Below, piece after piece: positions 1 through 64,000 of a stretch of DNA of 64,000 nt. The notes under the pieces were generated by a model. It was not told the origin of the DNA, did not search any database, and worked only from the letters and a program-made list of their open reading frames with translations. Source of the stretch: Psococerastis gibbosa (Eukaryota; Arthropoda; Insecta; Psocodea; Psocidae); assembly GCA_963971405.1 (NCBI GenBank), contig OZ020491.1:1680910-1744909 (forward strand). The letters are read 5' to 3'. Every line of letters starts with the position of its first letter. Position 1 is the stretch's first letter. The translations under genes were made by a program, and so were the position numbers.

Positions 1-171
1 CAAACAGACAAAGTCCAATAATATGCAAATTAATTTAACTTACTTAACTATGCTTATCATAATTTACATGTGTGATACATAACTATTTTACAATTATAAT
101 TATAAGCAGTATATCGTACATCTATTTAACAATGTGAAGATTAAAGAAATAAGTTGTATACAAGTTATCTA
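1..171 (-). mobile_element. LINE 3' end fragment, cut by the window edge
   Basis: This stretch is the reverse complement of about 24365-24530, where the same sequence follows the end of a LINE reverse-transcriptase frame and runs into a TTTA-rich tail. Similarity stops at about 171. It is read as the 3' untranslated tail of the same LINE family inserted on the minus strand. No coding sequence is seen. Confidence 0.7.
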
Positions 172-1480
172 GTATAAGTGCGATACCACGCCTATATATG
201 GGTATTTTCTTATAACAATTAGATCGAGGTACAGAAAGGTCCAAACAGAGTACCTATACTTAAATTTGATGAAAGTCTCTAGGGTATGGTTTACAAAGGT
301 AAATTCTTCATACTCACTATTAGCATCACCAGGCTAGATGAGAATTTCTATGTAGGTACTTGATGTGAAAGAAAACTAGGCCTACAAAAATAATTAAGTA
401 GAAATCTTACAAATTTTTGAAAAAAAAACGCCTCTTTTGGCATTAGAACTACAATAATTCAATAATTTCACGTTCCACGTCCCCTTTATGGTTAAAATCG
501 ATATTTACAGGTAGCCTACCTCACAAACTTTGATAGTGAACAATATATTAACTTAATAATTGAGCTACCGTTTATCTATAAATTTGATCATCTGCGAGAA
601 AGAAGCAAATGACGCACTCCAGAAAGATATGGGTAGGCTATAGTTTATCTAATTGTAATTTATAGATGAACTGTAGTTGATCATATTATTATTATCAGTT
701 TATATTATATATTGTATATTTCAGTAGGTCCTCAAGTGGGTTATTGCCGATATATAGCGGGCCCTGGGTTTTTTCCTAAAAAATAAATAAATGGAAAGGC
801 AATATGGGTACGAAATATGAAATATTTACAATTAAGGTAGGTAGGCCTAACCGTTCTCTCCTGGTATCACACTAATTATTAGATTATACATAAAAAACAA
901 ACTAAGCAGTTAATTACGAAAATAAAATAATATACCTGTATTCCGCATAGAACACATCGAAAGCATCAATCAGCAAATGATCAAGTAGCCTATATCCATA
1001 TAAATTGTGAGTATACTGTTTATAGTTACCGGTACCTATCTGAATTAGTTACGTAGTAAGTTACGTAGAATAACACGGACCCATCACACGATCACAATAT
1101 TTAGGGTTTTTAATAAAATAATAAATAAATAAAACAAATGAATAGTCACTTAATTTTAACATAAGGTACAAAGATATACAGTATATCAAAAGAGTAACAT
1201 GAAGTCATACCTTATGCAAAACAGCGTTACATTCACACACACAAGAATTCAAAATCACAGATTCACATTTTCATACAAATAAAAACCATATATTAAATTA
1301 TGTCATTCACTGTTTAAACTTGTGTCTATATGGCGTAATTCATCTACCGCCTTTTGAATTGAATAAATTAATTGGTAATACTGTAGGTCAATTTCATGAA
1401 GAAAGAATTAAAGCAGCAATTCTTGCACTCAGCAGCTAGAGAACGTTTTCCCGCGTTCAGCGTTGATAAAGTAAAGTAAA
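172..1480. other. AT-rich stretch, no gene seen
   Basis: Very AT-rich sequence with short A/T-rich microsatellite-like runs such as AAATAAATAAAT near 780 and 1120. There is no long open frame, no recognisable protein similarity and no repeat shared with other parts of the window that I could see. Confidence 0.5.
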
Positions 1481-1539
1481 TTCGTGTCGGGGTGGTACTA
1501 CCCGTGGTACAGGAGTTTTCAGGTTGCATCAACAGCCTC

Positions 1540-1722
1540 CTGTTTAACCTATCGACAGTCAGGGAAGACTGCCGGGACCGCCGGCTTTACATGCCCTCCG
1601 AAGCATGGTAGTCAGAAGATAAATAATTGTACCACTAGAAAATTTTGGCATTCGGGTGGGACTCGAACCAGTCACCTTCTGAATGATAGTCCGAGTCGTT
1701 ACCTCTACGCCATTCTGACTAC
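1540..1722 (-). mobile_element. tRNA-derived SINE with a variant head
   Basis: On the minus strand a tRNA-like head with a pol III B box (GGTTCGAGTCC) is followed by the body found in the other SINEs here (CTTCGGAGGGCATGTAAAG, then CGGTCCCGG). The head differs from the main SINE, with another A-box region and spacing, so it is a related subfamily or an old copy. The apparent 96-residue open frame across it is not a gene. Confidence 0.6.
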
Positions 1723-2289
1723 TTCAGCGTTGATAATACAATATTACAAAATAAACGGCAAATATTTATTGTAGAAGTACATCAAAATGACGAGTAGGCC
1801 TAATATTTTTTCTTTTCTTTCTTTTTCTGGCTGTACAATAAATATTTACTGTGAAATTCGACTCAACCAAAAACGAGTAGCGTCAATTCTGTCATAATTC
1901 TGCCACAAATAATTAAGTAAATTTTGAGAAAACAAATAGCAAGCCTGAGACTTGATCGAACCAACAACGTTTCGGAGTCAGCACCACTACTCCACATGTC
2001 CTGCTGACATCATTATCCCACATCTTCTTCTTGTTTCTGTAATTGCTGCCTTGAGCAGGCGGCTGCACGAGGACTCTTCGTCGTGCTTCGTCGTGGACCG
2101 GTGGTATACCGTACTCGCAAACGGACGAAAGTCCCACCGACCACTCAAATAAAGGGTAGGCGAGACCCTCGCCCAGCTGCAAACTCAGTTTCTGATTCGG
2201 AGTTTTGGCTCAGATCCAGAGTTGAACGTAGCGTCTGTAAGTTCAGCAGCGCATCAAGCCTTCTGAACTAGTGCTGCTAAAACCTGGAA

Positions 2290-3135
2290 AAAGAAAAAAA
2301 AGAAACAATCACTGTAGCCTAGATATGGGAACCTTTTAGACCCACCGCTGCGTTACTACGTTACAGTTTTAAGACTGTACTTCAAAGCAAGGCCGTATAG
2401 CCATAAAATTTTTCGGGTGGGTCCATCTGACGTCACATGAGGTGAGGTAACCTCAATATATTTAAAACTTCATTCTACCATCTAGTGTACATTGCAAATA
2501 TATATATCCAGACCCCCTGGACCCCACTCTGGCTGCGGCCTTGCTTCAAAGGGGACCTCTATATGTTGTATAAACAAAGTGACAGTTTTCAGAGACCTTT
2601 TCAAAATTTTCAGGACCACAAGCTCGTTACGACTATATATCTGTCATAATACGAAGAATCACTCTGTAAATTTAAGCAAGCGTATCCAGTAAACTAATTA
2701 GTAGATGTCTTATTACAGTTGACTACCTTCTACTTAATTAGACCTACGACTAGGAGCTTCATTCATTAGTTAGGAACCTACTACCTACGGCATCTAGTTA
2801 AAAACTTAGTCACATGAGCAATGTAGCATACCGACTCAGTGTGTGTAAGAAGCCGTTAAGGTGGCCGACCCATACAATTAAGTATACATACGTATAACTA
2901 GGCTTAGGCCCCCTATAACACGGGGTGCAATGAAGCCTGTATCCTCAAATAGGCTACTATGAAGGACCAGCATTTGCAGAAAAGAGTTAAATTAGGAGTA
3001 CCTGCAGGGGGTAGGTCCAGAAATTTTGTCGGCTTTCGAGTTGCTACAATTTTTTAATTATGTGGCCACTAGGTTGGCTACGGTATAATCTATACGGAAA
3101 TTCCGCGTCCAGGTCCAAATGGAAGCAATGGTCTT
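2290..3135. other. No gene seen
   Basis: Moderately AT-rich sequence with frequent stops in all frames. No repeat family found elsewhere in the window was recognised here. Confidence 0.4.
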
Positions 3136-3137
3136 TA

Positions 3138-3988
3138 TTGCTTTCCAATTTATACGCAGGATAAGGAAAGCTTTGTGATGGTCGAAATTTTCGATTCCGA
3201 GATTTCAACGGATTTACGCGTTTTCAGGTCCCAGGAACCCAAAAAAAGTGGTTTTTACGAAATGTCTGTCTGTCTGTGCATCGATTTCCGGGCAAACTAC
3301 TCTGTCGATTTTGGTGAAATTTAGCACGTAGGTTCAAAAAAATCATACCTCGAGACCATTTTTTTTATTTTGGGCCAATTCAATTTGGGGGGGTTTTATT
3401 CTAAAAAAACTACAAAAAAAAACCGCTAAAAAAATTATTTCTCGAAAACGGCTCCAACGATTTCTTTTAAATTATCATATATTATAGTCGTTATTACTGT
3501 TGACAAAATGCGGGGGGGTCGCTTGCCCCTTGATAGTTTACTGCTGGGGGTAAAAAAATAAAAATAACTAAATTTTAATGAAAAAATGACTAAAAAGTAA
3601 TTTTTCTGCGAAACCTTTCTATCGATGATTTCTACCTTCAGGCATGTTTTATGTGTTGAATTGAATAACGAAACCGGATAGGTTGCTTTCCCAAGAAAAT
3701 ATTTGGTTTTGCATAAAAAAATTATTTTTTGAAAAAATGATAGAAAATTCGCGCTCAAATGCATTGCGTGCCCTGCCATTATTGCTGTGTGGTAATTAAT
3801 GTGTTGGTCTGACCTATCTAGAATTTATCTCACTTCTAGTGACGTTTGATGGACACCCCCCCCCCCCCCCGAGATATCGGAAATTTAACCACTGGAAAAT
3901 TATTTACCATGAAATTACTCATATCCTCTATCTACTAATGTTGATAAATTGGAAAGCATGTTCGAGTAAACTCGGACCGGTTCTTTTA
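3138..3988 (-). mobile_element. ~850-bp dispersed repeat, copy 1
   Basis: First of five long copies of one repeat. It starts at TTGCTTTCCAATTTAT and ends near GATAAATTGGAAAGCA, which is nearly the inverted start, followed by an outer block GTTCGAGTAAACTCGGACC. Inside are a CTGTCTGT microsatellite, a fixed block around GGTTTTTACGAAATG and a poly-C run near 3858. It encodes nothing credible; the 114-residue minus frame is interrupted differently in each copy. The near-inverted ends suggest a non-autonomous DNA transposon, but no clear target duplication was found. Confidence 0.7.
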
Positions 3989-4759
3989 TTTTATAATGAT
4001 TTTTATTAATTGGGCGTTATTATAGTGGCCATACTGTTTTCCAGTGGTAGGTACCTACATACAGTATACAAATTTTATTCTGGGGGGGGGGGGGGGGTCG
4101 ACTAGATCGCCACTTTTTGCCAAGGGTAGAGGCCCAAGTCGAACACTAACCACTTATCACTCACTGTTGGCCCGAACACCTATTAAAGCTGGCATATTAT
4201 GCATTACAACAACTCACATTAGTGTTCTTCATTTATTCATATTTCTAGGACGGGATCCTTCAGGCAAGGTTGACGCCAGGATTTCAGCTAGGGGGGGGGG
4301 GGGGGCAGGAGGTAGGTCCCATTTCGTAAAGAATGACTATAGCTTAGAATGTAATAGTAGAGCAGTAGCGGGATCTATGTGGAGGGGGGGGGGCTACCTC
4401 TCCCTGGCGTCGCCCTTGCCGTCAGGCCTCCCCATGTGGACGCTAGTAAATAAAGAGAAATGCCAGGAGACCGAGTATTATGCTCAGCTGGTGATTGTGT
4501 ATAAGGTAAAAAAATAGGCTCTAAAATTAAATTGCTGTTATCCAATTTTTTTGATAAAGCAAAAGATCAATGGCATATACAAAGAAATTCGATGAATGTA
4601 TCCGAATAACCTCTTCTGTGTAGTGACTAATACTTGTGCTGAGTTACGACACCTCGCCGATTGCATATTGCGTGAAGAGACTCCTACAAGTATACATACA
4701 TGCACGCTACAACTATGCCCACCGATTTTTATATTAAAAAGTCTAATATACAATCCCCA

Positions 4760-5035
4760 GCAACATCGCTGTGGCAGTGTTCCGAATGGCTACAGGACAT
4801 GACTACCTCCAGAGCCACCTCCACAGAATAGGTATAAGGCTGAGTCATCCGAATACCCCCTCTGTTTCCAAGGGGAGGGGAATGCCGATCACCTATTCAG
4901 CTGCACTGGCATTGAGGTAGAAAACCGAACTGAGACACAGGAGGGGTTGGCCCAGCTCTAATACGCGCGGCACGGCGTCAAATGGCCTACCAGCCAAGGA
5001 CGGGCGTTGGCTGAAGAAGAAGAAGAATCAGAATC
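4760..5035 (+). pseudogene. LINE ORF2 C-terminal relic
   Basis: The plus strand encodes a stretch beginning FRMATGHDYLQSHLHRIGI and, after a frame change, DHLFSC. That pairing (TGHxxLxxHLHRIGI, then HLFxC) is the usual C-terminal region downstream of the reverse transcriptase in R1/Jockey-type LINEs. It ends in a GAAGAA-type microsatellite and an ATCAGA repeat, the pattern seen at other LINE tails here. Frameshifted and short, so dead. Confidence 0.55.
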
Positions 5036-5118
5036 AGAATCAGAATCAGTATAATCCGTTTAAGTGCCAGGACATAGCTGGATTCACATCGTCAAAAATT
5101 GAAGTACAAAAAAAAATG

Positions 5119-5250
5119 ACTATCACAATAATATTAGCCTACATTACTATCACAATAATATTAGCCTACACTACTATCACAATAATATTACATTAATAAT
5201 AAATATTACATTAATATTACATTAATAATAAATATTACATTAATAATTTA
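5119..5250. repeat. 27-bp tandem repeat and AT-rich direct repeats
   Basis: The unit ACTATCACAATAATATTAGC plus seven bases occurs at 5119, 5146 and partly at 5173, a period of 27 bp. It merges into short AATATTACATTA repeats. It sits just beyond the 3' end of the minus-strand LINE and may be part of its degenerate tail. Confidence 0.75.
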
Positions 5251-5286
5251 CCACGAGGGTTTCGTTATCAGTGCATAGGCCTATAC

Positions 5287-7930
5287 CTAACTCCAAACTA
5301 GTTCATAAAATTCATTTATGGAATATATGGGATGTGTTTTTAATATGTACTCAACAGTTTTTCCAAATTGGGGCAGATTTTCTGTCTGGATTGACCTCGG
5401 TAGGGAGTTGTATAACTTAATGGCCAAATTTGGGAAACTACTCTTTGTTTTTGTTAATCTGCACTTAGGGATTTGTAGGTGATGAGCTGTTCTAGTGGGG
5501 TAATTGTGAACATCACATCTGTTGCTGAAGTTAACTAGATTTTCCTTTATATATATAAGGCTATTGAGTACATATTGTGCATATATTGTAAGAATACCCA
5601 GGGTGGAAAAAATAGGCCTACAAGGCTCTCTAGATCTGCTGTTAGTTATTATTCGCAACACACGCTTCTGTAGTAGGAGTATATCCTTTGCAGCAGGAGC
5701 GTGCCCCCAGAGTAAAATACCATAATTTATATGGGAGTGGAATAATCCATAATATGTATTCAGAAGATGAGTTGAAGTAACTTGATTCCTCAACTTTCTG
5801 AAGAGGTATGTAATACGACATAACTTTTTACATATTTGATCAATATGGATATTCCAACTTAAAGTTGGATCTAAATGAAAGCCCAGGAACTTAACCGCTC
5901 TGTTGTTGTCTGGATATGCCTTTAGTGTCAAAACAAGATGCTGGGTTTTGTCTGCATTTAGTTGGAACTTATTATTAATGAACCAATCAGCTGTTTTTTC
6001 TAGAAGGGGGCGTCCTTCAGCAACAGCACCTTCAGGGGACGAGGCTCTTTTCTTCAGTGTGGTGTCATCCGCAAAGAGTATAGTGCTGTTTTTAAGATCA
6101 TTTATCATTACGAGGAATAGTAGAGGACCCAGGACAGAGCCCTGAGGAACCCCATGTCTAACAGACTTAAGAGTGGAAGGTGCTCCCGCAACGGTTACTA
6201 ACTCAGTTCTGTTTTCTAGATAAGACGTCAGTATTGTTAGTACTACGTTGCGTACACCATAGCGTTGTAGTTTACCTAATAATATTGGATGATATACACA
6301 GTCAAATGCTTTGCTTAGGTCGCAGAAAGATAGGCCCAAGGAGTCGCCTGCCTCGAAGCAGTCTAGAGCCTCCTGAACCATTTCTAAAGCAGCACTGAAA
6401 GTGGATTTACCTCTCCTGAAACCATGTTGACTTTCATTGAACAATTCATTTTTTTCAAAGTAGTTCACTAGTTGGATACACATAATTTTTTCTAGTACTT
6501 TACCGATAACTGGCACAATTGATATCGGTCTATAGTTTCCTGGAGAGTATACATCTCCTTTCTTATGTATGGGCACGGTTCTGGAAATCTTAAGCTCATC
6601 AGGGAAGATTCCCTCTTTCAGACTGATATTTAATAGAGTAGTAAGAGGCGTGGCAATAGTATCAATGATACTTTTAAGTATTAGCGACGAAAACCCATAT
6701 GCGTCTGCACTCTGAGACGTCTTTAGGCCATTTACTATTTTGGTTACATCCTGACAACTTACAGGTGCCCAAGTGGAAAAAGATACATCTGTACTGGTAA
6801 CTCCAAGTACAGGGTCCGTATTACTGGGTGGGAGGCTGTTTATTATTTTATCTGCCGCCTCAGAGAAATAGTTATTTAGTTCATCAGGGCTGATAGGACA
6901 TAATGGAGTCTGTCGCTTTTTGGCCTGGGCGTTAACAAGGGCCCACATGGCTTTACATGGGTTTGCGGCTTTATTTATTGTTTCTACGTTATAATTTTTC
7001 TTAGCCTGCGTTAATTTGTATTTATAAATACTTTTAACTCGCAGGTATTTTCTATATAACGCTGATTTGGAATCAGTATCTAGGGTCTCTTTAAACCTAT
7101 AGTTCAACGTTAGCAGATATTCCTTAATATTTCTGAGGTCTTGGGTATACCATGGATTTTTTGGCGGCTTATGATTTTTCTTTGTGACTAACTGAGGCGT
7201 GTGTATGTGTTTTTGGGGGAAGGTTTTATTAAAAATGTCGGTTAATACATTGAAAAAAGAAGTGAACTTACTAACAGCAGTTGGATGAGCATTTTCTATT
7301 ACAATATCCCAGTTTATTTCATTGAGTCGCGAGATAAGAATATGAAAATTATTTTCGTCTACTTTCCTGGTTGTAGATATGTAATTGGCACACCAAGAAG
7401 GAACGCGTAACTCTGGTTTAAAGAAGTTTAATGACATTTCCACAGCTTTATGGTCTGCAACAGTAGGATCAGATACAGAAACAGTAAACTCAGTATGATT
7501 TGTAAAAATGTTGTCTATGCAATTATCCAGTCTTGTCGGCTCACGATTCGTCAAAAAAAGATTATAACTTCGGCATAAATTTGTGAGATCAATCTCGTGT
7601 CTACTGCAAGTGTTAAAGTGTACGTTAAAATCCCCCCCTAGGATTATAGTCTTGTGCTTACCACTTTGTGATGAGAGGAATGAGTCTAAGTTGCTTAAAA
7701 AAATTGGAAAAGATCCATTAGGTGACCTATACAGAGAAACAACCAGGGTTGACAAATCGGTTAATTCAATGGCTGACATTTCTAAGTTTTGCTCTGAACA
7801 AAAGCGGTTGGCGTCCAATTTCCTGACACATAGGTCGCTGCTTGCATAAATGGCCGTTCCACCTCTATCCTTTTCACTCCTGCACCATGCAGTGATTAGC
7901 TGCAGATTTGAAGTGGTTTGGTAGAAGAAT
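5287..7930 (-). mobile_element. 5'-truncated LINE with a long endonuclease-reverse transcriptase ORF
   Basis: One uninterrupted minus-strand frame runs from about 7947 to the stop at 5287, roughly 880 codons. It has no natural start: the frame opens through a neighbouring tandem repeat, and the first codon usually called (7816-7818) is TTG. It begins inside an APE-type endonuclease (GGDFNVHF, then VADHKAVEM). The reverse transcriptase follows (YRPISIVPVIGKVLEKIM, HGFRRGKST, DLSKAFDCV, HGVPQGSVLGPLLF, FADDTTL), then a LINE-type C-terminal tail. Catalytic FADD is intact. The N-terminal endonuclease residues, ORF1 and 5' UTR are missing, the classic 5' truncation of target-primed reverse transcription. 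The motifs fit the Jockey/CR1 group; the exact clade needs a tree. The unbroken frame suggests recent insertion. Confidence 0.9.
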
Positions 7931-8167
7931 ATTAAAAAGTTTTTTATTTAATTAAGGTGCAGTCAGGCCTACATTTGAAAATTTTTGTATTAAATAGTTT
8001 TTTATGGAATGAAGGTCGGTAAGGCCTACAGAATCATGAAAATTTTTATATTAAAAAGTTTTTTATTTAATTAAGGACAGTGAGGCCTACATTTGAAAAA
8101 AAAAATTATATTAAAAGGTTTTTTATTTAATTAAGGTGCAGTAAGGCCTACATTTGAAATTTTATAT
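7931..8167. repeat. ~59-bp tandem array, four units
   Basis: Four head-to-tail units start near 7931, 7989, 8050 and 8110. Each begins ATTAAAAAG/ATAG, goes through a T-run and TTTAATTAAGG, and contains AGGCCTACA. The array abuts the 5' truncation point of the LINE, so it is either the target sequence or a rearranged junction. Confidence 0.8.
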
Positions 8168-8346
8168 ATACTATAGGCCCTACCCCCTAAAATCATCTAA
8201 AATTGTACCGAAATAGACAAGTATAGGTTGACCCCGACTTTTTATCGATGTTTTAACCGGAATTCAAAACCTCATCGAGACACATACGAGCAGGGTCTCT
8301 AGATGATCTGTATAACTTATAGAGAGCCGAGCCTGATACATTTACA

Positions 8347-8676
8347 TAAGGCGCGGTTTCCACCGATCTCGCATTGCAGAATGCAAATGACATTGACGGA
8401 AATGTTTGTTTTTCTTCTTATAGAAATCGATTAAAATGTTTGTACTTAACATATCCCATGACACCATTTTTTAATTTTAGTTTGTTTGTTTGTGATTTTA
8501 CTCTATGATCATTGATCAATTTTAACTATGGCATAGAGTAAAACAAACATTTCTGTCAATGTCATTTGCATTCTGCAATGTGAGGTCGGTGGAAACCCCG
8601 CCTAAGTCTTGAATGTTTGCTACCACGTCACCGTATTTGTATTTTGCACTTGCAGGTCTGTGGAATCCCCGCCTAA
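8347..8676. mobile_element. Foldback MITE (TAAGGCG family), full length
   Basis: The ends are inverted: TAAGGCGCGGTTTCCACCG at the left and a matching GTGGAATCCCCGCCTAA at the right. The arms are long, repeating the TTGCAGAATGCAAATGACATT block in inverse order around a centre near 8500. Related copies lie at 16895, 44697 and 62314. It has no coding capacity. A TA target duplication is plausible because the ends read TA...TA. Confidence 0.75.
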
Positions 8677-8977
8677 GCTGAGGATTGCCACAGAGAGAGC
8701 CACCTCTTGCGGTACAATTTCGCGTCTGAATTCCAGTGGTCATAGACAAAAGAGCCGCGTCTCCAGATTAGCGGAGCTTGTCAACTGTCTGAACACAGTC
8801 ATCTGGAAAGTAGGCAGCTACAAGGCGGAACAAGGGGCAACAAAAGATGAGAGATGTGCCACCGTGTTCCTCGCATTCCACGGCCATGTTCCGACAGGTG
8901 AGCGACTCTCTTTGCTTAAAGTCTCGGCCTAATGAGTTTGGGTCAGTACCCTGAAAACGTGGCGATCTAGAGAGACA

Positions 8978-9090
8978 GTGCCGGGATTGGCCTTGTGGGG
9001 GCCCAGGGGCCGGAGTTGTGTAGGGGCACGGGGCCGGAATTGTGAGAAGTCTTACATTTCCTAGACGAATAGTCCGCTGTCAATTATACA
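8978..9090 (+). mobile_element. hAT-like element, left end only
   Basis: Starts with CAGTGCCGGGATTGGCCTTG and continues to a block on TCTTACA that matches the left end of the complete element at 33660-34601. The right end is not found nearby, so this is a truncated relative. Confidence 0.45.
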
Positions 9091-9177
9091 ATGGAGACAC
9101 AGGAAGCAAAATATAGGAGAGAGTATGGAGATTAAACATTAATTAATTAATTAACCTCTTCAATAGCCTCACTAAGT

Positions 9178-9285
9178 CACCTGCTGGGTACTTGTGTCGC
9201 GTTACGAAACGTCTCCGCCCGCAAGGTTTGTAGAGACTCACACAAGTACAAGCACGCTTCCACCTTGCGACCGAAGTTATATACG
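9178..9285 (-). repeat. ~100-bp dispersed repeat, minus copy
   Basis: The reverse complement carries CTTGTACTTGTGTGAGTCTC and CGGAGACGTTTCG, shared with 39515-39640 and 47860-47960 and in part with 38365-38425. It is probably a short retroposed element; no promoter boxes are clear. Confidence 0.55.
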
Positions 9286-10369
9286 TAACTGTGATTGTTT
9301 GGATGTCCAAGGCGTGAGCTGATTGGTCGAAGAAAACGTGGCCGATTGCACTAGAAATTAAAAAAAAAATCCTTGGCTATTACAGCTTTACCTTACTTTT
9401 TCGTGTTCGAGGTAGATACTACTAGTTTCTGGGCCCTGTATTTTGCCAAACTGATACCACAGTCGGTGCACACCCAAAGGTCACGGAAGTCTTTGGACTC
9501 GTCAGTTTAGAAAAGAATTAGCCACTAGATGTTTCCACGTCTTAGCGTTACCCGGGGTACGGCCGATGGGTTTTTGTGTAAAAAGCGATCTTCGGGGAGG
9601 CTCTTTTCCTCTACCCCAGCAGGATCCTGCTCCTAGGATCAATTACAGATCTATTCCGACAGTTGGCCTACAGTATATTTTAATCCGATCCACATGAGGG
9701 TATTCAGTATTATACTGAGCGCATTTTTTAGCGCAGTGGGCAGTTGATACATGGGCAGGTCGCCTTATAAGTGTGTTGTGGGACCTACGCTCATTCACGG
9801 CACTGTCCGTAGGTGTGTTATGAAATTAGTTGGCCGCTTATGTAGGCTGTACCCGTTATAGACAGCCGGCACATTCAAGTAGGTGGCTTCTTATCAGCAC
9901 GGCACAGCCTTGTAAATAATAAAATATGTTATTTTGAATAATTTAATTTGATTGAATATCTAGCCCTATAGCTATACGACTTGCACACGCTTTCTTTTTC
10001 AGCGATTTATTCCAAAAAGGGGGTCAACGCGGTAGGCTACGGAATCTTCCAAAGTCTTTTGTTATACCGTATATCTTACCTACAAAACCACGTTGAAAAA
10101 CCTTTATGGGACTTCCGGGTTGCCAGATTCGACCCTAAATACACCCCCCCTCCGTCCACGCGTTCCTTGGATACTTAAAAATTGGGGAGGTAGGAGAACC
10201 CATTATGGTTAAACGGGTGATAGGGGTTGCATTCATATGTGTACAAGAAGAGCTCGCTGAATCGGACATTAGCTGCGACACGAGAACTTCGTCAGTTACA
10301 TCACAGAAGGAATCTACCGGTCTGGGCACCCAAGCACAGGAATATCAGCAGCAAGTGATGGGGTATGTA

Positions 10370-10545
10370 GGAGGTCAGTACATATACGAGGAGCTAAAGG
10401 ACCGAGGGGAGTGGAGGCACGATGCGACATGTTGCTGCCAACTAGCCAATCATCTGCCCTTGAAGAAGAAGCAAAAGAAGCGGATGAAGAAGAAGAGGAA
10501 GAAGAAGAAGAGGAAGAAGAAGAACAAGAACAAGAGGGGATAATA
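10370..10545 (+). pseudogene. LINE ORF2 tail followed by a GAA/AAG microsatellite
   Basis: A plus frame ends LKDRGEWRHD...ANHLP and then a lysine run. DR-x2-WR a few residues before the end is a recurrent C-terminal signature of LINE ORF2 proteins, and the AAG-rich run that follows resembles other LINE tails in this window. The poly-Lys and, antisense, poly-Ser frames are microsatellite translation, not genes. Confidence 0.4.
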
Positions 10546-10649
10546 TACCTACATAATCTGTTCTTAATTTGAGATATGTTATGGTCGGCAATGATTCTAA
10601 GGAATCCATTGGGGTTAGGTTGACCAAGGCTGGGCGCGGACAATTTTTC

Positions 10650-10815
10650 CTAAGCTTTACCTAAGCGGAGTCTGCGGATTAGATTTAAATAATCCTGGTC
10701 AACTCCTCTTCTCCCTGAGGTGAAGGAGTCTGTCTTTAGGGGGCCTGTTAATAAAAAGACTCACTCCCCCCGCCAGGCTAACAGGGTTGCTGAAAGCAGG
10801 CGTTGGAATACCCAC
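10650..10815 (+). repeat. Dispersed repeat with GAGGTGAAGGAGTCTG core, copy 1
   Basis: Shares CCTGAGGTGAAGGAGTCTGT and CCCCCCGCCAGGCTAACAGG with 41640-41815 (plus) and, inverted, with 36240-36410. Each plus copy ends in AGCAGGCGTT followed by A-rich or AAC-repeat sequence, so it looks like a short retroposon. Confidence 0.65.
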
Positions 10816-10954
10816 AAGTCACAAACTAACGACCTTGAAGGTCATTAAACTTCCGCCAAAAGAACAGCTGTTCATTGATAATAATATGGATCTACAATTT
10901 GGGCTTTATATGCTACAAAGAAAGAAAAAATATTGACAATAGTAATAAAATAAT

Positions 10955-11372
10955 AACTTTTGTTCAATTACTACGCCATAAAGTCCTGTCTTACACTGAA
11001 CTATAGGAGGGCCCGGGACCGCCTGCTCTGGATGCCCTACATGTAGCAAGTGTGAGACCAGGGACGGCGCTACGGGGGTGCGCGGTGGGGCCTAGCCCCC
11101 CTAAAAGTTTCTCCGGCCCCCTGCCCCCCCCCCTTTTGAGAAATTTAAAATTTAAAATTTAAATTTAAATTATATAGCAGAATTAAAACTGGTTACAAGT
11201 TACTTACTTTCATTATAGCTACTCCCAATGAAAAATGTGTTTTTTTTTAGTTTTTTTCATGCCCCTCATGGCCCCTTGCCTTAAAATTTCTAGCACCGCC
11301 ACTGTGCGAGACTCGAAGTAACAACCTTTCGGGTGAAAGTCAGATGTCGTACCGCTACCCTGCATGCCCCGA
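10955..11372 (-). mobile_element. tRNA-derived SINE split by a hAT-like insertion
   Basis: The right part, on minus, carries the pol III head with TTCGAGTC and the A-box region (11305-11372). The left part carries the body and the tail TTTTGTTC (10955-11058). The two halves are separated by a 246-bp element at 11059-11304. Without it, the SINE reads like the copies at 13621 and 40999. Confidence 0.75.
11059..11304. mobile_element. hAT-like miniature element nested in a SINE
   Basis: Ends are CAGGGACGGCGCTA and TAGCACCGCCACTG, inverted with two mismatches. It is flanked by TGTGAGAC (11051-11058) and TGCGAGAC (11305-11312), an 8-bp target duplication with one change. hAT transposases make 8-bp duplications and often use CAG-starting ends. 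The 246-bp interior has runs of C and G and no coding sequence. Confidence 0.8.
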
Positions 11373-11592
11373 CTACCTAGGTATAAAATGACAGTCCCTA
11401 TAATATCAGGGGATCGGCGCTATGCGATAATGAATACTAAACTGATGCATAGTGATTCATATGTAGCAGGTATCAGGTATCTGCATATACCTACTGTACT
11501 TAATGCCTGTAAATCATTGCTTCATTCCAGCTGTACCGGCCCTTTTCCAAGACCTATAGCATCATCGCATTCTTACTGCCTCATGACTTCAT

Positions 11593-13600
11593 CCAAGGCC
11601 GTGCCCAGGTTTTGATTTCGGGGGGGGGGGGGGTACAGGCGTTTCCCCACGCGCCATTAGGCTTGGGGACGCCCTGATCATGGTAAAAACTGTACATGTT
11701 TGGAAGAATAAAGAATTATCATTACTATTATTATATAGGTTTATATAAGAAACTTTATTTCGGGGGGGGGGGGCGGACCCCTTGGACCACCCCCTCATCC
11801 ATAACGTTGAACTTTTAAATTCTTCTGACATAGCGAATTTGAAAAAGTGATTGTTTTTCACTTTGCTAACTGCGTTCGGGCTCTGAATATGGCAACAAAG
11901 ATGGAAACCAATGAGCTGGGCAGCCGTTGTGAGGGTCCCCCCAGTGCCGGACCCATGGGCACTTGGAGCACAGACCCACGCCCCCCCCCCCCCCCAAAAT
12001 GCCTAAAGTTCCGGGCCTCAGATACGAGATTTTTTAAATAAAAATATGAAGTTGAAAAATGTTGAAAACTTTCAACATATATATTTTCATAGTTACTATA
12101 TGCTTATAGTATTTTTTCTCTTCTTGGACATGGAATCTTGCCTCCTCCATTTCCGATTAGATAAATTAAATTGTATAAGTTGAATAAAATAAAAATAAAA
12201 ATAATTTTAGAATTATTAATACATAGCCTATAAAATTATTTCCTTGTTTTTGGTTGTAGTTTTTGGGTAGGTACCTTCCCCCAAAAAAAACGGGAAATCA
12301 GCTGTTCTATAGCATGGAACTGCTATCGCTTTCCATCGGAAATTTATTTACCACAGGTAGGCAGCTCCTTTTCTTTTCACGGAAGTGGAGAATCTGCCAA
12401 CAAACAGCTATGGTGTCTTTCCCTTATGTGCCTTTTTCCAGTCAATTTCTCATCAAACCTCTCTCCAACACGGACCACGTTTTTGTCACACTTATTACAC
12501 AGCCTTTTTCACACAAAAATGGAAGAAAAAGCGAGACGGGACTTCTTGCTGTATAAAAATGGGCGGGGGCAAATGTACAGTAGGCGCACCACAAATACCA
12601 AATCCGCTATATGGCTTATTTTTAATAAAACAAGATTAATTCATTAGTAATTTTAAAAACTTAAAATTTCGGTTACCATTTACCTCAAATTTATAGTTTG
12701 AAATATAAAAATTGTCCAGTAGTTCTGTTAAGCAACATTTCCATCGGCAAATCATGTACCAGAACTAGATGTAGATTCTTTTCAGTGACAAGAAAACCAT
12801 TTGCCTCATAACCTATCCCTTCTTTTCTTTCGCGGAAGTGGAGTTTCTGCAAGCTGACATCTGATCCCTTTTGACCTTTCCGTTCTGTGCCCATTTTCTG
12901 TCAACTTCTCACAGAACCCCTCTCCAACACGCACCACATTCTTTCTACCCTTATCACACAACCTTTCTCACAAACAGCCACATCACACTTCTCACGGCAT
13001 ACTTTCTACACGACGTCACCACGGTAAATAGGTACTTCTGGTTCGTCCCGTTCGCGATCAGGTACCGGCCGCAACTGGCAGACCGGAGTTTGCAACAACG
13101 TCTTTGCAGGTATACCCTATACAGGTATACGCTATAATGAAAACGTAGCAGGTTCCGCGTGCCTACGAAATTGTATAACATGTTGAATTGAAAAACTTAC
13201 GGTAATATTGCGTTACATCTCTGGTTAAGTATAGTATATTATATATGTGTTTGCATTTTCTTTATTATTAAAGTAGAGGTTTGAGGCTCGTATCTACATT
13301 ATAAAATACCTTAGTAAAATATAAATGAAATATTTGCCAGTCGTAGGCTAGGTACTTACCTTTCTCGCAGTTGGTTAGTCAGTGAGACTAGATTTTACTA
13401 GGCACTTAGAAACAAATTTAACTTTTAAAGAGTGCTTTTCTGAGTTGGGAATACTCGATGAATACGTTGCATAGCAATATCCTCTGTGTAAAAAACTGGC
13501 CAAGTTCCACACACCTTCATAGTATAGGGTCACTCTAACATTCCTGCATAGCCTATAATATCGTATGTAAGGGAGAAAAAAATCAAAATCTGGCATAAAT
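11593..13600. other. Repeat-derived region without a gene
   Basis: Contains poly-G or poly-C runs near 11621, 11762 and 11981. A block of about 160 bp occurs twice (12361-12520 and 12836-12995; shared GGAAGTGGAG, CCTCTCCAACACG and TTATCACACA-like strings). The rest is AT-rich. Open frames of 60-97 codons overlap each other in several frames and show no family features. Confidence 0.5.
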
Positions 13601-13620
13601 CAGTAGGTACATAAATAAAT

Positions 13621-13755
13621 GACTTTTTGTTCTATTACTACGCCAACCTAGCGGAGTCAGGGCCATAAAGCCCGCTCTCTTACACGCAACTAGGAAGGCC
13701 CAGAACTGGCTGCTTTACATGCTCTCCGAATGTAGCAAGTGTGGGACACGAACCA
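13621..13755 (-). mobile_element. tRNA-derived SINE, head partly lost
   Basis: The minus strand carries the SINE body (TGCTACATTCGGAGAGCATG, CTAGGTTGGCGTAGTAATAG) and ends in the ACAAAAAGTC tail. The head is decayed after GTGTCCCACAC. Confidence 0.7.
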
Positions 13756-14177
13756 AATTGGCGCCATAAATACGACGGATATCTTTTTTTTTATAATTTC
13801 TAGTTTTTATTGGTCTTGGAATTTAAAATTTGTGCCCAATTTGTGTAGGGCAATATGCCCAAAAGTAGAGGGCAAAATCACCTCACTGGGGGCCACGCTA
13901 GCCCCGATGGGGCTTTCTTAAAATATGCTCTGCCCGACCATCATGTCTACGTCAGTTATTTTTAGCTCCCCAGCCATCGTTGATTTGTAGAGGAAACGCA
14001 GCTTCACAGGGAATTTGGCTGGTGCACTGCCGCACATTTAAATCCGAGATTAGAAATGTAGTCTGTGTTTGAATTTTATTTTTGCGGTCACGGCCGCACA
14101 GTACAGGAGCCAGGATTTGGATAGGCCTATCCACGTGTTCCTAGAACCGGAAAGAGAGTATATACTAGTACAGTATA

Positions 14178-14180
14178 TAA

Positions 14181-14222
<42 letters not shown>
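14178..14222. repeat. (TA)n microsatellite
   Basis: About 20 uninterrupted TA dinucleotides directly upstream of a LINE fragment. Confidence 0.95.
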
Positions 14223-14225
<3 letters not shown>

Positions 14226-14229
14226 TTTT

Positions 14230-14640
14230 ATGTTAGGCGCGGGACTCAACTATGTTCAAAACCTCAAAGACGCAGCACAAACGAGAGACCATCACTGCTA
14301 CAACACTCGGCAAAGAGACGCACTCCTACTACCCAAACAAAATCTCAGCTTGGCAAAACGTAGTTACACATACCTGCCACCAAAAATATTTAACCTGCTC
14401 CCCATAGACTTAAAAGGTTGTACAATGAAAACTTCTTTTAAACACCTTCTAAACTTATGGCTTCATGAGAAAAGAACAGACTTAGAAAACTTACTATTCC
14501 ATGTAGGAACAATAAAAATATATTTTCATCAACATTTTTACTCAACGCAAAGAACAAAACTTATTTTTCTGTTTACTCCTTTCTTACATATACTACACTT
14601 TTACATACGTAACACATACCTGCACACCGGCATCTGAGTT
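14230..14640 (+). pseudogene. LINE ORF2 C-terminal end
   Basis: An open frame of 135 codons contains HCYNTRQRDALLLPKQNLSL, then PPKIFNLLP, then a short hydrophobic tail. This is the terminal module of CR1/Jockey-type ORF2 proteins (HxxxTR, then xNxLP). The reverse transcriptase is missing because of 5' truncation at the (TA)n run. The downstream 3' UTR continues to about 14815 and is shared, inverted, with 24838-24925. Confidence 0.7.
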
Positions 14641-14734
14641 TAACTAAAACACTGCTCCGGCCCTAGCACGTGGAAACACAGTTGGGCTGGTAATAATTCC
14701 TTGTAAAGTATTAATGTAATTTCTTCTTCTTCTT

Positions 14735-14815
14735 CTTCTTCTCCGGCCGGTACTCCCCTGCGCCGAAGGAATATATTTATAAATTAACAATTATACCCTT
14801 ATAATACAAATAACC
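14735..14815 (+). repeat. LINE 3' UTR block shared with 24.84 kb
   Basis: CTTCTTCTTC-type repeat, then CCGGCCGGTACTCCCCTGCG and an 80-bp block whose reverse complement is found at 24838-24925. It marks two insertions of one LINE family in opposite orientation. Confidence 0.75.
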
Positions 14816-14829
14816 TGTGGGCCCCCAAG

Positions 14830-14960
14830 TTAATCAACTTGTCGGGGGCTCGCACAGTAAACGCTGTAGATGATGCAACATGTTTTCTATTTCACGTCTG
14901 CGTTAGCAAAAAAAACTTAGTTTTAATTTCAAATCAGTTTAATTCATACCATTTAAAATT

Positions 14961-14992
<32 letters not shown>

Positions 14993-15900
14993 CGTCTTAT
15001 ATTTACGGGGCGAGACTTAAGACTAGAAGGTTTTTTTCTGCCTAACCCACGTCCAAAAACAATACAATTTACAAAATACATACGCTTAACGTAAACAATC
15101 TTATTCTAACAATGCATAAAAAGAACTTATTGACTTTAAAAAAAACACATACAGTAAATATCTAGACAGTATTTTTATTCTAAACCTATTCTGTTCCTAG
15201 TAATTTTTTCAGTAACTGGCTTTTGAACCCACGAATCTTAACTTAAGTTAATTTAGCGTATTTCAATTTGATTATAATTTTATACAATTTATCATTTTAT
15301 GTCTTCTGGTCTTGTTGCAACAATTTTATTGGAATAAAGATGCATATTTGAGTTGATTTGATATATAGTATAAACTATACCGAAAGTTGTTGAGAACTTA
15401 AGGTTGCTTTTAAATATTTTGCATATGCTACATTTGGGATTGGTACACATCAACTTTATTGTCTCGCCGTTGAGAATTCCATGCTATCTATACCGGTCTT
15501 GAACATACAATCTTAAATTTCAATGTAGAACCGTTATCCCCAAAGATCGGCCCGGAAAATGGTGGTGGATATAACTTGATTCTTTTATTTAAGTATAACC
15601 TCCATGGTAAAATATACTAAGTAGTGAAGTAAATCTTTACTACATGAAGGAGTACACAATGTTCGGTTTTAGCGGTTCAGAGGGGCACCGTTAGCCCGGC
15701 GTTAGGATTTTCCCGTGATGGGCTCCTCAAACTAAGACTATATAATAAATTACTACTATAGAAACTAACTTATAAACTATTGTAGGCCTAATATATAAAA
15801 AATACTAACTTATACGGTAAAAAATAACAATGAAACATCTATAGAATAATCAGTGAAGACGATACATATTAAAATAGTAAAATACTATAGCAGCTAATGC
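14830..15900. other. AT-rich stretch with an (AAT)n run, no gene
   Basis: Includes an AAT microsatellite at about 14962-14992. All frames are densely stopped and no similarity to other parts of the window was found. Confidence 0.45.
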
Positions 15901-16036
15901 CAATTGAACACTAATAGGCTTCAAACTTTGGCCCTTTCTTGAGCCTAACCCCTAAAACACTGCTGCTGCTGTATCTGCGAGACCCCCACTGGCCCCACTT
16001 CACCTGTAGTGGGGAATTATTCGGGTACTTGGCGTG

Positions 16037-16229
16037 CAAGGCCATAGCCAGGATGTTTTTTCGGAGGGGGGGGGGGAGTTTCAGAAATTTCATTGGATAT
16101 TACATAGTGGTTTTTATTTTTCCTCTCAAAATCCGATTCTGTCTAGTATAACAAGCCATTTCATTTGGGGGGGGGGGAGGGGGGTTTGAACCCCCATTAA
16201 CCCCCCCCCCCCCCTTGGTTACGGCTTTG
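16037..16229. mobile_element. hAT-like poly-G miniature element, copy 1
   Basis: The ends CAAGGCCATAGCCA and TGGTTACGGCTTTG are inverted with two mismatches. The flanks are TTGGCGTG (16029-16036) and GTGGCGTG (16230-16237), an 8-bp target duplication with one change. Inside are long G runs and a C run. The sequence is closely related to the element at 43567-43745. Confidence 0.8.
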
Positions 16230-16230
16230 G

Positions 16231-16655
16231 TGGCGTGTATTGGCATTTAGTGCATAAAGGTAACCAAATCAGGAGTGGCCTGGCTGAGGCGTGGGAGCGT
16301 GCCTGTGACGTCAGCATGAGGGTCCGTAACCTCTAATCCCTATGCTGTGACCACTATACCACCACTTCACCGATAGCGGGGAAGTATTTGGGTGCGTGGC
16401 GTGCATTGGCATTTAGTGCATAAAGGTAACCAAATCAGGAGTGGCCTGGCTGAGGCGTGGGAGCGTGCCTGTGACGTCAGCATGAGGGTCCGTAACCTCT
16501 AATCCCTATGCTGTGACCACTATACCACCACTTCACCTATAGCGGGGAAGTATTTGGGTGCGTGGCGTGCATTGGCATTTAGTGCATAAAGGTAACCAAA
16601 TCAGGAGTGGCCTGGCTGAGGCGTGGGAGCGTACCTGTGACGTCAGCATGAGGCC
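16231..16655 (-). repeat. 166-bp tandem array with tRNA-like promoter boxes
   Basis: Units start at 16231, 16397 and 16563, a period of 166 bp, about 2.5 copies and very similar. On the minus strand each full unit carries GGTGGTATAGTGGTCACAGC, which resembles a tRNA 5' half with an A box. This suggests a tandemly amplified tRNA-derived SINE. No complete cloverleaf is visible. Confidence 0.85.
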
Positions 16656-16894
16656 ATCGGTATTCTCTCTCATTTGGCGGTGAGTTGGGTGACGCATAGC
16701 CTACTGTACCTACATATTATAGGTACAGGCGCGGGGTTAGGCTTAATATAGGTTGTCAGATATGGTAAACGATACGCAAATATTTTCCGAGTTAAGGGAA
16801 GCCCCTAGAAAGTCGGAGAGAGAAATTTAAATGGAAACAATGAAAATATAGAGACTGGAAATGCTGAAGAATATAGTATTGATTCGTGCACATC

Positions 16895-17149
16895 TTAGGT
16901 GGGGATTCCACCGACCGGCTATAGGGCTAAATACAAAAACGGTGACGTGGTAGCAGACATTCAAGACTTAGGCGGGGTTTCCACCGACCTCGCATTGCAG
17001 AATGCAAATGACATTGACGGAAATTAGAATTTTTCTTTTTATAGAAATCTATTAAAATGTTTGTACTTAGCATATCCCATGACGCCATTTTTTTCATTTT
17101 AGTTTGTTAGTTTGTGATTTTATTGTATGATTATTGATCAGTTTTAACT
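16895..17149. mobile_element. Foldback MITE (TAAGGCG family), truncated
   Basis: The left arm and centre match 62314-62560, including the nested block GACGTGGTAGCAGACATTC. Similarity stops at TTTTAACT near 17149, so the right arm is missing. Confidence 0.65.
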
Positions 17150-17533
17150 GCCGAAAAAACGGGACTTTATGGTGTCCCGAGCCTCCCGTTAGGGAGAACT
17201 GGTTGGGAACTGCTCCGTTCAATTCATATTGGTCACCATAATAAATAAATAATTTATTATGCCTATTAGCAAAAGCAACCCTGTCCACCCAGGTCTATTT
17301 TTCAGAAACCGCCAAAAACTGCTGTGCCGCAACGCCTTGAGGTATAACATTACAGTTTTTAAATCTAATTTTAACAGTAGGCCTATTAGAATTGCTTTTG
17401 CGTCTCAATATCTGATTCATCGGATAGAGTATTGAAAAATAAAAAAAATGGCGCCAATATCTCAAAACTGAAAAAAAATGGAGAGGATTGCTTTTGGTAA
17501 TAGGCAACTAAATTATAAAAAATACTTATAGTG

Positions 17534-17844
17534 CAGTTGGTATTTTTTTTGTCGGTGGGCCACTAGGTTATTTTATGGTTTTCCGTGGACCACCATAGCT
17601 GCGACAGGAAAATCGTCAAATTCTGGGATGATTTGTGCCTACAATTACATGCTAATATTAATTCTGATTAAATGTTAAGGACTGGTAACGGTCATCCGTT
17701 TGGGTTTTATATAGTTCAGTGCCAAGACTTACTGTTCGTATTTTACTTCAAATTTCCAATTTCTCAGCTGATTTATTTTCTTATTAATTCTTTTTTTGGT
17801 CCGTCTGATATATGCCTGTGGGCCACCACAGTTTGGGAACCCTG
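17534..17844. mobile_element. Possible hAT-like element
   Basis: The right end reads GGCCACCACAGTTTGGGAAC then CCTG, whose complement CAGGGTTCCCAAACTGTGG is a familiar hAT terminal motif. The left end near 17534 (CAGTTGG...GTGGGCCAC) is weaker and the flanking 8-mers match at only five positions. Confidence 0.35.
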
Positions 17845-17849
17845 CTATA

Positions 17850-19530
17850 CAGTATAGACTATAAAGTAGTAGAATAAGTCGAGGTCGAGGCTGGATGGTT
17901 CGCGACTATATAAAGAGAGAAATGTTTGCGCCCGGTCAAGCCAGTAACCCTAATAATGGTCTAATTGTTCCCAACACTGGTGTAGGGTCCTGACACCCCC
18001 TCCCTTAATGCGCCATAGACTAGATAAGAAGGTATTTTTGTCCAGCAATAAAAAATGTGGGAAATAGCCAAACTATAACTAATAGACTGTTAAATAGGCC
18101 TAACATGTGTTTTGCATTCGTCCACAGTAAGATACCAGACTTTGGATCTTTGGTAAGTTTCATTTCTCGATGCCCCCTCCAGCTATTTTCCTGGCTACGC
18201 CCTTGGGTTCCTATTATATCTTCACCGCGGTAGGGGAAAAACATTAAGGGTGAATTGTAAATGTATTGTCAGTTATGGCTAATTCACTCGGTACCTACCT
18301 ATTGGATCCCGTTGGAATTGAAATATTGAGCTTAGAAACCAGTTTTTTTTTTTGTATAGGATAAAATGCTGATTTCGGCGCTGTGTTAGTGCTAAGCTTA
18401 TGCGCTGTTGTAAATCGATAAAATATTAAAATCTGGCGCTGCCGTTTTCTATTGACCTCTTCCTTCTGCTACAAGAGCTCATCAGCATATGAAAATTTCC
18501 ACCGCTGGCGGTTTTGAACCAAAACACTTGCTTCTGCCACGTGATAATATTAAAATGCAGGCATATCAATCAAGCGTTGACAAACGGTGGCGGCAGGCAG
18601 TGGCGCCGTCTTGTGTAGCGCCCAGGGGCACAAGCCCCCTAAACTTTTAAGAGAAAGGGGCTCAGAACCCCCAGAACATAAGTAACAGTAGTTATAGGTA
18701 TCAATAGCAGTATACTGAGGGATGGATCCCACTGATGCATCTTTTAGAATTTATTATATGTAAATTTTTTAAGTAAATATATTGATTTTTTACTTTACTT
18801 AATTTACTTTACATGTACACCCTCTACTTTCAGCTGGTCGTGCATGTTATAACCTGCTACCTGCATCTGAAGTCATAAAATGGGAGGTTTTCCCTTTAAC
18901 AAGGCCTGATCTCGAATAACCAATGAGCACTAGAATCCTCCGCACTCGACCCGTAAATTAAACTCACTGCAGTGCTTAGTGTTCGCACATGGTATGGTCT
19001 TCTTAAAATTTCCATGAGCTGCCAAGCAAGGCTGTGGTAGAGAATAGGTACGTACCAGTGGTGGCAGGTATGCGGAGGGCATCGACCCGGCTAGACTTGG
19101 CAGTCCCTGACACAGATACCTGACTCCCAAGGTCGCGTACCTGCATTTTCCCCTGCTCGCCCCTCTCACTTGCGCATGCTGCTCTCTCTGTCGCACTCGC
19201 GGGGTTCGCATGGGAACTCTAAGAGAAATTTCTGAATGAAATCTACCGGCGTGCTCCATCAATGAATCCGGTATGCTCTTCGCATTCCATTGTACCTATT
19301 TCACTTTGAACGGGTTTATACTTTCTTGTAGTCTGCCTGACTACAACCTACTTGGGTTAGATTATGCCTGGTTCACCTCTTCATTGGTATGGTAGTAGGC
19401 TATATAGCTAGGTAATGCCAGAATCGGCATAAAAAAATTGGCAAGCAACTTAATATAATATATTGCCGAACAAAATGTGCATTGCAATTTGCAAGTATAA
19501 CGTGAAAAAGACCATAGGGACTTCCATGAC
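17850..19530. other. No gene supported
   Basis: Mixed sequence with an element start (CAGTGGCGCCGTC) at about 18598 and a more GC-rich patch at 19050-19260 holding TTGCGCATGC. A 110-residue minus frame over that patch (18930-19262) has no recognisable domain or splice context and is not called. Confidence 0.4.
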
Positions 19531-19534
19531 ACTG

Positions 19535-19672
19535 GGGGAAGGACGAATTAGAAAACCTCGGCGAGTTGGGGGTCCGTAGATGGTGAAGCGTCGTACAAAT
19601 CCGAAATGACTGGAGGAGTGTTGTCGAGCAGGCTAAAGCCCATCAAGGGCTGCAGTGCCAGAAGAAGAAGAA
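19535..19672 (+). pseudogene. LINE ORF2 tail relic (plus)
   Basis: The plus frame reads DELENLGELGVRRW, a stop, then NDWRSVVEQAKAHQGL, followed by an AAG run. DExxxLG...RW and DWRxxVxxAKxxxGL are the end of LINE ORF2 proteins of the group whose tail is rich in DR and WR. It has one in-frame stop and a decayed upstream region. Confidence 0.65.
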
Positions 19673-19686
19673 ATTAATATATTTAG

Positions 19687-19870
19687 GCTATGTCTTCTTC
19701 TTCTTCATCTTCTCCCTCTACAGCCCTTGATTAGTTTTGGCCTGCTCGACAACACTCCTCCAGTCACCTCAGTTTTGTACAACAATCTACGGACTTCCAA
19801 CTTGCCAACGTCATTATCCAACTTATCCTTCCTGCGTGTTCGAGGACGTCTGGCCAATCGTCTTCCTGTC
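19687..19870 (-). pseudogene. LINE ORF2 tail relic (minus), mirror of its neighbour
   Basis: The minus strand reads VVQN, a stop, then GDWRSVVEQAKTNQGL, and further upstream TRRKDKLDNDV-like sequence in another frame. It faces the plus copy at 19535-19672 tail to tail, so the pair makes a near-palindrome around 19680. The 75-residue minus frame printed across it is a shifted frame of the LINE. Confidence 0.65.
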
Positions 19871-20227
19871 ATGCTTACTTTGTACTGATTTTCCGGCATG
19901 CGTCTGACATTCTTACGACGTGTCCCAGCCATGTATTGCGCTTTTATGAACCGGACTGTGACTTCTCCAATATATTTCCGTTGTACTTCCTGGTATATGC
20001 TGGTTGTCTGAGAATGAATAGCCTAGTATCGACCAAACCACACCAGGCTGCAGGCTGTGGTGCAGTGCTGTGAAAAAGAACAGCCTGCACGGTTGCATAA
20101 TCATATTTTCGCCGTTTTTACACCAATGGGAGTGAACAAACAAAAAATTAGTAGATGTATACAAAAATCCGCGTATTTATCCAAAAAGTGGTTTAATGAA
20201 GCTTGTCATTATAAATAAAGTTAAACT

Positions 20228-20420
20228 TAAATAATCGTTAATAAATTAACTTTGTCAAAGAAAACCACTAGTGTTATAAGGTGTAGTAAAAAATCCTGAA
20301 CGCGCTTTCGGCATGAACTGCTATCTACAAAGGGAAAACCACTAGCACAGTTACACCTTATCAATAATTTGAGACTTTCTCAACCCGAAGAGAATAATTA
20401 TGCTAATGTGACTATGTGAC
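20228..20420 (+). repeat. ~180-bp dispersed repeat, copy 1
   Basis: Shares AATAATCGTTAA, AACTGCxATCTACA and CACTAGCACAGTTACACCTT with 33133-33300. Nature unknown. Confidence 0.7.
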
Positions 20421-20729
20421 AATGTACGATTCAATCGAACCACGGACTAATTTATAAGAAAACTAGCGTATTTTAGTAAAGGTAGATTCATGATTTTCTT
20501 TACAAGGCGTTAAGGAGAACAAGGCCATTGGGGCAAATATTTTAAGGTGCTCCAAGCTTGCTTGGATATTAATTAACTTTCCCGTTTTGGAATCTGTTCT
20601 AATATCGTATTGTGATGAGTCTGTCAAAGTTTGTTTTAATTTTGTAACATTAAATTGACTTGTTTGAAGAAGCAACCACCCCAAGCATTCTTGAAAAACC
20701 CAGATATCAAATTTATGATTTTTCCGGAA

Positions 20730-20870
20730 CATAGACCGTTCGCGGGCTTGAGCCCCGCAATGTTTTCTATTTTCCGAATATAATGCAAAGTTGGTTTGGC
20801 TTACTATATTAAGGAGGTCGGCTTCTAATACGTCCTTCCAGCAGTGTCGTGGACGTCCTTGTAACTTCGC
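20730..20870 (-). pseudogene. Probable LINE ORF2 tail relic
   Basis: The minus frame contains LQGRPRHCWKDVLEADL and, later, ENRKHCGAQARERS. GRPxxxWKDxxxxDL followed by a DR/WR-like segment is the C-terminal pattern of several LINE ORF2 proteins. The rest of the 176-residue open frame shows nothing else. Confidence 0.4.
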
Positions 20871-21817
20871 GTCATATTTGCTTTGTTCATTTTTGTTCTG
20901 CATGGAGTCGTTGAGGGCGATGTTTCCAATATTCCATAATTTAGGGCAGCTTCGACCAGGCATCCAGGCGCATGAACTCTTACCAACTCTCATGGATTGC
21001 CCATACTTTGGAATTTGATAAAAACGGCAGCAGCCATATTCATCAGTCGGATTTATTTTTAAAGGTCCCCATCTTCCTGTCCGGCAGTTGGTTGTCGAAA
21101 CGCAAAAAATCTACACAAGTTTCTCTTTACAACATGCTGCAGTTGCCCGCCATTGCCTTCAAACTACCTATTTATTTTTTTATTTTATTAATTGGGGTAC
21201 AGGTGTTACCTGTGTGCACTTAAGCCTATTGGCCTATTGTGCCCCCTACAACAAAGTATCTACATCACTTCTACATCCCTTTCTCGAGGCCTATCTCCCT
21301 CAGGAGAGCCAGGATCTTGAGGGGATTCAGAAGTGGTAGGTCTTTTACACGTAACTGCAAGCTTCCCGAGCATGCTGCTCTTCTTCGTGCGATTGCATCG
21401 CAGGTCCTCCACACCTTCAAACTACCTATATATCCACTCCCTCGTGATCATCGTGGTACTATCTCCAGGATGTAGATCCAGCTCTAAACGGACCCACAAC
21501 CCTATTGCAGAGGGGTTTGTTCAAGGTTTTAATAAGCAGGGGGGGGGTGCAACAGGATTGCACGGAAGGCAAAGAGGAATCACAAGTATTACGTGTAAAG
21601 CTGACCCGCCCATGGTGCTGCAGTGGGTGTTTTACTGGTTTAATAAAAAAATTAAAACATAGTAACCATTAACCCCCAGTGGGGAAGGCATAAAAGACAC
21701 TATAGGCGTATAATATTTACAGCAGTACCTAATATTTTTAAGCCCCCCCCCCCACCTCTGAATGACAAAAAAAAATCCGGCACTACCTTTTTCATATTTG
21801 TGTTACCCTTCAGTTTT

Positions 21818-22300
21818 ACAGGTATTCCTGGAAATATCTGCACACGTCCGGATGTCTAAATGTAAAGCTTAGAAAGGCCTTGGATCCGACAGGCAATTGA
21901 GTCTGGGGTATTACCATTGCCACTGCCTTCAAACCCAACCCTTTTCGGCTTTCCACACATTTATTTTTCTTTCCCACCTTCTGTGCCTCGTCCTTGCAGG
22001 TATTCTTGCATATTTGCACACGGCCGGATGTCTTTACGTGTTGAAAGTTGAAACTGTGCGTAGAAAGGCTTTTGGATCCGACAGGCAGTTAAGACTTAAG
22101 AGTCTGGGGTATTACCATTGCCGCTACCCTCAAACCCAACCCCTTTCGGCTTTCCACACATTTATTCCTCTTTCTGTGCCTCGTCCTTGCAGGTATTCCT
22201 GCATATTTGCACACGGCCGGATGTCCTTATGTGTTGAAACTGTAGAAAGGCCTTGGAAGGTGGTTCCGGCTGGCAGTAGGTTAGTCCGGTGTATTACCCT
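21818..22300. repeat. ~185-bp tandem repeat, about 2.5 units
   Basis: GGTATTCxTGxAxATxTGCAC and CGGATGTC recur at about 21818, 21999 and 22191, and TCTGGGGTATTACCATTGCC recurs at about 21902 and 22106. Open frames on both strands follow the repeat and are not genes. Confidence 0.75.
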
Positions 22301-22844
22301 CATCACTTTCACGGACCTTTCATGCCTGCTGCGACAGTTCGGTGCCGCGACGTTACAGTGCGGCAAGTCGGTTTCTATACAAGAGCGGCTTATTTAGCGC
22401 GAATAGGCTGGGTATTGGGACTTATAAGCAGTGTAACATTGGCACCGAACAGGCACGTATGCAGAGGAGGACTTTAGGGGTTCAATCCCAACCCCCCCCC
22501 CGGAAAATTCGGGCCAAATTTGGGCGCACCTCCTCACGTTTCCTCCCCCCAAAGTCGAACCCTTTGCCCTATCACAACAAATATAGCGTGGCCTGAAAGA
22601 GGAAGAATATACGAAGACATGGGTATAATTTAAATTGAGATAGACCTTCTACATCTGCCTAAAAAACAGAATGCCCGATCCGCGTTCCCGACCCGCGTTA
22701 CTGACCCCCGTCACCCATGAACATCACCACCATTTTTGTACATGCACCTAGTATTCCCGCCAGCGCTCATCGATTTATTAGACGTTGTCACGTCAATATG
22801 TCTTCTTTGTTTGAATTTATAATTTTACTGCTGTAAAAATCCTA

Positions 22845-23095
22845 AAACCCCACTATTTTGAACTTACATTTTGAAAGTTTTCCGCCGGGGGTACCCCCGG
22901 AGCCCCCATTGGTACCTATCTGCATCAGGCGCATGGGCTTTTCAAGTAATGCTATATGTAAATTACTGTGCCTCGTTTCGCTACCAACCACACCAATTGC
23001 ACAATCGCTAAAAATTAATTTTGCTTGGTGGCCTACACCCACTTTTCCCGGGATGGCCACCTCCGAAAATCTGTCCTGGAGCCGCCCTTGCGACA
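22845..23095 (+). repeat. Dispersed repeat, inverted copy at 33.77 kb
   Basis: Contains AAAATTAATTTTGCTTGGTG, CCACTTTTCCCGGGATGG and GAAAATCTGTCCTGxxxCxxCC-like sequence. The reverse complement is at 33772-34020. Short frames on both strands, including 102 and 86 codons, are repeat translation. Confidence 0.7.
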
Positions 23096-23899
23096 GACCG
23101 ATCCCGCATAGACCTTTGCGGAGTAAGTGGAGTGTAATAACACAATCCATTTCTAGTATAAAAAAGCAAATTTCCCAGGAGCCAAGGAATTTTTTCGGGG
23201 AGGGAGCAGTCGTTATACTTTGTACTATTACAAATTATTATTCTGCAAAAATCCCCCCTTTTGCACAATCGAATAATGTTCCAATATTAGATCCAATAAA
23301 ATACTGGTCCTAGAAAAAGTCGAAATACGGAAATTCAGATTTGACGAATCTTATACTTCTACAATAGCCTACATGCACATTCTAAATATTTCTTCGAACG
23401 AATAAATATTGGATTGGATAAGTCGTATTGGAGTGTGTAATCAGGGCCTACATTTATGAAACCTAGTTTTATCGCGTATACAAGTATAATCGGCTCATTA
23501 CAGTTTTTCGTGTTCTCATTTGGGAGGGGGGGGGGGATTGAACACTCGAAATCCCCTGGCTCCTGCCTTGGGCTCAATCCCACCATCGCTTTATTGGTAA
23601 AGGAACAGCAGGTTGCGCCTATATCTCCAAATTTCTTTTCGTGACTTTTCAAATGATAATGGGAACCGCCCTAAATAACTACCTATTTCCGATGAAGGGT
23701 AGATTTCACATATTTTGGGGGCAGGGTGAATCGTGGCAGTCTTATGCATTAAATTTGTCCATTGGATATAATTGATAATTGTCAATGAGTTGTCCTTAGG
23801 CGGCTATTCCACTTGTCAATTTTTCTTCAATTTTAATAATGACATTGACGGAAAATCATCAATGTTGCATTTATATTTTTACACCTCATTCCACTTCAG

Positions 23900-24560
23900 A
23901 TTGTCACATACCGCTCTTCTTTTTAAAGCAATGAAGTTATTGCCACTTCACTCCTTACATAAAAAAATAATTTTACTTTATGTCAAAAAATATTTAGGGT
24001 CTTCCCTAATAAAAACCGCTACCCGTAATACTAGAAACGCTGCGCTCGGGCTTGTCAGTCTCCCCAGCTACATAAAAACTACGTCTAGACGGAGCTTTTG
24101 GTACCAAGCAAATGTCACATAATATAATGCTTTTCAAAAGACTGCCGGGGGTGCTAGGGCTTTAAATAAAAAACATATTACTGACTACTGTGAGTCATTA
24201 CCGATGGCAAACGTAAATTTATTAAAACATTAGCTATAATGAATCCAATAGACTACCTTTTATAAGATTACCATTTTTAAATAATAAAGACTTAGTTAAG
24301 ATATATAGGAATGATATGTATTGGCAGGTAGTATTACTTTTTATTTTTATCATTACTTACCAACAAGATAACTTGTATACAACTTATTTCTTTAATCTTC
24401 ACAATATTGTTTACTGCTTTATAATTGTAATTGTACAATAGTTATGTATCACACATGTAAATTATGATAAGCATAGTTAAGTAAGTTAAGTTAATTTGCA
24501 TATTATTGGACTTTTTGTCTGTTGCAAATAAACGCTTATTTATTTATTTATTTATTATTG
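23900..24560 (+). pseudogene. LINE 3' end: ORF2 tail, UTR and TTTA tail
   Basis: The plus frame runs LHSLHKKIILLYVKKYL, then TRNTRNAALGL, then RRSFWYQANVT and a stop; YNAFQKTAG follows in the same frame after that stop. TR...P...RSFxYxA...WN is the usual LINE terminal module, so the stop at about 24120 is internal. The 3' UTR runs to a (TTTA)n tail at 24538-24556 and is repeated, inverted, at 1-171. Confidence 0.65.
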
Positions 24561-24837
24561 TGGTATACAAGGGCCACACTGGAGTATACAAGAGGCACTG
24601 CTGCCAGTTAATGCTGCTGCCTACTTAATTTGCAGATTATATATAATAACTATAGGGTATAAGTAAGTATAGGTGTATTATTGTATGTATTACGTCATTA
24701 ATTAATTTTGTCAACTTGTAGGTAGGTACCCCGTACACCATCAGGTTAAGGGGGCCTACAAAATAATTTGTTATGTCAATCATGTTGGAAATACACGAAT
24801 TGTTATTATTATAATTATAATTATTATTATTATTTAC

Positions 24838-24925
24838 ACAGGTTATTTGTATTATAAGGGTATAATTGTTAATTTATAAATATATTCCTTCGGCGCAGGG
24901 GAGTACCGGCCGAAGAAGAAGAAGA
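24838..24925 (-). repeat. LINE 3' UTR block, inverse of 14.74 kb
   Basis: Reverse complement of 14735-14815, ending in GAAGAAGAAGAAG. It is a short 3' fragment of the same LINE. Confidence 0.75.
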
Positions 24926-25789
24926 AAAAAAATTTGTCGTATGATCCCTCAGATTCAGAGGTCAGGATGAATCTGAGGTACCATATAACATCTGATAATT
25001 CTAAAAGGAACTTACCCTATGCAAAGAGAAGATCGGATTGATTGATCTCAGATGTATTGATGGAAATCGTATAGGCCTCCATGTCCACCCCTGGACTTCT
25101 TGGGCAACCCCGGGCCTGGCTCGTGCCATTACTTGTCTTCAATAATTGACCATTTTTGTTTTCAATTTTTTTCCAATTTGTAAGTTTGCCCGCTGTCTTT
25201 CTTTTAATTTTACAATCTACAAGACATTTCATGATTTAAATTATGAGATAATTCGTTTGTTCTCAAGAAATTAATTATTTATCACATCCAGACGACGCCA
25301 TTGATTAATTTTAGTTTGTTATTGGCGTGATTTTACTCTATTTTAACATGCGGAAGTTAAAATGGACAATGACATAGAGTAAAGAAAAATCTCATCAATT
25401 ATTGAAGAAAAAGTGACAAGTGGAATAGCCGCCTTATCAATACAGCATTTTTCGCAGTGAATCGTCCCGTCGTATAGCTCGTGAAGCAGTACCGGATCTA
25501 CAATAGTAGCCTAAGTTGAAGATGCCATCAAATAAATATTGTAAATGCCAATGCGTCATCTTACGACAGCGGTTCGAAGAAAGTCAGAACAAGTTAAAGT
25601 TTACCCGGTAGGTGTTTAAAGAGCAATTTATTTGGGAATGAATGGCCCCGCAATATTGCATAAGGACATTCCTGTGGGTGGCCAGGCGCATTCCAGGTAC
25701 GTTCGTAGAGATTGGTTCGCTGACAAATTTGGAGGCACACGAAGACCGTCAGGCTTAAGGGAGTGGGCGGCCGCCGACTTTTATCACTT

Positions 25790-25950
25790 CTTCTTCTTCT
25801 TCTGGCACTACAGCCCTTGATGAGCTTTGGCCTGCTCGACAACCCTCCTCCAGTCATCTCGGTTTTGTACAACGCTCCACCATCTATTGACCCTCAACTG
25901 GCGAAAGTCAGTCCAGTTTCCTTCCAGCGTTGTCGAGGCGTCGACTGTTA
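25790..25950 (-). pseudogene. LINE ORF2 tail relic
   Basis: On minus the frame reads LEGNWTDFRQL, then RDDWRRVVEQAKAHQGL and a stop, followed by a GAA run. It is the same C-terminal module as the relics at 19.5-19.8 kb and is preceded by decayed sequence. Confidence 0.65.
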
Positions 25951-26857
25951 TCACACAAGTACAATAGTATCACACCACAGACCTTCAGGGGCTACAGGCC
26001 TTCAAGAGAAGAGAGTTGAGCCCTCCTTAAATTTCTTCTATCACGTTTTTTCCAATTCAATTCCATTCCAATCTTGGCGGCTTCGTTTAATCTACTATAT
26101 TATATATACGTGCTTCCTCCTGGTGGAATCGGACATAAAAAAATAATGCCCTATAATAGGCCTATGGGTTTCCAATGACCTTTCCAGACAACACTCACAC
26201 CGGAGCAACAATTGTAAGGCATATGGTACAATACTAACGTTTTCACATCCAGGTGAAGACGCAAAAAAGGTAAAGGTAAATATATTATATATACGTAGTT
26301 GGGGGGGTTTTCAGTAAGTTTTGAGACTGCAAACTGTATGTTTATAATATACAGTAGGCTATATAAAATATTCCAATAATTTAAAAATTACAATGTTGAA
26401 CGTACTGCAAAGTGCAAACCCAACACCTAGCTAATGTACTATACTATTGTGAGCATCTTAATATACAATTCAAAAGAAATAATTCGCCTTGTGGCAATGC
26501 AACGCACTACACGCATCATATCTTTCGACGATAGACAATAGCGCTTACTGGCGTTTACTGGTCTTGGAAACTGTGCTCGAAAATTGTAGAATGGGTAATA
26601 ATAACAAGGTTGCATAACTATCAAATTGCCGGAGATCCCGACAAATGGTCATGCCGTGGCCTCTAGCGCTGGTTTAGAGAAACAATAGTTACATAACTGA
26701 CCGCTAGATGACAGAGAGTAAAGACCATGATGCAAGTCGGTCATGCCCGCAACATCTAGCGCTAGTCGGTAAAAACAACTGTTTTAAAATCATACGCTAG
26801 ATGACGTAAACCCTTATGTTAATTGACCACATAAATAACGAAATAACGATGCATTTT

Positions 26858-27709
26858 TGCTTTCCAATTTATACGTAGTATAACGAGAGCTTTGTGATGG
26901 TCGAAATTTTCGATTCGGAGATTTCAACGGATTTAAACGTTTTCAGGAACCCAAAAAACTGGTTTTTACGAAATGGCTGTCTGTCAGTTCATCGATTTCC
27001 GGGCAAACTACTCGGTCAATTTTTATGAAATTTAGCATGTAGGCTAGGTTGACAAAAATCATACCTCGGGATCGTTTTTATTTTATTTTGGGACAATTCA
27101 ATTTGGGGGGTTTTATTCTAAAAAAACTCATAAAAAACGTCTAAAAAAATTATTTCTCAAAAAAGGCTCCAAAGATTTCTTTTAAATTCACATAACGTAC
27201 AGTATATTGTAGTCGTTATTTATTTTGACAAAATACGGGGGGTCGCTTGCCCCTTGATAGTTTGCTTCTGGGGGTAAAAAAATAAAAATAACTAAATTTG
27301 AATGAAAAACGACTAAAAAATAATTTTTCTGCGAAACCTTTCTATCGATGATTTCTACCTTCAGGCATGTTTTAGGTGGTAAATTGAGTAACAAAACCGA
27401 AAAGCTTGCTTTCCCAAAAAACTATTTGGTTTTGCACAAAAAATTATTTTTTGAAAAAAATGATAGAAAATTCACGCTCAAATGCATTGCGTGCCCTGCC
27501 ATTATTGCTGTGTGGTAATTAATGTGTTGGTCTGACCTATCTAGAATTAATCTCACTTCCAGTGACGTCAGGTGGACAACCCCCCCCCCCCCCCCTACTG
27601 AGATATTGGAAATGTAACCACTGGAAAATTATTTACCATGAAATTTTATTCTCTATCTACTAATGTTGATAAATTGGAATGCATGTTCGAGTAAACTCGG
27701 ACTGGTTCC
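26858..27709 (-). mobile_element. ~850-bp dispersed repeat, copy 2
   Basis: Same orientation and layout as the copy at 3138-3988, with TTGCTTTCCAATTTAT at the left, a poly-C run near 27581, and GATAAATTGGAATGCATG plus the outer GTTCGAGTAAACTCGGAC block at the right. It ends 150 bp before the final exon of the minus-strand receptor gene and so lies in its 3' flank. Confidence 0.75.
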
Positions 27710-27742
27710 TTAGAATGATGTAGGCCTTTCCGTATTTAAAAT

Positions 27743-27748
27743 TTTATT
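27743..27748 (-). promoter_or_regulatory. Candidate poly(A) signal of the LRR receptor gene
   Basis: AATAAA on the minus strand, about 115 bp beyond the stop codon at 27860-27862. Position and sequence fit, but the region is AT-rich and chance matches are common. Confidence 0.35.
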
Positions 27749-27859
27749 TTCTCTCCGATCCAAAGCAGGTTGGTTGCCTATGCAGATCATAGAATAAATA
27801 TTTACTGATGCAGAAAGACTATTACAAAGCAGTTTTTTTATAACTTAAATTATAATAAA

Positions 27860-28039
27860 TTATGGCATTTTAGTGACAATCCATGGTAATCTGCCCGATT
27901 TTTTGAAGTTCCAGTAGTCGTAGAGGAGTTTTCCAAGGACCAGCACGATGAGACAGGCCAATATGCCACTGACTATGTCCAGGGGATTTACCCACGACTC
28001 GGGATCGTAGCATATCGAATTTCTCGCTAGCTCCATGAT
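27860..28039 (-). CDS. LRR receptor gene, last exon: membrane helix and tail
   Basis: The 3' splice site TTTTGTTCAG precedes ATC ATG GAG, and the frame (phase 0) continues from the exon at 34673. It encodes 59 residues and a TAA stop. A short juxtamembrane part with one Cys and PESW leads to a hydrophobic helix (IVSGILACLIVLVLGKLLY). A basic tail follows, ending SGRLPWIVTKMP. The tail is about 15-20 residues, with no TIR domain, so this is not a Toll receptor although the ectodomain plan is similar. A gypsy element starts 85 bp upstream of this exon in gene direction. Confidence 0.85.
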   Translation of the reverse strand: MMELARNSICYDPESWVNPLDIVSGILACLIVLVLGKLLYDYWNFKKSGRLPWIVTKMP

Positions 28040-28124
28040 CTGAACAAAATAAACAATAAAAAATGATGTTAAAAAGTTCAAAGTTTTGCACTGTTCCCTA
28101 GCCATAATTTTGCAGGAGAGATTC

Positions 28125-28280
28125 TGTAATAGAAAGTTGGCATGGCAACGATATGCGCAAGTAGTCGTCGCGGCGTGGGCATTTTGGATGCATTGAGAAT
28201 GTCGATTTCAAGAATTAAATAAAGACTCTTTTAAATGAATACTTGTTATTATTGTGTAAAGGAACATGTAAATCATGACA
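28125..28280 (+). repeat. 5' LTR of the gypsy element
   Basis: Begins TGTAATAG and ends CATGACA, so it has TG...CA termini. It is identical to the 3' LTR except for an A/C difference in the AATTAAATxAAGAC stretch. At 156 bp it is short for a gypsy LTR. Confidence 0.95.
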
Positions 28281-28293
28281 TGGTGTCAGAAGT
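28281..28293 (+). promoter_or_regulatory. Primer binding site, tRNA-Leu type
   Basis: TGGTGTCAGAAGT follows the 5' LTR directly. From memory, its complement matches the 3' end of many leucine tRNAs (…ACACCA). It primes minus-strand DNA synthesis in elements of this type. Confidence 0.7.
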
Positions 28294-28311
28294 TTAACTA
28301 GCAACAGCAAG

Positions 28312-30564
28312 ATGTCTTTTAAGCCGCCTGTGGCAATTGATTTTGCCGGTGGGAGCAGCCTGGATCTGGACACGCAATGGCGGAAGTTCAAGATGAGCTT
28401 GGAAGTTTATTTTGAAGCCTCAGAATTGGTCAAAGCTTCAGACAAAAGGAAAGTAAATATCCTGCTCAATCTATTGGGGACGGAAGGTCAAGATCTATTT
28501 CAATCCTTCAATTTTGCAAGTGATAAGGAAAAATATGAATTTGACACAGTTGTGCTAAAATTTGATGCGCACTTTCTTAAAACAAAAAACATTGTGTATG
28601 AACGTTATAAATTATTTTCAAGGAAACAAAAAGATGATGAAAGTTTCGAAAAATTCTATATTGAAATAAGGAAATTGGTAAAAAATTGTGAATTGGGCAC
28701 TCTCGAAGATGAACTAATACTGTGTGTTCTCATAATGGGGCTGAATGACCAACAAATAAGGGAGACATTACTTCGTAAACCAAATTTGAAATTACGTGAA
28801 GCCATGGATTACGTTAAGGCGGTAGAAGCAGGGCGTTACCAGGCTTCATCAATGGCTAACCCCTCAGTACTGCGGGTTGAAGAAATTCCTCCGATACAGA
28901 ATCGGGCAATAAAGAGCTGTAAATTCTGCGCCGGATCTCATCCTCTCAGGAAGTGCCCAGCATACGGGAAATCGTGTTTTTTGTGCTCAGGGCTAAACCA
29001 TTTCTCCTCATGTTGTCCTAAGAAGCAGAAGCGAGTAACAGAACGACGCAAAGCTAACGAGTTGGTAGTGACCACAAGCGACAGCGAAGTTAATGACTGT
29101 GAGTTAATTAATGATATTGGTACTATTTTCGTACATGAAACAAAAGAAACTTGTAAGGGTTCAGGCAGTTGCAAGTCAGTTTGGTACAGGAATGTTGTAA
29201 TACAGGGCAGATTAGTACGAATGAAACTTGATACAGGAAGTCAAGTAAATATTTTACCCTTAAAAATATTTCGTCAGATAAACAAAAACACTGATCTGAA
29301 GCCAACTAATGTAGTTTTGGTTGCCTTTGGAAATTTTAAAGTTCGTGCATTAGGTACTCAATCACTGCTCTGCCGCAAATCAGATGATGACGCATACACC
29401 AGGCATATATTTCATATTGTTGATTTTGACACTGAGCCGCTGTTGGGTCTTGAATCATGCTCATCGTTAAATTTCATCAAACTAGTTGATCATATTAATA
29501 CATCAGACCTGCCATTGCCTGCATCCATTGCACAATACGAAGATGTGTTTAAAGGTATAGGTTGTTACCCTGGGACGCACAAAATTAAGTTGGATCAAAA
29601 TATTACACCGAAAATTTGTCCCGCGAGAAGAGTACCAGTACTACTCAAAGATAGGCTTAAGGCCACCTTAAATGAACTTGAACAAAATAAAATTATTTGT
29701 AAAATTGAGAAACCTACACAGTGGTTAAGTCCGTTGGTTATTGTAGAAAAGAAAAACGGTGCATTGCGTCTTTGCATAGACCCAAAGCAACTGAATAAGG
29801 CTATACGTAGGGAGCATTTTCAGACACCTACAATAGATGAAATAATTCCACAAATGCATGGGAAAACCCTATTTTCCGTCATAGACATGAAGGACGGATT
29901 TTTTCATATTAAGTTAGATAATGAGAGTTCTGATTTATGTGCCTTTGGGACTCCATTTGGTCGTTACAAATTCCTTCGAATGCCCAATGGCATATCAAGC
30001 GCACCCGAGGTATTTATGAGAAAAAATTATGAAATTTTTGGGAACATTGAAGGGACTACCATATATTATGATGATCTAATTATTTCTGGGGAAAATGAAG
30101 AAGATCATGATATTAAGTTTAGACAAGTAATGGAAATGGCCAAGAAATATAATGTGAAGTTCAATAGAAATAAGTTAAAGTATAAGATGACAGAAGTACG
30201 CTATTTGGGTCATATTTTTTCAAATGACGGACTTAAGGTGGACCCAGAGCGCACCCAGGCAATTGTTAATTTCACAGAACCAAGCGGAAAAGAGGATCTG
30301 AAAAGGTTCCTTGGAATGATAGCATACATAGGCAGATTCGTACCTAACTTGTCTAAAAAAACGCAAATACTAAGAGATCTTTTAAAAAAAGAATCTGTTT
30401 GGGTTTGGGACGCTAACCATTCAAGGGCATTTTGTGATTTAAAAGATTCGATTGTAAAGGCAACCATCCTGAGTTATTTTGATCCTAAAAAAAATGTAGT
30501 CATCCAATGTGACTCGAGCAAGAATGGTTTAGGAGCATCATTGCCAGTAGATTTTTGCCAGTAG
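28312..30564 (+). CDS. gypsy Gag-protease-reverse transcriptase (frame 1)
   Basis: A 750-codon frame starting at the ATG at 28312. The Gag part (about residues 1-190) is followed by two zinc knuckles near residues 203-230 (CxxCxxxHxxxxC and CxxCxxxxHxxxxC), then an aspartic protease with LDTGSQVN near residue 307. The reverse transcriptase has IDMKDGFFHIKL, FGRYKFLRMPNGISSAP and the catalytic YYDD near residue 583. The RNase H begins (QCDSSKNGLGAS) and the frame stops soon after. Gag and Pol share one frame, without the usual frameshift. The stop is due to a length change in the T run at 30552-30556. Confidence 0.92.
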   Translation: MSFKPPVAIDFAGGSSLDLDTQWRKFKMSLEVYFEASELVKASDKRKVNILLNLLGTEGQDLFQSFNFASDKEKYEFDTVVLKFDAHFLKTKNIVYERYKLFSRKQKDDESFEKFYIEIRKLVKNCELGTLEDELILCVLIMGLNDQQIRETLLRKPNLKLREAMDYVKAVEAGRYQASSMANPSVLRVEEIPPIQNRAIKSCKFCAGSHPLRKCPAYGKSCFLCSGLNHFSSCCPKKQKRVTERRKANELVVTTSDSEVNDCELINDIGTIFVHETKETCKGSGSCKSVWYRNVVIQGRLVRMKLDTGSQVNILPLKIFRQINKNTDLKPTNVVLVAFGNFKVRALGTQSLLCRKSDDDAYTRHIFHIVDFDTEPLLGLESCSSLNFIKLVDHINTSDLPLPASIAQYEDVFKGIGCYPGTHKIKLDQNITPKICPARRVPVLLKDRLKATLNELEQNKIICKIEKPTQWLSPLVIVEKKNGALRLCIDPKQLNKAIRREHFQTPTIDEIIPQMHGKTLFSVIDMKDGFFHIKLDNESSDLCAFGTPFGRYKFLRMPNGISSAPEVFMRKNYEIFGNIEGTTIYYDDLIISGENEEDHDIKFRQVMEMAKKYNVKFNRNKLKYKMTEVRYLGHIFSNDGLKVDPERTQAIVNFTEPSGKEDLKRFLGMIAYIGRFVPNLSKKTQILRDLLKKESVWVWDANHSRAFCDLKDSIVKATILSYFDPKKNVVIQCDSSKNGLGASLPVDFCQ

Positions 30565-32134
30565 ATCATTAACGAAGTGTGAGGAGGGGTACGCCCAAAT
30601 TGAAAAGGAACTACTGGCGATTGTTTTTGCAACTGAGCGTTTTCACTATTACATTTACGGTAAAGACGGAGTCGAAGTACATTCGGATCATCGACCTTTA
30701 GTTTCCATCGTGAATAATAAGTTAATTTCTGAATCAACATCGCGTATACAGAGAATGCTGATGAAACTCCTTAAATATTCCCTTCAAATTGTTTACGTAC
30801 CGGGAAAACAATTACACGTTGCAGATCCTCTGTCTAGGGCAGCACCACCATGTTTACCAGGGGAACACACAGAATTAGAGTATTTTGTCCATTTAGCCTC
30901 AAAATACCTCTCTGTGTCAGAGGAAAGGAGGCAACAAATGGTCGAAGAAACTGCTAAAGATCCTATCTTGAGCAAAGTCATTGCACTACATAACACTGGC
31001 TGGCCAAGCCATCATAGTCAAGTATCCGTGTCTTGTCGAGTTTATTTTAAACTTCAAACTGACCTGTCTGTTCACGATGGACTGCTATTTCACAAAGATG
31101 CTGTGGTCGTACCTAATGTACTTCGAAAAGAAATGCTGAATATAATTCACAAAAGTCACCAGGGCATCGAAAAATCAAAAGCATTGGCTAGGCACACTTT
31201 GTTTTGGCCTACAATGAACTCGGAAATACAACAAAAAGTAGAAAACTGTGTGACGTGCCAAACATTCGCTAATAAAAATGTAAGTGAACCACTGTTGCCA
31301 CATGTAATTCCTGACAGACCGTGGCAAAACATTTGTGCAGATATTGCTGAATTTGACAATAAGTCATTTTTAATTGTTAAAGACTACTATTCTAAGTGGA
31401 TTGAGTGTATTAGTTTGCATGGGAAAACGGCCGGGCATGTTATTAAAACACTGAAAGCAATATATGCAACCCATGGTATACCAGAGATTCTCATATGCGA
31501 TAATATGCCGTTCAACAGTGAAGAATTTGTACAATTTGCTCGTTCCTACGACTTTACAGTTAAGTTTTCCAGTCCCCGATATCCACAATCAAATGGTATG
31601 GCAGAGTCTGGAGTAAAACAGATAAAGGCAATGCTTAAAAAATGTAAAGAGGATGGTTCTGATTTTCTCCTCGCACTGCTGGAGTTTAGAAACACCCCCA
31701 TCACTGGCTCCTCTTTCTCTCCAGCACAATTATTATATAATCGCAGACTTAAGACTTGTGTTCCGACTGCTAATACTCTGTTAATGCCTAAGCTTAATGA
31801 CAGAGTCAGGGAAAACTTAACTAAAATTCAAAACAACCAAAAACGTTTTTTTGACAGGGGAACGAGGACCTTACCTTTGTTGCGTAGGGGCGATAGTGTG
31901 ATGGTAAGAAACGGTGAAAAATGGGAAAAGGGAAAAGTTGAAGAAGTTCTTAAGAGTTACCCTAGATCATTTCTAGTTAGGGTAGGCCCTGCCGTTTATC
32001 GGCGAAATAGAAAAGATTTGCGATATTTTAAAAACAATTGTAATGTGAATGATAATGTTTATGTCAATCCGGAAATCAATAACAGGCCGAAGAGGCATGT
32101 AAACCCCCCAGTTCGGTTCAAAGATTTTGTTTAA
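30551..32134 (+). CDS. gypsy RNase H end and integrase (frame 2)
   Basis: This frame is open from 30551, though its first ATG is at 30710. It starts inside the RNase H (ASRSLTKCEEGYAQIEKELL, then HSDHRPL) and continues through PLSRA. The integrase follows with its zinc finger (HKSHQG...CVTCQ) and the D-D-E core: D in ADIAEF, D in CDNMPF and E in GMAESGV. A basic C-terminal domain ends at 32134. In other Ty3/gypsy elements this is fused to the preceding frame, so here it is separated by the RNase H lesion and probably not made. Confidence 0.9.
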   Translation: MFASRSLTKCEEGYAQIEKELLAIVFATERFHYYIYGKDGVEVHSDHRPLVSIVNNKLISESTSRIQRMLMKLLKYSLQIVYVPGKQLHVADPLSRAAPPCLPGEHTELEYFVHLASKYLSVSEERRQQMVEETAKDPILSKVIALHNTGWPSHHSQVSVSCRVYFKLQTDLSVHDGLLFHKDAVVVPNVLRKEMLNIIHKSHQGIEKSKALARHTLFWPTMNSEIQQKVENCVTCQTFANKNVSEPLLPHVIPDRPWQNICADIAEFDNKSFLIVKDYYSKWIECISLHGKTAGHVIKTLKAIYATHGIPEILICDNMPFNSEEFVQFARSYDFTVKFSSPRYPQSNGMAESGVKQIKAMLKKCKEDGSDFLLALLEFRNTPITGSSFSPAQLLYNRRLKTCVPTANTLLMPKLNDRVRENLTKIQNNQKRFFDRGTRTLPLLRRGDSVMVRNGEKWEKGKVEEVLKSYPRSFLVRVGPAVYRRNRKDLRYFKNNCNVNDNVYVNPEINNRPKRHVNPPVRFKDFV

Positions 32135-32159
32135 TTTTTATTTAATTTAATAATATTGT

Positions 32160-32173
32160 TAAAGAAAGGAAGA
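32160..32173 (+). promoter_or_regulatory. Polypurine tract of the gypsy element
   Basis: A pure A/G run (AAAGAAAGGAAGA) directly before the 3' LTR, the expected plus-strand priming site. Confidence 0.85.
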
Positions 32174-32329
32174 TGTAATAGAAAGTTGGCATGGCAACGA
32201 TATGCGCAAGTAGTCGTCGCGGCGTGGGCATTTTGGATGCATTGAGAATGTCGATTTCAAGAATTAAATCAAGACTCTTTTAAATGAATACTTGTTATTA
32301 TTGTGTAAAGGAACATGTAAATCATGACA
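32174..32329 (+). repeat. 3' LTR of the gypsy element
   Basis: 156 bp, TG...CA, one difference from the 5' LTR, followed at once by the GATTC duplication. Confidence 0.95.
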
Positions 32330-32689
32330 GATTCTGTTACACTGCACAGAGGATTATGACATTATGCCTAACACTTAACAGACCAGTGTTCTGCCATAGT
32401 TGTAAGTATGAGGCGAATTCCCATTTTGGGGTCTCCCACAAGGGCGGATCCTGAGTTTCAGTCAGAGAGGGGCGCTTTTAAAGAAATTGGACCCCTTCTC
32501 TTTGCTGAGGCAATCGCAGTTCACTGTTAAACTGCAAACCGTAGATATCCATGTTGGGAGAAGAGTCCGGGCTTATCAACGAAATAACGTTCTTGACAGC
32601 CATTACTGAACACAATATTTGGTAAATAATGTGAATCTGGCGTTTATGAAACCAAACAATTTTTTTTTCACTGTTAAATAAATTAATAA

Positions 32690-32850
32690 ACAGATCTTGA
32701 CATTTTGGTGTTCTGTTACTAAGCCAACCTAGCGGAGTTGGGGCTATAAAACTCTCTCTTACACTCAACTAGGATGACCCGGGACCGCCTGCGTTACATG
32801 CCCTCCAAAACATGGCCAGAAAATGTAGCCAGTGTGGGAAGAAAATTTTC
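32690..32850 (-). mobile_element. tRNA-derived SINE, partial
   Basis: On minus it shows the SINE body with ATGTTTTGGAGGGCATGTAA and CTAGGTTGGCTTAGTAACAG and a tail. The head stops at CCCACACTGGCTACA, so the B box is lost. Confidence 0.7.
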
Positions 32851-33132
32851 AGGATTTTTAAGTGTTTGTGTCATTAGATGAAGGCGAATCGTTTGGTTGT
32901 GAAACAATCCGGTAGTTAGCATTGACGCAGATGGGAGTTGATAATTAATTTAGTTTAGGAAATAACTCAAACCCAGGAAGTGATTTGTTGTTCCCCAAAG
33001 AGCTGACTCAAGTAGCCTATTACATAAATAATTAGATTACTCGTGACTTCGTGATATTTCATTTTAATAAACAAAAAATAACAAAAACTTTTTTTAGAAA
33101 AACTTGTTATAACAACCCGAATTAGTAAAACC

Positions 33133-33300
33133 CAAATAATCGTTAAGAAATTAACTTTGTCTAAGAAACCCACTTGTGTTAGTATAAAACCCTGAGCGCT
33201 TTCGGCAAGAACTGCCATCTACAGAGGGAAACCCACTAGCACAGTTACACCTTATCTGCGATTTGAGACTTGCTCAACTCGAGGAGAAGATGCAAATGTG
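33133..33300 (+). repeat. ~180-bp dispersed repeat, copy 2
   Basis: Second copy of the 20228-20420 repeat, same orientation, sharing CACTAGCACAGTTACACCTT. Confidence 0.7.
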
Positions 33301-33659
33301 ACTAGGGAGAGGAAACCTTGGTTTATATAGGACTGGGAGCGGGGGAGGAGGGGGTGGGAGGGGGCGTGGCTGGTTACCTATTCCTAACCTACTAGCTAGA
33401 TCTATTAGAGGGGATGATTGTGTGAATGTTATGTCGTTTGTTAATTTTTCCCTATTGTGTAGAGCTCTCTTGATTTCAACATTTTCAAAAAAATTTAAAG
33501 TGTAACTTTTCTTTATATTGTGTAGGGCTGTCCAATTGTAATAGCCTATTACACTACACTGTTTCAAAAAGTGAATGAGCATAAATCTAGGCTGTAACTA
33601 AATTGAAGACAATGTCCATTTTATTTCTGCAGAATTAGGCCTAGTAGTAGTATGATATT

Positions 33660-34601
33660 CAGTGCCGGGTTTGGCCTTGTGGGGGGGGGGGCATTTCTCG
33701 GCCAGGAAAGTCTTACACCCATACACGAATATTCCACTATCATTTATAATATAGTGACCAAGGGTGGGTGCAGGACAGATTTTCGGAGGGGACCATTCCG
33801 GGAAAAGTGGGTGTAGCCTACCAAGCCAAATTAATTTTTAGCGATTGTACAATTGGTGTGTTTGATAGTGAAATAAGGCACATTAAATTACAGTGCACTA
33901 CTTGAAAACCCCATGCGTCTAATGCTGATAGGGACCAATGGGGGTCCGAGGGTCTCCCCCGGGGGAAAATTTTGAAACTATAAGTGGAAAATAGTGGGGG
34001 TTTACATATTTTAACAGCAGTAACAATGCAGCAATAATGCTTATTCATATTGCTGGAAGCAGGGGGGGCCCGGGGGTCTCCCACGGAGGAAAAATTAGAA
34101 TACATTATAAGTGCAAAATAGAGGGGGTTTACGCATTTTAACAGCAGTAAAGTATTGATTTTTTTAAAGCTAGCAAAGGAATGCTTCAATGCTTATTCAA
34201 GTTGCTGGAAGCTGGGGGCCCGGGGTTCCCCTTCGGGGAAAAAATTAGAAAATAAAAGTTCAAAATAGTGGGGTTTTGCGATTTTTACTGCAGTAAAATT
34301 GTTAATTTAAACATGGAAGACATATTCATGTTACCATACTAAGGTTTTTGTTTTGAATGTCATATTTTTTATATTGAACGCCAATTGTTTTCGGGGGGGG
34401 GGGGGGGCTCTGGACCCGCCACTGATAGTGCCACAAGATGCAAAACAGAATAGAGTAAGGCTATTAATCATTAATGCCACGGCACCCTCCAATTTCCGGC
34501 TAAGTATTTCGACAAGTTTATTTATTTGTTTTAGTCTATTGCGATTTTGTGGAGGCCTTGGGGCCAAGACCCTCCTGGCCCCATAACCAAACCCGGCACA
34601 G
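33660..34601. mobile_element. hAT-like element with nested repeats
   Basis: The ends CAGTGCCGGGTTTGG and CCAAACCCGGCACAG are inverted with one mismatch. The flanks are ATGATATT (33652-33659) and ATGATCTT (34602-34609), an 8-bp target duplication with one change. Inside are an inverted copy of the 22845 repeat and a short tandem block (33960-34290). No transposase remains. It lies in the last intron of the LRR gene, about 70 bp from the donor of the exon at 34673. Confidence 0.8.
33960..34290. repeat. ~120-bp degenerate tandem repeat
   Basis: Three units carry G-rich GGGTCTCCC-type blocks, then GGAAAAA, TAAGTGxAAAATAG, GGGTTT and ACAGCAGTAA. They sit inside the hAT-like element. Blocks of similar wording also occur in the 52.7 and 61.6 kb elements. 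Confidence 0.65.
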
Positions 34602-34672
34602 ATGATCTTGGAGTCGGGACCCAGGCTACAATTTGGTCCCCCGAATTAGGCCTAACTGCGAGAAACTATTAC

Positions 34673-34873
34673 CGGCATTAAGGAATGTTCATCGTCTTCG
34701 AGCTCCCTGCATTTGATTTCCGCCAGGTCTCTCACCACTGACTCGTATTTGATCATTAAGTGCTGGAACGCAGGAGTGAAGTCGCAGTTACACAACCACG
34801 GGTTTCCACCTAAATACACTTTCCCGAGATTTTCGTTCATTTCGAATCCGTGGTCGAATGCGTACGTTGGTAT
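34673..34873 (-). CDS. LRR receptor gene, exon 5 in order: second LRRCT
   Basis: Acceptor TTTTGCAG before ATACCAACG, donor CCG/GTAATAG, 67 codons, phase 0 at both ends. The exon ends the second LRR block and carries a C-terminal cap: GGNPWLCNCDFTPAFQHLM and a later Cys in AEIKCRELEDD. The NPWxCxC start of LRRCT caps is diagnostic. The plus-strand frame over the same stretch is a shadow. Confidence 0.85.
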
Positions 34874-34919
34874 CTGCAAAACATTTAATTTTCATGTTTT
34901 ATTTTATTTTATTGTTTTT

Positions 34920-35010
34920 TTTAAAATTGACTTTTTGTTCCAAGTGTGGAACCAACAACCATTCGGGTGAAATTCGGAGTCTTCACCACTACTCTTTATG
35001 TCTTAAAAAG
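34920..35010 (-). mobile_element. SINE head fragment
   Basis: The minus strand keeps the SINE A-box part and GAATGGTTGTTGGTTCCAC, and a short tail; the body is deleted. A decayed copy in the LRR-gene intron. Confidence 0.45.
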
Positions 35011-35389
35011 CGTTAACTAACAAACTTTTCATAACGTGACTCGCTTGGGAGGGTCAAATTTGTTTTGCGACCCATAAAAATAAATGCATATGCAAAAAAA
35101 AAAAAAAATAGCAACCCATAGATTGGGAACTACTGCGAACTATAGTATCTAAGTTAGTGTAGCAAATACAATACAACCTAAATAAGCCAATATACAAATA
35201 ATTGGGCATGGCTTAACATCAAAAATAAGAAGCCGATTTTACATATAGCCTAATAATAATTGTTAATCGTATGAATAATAATTGGTAATGATGAACTTCA
35301 GGTACAGGCTAGCAAGTCATGCTGCGGGATGGGAGTGCAGGAGTTTAGTGAATAAGAGCCTCAAACTATACCTGTGAAGGTGGACTAAG

Positions 35390-35800
35390 ATGCAGAAGAG
35401 GAGGTGGGCCATAAGAAGCTGCAGAGGAAGTGGGCCAAGAAGCAGCAGAGGAGGAAGTGGTTCAAGAAGCAGCAGAGAAGGAAGTGGGCAAATAAGAGCA
35501 GAGGAAATGGGTCAAGGTGCAGTAGAGGAAGTTGGCCAAAAATCAGTAGAGGAGGAAGTGGGCCAATAAGCAGCAGAGGAAATGGGTCAAAGTGCAGTAG
35601 AGGAAGTTGGCCAAAAATCAGTAGAGGAGGAAGTGGGCCAATAAGCAGCAGAGGAGGAAGTGGGCCAGTAAGCAGCAGAGGAAATGGGTCAAGGTGCAGT
35701 AGTGGAAGTTGGCCAAAAATCAGTAGAGGAGGAAGTGGGCCAATAAGCAGCAGAGGAATTGGGCCAAGGTGAAGCAGAAGAGGTGGACTAAGATACAGCA
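35390..35800. repeat. Minisatellite of ~30- and ~75-bp units
   Basis: Repeats of GGAAGTGGGCCAATAAGCAG, with longer-order units containing TTGGCCAAAAATCAGTAGAG. It keeps long frames open on both strands (122 and 138 codons), which encode only Ser/Gly/Arg- or Leu/Pro-rich repeats. It lies in an intron of the LRR gene between exons at 34673 and 35978. Confidence 0.9.
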
Positions 35801-35977
35801 TAGGAGGGTAATAATTTTAAAGTCTGTATGCGAATTTCCCACATCCACGAAAAATATCAGGTTCCAAGGTGCCCATCCGTTAATTTAGAATAACTGTATT
35901 CTAAGGGATAGAGTGGGGCCTAAGTTCATCAAATCGGCCTAGGCCACATCTAAAATTTGCTACAATATATAGGCTAC

Positions 35978-36193
35978 CTGTCTGATTAGGTTTCCCTTTA
36001 TGCTGAAAATCCGGAAATTTCTCAACCAATCGGAGCCTTCTAGAATGTCAACATTGGATATCGAGTTGTGGTCCACGTAGACATCCAAAACCCTTCTGTA
36101 AATGGAACTTCTGACCAGAGGGGCGACATCACTGATGTTGTTGTGGTCCAGGTACAATGTGGTTGTATTGACAGGTAGCTGCCTGGGCATGGC
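35978..36193 (-). CDS. LRR receptor gene, exon 4: LRR repeats
   Basis: Acceptor TTTCTAG before GCCATGCCC, donor CAG/GTAGCC, 72 codons, phase 0. It encodes MPRQLPVNTTTLYLDHNNI, then LDVYVDHNSI and FRIFSIKGN, three leucine-rich repeats of the LxxLxLxxNxI type. The opening PRxLPxNTTxLxLxxN is typical of the first repeat after an LRRNT cap. Extracellular by topology. Confidence 0.88.
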
Positions 36194-36239
36194 CTAGAAA
36201 TTGTTGAAATAGGCAATATTATCAAGATTTTGTTTGTTG

Positions 36240-36410
36240 TCCAATGTGCTTTCAGCATTTCTGTTTCCATGCAACCCTGTCAGCCTGATGGGGGGAGAGG
36301 GTCTGTTTATTAGCTTAAGGCACCCTAAGAGCAGACTCATTCACCTCAGGGTGAAGGGGAGTTGGCTGACAGGGTGGACCTCTGTCCACAGTTCTGGTGG
36401 ATTCAACTTT
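36240..36410 (-). repeat. Dispersed repeat with GAGGTGAA core, inverted copy
   Basis: Reverse complement relates to 10650-10815 and 41640-41815, with CACCCTGTCAGCCAACTCCC and CCCATCAGGCTGACAGGG. It lies in an LRR-gene intron. Confidence 0.65.
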
Positions 36411-36637
36411 ATTTATTTCAATATTGTAATAGAGAACGACGCCTTCTTTTTACAATGCCGAATTTCAATTATATTTTTATATTAGGTATTACCTGTATAT
36501 CGATCATAGAGCCAATTAAGAGGCATACAATTTTCTGTCAGTGCCAGCATGTATGCATCACATGTTATGCATCAAAATGTTTAGGAGCTTCCGTCATTTC
36601 GGATAAAAAAAAAACAAACTATATTGATTGTACTTAC

Positions 36638-36760
36638 GTGAAGGGAGCGGAAGGAACAATTAACAACTATTACGGGGTGTAGGAACTTCACTTCGGTGTC
36701 CCAAACAATATGAGGCATGGAACACGTACAAATCTTGCTAGGACATTCTTTTTCCATAGC
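36638..36760 (-). CDS. LRR receptor gene, exon 3: LRRNT cap
   Basis: Acceptor TTAATTACAG before GCTATGGAA, donor CAC/GTAAGTAC (near-consensus), 41 codons, phase 0. It holds CPSKICTCSMPHIVWD and a later Cys in VIVVNCSFRSL, the cysteine pattern of an LRRNT cap (CPxxCxC, then C). An internal LRRNT after an LRRCT is also seen in Toll-family ectodomains. It is too short to stand out as an open frame and was placed by phase and splice sites. Confidence 0.85.
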
Positions 36761-37383
36761 CTGTAATTAAAACACACACTATACTGCTATGCCGATGACA
36801 TTTTGTGGAAAAAAGAAACACAGTGGCACCATCAGGGACGTATTTTTATAATTGTCTGCCGACTCTAGGCAGCGAAGTTTGCCCCCCCCCCCTCTTGTTA
36901 GCGCCCTCCCCGATGCGTTAGTCATAATAACTCAAAATTATTTGTTAAAAATTTATTTTTGCTGGCATTACATAAAAAATACATTATTTATCCCCAAAAG
37001 TAAAATTTATCCCGAAATGTAGGCTCAAAATTGGTGGGTACACTTCCAAACAGTTAAACAGAAACTGGAGTGGTACCTATCGCGTATAGTTACAAACTGC
37101 AGTCCATTTCAGTTAATTTTTCAGGAGAGCCAAAAAAAAAAACTGTAGCTAAGTGCCCTGTGATTGCTTCAAACCCCATTCTTACAGTTTTACGCTGGAC
37201 TATCCCAGAATAGTAGCTTCTGATAATAAATTCAATTGATAGATTTCCAACACACGAATCTACTGGCGACAAAAACTCAAGTTCAGAAAATGTGAACTGT
37301 TTTTTTCTATGCCACTCACTTAATCCTAGTTTTGTAGACCAGACTAGAAGAATATTTTGATAAGTCTATCGTACAATACCTAC

Positions 37384-37523
37384 CTGAATTAATGAAGCAA
37401 CTTGTTTGACAGGCTTGCCAGGGTACGGACGGCCACAAGTAATTTTACTGACATCTCCCAATTTTTCACTAATGTTTGGCAGCAAAAATGGTGACAGGTC
37501 CACGCTGCAATTCCAAGGATTAC
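37384..37523 (-). CDS. LRR receptor gene, exon 2: first LRRCT cap
   Basis: Acceptor TTATTTTCAG, donor CAG/GTAGGT, 140 bp. It starts in phase 1, completing a Gly codon begun by the exon at 46013, and ends in phase 0. Joined, it reads FLAG then NPWNCSVDLSPFL and ITCGRPYPGKPV, a canonical LRRCT cap after the first LRR block. The agreement of phase and motif across an 8.5-kb intron supports the join. Confidence 0.85.
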
Positions 37524-38364
37524 CTGAAAATAAATAAATCTATATAAAAAAAAACTGTAACAGTTCCATGGTAAATATCGGCTGCTTACGGTATATATTT
37601 TCCCTGACCTAAAGCCATGGGCTGTTCGATTAGAGCCTACTACAATGGGCAGATCAATATTATGATACTACACAATCATAATGCGGTATGGCATATGCAT
37701 TGTATTGGATTATCCATAATATCTTTTAAAAAAAACTTCAAAAACACATTTTTTAAAATTCAAATCTAAAACCGTGTCTTGGAAAGCAACCAATTCCACT
37801 ATTTACCACCTTTTTTTCATAATTTTTATCATTATCACAGTTTCCGTTCCTTAACCATCAGTAGCAATTCGGCTTCTGTATCCATTCGCCTCGACATTAG
37901 TTAGGAACACGATCTCTCCATTGATATGCACCGCGTTCGTCTATACTGTATATCTAGGTACATTTTACGGTACATAGGGATAAAATGGCCTATTATTTAG
38001 CTTACCAATTCTAGCAGGCTCTCTATTTTCTAACTTTTCTCTGCACCTTGGCAGATTTAAGAGGTAGCGTCGTTGAGTCGTAGGGCCTTCCTGTCACCAG
38101 TAAATCACGTAGCCTAGTGGGTGGGATCATGCAAGGCAATGTCGCCTAGGTCAGCCGGTTAGCCTAGCCGTTTATTACGTTTTTACGGCCCCCTGTACCA
38201 ACTTTATGGGGCACCTCCGCGAGGTTGTGACACCCAGCAAGGTGGCACCAAGGTATCATCCGGGAATACCTCAAAATGTCAGAATACAGCAAAACACTGT
38301 ACAGGTATGTCTTCTACTGGATGTGAGACACTATAAGCTGTAGATACATTCGTAGTAATTTGCA

Positions 38365-38425
38365 TTAGCAACTTGTTGAAACTTGTGCGAGTTTCTATAC
38401 ACCATGCGATCGGACATCAGTCGTA
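38365..38425 (+). repeat. ~100-bp dispersed repeat, partial copy
   Basis: CTTGTGCGAGTTTCTATACA and CGGACATCAG relate to the fuller copies at 39515 and 47860. Confidence 0.4.
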
Positions 38426-38478
38426 ACTAAGCGCAGGTATTATCATAGAAGAAAGGTAAAGGTATTGTCAGGACATGT

Positions 38479-38670
38479 AGAGTAGTGGTACAGACTCCAA
38501 TTTAAACCCGAAAGGTTCCGTTCGAGTCCCACACTTATTACAATTTCTGGCTATGCTTCGGAGGGCATGTAAAGCAGGTAGCCCCGGGTCTTCCTAGTTG
38601 AGTGTAAGAGAAGGCTTTACAGCCCTAACTCCACTAAGTTGGCTTTGTAATCGAACAAAAAGTCAATATT
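38479..38670 (+). mobile_element. tRNA-derived SINE, full length
   Basis: TGTAGAGTAGTGGTACAGAC gives the A-box region and GTTCGAGTCCC the B box. The body has CTTCGGAGGGCATGTAAAG and AGGGCTTTA-like sequence, and the end is CAAAAAGTC. It lies in the first mapped intron of the LRR gene, antisense. Confidence 0.85.
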
Positions 38671-39514
38671 TATTGATTTCTTTACTTAATCACAGAGGCG
38701 ACTGAAGACGTTATTCGGACACATTCATAAAATTCCTTGTATGTGATATTTTATTGCTTTCAATATTGGCACCTGCCACGTCTACTATCAGCAGTCAAAT
38801 GAAAAGGTAACAACTAAAGTTAAAATAAACATTTGGACGGGAGCAAATATGTAACTCTAGATACGTCTAACACCGTCACGTGACACCTTACTAATGCGGT
38901 ATTAAAAATAAACCCGTTACGATAGTCACAAATTGCCATAATATACAACTGCAGCTTCCCATATTGGCATCAGAACTATTAAAGTCATTGAATCAGCCAC
39001 TCTCAAACACAGTCTCCGAGATTGGCATTTTAATAACATAATGAACAGAAAGATTTATGGTGTGTTGTTGATTGTAAAGGATGAGACAGAGTATGGCATG
39101 GTACCTATTAAGCAAGTAGGCCAATTTGATGGACAAGTGTCAGGGTCGTGCTTTGTTCCAGAGGCAGGGCAAGCCCAAGGCATCTCACAATGAAAACGCC
39201 TGACTAAGCAAAGCAGGGAGCTTTCAGTTAAAGTAAAATAGCAGTAGAATTGTGTGAGTCAAAATTTCTATTAGACAAAACTGTCAGCTTATCTTTCTAC
39301 TGTTGTTTTGTAGAGATAAGATAAGATAGTTTCCTTGGTGACTTCGTGGAACATCTTAGGGAGAAGTAGGCTTAAGGCAATCCGAGATGATAGGATGATA
39401 AAACAACTGAGCCTACTAGATACAATCTTAGAAGTCTACGTTCCACGGAAGATGTCGACCGCAGATGTTGACGAAACGTTTGGAAGCACGCTTTCAGAGG
39501 CCTCCTATCGTCCC

Positions 39515-39640
39515 GAATATCGACTTCGATGGCAAGGTGGTAGCGTGCTTGTACTTGTGCGAGTCTCAACAAGCCATGCGTTCGGAGACGTGTTGTACCT
39601 CAACACGGGTACTTACCTACACAGGCGACTGAATATGTCA
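39515..39640 (+). repeat. ~100-bp dispersed repeat, best copy
   Basis: ACTTCGATGGCAAGGTGGTA, CTTGTACTTGTGCGAGTCTC and CGGAGACGTGTTG are shared with 47860-47960 and, inverted, 9178-9285. The 107-residue frame across it is not a gene. Confidence 0.6.
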
Positions 39641-40080
39641 ATTGGATACATTCATTAAATTGTTTGTATCAGATTAACCTTTTAAAAATAAAAATAAAAT
39701 TCTACTACTTCATCACAACCCCTAGATGACAACACTAGATGTAAAGAGGAGGTTGTATAGTCTATTTCCGCCATAGGTCTGTCTGGTTAATGAAGAGAAA
39801 TTAATAAATGGCTGTACATTATTTACGAGGTCTAGACATTTAATGTCTGTGGCGGCGCTAGGCCCTGACCGTGACGTAACTTTCTCGTAGGTACAATATG
39901 CCATCGAAGTAAACGGCTTTATAACGACCTCATCTGCTCCCCTCATGGCCAAGGTCTTACATGTTACTATTACTCCATTTGAATTATCTACCGCGACATG
40001 CATATAGGCATGACAGACGACACTCTATAGGTATTGCATCGACGCGACAATATAACACATTACAGGGGAGTCAACATTTT

Positions 40081-40262
40081 AAAGGAATCTTCTTCTTCTT
40101 CTATCGAAGATTGGCGATCATCATGGCAATTTGGACCTTGGAGACGGCTGCTCTGAAAAGGGAAGTCGTGCTCGTTCTTGCCACACCACTGCCTCAGGGT
40201 TTTCAACCAGGATGTTCTTCTTCTGCCGGGGGCTCTCTGTCCTGTCCTTCACGAAAAAGAAT
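40081..40262. repeat. Retroposon fragment shared with 50.12 kb
   Basis: TCTATCGAAGATTGGCGATC and ATCATCATGGC resemble 50128-50215 (CTATCGCAGATTGGCAATCA). The repeated TTCTTC start suggests the end of a LINE on the minus strand. Confidence 0.45.
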
Positions 40263-40554
40263 TTAAAGGAATACTGTTCCCTATACTGTCCCGGCAGGAA
40301 ATATACAGGAATGCGATGATTAACAAAGTTCTTCCTCTTCTGAGGTCACAATCTCAATGATTAGTTAATGGCAGCAACTCCTGTATATCATCTCCAGCTT
40401 CCTCGGTTCTGCACCTCTCTCTTCAGTATTTAATACGTATCAAAGTTAACAAAGTCAAAAGTTTTCTGAACCGTAGGCCTACAGATTTTCTGCGTATACA
40501 GTGTTGGTATTGGGCACATGACGTATACAGTGGCATTTGGCATAAGGCAAGATT

Positions 40555-40998
40555 TAGGTTAGGCCCGTACCCTCGATTTTTAAGGGGGGGGGGGGAGAGG
40601 GAGGTTTCCAAATTGGAAAATTGGCCTAGCGAAGAAAATGTTCATCTCTATCAGTGAAATGTACTTTACTTGGCAGGGGCGTAAAGTTGGAGGGGGGGGG
40701 GGTCATGGTCCAACTTGCCCCCCACCCCCAGCCTCGAGCATTGTAAGGCGAAATTCATGCTTCATGGCCCCCTTTGCAGCAATATTAATGTTAGCATTCC
40801 TGTTTTAGCGCTGTAAAATCTACAGCTATACTTTGCAACTATTAAAATGCGTAAAACCCTACTATTTTGCTCTTATATTTTCAATTTTTCCTTAAATCCT
40901 GCCTGATGACGTCATAAGGTCTACTTTTTTGCCCCCTCCATCATTCTATAACTTTACGCCTCTGTTACTTGGTACTTGCTGGCTACTTAATAACTAGT
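40555..40998 (+). repeat. Duplicated block, copy with hAT insertion
   Basis: TTTCCAAATTGGAAAATTGG and TGTTCATCTCTATCAGT occur here and again at 41212-41350. This copy is interrupted by the 291-bp element at 40674-40964; the other is not. Confidence 0.8.
40674..40964. mobile_element. hAT-like miniature element
   Basis: Ends CAGGGGCGTAAAGTT and AACTTTACGCCTCTG are inverted with one mismatch. The flanks TTACTTGG (40666-40673 and 40965-40972) are a perfect 8-bp target duplication. A poly-G run lies near the left end. The uninterrupted related site at 41212-41350 independently confirms the insertion. Confidence 0.92.
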
Positions 40999-41195
40999 CT
41001 GGCCATGTAGAGTAGTGGTACGGACCTTGACTTTCCCCCGAAAGGTTGTTGGTTCGAGTCCCACACTGGCTACATCTTCTGGCCATGCTTCGGAGGGCAT
41101 GTAAAGCAGGCGGTCCCGGGTCTTCCTAGTTGATTGTAAGAGAGGGCTTTATAGCCCTAACTCCGCTAGGTTGGCTTAGTAATAAAACAAAACAA
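40999..41195 (+). mobile_element. tRNA-derived SINE, full length
   Basis: TGTAGAGTAGTGGTACGGAC, then GGTTGTTGGTTCGAGTCCC (B box), then the body CTTCGGAGGGCATGTAAAGC and CGGTCCCGGG, then CGCTAGGTTGGCTTAGTAAT and an ACAAAA tail. This is the best copy for defining the family here. Confidence 0.9.
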
Positions 41196-41211
41196 GTCGT
41201 TATTTATTTAT

Positions 41212-41350
41212 TTAGGCCCATACCCTAGATTTTTAAGGGGGGGGGGGGAGGGAGGTTTCCAAATTGGAAAATTGGCCTAGCGAAAAAAATGTTCATCTCT
41301 ATCAGTAAAATGTACTTTAATTTGTTCTTGCTGGCTACTTAATAACTACA
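41212..41350 (+). repeat. Duplicated block, copy without the hAT element
   Basis: Matches 40555-40673 joined to 40973-40998 and so represents an unoccupied version of the site. Confidence 0.8.
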
Positions 41351-41639
41351 CCCCGCTCCAAGAACCTATGGTGAATAATATTTTGGTTGACCTAAGAGAT
41401 TTGGTGTGCAATATTCTTAAGTTATGACCCCTTTTCGCTCCTAAAAGAAGGGGTACTCCTCAGTCTTTTTCAGGCCAACGGCCTTACAATGTTGATTCCA
41501 TTACAGCAGAGCATGGTTCAAACTGCGGCAACTTGGTAGTGTGCACAGCGTTGGCAGGGGAACGTGGTGGGACATGATAACGCGCTTAGGCAGTATAAGT
41601 CGAGTCCTGGTAACCTCCGATTTAATCGTGTGACTTTAC

Positions 41640-41840
41640 CATGTTCCCCAAGTGGTTCGGAATCCACTATAATCAGGAGGTCCACCCTGTTAGTCAACTC
41701 CCCTTTCCCCGAGGTGAAAGAGTCTGCCCTTAGGGTGCCTCAAGTTAACAAACAGACTGACTCCCCCCGCCAGGCTGACAGGGTTGCTTAAAGCAGAAAT
41801 GCTGAAAGCAGGCGTTAGAAACAACAACAACAACAACAAC
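41640..41840 (+). repeat. Dispersed repeat with GAGGTGAAAGAG core and (AAC)n tail
   Basis: Shares CCGAGGTGAAAGAGTCTG and CCGCCAGGCTGACAGGGTTG with 10650-10815; ends in an AAC microsatellite (41819-41840), as a retroposon would. Confidence 0.7.
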
Positions 41841-42671
41841 AGTCCTTTTCAGAGAAAATCAAACCAACCTACGACGCAAAATTCGAAAATTTGAATTTCT
41901 CATAAATATCGATCATAGAAATAATAATAAATGAGAGTACCGTACCTTAGGTATAGTTAATGTAATGACAGAAATGATCCTATACCTCAATACCTGTATA
42001 TTTCGATCCATGATACGTATATACGTACGATATAAGGGATAGCAGATGCTAACACCGTTTGATACGGTTATCGAAGGTTTGAACCTAACGTAACCTTCCA
42101 TTTTTCCCGCCTTTAATAAATGTAGCCTAACATAGCATGTATCAAAATGTAAAGGAGCATTTCTCTTTTACTTTTACTCTTATAGATGGTTCTATGATCA
42201 ATATTTCATAAGATATCTCCGATTCGTTCTTAAAATGACAATATCGACGTTGATGGCTATTTTAAAGTTCTAGTCTTCAGAACACTAATAAAGTGCTAAG
42301 TGAGAGGTGCTAAGTGCAGTAGACGTGAGGTGGGGCCGTTGCGTTCTTATCACGGTTAAAAACAATGAAGGTCATGGCCCAGGTATACATACATATTGTA
42401 ATTCAGTTCCGAACGACAGACGTGTTATGAAAGTAAGGCATTGATATACATCTCAAAGAAATAGATTAGCTAGATTGCTGTATAAGGGACCGGTACCTTA
42501 TAAGTAGGTACCGGTACGTACCTACCTTGTAAATCAATATGACTGCGCTACGCACGGGCTACTGCCTTGTAGTCTATTCATGAGTTCTATAACTATCCAA
42601 ATTTAAAAGCTGTTGATTGAATTATGATTTTAGCGTATATTCCAGCATTACAATATAATACTGACATTAAA

Positions 42672-42790
42672 CTAACTTCGGTTGAAGAGGCAACTTCCTC
42701 GTTATAACCGAAATTAGAGGATTTAGAAAAATCTGGACTTGGAAGGCTTCGAACCCACGATCTATGCCTTGCCACGGCAATCCTCTAATT
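42672..42790 (-). mobile_element. Second SINE-like family, copy 1
   Basis: GGTTGAAGAGG, CTCGTTATAACCGAA and TTCGAACCCAC are shared with 52471-52600. On minus, GTGGGTTCGAAGCC resembles a pol III B box, so a tRNA-derived head is likely. Confidence 0.55.
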
Positions 42791-42903
42791 TTGATCATTT
42801 CGGCGATTTAACTTTTTGATTTTTCCTAGTCTAAGACTTTCCTCCGGTAATTGGCAAAAAAAAACTTTCATGATGGCAAAATTGTGTTTACTGTTGATTA
42901 CAA

Positions 42904-43083
42904 CAAGCTGTCAAAATTACTTAAGGCACTCAATGTTAAAAATAACTTTACGTTTTACGTAATAAAATAAAATTAAAAAATACACAACCGGTTTTGGCTC
43001 ACGCCATCGTCAAGTTATTTTTTAATTTTATTTTATTACGTAAAACTATAAAAAGTTATTTTTAACAATGAGTGACAGCAAGT
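42904..43083. mobile_element. Hairpin element with conserved loop
   Basis: The left arm has GTTAAAAATAACTTT and ACGTAATAAAATAAAATTAA; the right arm is its inverse, nearly perfect over about 70 bp. The loop reads ACAACCGGTTTTGGCTCACG, then CCATCGTCAAG. The GGTTTxGGCxxxxGCCATC loop resembles a motif I recall from foldback repeats in other invertebrates. Confidence 0.75.
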
Positions 43084-43566
43084 TTTATAAAGTTACTAAG
43101 GAGACTATTATGTTTATTACTTAAGGCAAGTTTTTGAAAGATGGCGGATCCAATTCTCAACCGACTGCTCTTACATATGTTTATACCTAATCAATTATTT
43201 CAGTATGATATTATACATAGGGATATGATTATGATTCCATATGGTAAACATCAATAAGACAATAACTCCATGCTGATTCTGGTGTTAGGGTGGATTATAG
43301 TTTTTAAACGCATACTGTATAGTCGCTCTGGCCGATATACGAAATTAGACTAGGGTTCATCTCAAATGATTACTTAAATTGTCACTTGCTTTCATAATTT
43401 CGTAAACAGTGGAGCATTCTTCTAATAATTCGCGTGAGGGGAATCAATATTTTTGGGCACCCCTGGCTTCTAATGATACATGGTATCAAGCAAGGGTTTT
43501 TAATGGAGTATAACTGATACTTTGGTAGGTTCCTGAAGAATGTAAGGCGGAAAGTATGGTTGGCTG

Positions 43567-43745
43567 CAAGGCCGTAGCCAGGATTTTTTTTTTTGGGGGG
43601 GGGGTTGGAAATTTCATTGGGTGTTACACAGTGGTTTTTATTTTTCCTCTCAAAATCCGATTCTATCTAGTATCAAGCCATTTCATTTCGGGGGAGGGGG
43701 GGGGGAGGTTGAACCCATATGAACCCCCCCTTGGCTACGGCCTTG
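43567..43745. mobile_element. hAT-like poly-G miniature element, copy 2
   Basis: Ends CAAGGCCGTAGCCA and TGGCTACGGCCTTG are perfect 14-bp inverted repeats. The flanks GTTGGCTG (43559-43566 and 43746-43753) are a perfect 8-bp duplication. The interior has G runs near both ends and TTTTTCCTCTCAAAATCCGA, shared with 16037-16229. Confidence 0.93.
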
Positions 43746-44696
43746 GTTGGCTGATGACAGGCATAATAGCACCAATGGCACCAATGACATGAGCCCCGGA
43801 ACTGGTTGTCACAAAAAACAAGTAAAAAACGTATTAAATGTTGAACTTATGGCTAAAAAGCAAACTAACTAAATGGACAGCTGACAAATTATGACTTCAA
43901 TTAGCGTGTAGACGTCAGCGACATAATATGGAGCTAAACACATACGACAACAAAACAGAGACAATAGTTTGTTAAAGTGCTAAGAGCCTAAGGCCTATGC
44001 CCTATGATGTATGGAGACAACCGGCTGGTTACACTCGTAACTCGTAAAACTGGTTTTAAAAATCATTATTGCATCTTCAGCTTAAAGGTTATTTACCTAA
44101 CAATACTGAAGACGAAACGCAGAGACATGATACGTACCTTCGTACCTTCATTTGTAGGTACAGTTGAGTACCTTGTCATCTTTAATGATTCATTCCACTT
44201 GGACTTTTTACTTTCACTCATATATTGTTATTAACAATAATCACTCATATAAGAATTAATAAATAGATCTGTCTGAAAAATATATACAAAATATCTGAAA
44301 TATAATTGTAGTTTCTGCGATGTTTGATCTATTGTATATTTATGTCAGGATTATTTTTGAATATGATCTTAAGAAGTATATTATTTTGATCAGCTAAATT
44401 TTCGATTTTGGGTTTCTCATTATTCATGCCTGCATGAGTCCTGAGTCCAAAAAAGTGGTTTTGAGGATGGCATAAGCTATGTATGTGCGTTCGTGTAAGC
44501 AGTTCTACAGCCTAAACTACTGCACTGATTTCGTTCAAATTTGGTAGTAACTTGATTATAATCCTCCAACGGTGACCGCACAAGAAAAAGGTTAAGCTTA
44601 TTCAGGGCCGGAGCCAGAAATTTTTAGTTTTAAAGAAATTTTATGCAAAAAAAGCATTTTGCTGTATATTTCTGAGTATAATATACTAGAATATAG

Positions 44697-45029
44697 GTTA
44701 GGCGGGATTTCCACCGACCTCTCATTACAGAATGCAAATGACATTGATGGAAATTTGAATTTTTCATAATTAATAATTAATAGAAATTAAAGTGTTTGTA
44801 CTTAACATATCCCATGACGCCATTTTTTAATTTTAGTTTGTTTGTGATTTTACTCTATGATCATTGCTCAATTTTAACTATGGCATAGAGTAAAACAAAA
44901 CTTTCCGCCAATGTCATTTGCATTCTGCAATGAGAGGTCGGTGGAAATCCCACCTTTATTAATGATATTTGCTACCACGTCAACGTATGTGCAATCTGCA
45001 ATGACAGGTCGGTGGAAACCCCGCCTTAA
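44697..45029. mobile_element. Foldback MITE (TAAGGCG family)
   Basis: Left end TTAGGCGGGATTTCCACCGA, right end GGTCGGTGGAAACCCCGCCTTA. Inner arms carry AATGCAAATGACATTGA and its inverse. In the long first mapped intron of the LRR gene. Confidence 0.8.
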
Positions 45030-45297
45030 CATGCAAGACGCGGATTCAGTTGATGCTCTGTACTCTTTCAACTGCTCATTCGATACAACATACGAGGTAA
45101 CGAGAATCGATACTTAAATTAGGTGGGGCATTTGAATCTGATATAATCATAGGCCTACCTACCAACCTACTACACATTTTGAATTCATTTCTAAAAAAAT
45201 TAGGCAAACTTATAATTAAAGTATATCTGAGAAACACGAAATTTTGAGTTTTGGCAACTTTTGTATCTATTCAAGTTATTTTCATAGAGAGCTAAAT

Positions 45298-45980
45298 CCT
45301 AAAATAAAAAGGGCTTATTTCTTTCCCATTTTATGAGTGATGCTAGAATTACCGTCTGCTGACGACTAATGTATCGTACTTTAATCCATTTTGAGCAATC
45401 ATTGAAGCCACCAGAAACAATAAATACCAGAATCCTAGAATAGATCCAAGAATAAAAAGGGCTTATGCATAATTTCTTTCCCATTTTATGAGTGATACTA
45501 TGATATATACCCGAACGATGACTTGGTGAACCGCTACTGGGAAGCTCGGCGACGAATGGTTGAACTACCACGTTCGGGCATTGGATAAAGTAAAGTAAGT
45601 ATGAGTCATGCTATAGTAATTACCGTCTGCTGACGGCTAATCTATCCTATTTTAATCCATTTTGAGCAATCATTGAAGCCTCCAGAAACAATAAATACCA
45701 GAATCCTAGAATAGATCCAAGAATAAAAAGGGCTTATGCATAATTTCTTTCCCATTTTATGAGTGATGCTAGTATTACCGTCTGCTGACGACTAATGTAT
45801 CGTATTTTAATCCATTTCGAGCAATCATTGAAGCCACCAGAAACAATAAATACCAGAATCCTAGAATAGATCTAAGAATAAAAAGGGCTTATGCATAATT
45901 TTTTTCCCAATTTATGAGTGATGCTATATAGTATTACCGTTTGCTGACGGTTACAGTATCGTAATTCAATACATTTTGAG
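45298..45980. repeat. ~157-bp tandem array next to the LRR exon donor
   Basis: About 4.5 units contain ATTACCGTCTGCTGACG, TTTTGAGCAATCATTGAAGC, CCACCAGAAACAATAAATAC and AAAAAGGGCTTAT. One unit carries a ~90-bp insertion near 45496-45590. The last unit runs into the 5' splice site of the exon at 46013, so the unit probably derives from the start of that intron. Confidence 0.85.
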
Positions 45981-46012
45981 CAATCATTGAAGCCACCAAA
46001 AACAATAATTAC

Positions 46013-46503
46013 CTGCAAGGAATATTTTAGAAGCCATCGGCAGTCTGAAAATCAGCAAATCATCCAAATCATGCAGCTGATTCCGCGAGAGATCCAAATA
46101 CTTCAAATGATGCAAATTCAAAAAAGTAGTCACACCGACAAATTCTAACGGAAGATCCGTCAGCGATAAAGCCTCCAAATTTGACTTGGGGAAATCGCTG
46201 ACGATATCTGACAAATTTCCACCTCTAATCGAAAACTTTTGAAGTTTTCGGAATGCTGGTAAAAGTTCTTGGGGCGAAAAGGTCGCATCTGACCACAGGC
46301 AGATTATGAGAGTTTTTGCGCGGTAATGTTCCCTGTGGCTATGGTGGGTTAGTCCGTTTTTGCACACAATTTTTTCGGCGTGCAATTTGGTTTCACATTT
46401 AGGTCCAGCCACGGTCTCCTCGCAGATCTTGAATGGTTTGGAGGTGATCTCGTCGTGTGATAGGACTCTGCTGGTTAAGACAGTGGTTGCTAGGAGCCAT
46501 GCT
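46013..46503 (-). CDS. LRR receptor gene, first mapped exon: signal end, LRRs
   Basis: Acceptor TTTTGTTTCAG at 46504, donor GCAG/GTAATTATTG at 46013. It encodes 163 full codons. It opens with AWLLATTVLTSRVLS, which looks like the back half of a signal peptide whose start is on an unmapped upstream exon. Paired cysteines follow (KICEE, GPKC, EKIVCKNGL), then LRRs (LQKFSIRGG, LEALSLTDL, LKYLDLSRNQL, SKIFLAG). With the five later exons the product has at least 449 residues: LRR-LRRCT-LRRNT-LRR-LRRCT-TM-short tail. This resembles arthropod LRR membrane proteins such as halfway or singed wings 2; the assignment is from memory and tentative. The in-frame codon usually taken as start (46410-46412) is GTG. 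Confidence 0.85.
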
Positions 46504-46544
46504 CTGAAACAAAATATGAAAGAATAAAAATCCGTGCTGCAAGA

Positions 46545-46660
46545 AAAACGGTCATTACGCTTTACGGCTACGGCTTTACAAGCCCTCCGAAGCTTGGCCA
46601 GAAAGTGTAGCCAGTGTGGGACTCGAACGAAAACGAACGAACGAACGAACGAACGAAAAC
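46545..46660 (-). mobile_element. SINE fragment with (CGAA)n
   Basis: CTTTACAAGCCCTCCGAAGC and TGTAGCCAGTGTGGGACTCG on plus are the inverted SINE body and head, ending in a CGAA microsatellite (46628-46662). Confidence 0.65.
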
Positions 46661-47120
46661 GACTCGAATATCCAATGAAATTTCTTAACCTTGATTGTTT
46701 TCACTTCATTTTATCAGGACTACTGGAATACAGGAAGACTGCTAAGCACCACCATGTTCCAATACATGTTGACTGCTGTTGTCCAGTATTCGTTTTTGAG
46801 GAATTTCAAGCTATCTTACTCGAGCTTGCGAGTATTGTTAACAAATAATGCGGAACATAAACGAGGTCCACAAGCTTCGCCACTTACACAACCTGCTGAT
46901 CCGTCAACACGGGTCGATAGTATTAGATTTAAGACGGGATTAGCCGAGATGTATCAACTAAAAACTCGATTATTGCCCATAAACAAAACAAGTTTAGATG
47001 ACATTGTCACAAGCTTGCTGTCAAAACTTCTTATAAGGATAAATGGACCCACCTGCCAAGCCCAGTAATTAGCTGGGGCCGTAGCACTAGCAGAATTAAT
47101 AAATATAAGTATTTAATATT

Positions 47121-47240
47121 GACTTTTTGTTCTATTACTAAGCCAACCTAGCGGAGTTAGGACCCTATAGCCCTCTCTTACACTCAACTAGGAAGACCCG
47201 GGACAGCCTGCTTTACATGCCCTCCGAAGCATGGGTAACT
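47121..47240 (-). mobile_element. tRNA-derived SINE, body only
   Basis: Inverted tail GACTTTTTGTTCTATTACTA, then the body up to ATGCTTCGGAGGGCATG; the pol III head is lost. Confidence 0.75.
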
Positions 47241-47859
47241 CTGAATGGTAACTCACTGAACGGTTAGAGTTAAAGTAGTAGTTAAAGTTATTTAGGGTTG
47301 TTGTTGGCATATAAACAAAGAAGTAAGTTTTTCTTTCTTTTTCAACGTGGAAGCTCAGAGAAATGATCAAGTTTTACACAAGTTGGCATACTCCGTAATT
47401 TCATCAGTATATAGTACATCATGCAGAACTGAATTATCATGACTGGGTACTGAAACTGATTTGATTTTGATACCAAAGTACACTGATTTCTTACGATGGA
47501 TGAAACTGCAATTTCCAATTTCAAACAGTCTACCTTATTCCCCGATCTTTAATGATTGTGTACCTATATAAATAGAGGGAATAGGGAAGTTTCTACCTTG
47601 CCTTGACTCTTGTACTTAGTTTCGTTTGAACAAATCTGGCCATTTCTCCATCCTATACGTGTTGGGACGTGAGTCATTGGGATAACATTGTAACACCATC
47701 TGGCTAAAAGCATCAATCTCGATTATCTACGGTGTGCACTGTAAAGTATAATGCATATAGTAGATAATCTACTGTCTTTCTATTTTAATATATTGAACCG
47801 GCCTAGAAGTTTGATAAGCATGCAAGTCATACACTCAGCAGTATTCACCGTACTTTGGA

Positions 47860-47960
47860 ACATTGGCGCCAACTTCGATGGCCAGGTGGTAACGTGCTTG
47901 CACTTGTGCGAGCCTTTACAAGCCATGCAATCAGAGACGTGTCGTACGGATTTTCTTTCT
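47860..47960 (+). repeat. ~100-bp dispersed repeat
   Basis: AACTTCGATGGCCAGGTGGT, CTTGCACTTGTGCGAGCC and AGAGACGTGTCG match 39515-39640. Confidence 0.6.
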
Positions 47961-48971
47961 GTCCCTCTACCTAGTTATTTTTCATATCAACATGAGCTCT
48001 TATATTACAATATGTTCGACAGTGCCAAACATACGAAATTTCATCCTATCCTAGATCCTGCATACATAAAATATTTTTTTGGCGGGGGGATGATCAGTTC
48101 ACATTCAGGCACCAGTTATCAACTTCTTGCAGCAGAGGCCCGTGACGTGACCTATTAGATCCTATAAAACATTTGCATTACAGCTGCAAACATTATTGTA
48201 ACCACTGCAGCCTGCCTGAGTATGACCATGAATATCGTAAGACATATCACAGTAATGTTTATCACAGGTTTACCGAAGTGGTAAAAGGGATTAAACGGGA
48301 TAACTGCTAGCTTGAAGCTAGTAGCTTCTATACTACCTCATCAGGCTATTATCTCCTCACATCACTATTAAAAACTAGCAGCAGTACACAAAGTTATCAC
48401 AAGCGGAGTTAGGAAATTTTGGAGAGGGGGGGGGGGGCTGAACTAGTTATTTGGAAGTCTATAGTCAGGAGGTTCCATGATAGAGTGAAGACTTAGGCAT
48501 AATAAATAAATAAATAAATCTGACATTTTGTTGTTCTATTACTAACCCAACCTAGCATATAGTAAACTCACTTTAATTAGGTACTTGTTTTGTAATGTAT
48601 GGATTGGCAATATTAACTATTAAGCTATTCAGAGCCCATTTGCATTCTGCGTGGATGCTTCCCCACGTACTCATTTAACATTTACCCCGCCGTCATTTCG
48701 ATATCTATAAGAAGGTATAGAGACGCTGGACCGTTCAAACGCTCTGCGCCCATGATAGCCCGATGTGTGGCTGCCGTAGGATACGTGAAAATGTCGTTCT
48801 AAAAAATTTGAAAGTACCTTTTATCTAGTGTGAGTTTGGTTCAGGAAGGGGGGGGGGGAGGCGCAATAGCCCATAGCTGGATCCGCAAGTGTTGCGAAGT
48901 TTGTATGTATTAGGGGTACTCAAAAACGCGGTAAAGTAGGATAAATAATCCTGAAAATATGATCATTAAAA

Positions 48972-49848
48972 AAAGAACCGGTCCGAGTTTACTCGAAGAT
49001 GCTTTCCAATTTATCAACGTTTGTAGATGGAGAATGTGAGTAATTTCATGGTAAATAATTTTCCAGTGGTTAAATTCCGATATCTCGGGGGGGGGGGGGG
49101 GGGGGTGTCCACCTGACGTCGCTGGAAGTGAGATAAATTCTAGATAAGTCAGACCAACACATAATTACCACACAGCAATAATGGCAGGGCACGCAATGCA
49201 TTTGAGTGCGAATTTTCTATCATTTTTACAAAAAATAATTTTTTGTGCAAAACCAAATAGGTTTTTGGCAAAGCAACCTGTCCGGTTTCGTTACTCAATT
49301 TAACACCTAAAACATGCCTGAAGAAGTAGAAATCATCGATAGAAAGGTTTCGCAGAAAAATTATTATTTAGTCATTTTTCATCAAAATTTAGTTATTTTT
49401 AATTTTTTACCCCCAGAAGCAAACTATCAAGGGGCAAGCGACCCCCCGCATTTTGTCAACATTAATAGCGACTACAATATATGTGAATTTAAAAGAAATC
49501 GTTGGAGTCGTTTTTGAGAAATAATTATTTTAGACGTTTCTTTTGGGAGTTTTTTGAGAATAAAACCCCCCAAATTGACTTAGCCCAAAATAAAAAAAAT
49601 GATCCCGAGGTATAATTTTTTTAAATCTATATGCAAAATTTCATCAAAATCGGCAAAGTAGTTTGCCCGGAAATCGATGAACAGACAGACAGACAGACAT
49701 ACAGATAGACATACCGACGGACATTTCGTAAAAACCACTTTTTTTGGTTCCTGAGACCTCAAAACGTGTAAATCCGTTGAAATCTCGGAATCGAAAATTT
49801 CGACCATCACAAAGCTTTCCTTATACTACGTATAAATTGGGAAGCAAT
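48972..49848 (+). mobile_element. ~850-bp dispersed repeat, copy 3
   Basis: Opposite orientation to the copies at 3.1 and 26.9 kb. Starts AAAGAACCGGTCCGAGTTTA, carries a G run at 49087 and a CAGACAGACAGA microsatellite at about 49683, and ends TATAAATTGGGAAGCAATAA. Confidence 0.8.
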
Positions 49849-50276
49849 AAACATGAAGACCCTGCACAAACGGACGATTTGTACGCCGGTGGCTCGATGA
49901 GAAATTTGCCAACGGAGGAAATGGGCTAGTGAATGGTTGGTGCAAAACCACAGAGTTTACATCAAACGATTTCTGGGCGTCCTGGGCGTGTCGAGGGGAA
50001 TCCTAGCGTGTGGTCGGCTTCACGTCAGTCTCAGAAATCTTCTGAAGTTGACTCTGTGGTTTTCCAACTTCCCAATTGCTACATGACATCGAGTCACCCG
50101 CGTGCGAATAGTTCGTGTGGCGTCTTCTTTTTCGAATCTATCGCAGATTGGCAATCATCATATGTCGATCGTAGGACACTTCAGACTCCCCAAAAGGAAG
50201 TCAAGCATTTAGAGTATATAATGTGGACGTTGAGCTAAAGTGTCAGTTTCCATCAAATAAATTAATAAAATAAATA

Positions 50277-51164
50277 AAGAACCGGTCCGAGTTTACTCGA
50301 ACATGCTTTCCAATTTATCAAGTAGTAGCTAGAGAAAATGAGTAATTTCATGGTAAATAATTTTCTTATAGATAAATTTCGGGTATCTCGGGGGAGGGGG
50401 GGGTTGCCCACCTGACGTCACTGGAGGTGAGGTAAATTCTAGATAGATCAGACCAACCAATTACCACACAGCAATAATGGCAGGGCGCGTAATGCATTTG
50501 AGCGCGAATATTCCATCATTTTTTCAAAAAATAATTTTTTGTGCAAAACCAAACAGTTTTATGGGGAAGCAACCTGTCCAGTTTCGTTACTCAATTTAAA
50601 ACCTAAAACATGCCTGAAGGTAGAAATCATCGATAGAAAGGTTTCGAAGAAAAAATAATTTTTAGTCATTTTTCATTAAAATTTAGTTATTTTTATTTTT
50701 TTTACCCCCAGAAGCAAACTATCAAGGGGCAAGCGACCCCCCGCATTTTGTCAACATTAATAACGACTACAATATATGTGAATTTAAAGGAAATCGTTGG
50801 AGCCGTTTTCGAGAATTAATTCGAGAAATAATTTTTTTAGACGTTTTTTTTTTTAATTTTTTTGTGAATAAAACCCCTTGAAATTGAGTAAGCCCAAAAT
50901 AAAAGAAAATGGTCACGAGGTATGATTTTTGTGAACCTACATGCCGAATTTTATCAAAATCGACCGAGTAGTTTGCCCGGAAATCGACGCACAGACCGAC
51001 AGAGCGACAGACAGAGCGACAGAGCGACGGACAGACATTTCGTAAAAACCACTTTTTTGGGTTCCTGGGACCTGAAAACGTGTAAATCCGTTGAAATCTC
51101 GGAATCGAAAATTTGGACCATCACAAAGCTTTCCTTATACGACGTATAAATTGGAGAGCAATAA
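50277..51164 (+). mobile_element. ~850-bp dispersed repeat, copy 4
   Basis: Same orientation as copy 3, only about 430 bp downstream of it. The same outer start AAGAACCGGTCCGAGTTTAC and end GTATAAATTGGAGAGCAATA; the microsatellite reads CGACAGACAGAGCGACAG. Confidence 0.8.
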
Positions 51165-51542
51165 AAGAAAGCCAGCGAGAGCGGGTTGTGTAGACGTGTC
51201 AACCGTTGGCTCCACGCAGCACGCAGGTTCAGTTTCAGTGTACATCCTCCTCTGCGAACATTTTGCGGCTGAATGCCAACGCATGGTGTGGGTGAAAGCT
51301 AGCAGTCAGATTTGCAGCGTTGACTTTGCCGCGTTGGCTGTTGGTAATGGCCGCTTTATGCCATTGTCTCTTCATTCCGCCTTTGGGGGCCAAACCCCAA
51401 GACTAAATTGGCGTTTCCGTTAACTCGGCCTTACACGCCCTAAAAAAAATGCTAGCATATAAAATTTGAGTGCTTTGTTAGGCAATGTTACTTTGTCAAA
51501 GGTAAATAGTTATATGGTGAAGCAATAGAACCCGGGATAATG

Positions 51543-51709
51543 CAGGGAAGGATCCAGCCCATTTGGGGAGGTGGGGGGTTGGGGGTCAAAATAGGAAAAC
51601 CATATGTGGGATCGTTTAAATCAGAGCGTAATAAATTAATTTACAATAGATTTACCAAATTTTATGGGGGGGGGGGGCTACCCCCCTGCCTCCCCTGTAT
51701 CTGTCCTTG
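51543..51709. mobile_element. hAT-like miniature element
   Basis: Left CAGGGAAGGATCCAG and right CTGTATCTGTCCTTG are imperfectly inverted. The flanks GGATAATG (51535-51542 and 51710-51717) are a perfect 8-bp duplication. G runs lie near both ends. The 62-residue frame over it is not a gene. Confidence 0.85.
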
Positions 51710-52470
51710 GGATAATGGAAGTAGGTAAGCTTTCAGATGGACCGCGTCCCATCATCCCAGACTACACTGCTTCTTCATGTAACTCCGACCGTGGAAGTAT
51801 TTGTAATTATAAAGAGTAGTAGCCTACTAATTCCCGGTAACATAAAAAAATCCTCTGGATATGCAAACCATTGGCATTAGGCTGTGTCAATTAGGGAAGC
51901 CAGAGATGCCCCCAAGGAGAGAGCTGCCATATTAGAGCACGACTCTAATCCATTACAGGTCTACCGTTCACCTCCGCGGTAAATAACAGGTCGTTTATCA
52001 ATCTGGAAAACACTGGAAAGGCGTATGCTAGAAATGAAGGAAGTAACTCTGTCACAATTCCAAAGTGCCGGTCCAGTCGAGTGGGTAGACAACAAGCCTA
52101 TACGAGGTACCTGAAGGTTGTGAGCTCGAAGCCTAACGAAAAAAAAGTTTGAGCACGAGGAAGTTAATGAGAAATTAGGTCTGAGGAATGATAGAGGGAC
52201 TCATCATTGACCTCTACTCTACTAGACATTTTTTAGTTAGCATAAAATGACCTTATGTCCAGTTTTAAACGGGACTGTCCCATTTCTAGTCACCTGTCTC
52301 GTTCCCAGACAAAGCTCTGGCAAGGAAAAGTTTTTCGAAAAAAAAGTGTAGATGTTATATCAAGTACTTTTATAATCACAGCAACCTCCCAGGTCAAATA
52401 CCATAACAACTGTGCTCTGATTTTAAAAAATTTTAAGACTACTCATCATTTCAGAACATTTAACCAACTT

Positions 52471-52600
52471 TGGTTGAAGAGGTTCCCACCTCGTTATAAC
52501 CGAAAATTAGAGGATATGGAGAAACTGGGCTTGGCAGGATTCGAACCCACAGTCTACGCCTAACCGTGGCGTCGTCTTTAAATGCCAAAATGGTCAAGCT
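52471..52600 (-). mobile_element. Second SINE-like family, copy 2
   Basis: Shares GGTTGAAGAGG, CCTCGTTATAACCGAAA and GGATTCGAACCCACxGTCTA with 42672-42790. The minus strand has a B-box-like GTGGGTTCGAATCC. Confidence 0.6.
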
Positions 52601-52667
52601 GACCTCATATAGTTTCTGATTTTGTAGAAAGCCCTATTAGGATATTTTATCCATTGCTTGTACTAGT

Positions 52668-53240
52668 CATTGGCGTAAATAGGGGGTCCTGGGGGGGGGG
52701 GGGCTTCACGTCCACCCGTAGCCCCCCCCCAGGATTTCTGGTGGCAAAGACGTTATGGAGGCTAAAGGTAATATAATAATAAAAATAGTATCCACAATAA
52801 CGAAAGGGAAATTAATAATTAATATGCTTATTATTTTACATAAAATCTACATATTGACCAAGTACTTTCACAACAAATATATTACTCAAAACGCTTAAAA
52901 CCCCAATACTTCAGAGCTATTTTTACCAATTTTTTCTCCGGGGGAGACCCTTGGGCCCCCCTCAATAGTAGTTTATTCGTCGTTATAATAGCTCAATTGT
53001 TAAAATCTCAACTGTACTGCATGCAAAATGCGTAAAACCTCCCTAATTTGGTCATATTCATCAATTTTTTCCTCCGGGGGAGACCCCCGGGCCCCCCTTT
53101 CTCCAGCATAGAATATTAGTCAAACCTCACTAATTTGGGCCCAATTATCATTTTTTTCTCCGGGGGGGGGGGACCCCGGGCTCCCCTTTCTGCAAGGGGT
53201 CCTAAAGCCCCCCCAGAAATTTTGGGAATTTACGCCAATG
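52668..53240. mobile_element. hAT-like element with CATTGGCGTAAAT ends, copy 1
   Basis: Perfect 13-bp inverted ends (CATTGGCGTAAAT and ATTTACGCCAATG). The interior has G/C runs and repeated CTCCGGGGGAGACCC blocks and resembles 61636-62251. A target duplication is not evident here, so age or end position is less certain. Confidence 0.7.
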
Positions 53241-53787
53241 GACTACCAGTGATTCGTCAACTTCCCAAATTAAAGACAGTTCCATATTCCAGTGGAAAGA
53301 ACACTCATAAAAAGGTGTGTGTAAGGAAGTAGGCATAGCACAAGAGATTAGTGTACGGTAATGAAAAAGCTATAATGAAGGCCTACACATCGGACCAACT
53401 ATGTAATTTTCCAAAAATTAGGTCAAGACTAAGCCTGCCTGATGACACACAGAGAGGTTCGGCTCTTAATGGGAGAAGATTACATCTCAGTGAGCAGACT
53501 TGATTGGTTTTGTGTGAATGTACCTACAGGCACAAACAAGGCTGTAACTAATTTGGGTGAAGTAGCCAATTATTATCTGCGAACATCTTTAATTTAGTGA
53601 AATAATGAGTTTTGTTCCTGCCGCAACCAACACAGTGGAGTTATGAGCAAATCAGAGTACCTTCACTTCTTGTACAAAGTCAATTTTTACAGGAAATATC
53701 GATCGCAGAGTTGTCAACAATGATATATATATAGCCCGCGTGAGTAGGTACCTATATTCATCTATGACAGCGCCTATTTTCATTCCG

Positions 53788-54009
53788 TCAGCAAGAGCAC
53801 TTCATCACATAAGTATAAATTATAGTCATTAAACCACTAATCCATCCAGTCAAGAGCGTATCTTCGATTACTGTTTGGAACATGGGCAAATCCTCGACGT
53901 AGCTGACCGTGACCCCCGTGAGCACGCCTATGGCAGCACCCATTGAAAAGCCATCAGTGGCGGCTTTCAACAATTGGTCTTTGCAATAGTTTGACAGAAT
54001 TGAGCACAT
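53788..54009 (-). CDS. Small glycine-zipper membrane protein 1
   Basis: Intronless, 73 residues from ATG at 54009 (the upstream codon read as a start is GTG). The N-terminus is MCSILSNYCKDQLLKAATDG, then a hydrophobic helix with FSMGAAIGVLTGVTV (G-x3-G-x3-G spacing), a short polar loop with DLPMFQ, a second helix around GWISGLMTIIYTYV, and the end KCSC. It aligns with the neighbour at 55829 over its whole length (YCK, TAKDG/AATDG, GxxxGxxxGxT). The layout of two short helices bracketed by cysteines recalls Romo1/Mgr2 or Tim17-like mitochondrial proteins, but the sequence is not close. Function unknown. Confidence 0.7.
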   Translation of the reverse strand: MCSILSNYCKDQLLKAATDGFSMGAAIGVLTGVTVSYVEDLPMFQTVIEDTLLTGWISGLMTIIYTYVMKCSC

Positions 54010-54069
54010 TTTCACTTGGAAATTTAGTAATCAGTTACAATCAAAACAAACTGCGTGTTTGGATGCTGT

Positions 54070-54075
54070 CTTATA
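54070..54075 (-). promoter_or_regulatory. Possible TATA box for the gene at 53788
   Basis: TATAAG on minus, 61-66 bp before the ATG. GCAGTTTG about 25 bp downstream could be an initiator. Weak, since the region is AT-rich. Confidence 0.3.
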
Positions 54076-54490
54076 CTGTAAATATTTGGTAATTTATGTT
54101 GATTATACGAAAAGAGAATGTTTTTCACTGGAACCCCTTCCATTTTTTTTCAAAATTAAATTAAAAGAAAATGTGGACTTTGATTTCGTGCGGAGCCTTC
54201 AAATCAATGATAATAAATTAGAAGAAATGTTCCCCTACCGATGGAAGGCTTGCGAAATGCGTACATTTTCAGTAGGTATTTTCCGATAGTTTTTCATATT
54301 CTCCATTACTGTATTTAAGTAATCGATGATAAGCCAACGGCTACAGCAAGTTGAATCCACAAGAATAGAGCCTGTTCAAAACTGCATCAAACTTAGTATT
54401 GTGCACAGCGTTGACAGGGGAACATGGTGGAACATAGATAAATCCGTGTATTTATCAAAAAAATATGTGAACAAAAAATTACAATGCAGA

Positions 54491-55186
54491 AGCGTCACTG
54501 GAGGTGAGAAATTCTAGAATTCAGAAATAATGGCAGGGCCCGCAATGCAATTGAGCGTGTGTTTTCTACCATTTTTTCAACAAAAAAACTTTTACACAAA
54601 ACCAAATAGTTTTTTGGGAAAGCAACCTGTCCGGTTTTGTTACTCAATTTCATACCTAAAACATGCCTGAAGGTGGAAATCATGGATAGAAAGGTTTCAC
54701 AGAAAAATTATTTTTTTGTCATTTTTCTTTAAAATTTAGTTATTGTTATTTTTTTTATCCCCAGAAGCAAACTATCAAGGGGCAAGTGACCCCCCGTATT
54801 TTGTCAACATTAATAACGACTACAATATATGTGAATTTAAAAGAAATCGTTGAAGCCGTTTTCGAGAAATAATTTTTTTAGACGTTTTTTATGAGTTTTT
54901 TGAAAATAAAACCCCCCAAAATTGAGTTGGCCCAAAATAAAAAAAACAACTCGAGGCATGATTTTTGTGAACCTACATGCCGAATTTCATCAAAATCGGC
55001 CGAGTATTGTGTCCGGAAATCGATGAACAGACAGACAGAACGACAGACAGACAGACAGACATTTCGTAAAAACCACGTTTTTGGGTTCCTGGGACCTGAA
55101 AACGTGTAAATCCGTTGAAATCTCGGAATCGAACATTTCGACCACCACAAAGCTTTCCTTATACTACGTATAAATTGGAAAGCAAA
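54491..55186 (+). mobile_element. ~850-bp dispersed repeat, copy 5, 5'-truncated
   Basis: Begins inside the element at GCGTCACTGGAGGTGAG and keeps the rest to TATAAATTGGAAAGCA. It lies between the first two small glycine-zipper genes. Confidence 0.8.
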
Positions 55187-55283
55187 AATATCCGGACACA
55201 CTGTATGTAAGCATAGGGTTAAACTTCCAATTTATGTTTCTATCGTTGATATTAATAAACAACTTTAATAGCTCCTGCCTTGT

Positions 55284-55519
55284 TTAGGCGGCTAATATCT
55301 CTGTCAATAATCCGTCATTATTGCATTAAAAATTGATGAGTAGATTGTTATTAGGAGACTATTATGTAAATACTTCACATGTCTATTATAAATTAAGTTA
55401 TAATATGGTAGAGACATCAATAATAAATCATACCATATTATAACTCTCCTTAAAACAAACATCTCATCAATTTTTAATGCACAAATGACGGATTATTGAC
55501 AGATGGAGTAGCCGCCTTA
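55284..55519. mobile_element. Foldback MITE (TAAGGCGGC family)
   Basis: Left TTAGGCGGCTAATATCTCTG, right GGAGTAGCCGCCTTA. The arms repeat TCAATAATCCGTCATT and ATTAAAAATTGATGAG in inverse order. Between small glycine-zipper genes 1 and 2. Confidence 0.8.
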
Positions 55520-55828
55520 CCAAATAGGCTATTGCTATTAGGAACCCCTCTCGCTATGTTTGGGGAAAACCTCGGTAAAGTGCACTCCGGCCGCAATTAA
55601 TGTTTTCCCTATTCCGATGTATAAGGAGTAGTATGCAGTATCTGCTAAATTCTACTTTCATTAGATTTACCAACACTGGCTGGAGTGAAGTCTGAAAGAA
55701 AACAAAAAACGACTGAGCAATATTACAATATTGCAAGACAGTTCTCCGCACTTTAATTAATATTATGTCCAGTTCTCCAGCAGTTTTGGCAGTTGCTTAC
55801 CACTTCTGATGGCCTGGGCAACGTTTAT

Positions 55829-56059
55829 TCAATGCATACAGTTATGGAGAGCAGCGTAAGCAGCGGCGGTAAAACTGCTTACAATTCCGCAAGTGAGTCC
55901 AGTGTCCAGCACGTTCTTCAGCAGTTCCGGTACCTGCATACCGTTGCTGACTGCCATCGTCAGGCCACAAATAGATCCCAGCAGGGAGCCCACAACCCAT
56001 CCATCTTTTGCAGTTTCTACTAAACTCTCCTTGCAGTAGGCGTCAAAAACTAAAGACAT
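55829..56059 (-). CDS. Small glycine-zipper membrane protein 2
   Basis: Intronless, 76 residues from the ATG at 56059 (a preceding TTG is not the start). MSLVFDAYCKESLVETAKDG leads into WVVGSLLGSICGLTM (G-x3-G-x3-G), a polar loop with QVPELLKN, and a second helix GLTCGIVSSFTAAAYAAL ending in NCMH. The N-terminal YCK, the KDG before helix 1 and a Cys three residues from the end are shared with the 53788 and 57299 genes. AATAAA overlaps the stop codon region (tgAATAAAc). The plus frame over it is a shadow. Confidence 0.7.
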   Translation of the reverse strand: MSLVFDAYCKESLVETAKDGWVVGSLLGSICGLTMAVSNGMQVPELLKNVLDTGLTCGIVSSFTAAAYAALHNCMH

Positions 56060-57298
56060 TTTCAATAAAAATGCGTAACTAATTTCTTACAATTTTGTAA
56101 ATAAACATGTCTATGAAAACAAACAAATTTTGAGATTAATTTTTCTGCTTTCTGCATATAGCTACTTTGGAAGAAAAAGGACCCAACTATAAATCTACAA
56201 TATCAATTTACAGAAATTGAAGTTAAAGTTTTTTTTAATGATGAATTACCTGACAGTTCCCGCCCAATACAACTGCCCTCGCGTGCAAAGTACTATAACT
56301 TACACACTACATTAACGCTGTTTTTCTAGCAAAATACTGATTTTATTTTTATATTTTAGCATTCTTATAAGTCGAAATCGACAGTTTTTGAGTTATTCTT
56401 TTTTCTTCCGAAGTAGTTGTCAAGTCAAGACCTGTCAAAAACTTGCAATGGCAAGATTAAGTCAGTACCAAAAGGTTACCGGCTGCCGCAACACCTCGTT
56501 TTATATTTCCTTTACAAATTCTTATAAATCTTTTGTCCCGCGCCTGTGTGTTTGTGCCCTGCCTGTGAAATACACGGATGCTCGTCTTCGTCCAGGTCTA
56601 CAAGTTCTGGTGCACCGGACCTAGCTATTCTCACAGCAGGTAAGTCAACTCTCACCAGGCGCTCCCAGTCTATAATATGTCAGTCTCGACAGTAGTGATA
56701 CCTATAGCCGAGGAGTTTTATAATCAAAATAAAAAAGGTGATTATTTAACTTATTTTAGGGAGATTTGACTAACTATTGAGAAGCCCAATGTTCGACTTC
56801 CGGAAAATTTCTTCATCCCTTTTCATTTTACCAGCGCCAGCACCTAAAACTATCTCCCGCGCAAAATGTTATATGTGCATGCAGTATGTATATCACGTTT
56901 TGAACGGGGGGTGAGTAAATAACAATCCAAGTCCCAATTTTGAGTGGGACGTTCATTAACTTACTTGTACTGTGCATACATACATATTATATTGAACAGG
57001 GGATTCTTTAACATGCGTGTACTGTACATACATACACATACATACTATATAATATTCAATAGGGGGTGATTTTAGGCTCAGGTGGTCATGAAATGATAGG
57101 TTGTGATGAAATTTTCCGAACATTGGTGGCCGTCTCAATAGGTAGATGAATTTCCCAAAAACTAATTATCCACCGGTAGCTAAGTAACATAACTCAAAAC
57201 AAGAAGTATTCCAGAATACGTCCAAACTTTATTTACTATTTTTAATTTGGCCAAACATCATCTAAATTGTCACGTATATTTTCTAGGACTAAAATTTT

Positions 57299-57505
57299 AT
57301 GAATTCTTACTGCCAATCGGAAGTTCTTCTGGCAGGCAAAGACGGGCTAAAAGTTGGCACAGTTCTTGGCGTTTTTATCGGAATCATAAGAAGTTTACAG
57401 ACAAATCAGCCCTTTGTGGAAACCATCATCTTCTACTGTATTGTGACGACTCTAGTGGTGTGCCTGATATTTTGCATTCATTCATACCTTACAACTTGCG
57501 AATAA
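57299..57505 (+). CDS. Small glycine-zipper membrane protein 3
   Basis: 68 residues, intronless as drawn. MNSYCQSEVLLAGKDGLKVG, then TVLGVFIGII (helix 1), a loop with NQPFVET, then a strongly hydrophobic helix with IVTTLVVCLIFCI ending in TTCE. Same YC...GKDGxxxGxxxGxxxG pattern as its neighbours, now on plus. A pyrimidine-rich stretch ending TTTCTAG lies about 16 bp upstream of the ATG, so an upstream exon is possible. The longer overlapping 92-codon frame (57247-57525) is a shadow. Confidence 0.68.
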   Translation: MNSYCQSEVLLAGKDGLKVGTVLGVFIGIIRSLQTNQPFVETIIFYCIVTTLVVCLIFCIHSYLTTCE

Positions 57506-57822
57506 CTATAACAGACCTAATATGAAAGAAGTTTTCGTCTGCCTCTTGTTTTTGATTATTTTCATTGTCATTTGCAACTTGACATTTAAAATGAAGCCTT
57601 GAAACCGATTTACTGTATGTAATTCAACATTAACACAAGCGGTGCAAAAAGTTAACTTATACCAGTTGAGAATTTGATTGAGTAACAATCGTTTGGTGAT
57701 TTTACATCCAAAAGGTTCACGCCATTTAAAACAAAACCAAAACAAAAGGTTTTAAATCATCAAGACTACTGTAATTACAAAACTCGGCATCGAGGTACCG
57801 TGCAAGAAATTTTTGACTCAAA

Positions 57823-58029
57823 ATGCAGGAAGGTTGCTTTTTAGGCATTTTATGTATGTTCCTGCTGTTTTGTGTGCTACAGTTTAAAGGCAACCTGGAC
57901 GAAACCTACTTATACACGGCCTGTTTCTTTATTTTCATAATTTTCTCAATTTTATTTACGTGCCAACACTATGTTACAGTGTGTTTCGATAATGACGGGG
58001 TGTTGCCGTTATGTCTCAAAGAATTATAA
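57823..58029 (+). pseudogene. Degraded member of the small-protein cluster
   Basis: A 68-codon frame (MQEGCFLGILCMFLLFCVL, then DETYLYTACFFIFIIFSILF, then CQHYVTVCFDN). Its second half lines up with the gene at 57299 (ET then a Cys-containing helix, then CxHYxTxC against IHSYLTTC). The first helix has lost the glycine zipper and the GKDG motif. Just upstream, in another frame, CKKFLTQNAGR resembles the family N-terminus, so a frameshift is likely. It could still be a functional two-helix protein. Confidence 0.45.
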
Positions 58030-58103
58030 TTTGACTTCGAAATTATCCATGTTATTTTGTGGTTATATTTTCTAGAATTAGGTTGAACCTAAATACATTC
58101 ATT

Positions 58104-58500
58104 TAAGAGTGTACAGCCCGTAGGAAATTGGTAGCTCGAAATTTAATACTTTTTATTTTTTATTTTATTAATTAAGCATGTTATTAAATATTTAGCTCAT
58201 CAAAGTTGTAGAAGACTACTTCATGCATCATATTATAAGATATTTTTAATTTTCGAAATTATAGTTTTTTCATAAACATGTGCAAATATTTTATAAACAA
58301 GAACTTTTCACGTACTATTGATTTTATAAAGAAACTACAATTTCGAAAACTAAAAATACCCTGTTATATGATGCATGAAGTAGTCTTCTACAACTTTGAT
58401 GAGCCAAATCTTTATAGGCTAATAACATGCTTAGTTAATTAAATAAAAAATAAAAAATATTAAATTTCGGGCTACCACTCCTACGGGCTGTACACTCTTA
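58104..58500. mobile_element. Long-armed foldback MITE
   Basis: Perfect 21-bp ends: TAAGAGTGTACAGCCCGTAG plus G, and the inverse. Arms extend about 170 bp (GCTCATCAAAGTTGTAGAAG and CTTCTACAACTTTGATGAGC). Flanking TA on both sides fits a TA target duplication. Between the degraded and fourth cluster genes. Confidence 0.9.
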
Positions 58501-58865
58501 TATAAGAGGAAATGGAAGGTAGATACTGTATATGTATATTTCTGCCTACCCGTAGATTACACCTAAACCATTGGTAAAGACTTTAATGGCAATGGTGTAA
58601 TGTTATTCAACAAAGGGTTAGTTGGAATTACATCGCCTGCTGTGTTAATAGTCATTAGAGACGTTTCTGGTGTGAAACTGATCCCGAAACGTCACCCCTG
58701 GCAGTGGGCTCTGCCCTAATTGTTCGATGACTGTAAGACCTGCTTCTAATGATTATTAATACACACAGACAATGTAAGTCCAACTAACCCTTTGTTAAAT
58801 CCCTAAATCTGTCAGATTTACTTATATTTAATTTAATAATGCAGATTATTGAAGTGAAAACAGAA

Positions 58866-59062
58866 CATATAGAGTAGTGGTACAGACTTTCACTCGAAAG
58901 GTTGTTGGTTCGAGTCCCACACTTGCTGCATTTTCTGGCCGTACTTTGGAGGGCATGTAAAGCAGGCGGTCCCGGGCCTTCCCATAGTTGAGTGTAAGAG
59001 AGGGCTTTATAGTCCTAAATCCGCTAGGTTGGCTTAGTAATAGAACAAAAAGTATCAATCTA
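58866..59062 (+). mobile_element. tRNA-derived SINE, full length
   Basis: TAGAGTAGTGGTACAGAC, GGTTGTTGGTTCGAGTCCC, then the body GGAGGGCATGTAAAGCAGGC and GGCTTAGTAATAGAACAAAA. It lies about 390 bp upstream of the small-protein gene at 59450. Confidence 0.88.
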
Positions 59063-59449
59063 TTTTATTTATTTATTTAAAACAAGAATTAGAGTATTTC
59101 ATTTGGTAGAGAACAGGACTCAGAAGGAGAGTCTGTGCTCGAAAATCAGCACAAGTGAACGAAAGTAAAAGATTTCCTACCTGTCTTCAGGCCTAGTATC
59201 TCATTGGGTTGTCACGGTCTTCTTATTTAAATTGGTTAAATTTTCTATGTAAAAGAGGCCCCTTTAAGATAAAATCTGCTGCCAATCAACACATTTTAAT
59301 GGCGGTCAACGCGGCAAAATCATAAGCCTGCATCAAAAACTTTATTCATTCCAATAACAACCTACTGCAAATCAACAACAATATTACCCTCAAAATTGTT
59401 GTTGACAATGTATTTATAAACTAAACTAAATTATTTCTTCAAAATTATC

Positions 59450-59731
59450 ATGACCAAGAACTGCACCAATGATAAAAACAAGACTAAATCAACTAGCAAT
59501 GCAGCCTGTTTCCAGTCGGTGGTAGAAGGAGGGAAAAACTATGGAGTAGTGGGTACCGCATTAGGTGGCGCGGTTGGTGTCACCAAGGGCGTGTTGGATT
59601 TCTTCAAGAGGAGTTCTATGTGCAGGAAGAGCATGTTCATGGGACAGGTTACTACCCACGGGCTCTTCGGAGGTGTGTTTGGAGCGTTCCTCGGAGCCGC
59701 TCTATCAGGCGTCGGGTCATGTTTCGACTAG
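59450..59731 (+). CDS. Small glycine-zipper membrane protein 4
   Basis: 93 residues, intronless. A polar N-terminus (MTKNCTNDKNKTKSTSNA) precedes ACFQSVVEGGKNYGVVGTAL. Helix 1 is VGTALGGAVGVTKGVL and the loop is basic (KRSSMCRKS). Helix 2, GLFGGVFGAFLGAALSGVG, has a second full glycine zipper, and the protein ends SCFD. It is the most Romo1-like member: CF near the start, glycine repeats in both helices, a basic loop and a terminal Cys. Helix 2 matches the orphan exon at 61325 (GLxGxxxGAxxG...CxD). The overlapping plus frames are shadows. Confidence 0.75.
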   Translation: MTKNCTNDKNKTKSTSNAACFQSVVEGGKNYGVVGTALGGAVGVTKGVLDFFKRSSMCRKSMFMGQVTTHGLFGGVFGAFLGAALSGVGSCFD

Positions 59732-59870
59732 GAAGCTTGACTGGAGCAAAATTGATCCCTAATTGTTTTGAAATACAGAAAATTGTCTGTGGGGCAAGGG
59801 GCATGTAATATTGTTTTTTCCCTTTTATACTTTTATACTTTATACTATTAGGAGGCCCAATATGAAATAT

Positions 59871-59876
59871 AATAAA
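59871..59876 (+). promoter_or_regulatory. Candidate poly(A) signal for gene at 59450
   Basis: AATAAA about 140 bp past the stop codon. Confidence 0.4.
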
Positions 59877-60098
59877 TATATTCTATAAGTGCGAATATAA
59901 GCATAGGCTTATGTAGGTTTATTGTTCTCTGTGTGAGTTACATATAGGTATCAGGAGCGCACTGGACAGCAAGGTTGCCCGTCTAAAACAGGTTGCCTTT
60001 GCCCATTTCCAATAGGGTGCGTGAGGCGTGTGAATGAGTATGGGATGTTTAGTTCAGGTCAGTGTGAAAGTGTGTGAAGGTGCTCCATGGGTTAGAAA

Positions 60099-60223
60099 AG
60101 TGGTCGGCAACCAATGGCTCGCGAGCCAAATTTGGCACTTTGGGCTCTCGGTAGTGGTGCTTCGGTAAAACTATTATTACGAAGGGGCTATCTTTTGTAT
60201 ATTTTGGACATGTTGCTGACCAC
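60099..60223. mobile_element. Possible hAT-like miniature element
   Basis: Starts GTGGTCGGCAACCAATGGC with the known hAT-like GGCTCGCGAGCC motif and ends GTTGCTGACCAC. The ends are inverted over 11 of 12 bases; no clear 8-bp duplication. Confidence 0.45.
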
Positions 60224-60663
60224 AACATTCCAAATAGAGCAGTGGTCATGAGAAAGTGTCCACTACCTGTATACTCAGGCCTAGACCCATTTTGGGTCGC
60301 CGTGTCACGGCGTTTTTTTCTATCTTTTGTACTTTTTTTTATCGTAACTGCATGACACACGTTTTGATTTCTGTTGGTTCTTGTTTACCACAAGACACAA
60401 GTCACAAGCATTCATCGCACTCTCAATTTGTGGTGAAAATCGTCGTTCTGCAATCGAGGCAGTGGCGGATCCACGGGGGGGGGGGGGGGTCAGGGGGAGG
60501 GGGTACTTGCAGCCGCCATTTCTTGGCTTGACACTAGATGGAATAGCTAGAGCATTCCAGACATGCGACATTTTACTATATACCATAGGATCGCAGCCCC
60601 CCCCCTAAATAAAAAATCCTGGTTACGGGTCTGCAGCACATTAGCACATACTGTGAATGTATC

Positions 60664-60864
60664 TTAAGCAGCTATTCCACTTGTCACTTGTCACTTTTCC
60701 CATTAAATGTGATAAAAAACAGTCTGCTACCATATTGTTACTTAATTTCTAGTAGATAAGTTAAGTATCTATATTACAGTCTCCTTAAATTAAGTTATAA
60801 TACGGTAGCGGACTCTTTTTAATCACATTTGACGGGAAAATCGACCAGTGGAATAGCCGCCTTA
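60664..60864. mobile_element. Foldback MITE (TAAGGCGGC family)
   Basis: Left TTAAGCAGCTATTCCACTTG, right CCAGTGGAATAGCCGCCTTA, with inner inverse blocks ATTAAATGTGAT and ATCACATTTGAC. Confidence 0.8.
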
Positions 60865-61324
60865 GCTCAGCTAGCTGAACTAAACCATATTTTTCTTCAT
60901 AATGGCATGACCAGGGGATTAAATAAATACCGGTATTATAATCGCATAATCGCTATGATCAAGCTGCTGTTGTGTAAGTAGGGGGGGGGGGGTTAAATGT
61001 TGGAGAAGAGGCCGGTGGCTCTTAGGAAGTGTATGATGTCATTTTTGGCTGTTTTGTTACAAATGAAATATACAGGGTACATTGTATTATAGTTATTCCA
61101 AAAATTGATGCACAGACCTGACTAAGGTAAAGGTTTAGTTATGCAGACTACAATTTGTAAGAAAACCCTTTTGGGGTTCCTGGGACCCCCACTGAAATCT
61201 CGGAAACTAATTCCGGCTCTCACGAAGCGTTCTTTAATAACGGGTGCGGATAACAAGCGGACGCGTTGCGGTACATATCGTTGTGCTTATATTGGTTAAT
61301 ATTTCCATTTTGTTTACTTCAAAG

Positions 61325-61438
61325 GTTTGTCCGGACGAGGTTCGGTAGTTGGCCATACCATTTCTAACGGGCTGCTCGGATGCATCGTTGGAGCTGTAGT
61401 CGGGGTGGTCAATGTATTTGTAATAACGTGCGATTGAA
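61325..61438 (+). pseudogene. Orphan second exon of a small glycine-zipper gene
   Basis: After the acceptor TGTTTACTTCAAAG the frame, entered in phase 1, reads LSGRGSVVGHTISNGLLG, then CIVGAVVGVVNVFVITCD and a stop. It aligns with helix 2 of the protein at 59450. The sequence before the acceptor matches that before the exon at 63994 for over 200 bp. No first exon was found between 59731 and this point; MITEs and other elements fill the gap, so it is probably decapitated. An unusual or distant first exon cannot be excluded. Confidence 0.6.
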
Positions 61439-61635
61439 GATAAGATGTCGTCAAAATGTCATGAAAATTATATAAAAAAACTACCGGATAACACCAACAA
61501 CCTTTTATTGGACTTCCATTGACTTTTTAAAAGGAGTAGGGAATGTCTTACATGTGCATGGTCATTAAAACCATTGGACAAATAGCGGAAGCAGAAGAAC
61601 GCTCGAACTTCAGGTGGCTGCAGGTCAATATTACC

Positions 61636-62251
61636 CATTGACGTAAATAGGGGGGTCCTGGGGGGCATAGCCCCCCACAGGTCCACCCGTAGCCCCCCTT
61701 TAAGCATTATGGAGGCTAGAGGCATGGTATCCACAATAACGAGAGGGAAATTAATTCTAAGCATGCTTATTTTCCATGAAAAAAAACAACATTTATTGAC
61801 CAAGTACTTTTACAAAAAATATATTACTCAAAATGTTTAAAACCCCAATACTTCAGAAGTATTTTTTTCCAACTTTTGCTCCGGGGGAGACCACCGCGCC
61901 CCCCTCAATGGTAAGTTTATTCGTTGTTATAATATCTCAATTTTGTACCGGCATACTGATTGCAAACATTTGTGTAAATAGGGGGGTCCTGGGCTAAGCC
62001 CTCCTCCCAGAAGCACCCGTAAAACCTCACTAATTTGGGCCTATTCAACAATTGCCGGTCCCATCTTTCCCCAGGGCATAATATTCGTAAAATCTCACTA
62101 ATTTGTGCCTATTTATCCCTTTCTCCAGGGTATAATGTGCGTAAAACCTCACTAATTTGGGCCCATTTATCAATTTCTTTCTCCGGGGATCAAAGTCTTG
62201 GGGTCCTAAAGCCCCCCCCCCCCCCAGAAATTTTGGTAATGTACGCCAATG
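61636..62251. mobile_element. hAT-like element with CATTGACGTAAAT ends, copy 2
   Basis: Ends CATTGACGTAAAT and ATGTACGCCAATG are inverted with two mismatches. The flanks ATATTACC (61628-61635 and 62252-62259) are a perfect 8-bp duplication. The interior repeats AAACCTCACTAATTTGGGCC several times. Related to 52668-53240. Confidence 0.92.
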
Positions 62252-62313
62252 ATATTACCAGACGGAAACGCGGCTGTGCTTCCACAAGCTTTGCTAATGC
62301 CAAGTTTAACCAC

Positions 62314-62714
62314 TAAGGCGCCTATTCCACAGACCGGCTAGGGCTAAATACAAATACGGTAACGTGGTAACAGACATTCAAGACTTAGGTGGGGTTTCCA
62401 TCAACCTCGCATTGCAGAATGCAAATGACATTGACGGAAATGTTTGTTTTTCTTTTTATAGAAATCTATTAAAATGTTTGTAATTAACATATCCCATGAC
62501 GCCATTTTTTCATTTTAGTTTATTTTTTTGTGATTTTACTCTATGATCATTGATCAATTTTAACTATGGCATAGAGTAAAACAAACATTTCCGTCAATCT
62601 CATTTGCATTCTGTAATGCGAGGTCGGTGGAAACCCGGCCTAAGTCTTGAATGTCTGCTACCACGTCACCGTATTTGTATTTAGCCTTAGCCGGTCGGTG
62701 GAATAAGCGCCTTA
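62314..62714. mobile_element. Foldback MITE (TAAGGCG family), best copy
   Basis: Left TAAGGCGCCTATTCCACAGA, right GGTGGAATAAGCGCCTTA. The arms carry TACGGTAACGTGGTAACAGA and AATGCAAATGACATTGACGG with their inverses. It ends about 145 bp upstream of the two-exon small-protein gene. Confidence 0.88.
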
Positions 62715-62859
62715 GCAACGCTACAACTCTACCTCATCAAAATTCAAAAAAAAAACAGAAACAATATTCTATTTGTGTTTCACTTTGGCATCAATGTTTA
62801 CCTAATAACAATTCCCAAATTTTCGGTTATTTTTCCAAATTCATCAGTCTTCCGCTATA

Positions 62860-62947
62860 ATGACCTGCCAAGATCGGATGTGCGAAGGCGGCAAGAAAGG
62901 CGGGCTCATAGGGACAGTAGTCGGAGGGGCGTATGGGTTAATAACAG
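62860..62947 (+). CDS. Small glycine-zipper protein 5, exon 1
   Basis: ATG at 62860 opens MTCQDRMCEGGKKGGLIGTV, then VGGAYGLITG, splitting a Gly codon at the donor ACAG/GTAAATAC. It matches the first helix of the protein at 59450 (GGKxxGxxGTxxGGAxG). With exon 2 at 63994 it would give a protein of about 65-70 residues. TCATCAGTCTTCC about 15 bp upstream resembles an arthropod initiator. The frame is too short to be found without the splice model. Confidence 0.65.
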
Positions 62948-63310
62948 GTAAATACTGGATAAAAGTCATAATTGTCTTCTATTGTACTTCTTGCTGTTGT
63001 TAAGCTTGGTGTGAGCCACATCTCATTTTGTTCTTGTCTCATCTCCGAATTTCATCAAAACATATAAATATACTGTTCATAGGCTAGTGACTTTTATTAT
63101 GAGTTGTGAAATTCTGGAAGAGGAAGATCAATCTTTAATGAATGGGTATCAAAATGCAATCGACTGAGTTACGAACTAAAGAACATAACCGAGGTTGCGA
63201 AATTTAAATTTGCCCTGACGAAGAAGATCAAAAAAAGTTAAGAAGATCAGAAGTTGATGAAGTTGCGGTCAACAAATTAGCACCTGCTCATGATCAACTA
63301 CAACAACAAC

Positions 63311-63743
63311 CAGGGCCGCAGCCTGGGGGGAGGGGGTGGCAGGGCTTAGCCCTCCAAATGTTCTGTCGTGTCCCCCAAAGATGGATTAAAGTAAAGTCCC
63401 GAACGGCATAACTATTTTTTCAGTTAATACCTATACCTACCTAGCCCGCTGTTAATTTGTTTTTAAAAAAATGAAGGGACAATTTTTGTTTAATTACAAA
63501 TAAAACTTATATTTAATTATTTTGTTGTTTTGAAAAGTGATAATTTGTGTTGAAATTCAAAACCATGCATAGGTACATAGTTAGATATTAATGGTGAGGC
63601 CTATCTCAGGTTTACCATGACATTAATGGCTTGGATTCACGTAGAATAGCTTAGTTCTGATTATGACAACCCAAAAAAACTAGCCTCCCTAAAAGGTTAC
63701 CCAGCCCAGCCCCCCTAATGCTTTTCTCAGCGCTTCGGCCCTG
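63311..63743. mobile_element. hAT-like element in the intron of small protein 5
   Basis: Left CAGGGCCGCAGC and right GCTTCGGCCCTG are inverted with one mismatch. The flanks ACAACAAC (63303-63310 and 63744-63751) are a perfect 8-bp duplication. A G-rich stretch follows the left end. Confidence 0.9.
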
Positions 63744-63993
63744 ACAACAACATATACATATTACCAAAAATCGATGCACGGATCAGACTTACACAGAGAC
63801 AGACAAACAATTCGCAACAAAAACATTTTTGCAATCCTGGGACCTCAAACCGTGTCAATCCGCTGAAATCTCGGAAAAAATTCGTCACGCAGGCCGAAGC
63901 GTTCCTTATATACGCAAGGGGACGCCTTGCAGTAATCATTGTGTTTAAGTGCTTATATTAGTTAATATATTCTCTGTTTTGTTTACTTTCAAG

Positions 63994-64000
63994 GTTTATC
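63994..64000 (+). CDS. Small glycine-zipper protein 5, exon 2, cut by window end
   Basis: The acceptor TTTACTTTCAAG precedes GTTTATC, which continues the phase-1 Gly codon and then Leu and the start of Ser. It is the same beginning as the exon at 61325 (G-L-S). The upstream 240 bp is a diverged duplicate of 61083-61324. The rest lies outside the window. Confidence 0.6.

What the first reader, a model, noticed from the sequence alone, without database searches (positions are those of the whole stretch)
53788..64000. Cluster of tiny glycine-zipper membrane proteins, apparently an undescribed family
At least five coding copies and two broken ones lie within about 10 kb on both strands. Each predicted protein is 68-93 residues with two short hydrophobic helices. 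The first helix follows a G(K/T)(D/N/K)xxxG-x3-G-x3-G pattern. A Cys sits within about 10-20 residues before it and another within the last four residues. Sequence outside these positions differs greatly, so the family seems to be diversifying fast in a local array. It fits no family I can name with confidence.
Basis: partly seen in the sequence, partly recalled or inferred. Interest (0 to 1): 0.9.

Follow-up and report, generated by a model that had tools for sequence, protein, structure and literature searches.

The report
Cluster of Romo1-like small membrane proteins
A 10-kb stretch of what reads as an animal genome holds an old cluster of tiny two-helix membrane protein genes, one of them split by an intron, that look like distant cousins of a mitochondrial protein-import subunit (Romo1/Mgr2) rather than a wholly new kind of protein.

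Summary
Four complete single-exon genes lie at 53788-54009(-), 55829-56059(-), 57299-57505(+) and 59450-59731(+), coding for 73, 76, 68 and 93 aa. A fifth gene at 62860(+) is not broken: a GT donor follows its exon 1, and exon 2 appears to begin at 63994, just before the window ends. An orphan exon 2 lies at 61325-61437. The family is real: in leave-one-out profile searches each left-out member is the best hit outside the profile. All five first halves share Cys, then Gly at +15, +19 and +23; the second halves end in Cys near the C-terminus. Third codon positions are saturated, so the copies are old; 'diversifying fast' is not shown. The layout matches Romo1/Mgr2, two-helix relatives of Tim17: same Cys-to-Gly spacing and Cys-Cys span, a predicted hairpin whose first structural matches are TIM23-core and plant complex I chains, and one member aligns to human ROMO1 beyond the Gly/Cys pattern. 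But Pfam Romo1 scores stay below cut-off, pattern-keeping decoys sometimes match too, and a profile test was negative. I call it 'built and probably working like Romo1/Mgr2, membership not established': a divergent local array in an unnamed animal.

The parts
53788..54009 (-). Gene A, single exon, 73 aa, complete (ATG to TGA)
   Evidence: left-out E 4e-9
55829..56059 (-). Gene B, single exon, 76 aa, complete
   Evidence: left-out E 2e-12; predicted two-helix hairpin, pLDDT 79
57299..57505 (+). Gene C, single exon, 68 aa, complete
   Evidence: left-out E 3e-11
59450..59731 (+). Gene D, single exon, 93 aa, complete; closest of the array to ROMO1
   Evidence: left-out E 3e-5; local alignment to ROMO1 reached by 4 of 500 decoys that keep Gly, Cys and hydropathy
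61325..61437 (+). F: orphan exon 2 (second helix and C-terminal Cys), phase 1, stop included; no exon 1 found upstream
   Evidence: E 0.014 to 0.19 in four of the five leave-one-out searches, not among the eight rows printed for the fifth (D left out)
62860..62947 (+). Gene E, exon 1 (Cys and glycine-zipper helix), ends in phase 1 at a GT donor
   Evidence: left-out E 6e-4
62948..63993 (+). Probable intron of gene E (GT...AG, about 1.05 kb); its 3' end is alike to the stretch before exon F
   Evidence: sequence; 71% identity over 154 alignment columns with the F flank, part of which is a dispersed repeat also seen at 55036-55128
63994..64000 (+). First bases of probable exon 2 of gene E, cut by the window end
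   Evidence: aligns with the first bases of exon F in the same phase; the rest is outside the window

Best explanation
An old local array of small nuclear genes in an animal genome, coding for Romo1/Mgr2-like proteins: two short helices that form a hairpin, a glycine zipper in helix 1, and one Cys at each end of the hairpin. The family itself, the intron-split member and the conserved Cys/Gly register are shown; the hairpin is predicted. Inferred, from Romo1/Mgr2 and Tim17: the proteins insert into the mitochondrial inner membrane; the two Cys, which lie level with each other on the same side, can be joined by a disulfide in the intermembrane space, as Cys10 and Cys77 are in yeast Tim17; the zipper face packs against another glycine-rich Tim17-type helix; and the hairpin caps the lateral cavity of a Tim17-type translocase, as Mgr2/ROMO1 is thought to do, so gating or tuning protein import in certain tissues. 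The most likely reason for several divergent copies is specialised (for example male-germline) versions beside a conserved housekeeping Romo1 elsewhere in the genome; that last step is by analogy only. Formal membership in PF10247 is not claimed.
For: Family is real: leave-one-out. Register: Gly at +7, +11, +15, +19, +23 from the first Cys in ROMO1 (recalled sequence, which scores 88.4 bits over the whole Pfam Romo1 model); the same +15, +19, +23 in 5 of 5 and +11 in 4 of 5; Cys-Cys span 64 in ROMO1 against 62-65 in A, B, C and the E+F composite, and 71 in D. Gene D aligns to ROMO1 over 70 residues including Cys, zipper and a GG-x-FG-x-F motif in helix 2; 0 of 500 full shuffles and 4 of 500 Gly/Cys/hydropathy-keeping shuffles reach it; the composite is reached by 22 of 500 of the latter. 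Pfam Romo1 is a sub-threshold hit for 3 of 5 sequences: A 14.2, B 16.2, E read through into its intron 17.7 bits. Model of B: helices 3-40 and 44-75, pLDDT 79; Foldseek's first three PDB rows are a chain of the yeast core TIM23 complex (8e1m_B) and chains of two plant I+III2 structures (8e73_AK, prob 0.99, TM 0.71; 8bef_Y); 8e1m_A is row 13. Both plant structures contain NDUFA11/B14.7 (PMC9873571 and PMC9873573, passages), a Tim17-family protein (PMC5072337, passages); that AK and Y are this subunit is recalled. Romo1/Mgr2 as two-helix Tim17-family members: PMC5072337 (passages). Tim17 Cys pair and ROMO1/Mgr2 sealing the Tim17 cavity: PMC11452300 (passages), PMC6340964 (passages).
Against: No member reaches the Pfam Romo1 cut-off of 27.6 bits; C, D, exon 1 alone and the E+F composite show no Romo1 row at all; for B another family (DUF2953) scores better. 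2 of 24 decoys that keep Gly/Cys also hit Romo1, one at E 0.0056, as good as the best real one. Pfam's alignments of A and E sit one zipper turn off the Cys register, B's is in register. Pairwise, A, B and C reach ROMO1 no better than 36, 54 and 105 of 500 pattern-keeping decoys, and against Mgr2 the counts are A 15, B 393, C 10, D 175, composite 141 of 500, so D, the best match to ROMO1, does not match Mgr2. A profile of the window family scores ROMO1 at only 6.6 bits, reached by 214 of 500 decoys, and Mgr2 at 8.2, reached by 16 of 500; hhalign against the ROMO1+Mgr2 pair aligns the zipper only, probability 12.8%, P 0.002. No Foldseek row has E <= 0.001, the solved Mgr2 chain 9j9b_D ranks only 37 with TM 0.33, and non-Tim17 hairpins follow from row 4. 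The profile finds no Tim17-family sequence in the PDB at E <= 10. No transcript, localisation or second genome is available here.
Confidence: 0.58

Rival explanations
1. A lineage-specific family of glycine-zipper, Cys-clamped hairpin proteins that is unrelated to Romo1/Tim17 and reached the same layout by convergence; it would self-assemble through its zipper in some other membrane.
For: Sub-threshold Pfam scores, decoy hits and a negative profile test against ROMO1; D does not match Mgr2 beyond its pattern; PMC5072337 itself reports that zipper motifs alone give false Tim17 matches (passages).
Against: Same Cys-to-Gly register and Cys-Cys span as ROMO1, D-ROMO1 alignment beyond the Gly/Cys pattern, Foldseek's first rows.
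Confidence: 0.28
2. Derivatives of another Tim17-superfamily protein (Tim17, Tim22, Tim23 or NDUFA11) that lost the last two helices.
For: Foldseek prefers TIM23-core and plant complex I chains over Mgr2; Tim17 has the same Cys-helix-helix-Cys layout.
Against: No member has a Pfam Tim17 row; the Cys register fits ROMO1.
Confidence: 0.07
3. Secreted or membrane-lytic defence peptides.
For: A peptide from helix 2 of human Romo1 kills bacteria (PMC7157825, passages; PMC8348110, passages); D has a weak bacteriocin IIc row at E 4.8.
Against: Only 2 to 19 residues precede the Cys before the zipper helix, so no separate signal peptide fits there (no signal-peptide predictor was run); pI 4.2-5.6 for A, B and C. 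Pattern scans with D found no relative by tblastn in viral or prokaryote contigs.
Confidence: 0.05
4. Chance ORFs or dead copies.
For: No transcript data; F lacks an exon 1.
Against: Leave-one-out matches at saturated synonymous divergence with frames still open; second codon positions 57% identical against 45% (sd 3) in class-shuffled, realigned controls.
Confidence: 0.02

Closest known systems
Romo1 (ROMO1) / Mgr2, Pfam PF10247
   Same: Two helices in about 70-80 residues, Gly at +15/+19/+23 after an N-terminal Cys (ROMO1), Cys at the extreme C-terminus (ROMO1), GG-x-FG-x-F in helix 2 of gene D.
   Different: Below the Pfam cut-off; A, B and C lack the helix 2 GG-x-FG-x-F motif; several divergent copies in one array, four without introns.
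Tim17/Tim22/Tim23 and NDUFA11 (Tim17 superfamily, PF02466)
   Same: Glycine-rich helices 1 and 2, and in Tim17 a Cys pair that ties helices 1 and 2; chains from complexes that contain such proteins head the fold search.
   Different: Basic architecture is four helices (PMC5072337, passages); no Pfam Tim17 row for any member.
Bacterial glycine-zipper domains (Rick_17kDa_Anti, Gly-zipper_YMGG)
   Same: Zipper motif; weak sub-threshold Pfam rows.
   Different: Mostly envelope proteins of bacteria, without a Cys pair of this kind (both recalled).

Membership tests
Romo1/Mgr2 (PF10247) | Pfam gathering score of 27.6 bits | tested here: not met
   14.2 (A), 16.2 (B), 17.7 (E read through); no row for C, D, exon 1 alone or the E+F composite
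Romo1/Mgr2 (PF10247) | Two membrane helices in a protein of about 80 residues | tested here: met
   Two hydrophobic stretches in A to D and the composite; AlphaFold hairpin for B, pLDDT 79; the D model also shows two helices but is low in confidence, 55
Romo1/Mgr2 (PF10247) | Zipper in helix 1 in fixed register to the preceding Cys (as in ROMO1) | tested here: met
   +15, +19, +23 in 5 of 5; ROMO1 letters recalled, checked by Pfam. In the alignment yeast Mgr2 has Asn in place of this Cys, so the Cys is not universal
Romo1/Mgr2 (PF10247) | Helix 2 motif with G-T-F-G-x-F-M-x-I-G (shared by ROMO1 and Mgr2) | tested here: inconclusive
   Present in part in D (GG-V-FG-A-F-L), weak in F, absent in A, B, C
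Romo1/Mgr2 (PF10247) | Sequence similarity beyond the glycine pattern | tested here: inconclusive
   D against ROMO1: 4 of 500 decoys reach it, against Mgr2 175 of 500; family profile: 214 of 500 for ROMO1, 16 of 500 for Mgr2
Romo1/Mgr2 (PF10247) | Mitochondrial inner membrane, bound to TIM23 | not testable with these tools
   needs an experiment
Tim17/Tim22/Tim23 (PF02466) | Pfam Tim17 match | tested here: not met
   no row for any member
Tim17/Tim22/Tim23 (PF02466) | Four helices | tested here: not met
   two helices in the models of B and D; lengths of 66-93 residues with two hydrophobic stretches

The most novel reading that the evidence does not exclude
An undescribed, long-lived, lineage-restricted family of mitochondrial microproteins derived from Romo1, kept as a local array of divergent versions, each a tissue- or sex-specific lid for a Tim17-type import channel.
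Probability: 0.3. Interest if true: 0.62.

Novelty: new variant of a known kind. Interest (0 to 1): 0.42.

Why it matters
If these are Romo1-derived, an import-channel subunit usually treated as a single conserved gene (recalled) has been multiplied and reshaped in an animal lineage. The array would then give natural variants for asking which parts of Romo1/Mgr2 matter for gating, redox sensing and binding to Tim17. If they are not, it is a new microprotein family with a strict Cys/Gly code that genome annotation is likely to miss because of its size.

Tried and rejected
Own genome: none is held for the window, so no search for a housekeeping Romo1 or further copies was possible. Rfam: no match at gathering scores; no tRNA. 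PDB by sequence: no plausible relative for D (two LolC rows, E 0.5), for the A1 profile (two unrelated rows, E 0.1 and 2) or for B (no row). NCBIfam and PHROGs: only weak, scattered rows. Scans of viral and prokaryote contigs with gene D: 20 and 270 pattern hits, none a relative by tblastn at E <= 1e-3. The D model was too poor (pLDDT 55), so it was not sent to fold search.

Rejected: reading exon 1 of E through the GT donor as a complete 47-aa protein, because exon F fits as the missing half in the same phase and the E+F composite aligns to D over 72 columns (tblastn E 3e-8 with filters and composition correction off, so a liberal value). A 68-aa ORF at 57823-58029 downstream of C as a sixth member: E 9.4 and 1.7 in the search with D left out. 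Note: its first profile held the F exon in a wrong frame; onwards used the right frame, and no claim on the family rests. Codon-position constraint: only position 2 exceeds realigned controls, positions 1 and 3 do not, so I claim no more than conserved hydropathy plus Gly/Cys. Of 40 decoys made (of A, B, E) were scanned; the 16 of C and D were not.

Papers: ROMO1 with paralog and insect gave two papers, seen in listings only. ROMO1, gene duplication, arthropod, testis, gene family expansion at two terms gave 9,437 papers, 20 listed, none of those 20 with ROMO1. ROMO1 with Drosophila gave 69 papers, 12 listed, none with an insect Romo1 family by its title. Further searches. I found no report of such an array in those listings; that is no proof that none is in print.
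Full report
What is there. The window reads as animal nuclear DNA: a LINE-type frame with endonuclease and reverse transcriptase domains, LTR-retrotransposon frames with reverse transcriptase, RNase H and integrase domains (gag only weakly), and a leucine-rich-repeat frame. No call names the organism, and no genome is held; 'animal' is my reading of these elements and of the split gene. In 53788-64000 I find four complete single-exon genes, A (-), B (-), C (+) and D (+), of 73, 76, 68 and 93 aa with ATG starts. The copy at 62860 (E) is an exon: after 88 coding bases a GT donor follows, and the last seven bases of the window repeat the start of a second exon in the same phase. The second half of such a gene, F, stands alone at 61325-61437; its left flank is 71% identical over 154 alignment columns to the 3' part of the probable intron of E. 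Part of that flank is a dispersed repeat that also lies at 55036-55128, but the likeness runs on into the exon, so E and F are probably the younger duplicates. No exon 1 for F and no further copy showed up in tblastn of the window.

Is it more than chance? Profiles built from the other four sequences find each left-out member as the best hit outside the profile in the window's six frames (E 4e-9, 2e-12, 3e-11, 3e-5 and 6e-4). When Gly, Cys and hydropathy are kept and the rest shuffled, 0 of 500 decoys reach the real score for A, B, C and D (for D the best decoy has 28.8 against 28.9 bits); for the E+F composite 23 of 500 do. The copies are old: codon positions 1, 2, 3 are 39, 57 and 26% identical, with 25% expected at position 3, and four-fold sites agree in 25 of 101 comparisons. 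Because protein alignment itself favours positions 1 and 2, I realigned codon-shuffled controls: position 2 stays high (0.57 against 0.45, sd 0.03, in 60 class-shuffled sets, and 0.46, maximum 0.56, in 60 plainly shuffled sets), positions 1 and 3 do not differ. So conserved hydropathy, Gly and Cys are real, but fast diversification by selection is not shown.

What it looks like. All five first halves have a Cys, then Gly at +15, +19, +23 (and +11 in four); A to D and exon F end with a Cys at or within two residues of the C-terminus. The AlphaFold model of B is a two-helix hairpin, helices 3-40 and 44-75, pLDDT 79; in the numbering of that model Cys10 and Cys75 lie about 30 residues from the turn on either side, so level with each other. 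Foldseek against the PDB has no row with E <= 0.001, but its first three rows are a chain of the yeast core TIM23 complex and chains of two plant I+III2 supercomplexes, the second with probability 0.99 and TM 0.71. Both supercomplexes contain the Tim17-family subunit NDUFA11/B14.7; that the chains AK and Y are this subunit is my recollection.

The closest family. D aligns to ROMO1 over 70 residues, with 4 of 500 pattern-keeping decoys reaching the score; for A, B, C and the composite the counts are 36, 54, 105 and 22 of 500. Against yeast Mgr2 they are A 15, B 393, C 10, D 175, composite 141 of 500. Against the reading: no Pfam score passes the cut-off, 2 of 24 decoys also hit the Romo1 model, the family profile does not single out ROMO1 (214 of 500 decoys score as high) and only mildly Mgr2 (16 of 500), and the solved Mgr2 chain is only row 37 of the fold search. 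The authors of the Tim17 family study masked zippers for the same reason (PMC5072337, passages). I therefore do not file the proteins in PF10247; I say that they are built like it and probably work like it.

How it probably works. In yeast Tim17 a disulfide between Cys10 and Cys77 faces the intermembrane space (PMC6340964, passages), and the human counterpart links helices 1 and 2 (PMC11452300, passages). Mgr2 closes the lateral cavity of Tim17, and models place ROMO1 alike (same paper); ROMO1 is needed to recruit TIM21 and for import of YME1L (PMC6363466, passages). By analogy the window proteins would be redox-clamped hairpins that pack by their zipper against a Tim17-type partner. Many newly duplicated nuclear genes for mitochondrial proteins in Drosophila are testis-biased (PMC8950493, abstract), which makes a specialised role plausible but untested here. 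Four members lack the intron of E and F, which suggests an intronless ancestor (retrocopy or intron loss) that then duplicated locally; this is inference.

Verdict. A real, old gene family with a strict Cys/Gly code, one spliced gene and one orphan exon; most likely a divergent Romo1-like array. Not categorically new, but none of its members passes a curated cut-off in Pfam or NCBIfam, and PHROGs gives only weak rows.

Noticed in passing
5290-7947 (-): Long open frame with endonuclease and reverse transcriptase domains (LINE-type retroelement).
   Followed up: partly
28279-32131 (+): LTR-retrotransposon in two overlapping frames, with reverse transcriptase, RNase H and integrase domains and a weak gag row.
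   Followed up: partly
45987-46700 (-): Frame with leucine-rich repeats, probably an exon of a larger gene.
   Followed up: no
52661-53240 and 61629-62251: Two stretches alike in the same order, about 9 kb apart (most matched pieces 77-94% identical), lie on either side of A to D and F; they could promote unequal exchange.
   Followed up: no
62313-62715, 58129-58477, 55280-55523: Inverted repeats with arms of 58-141 nt, 84-93% complementary, MITE-like, between the genes.
   Followed up: no
57823-58029 (+): 68-aa frame with two hydrophobic stretches and Cys just downstream of gene C; scores only E 9.4 and 1.7 (D left out) with family profiles.
   Followed up: partly
27863-28207 (-): 115-aa frame with an N-terminal membrane-anchor look, reminiscent of a cytochrome P450 start (recalled); no Pfam row at E <= 1.
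   Followed up: no
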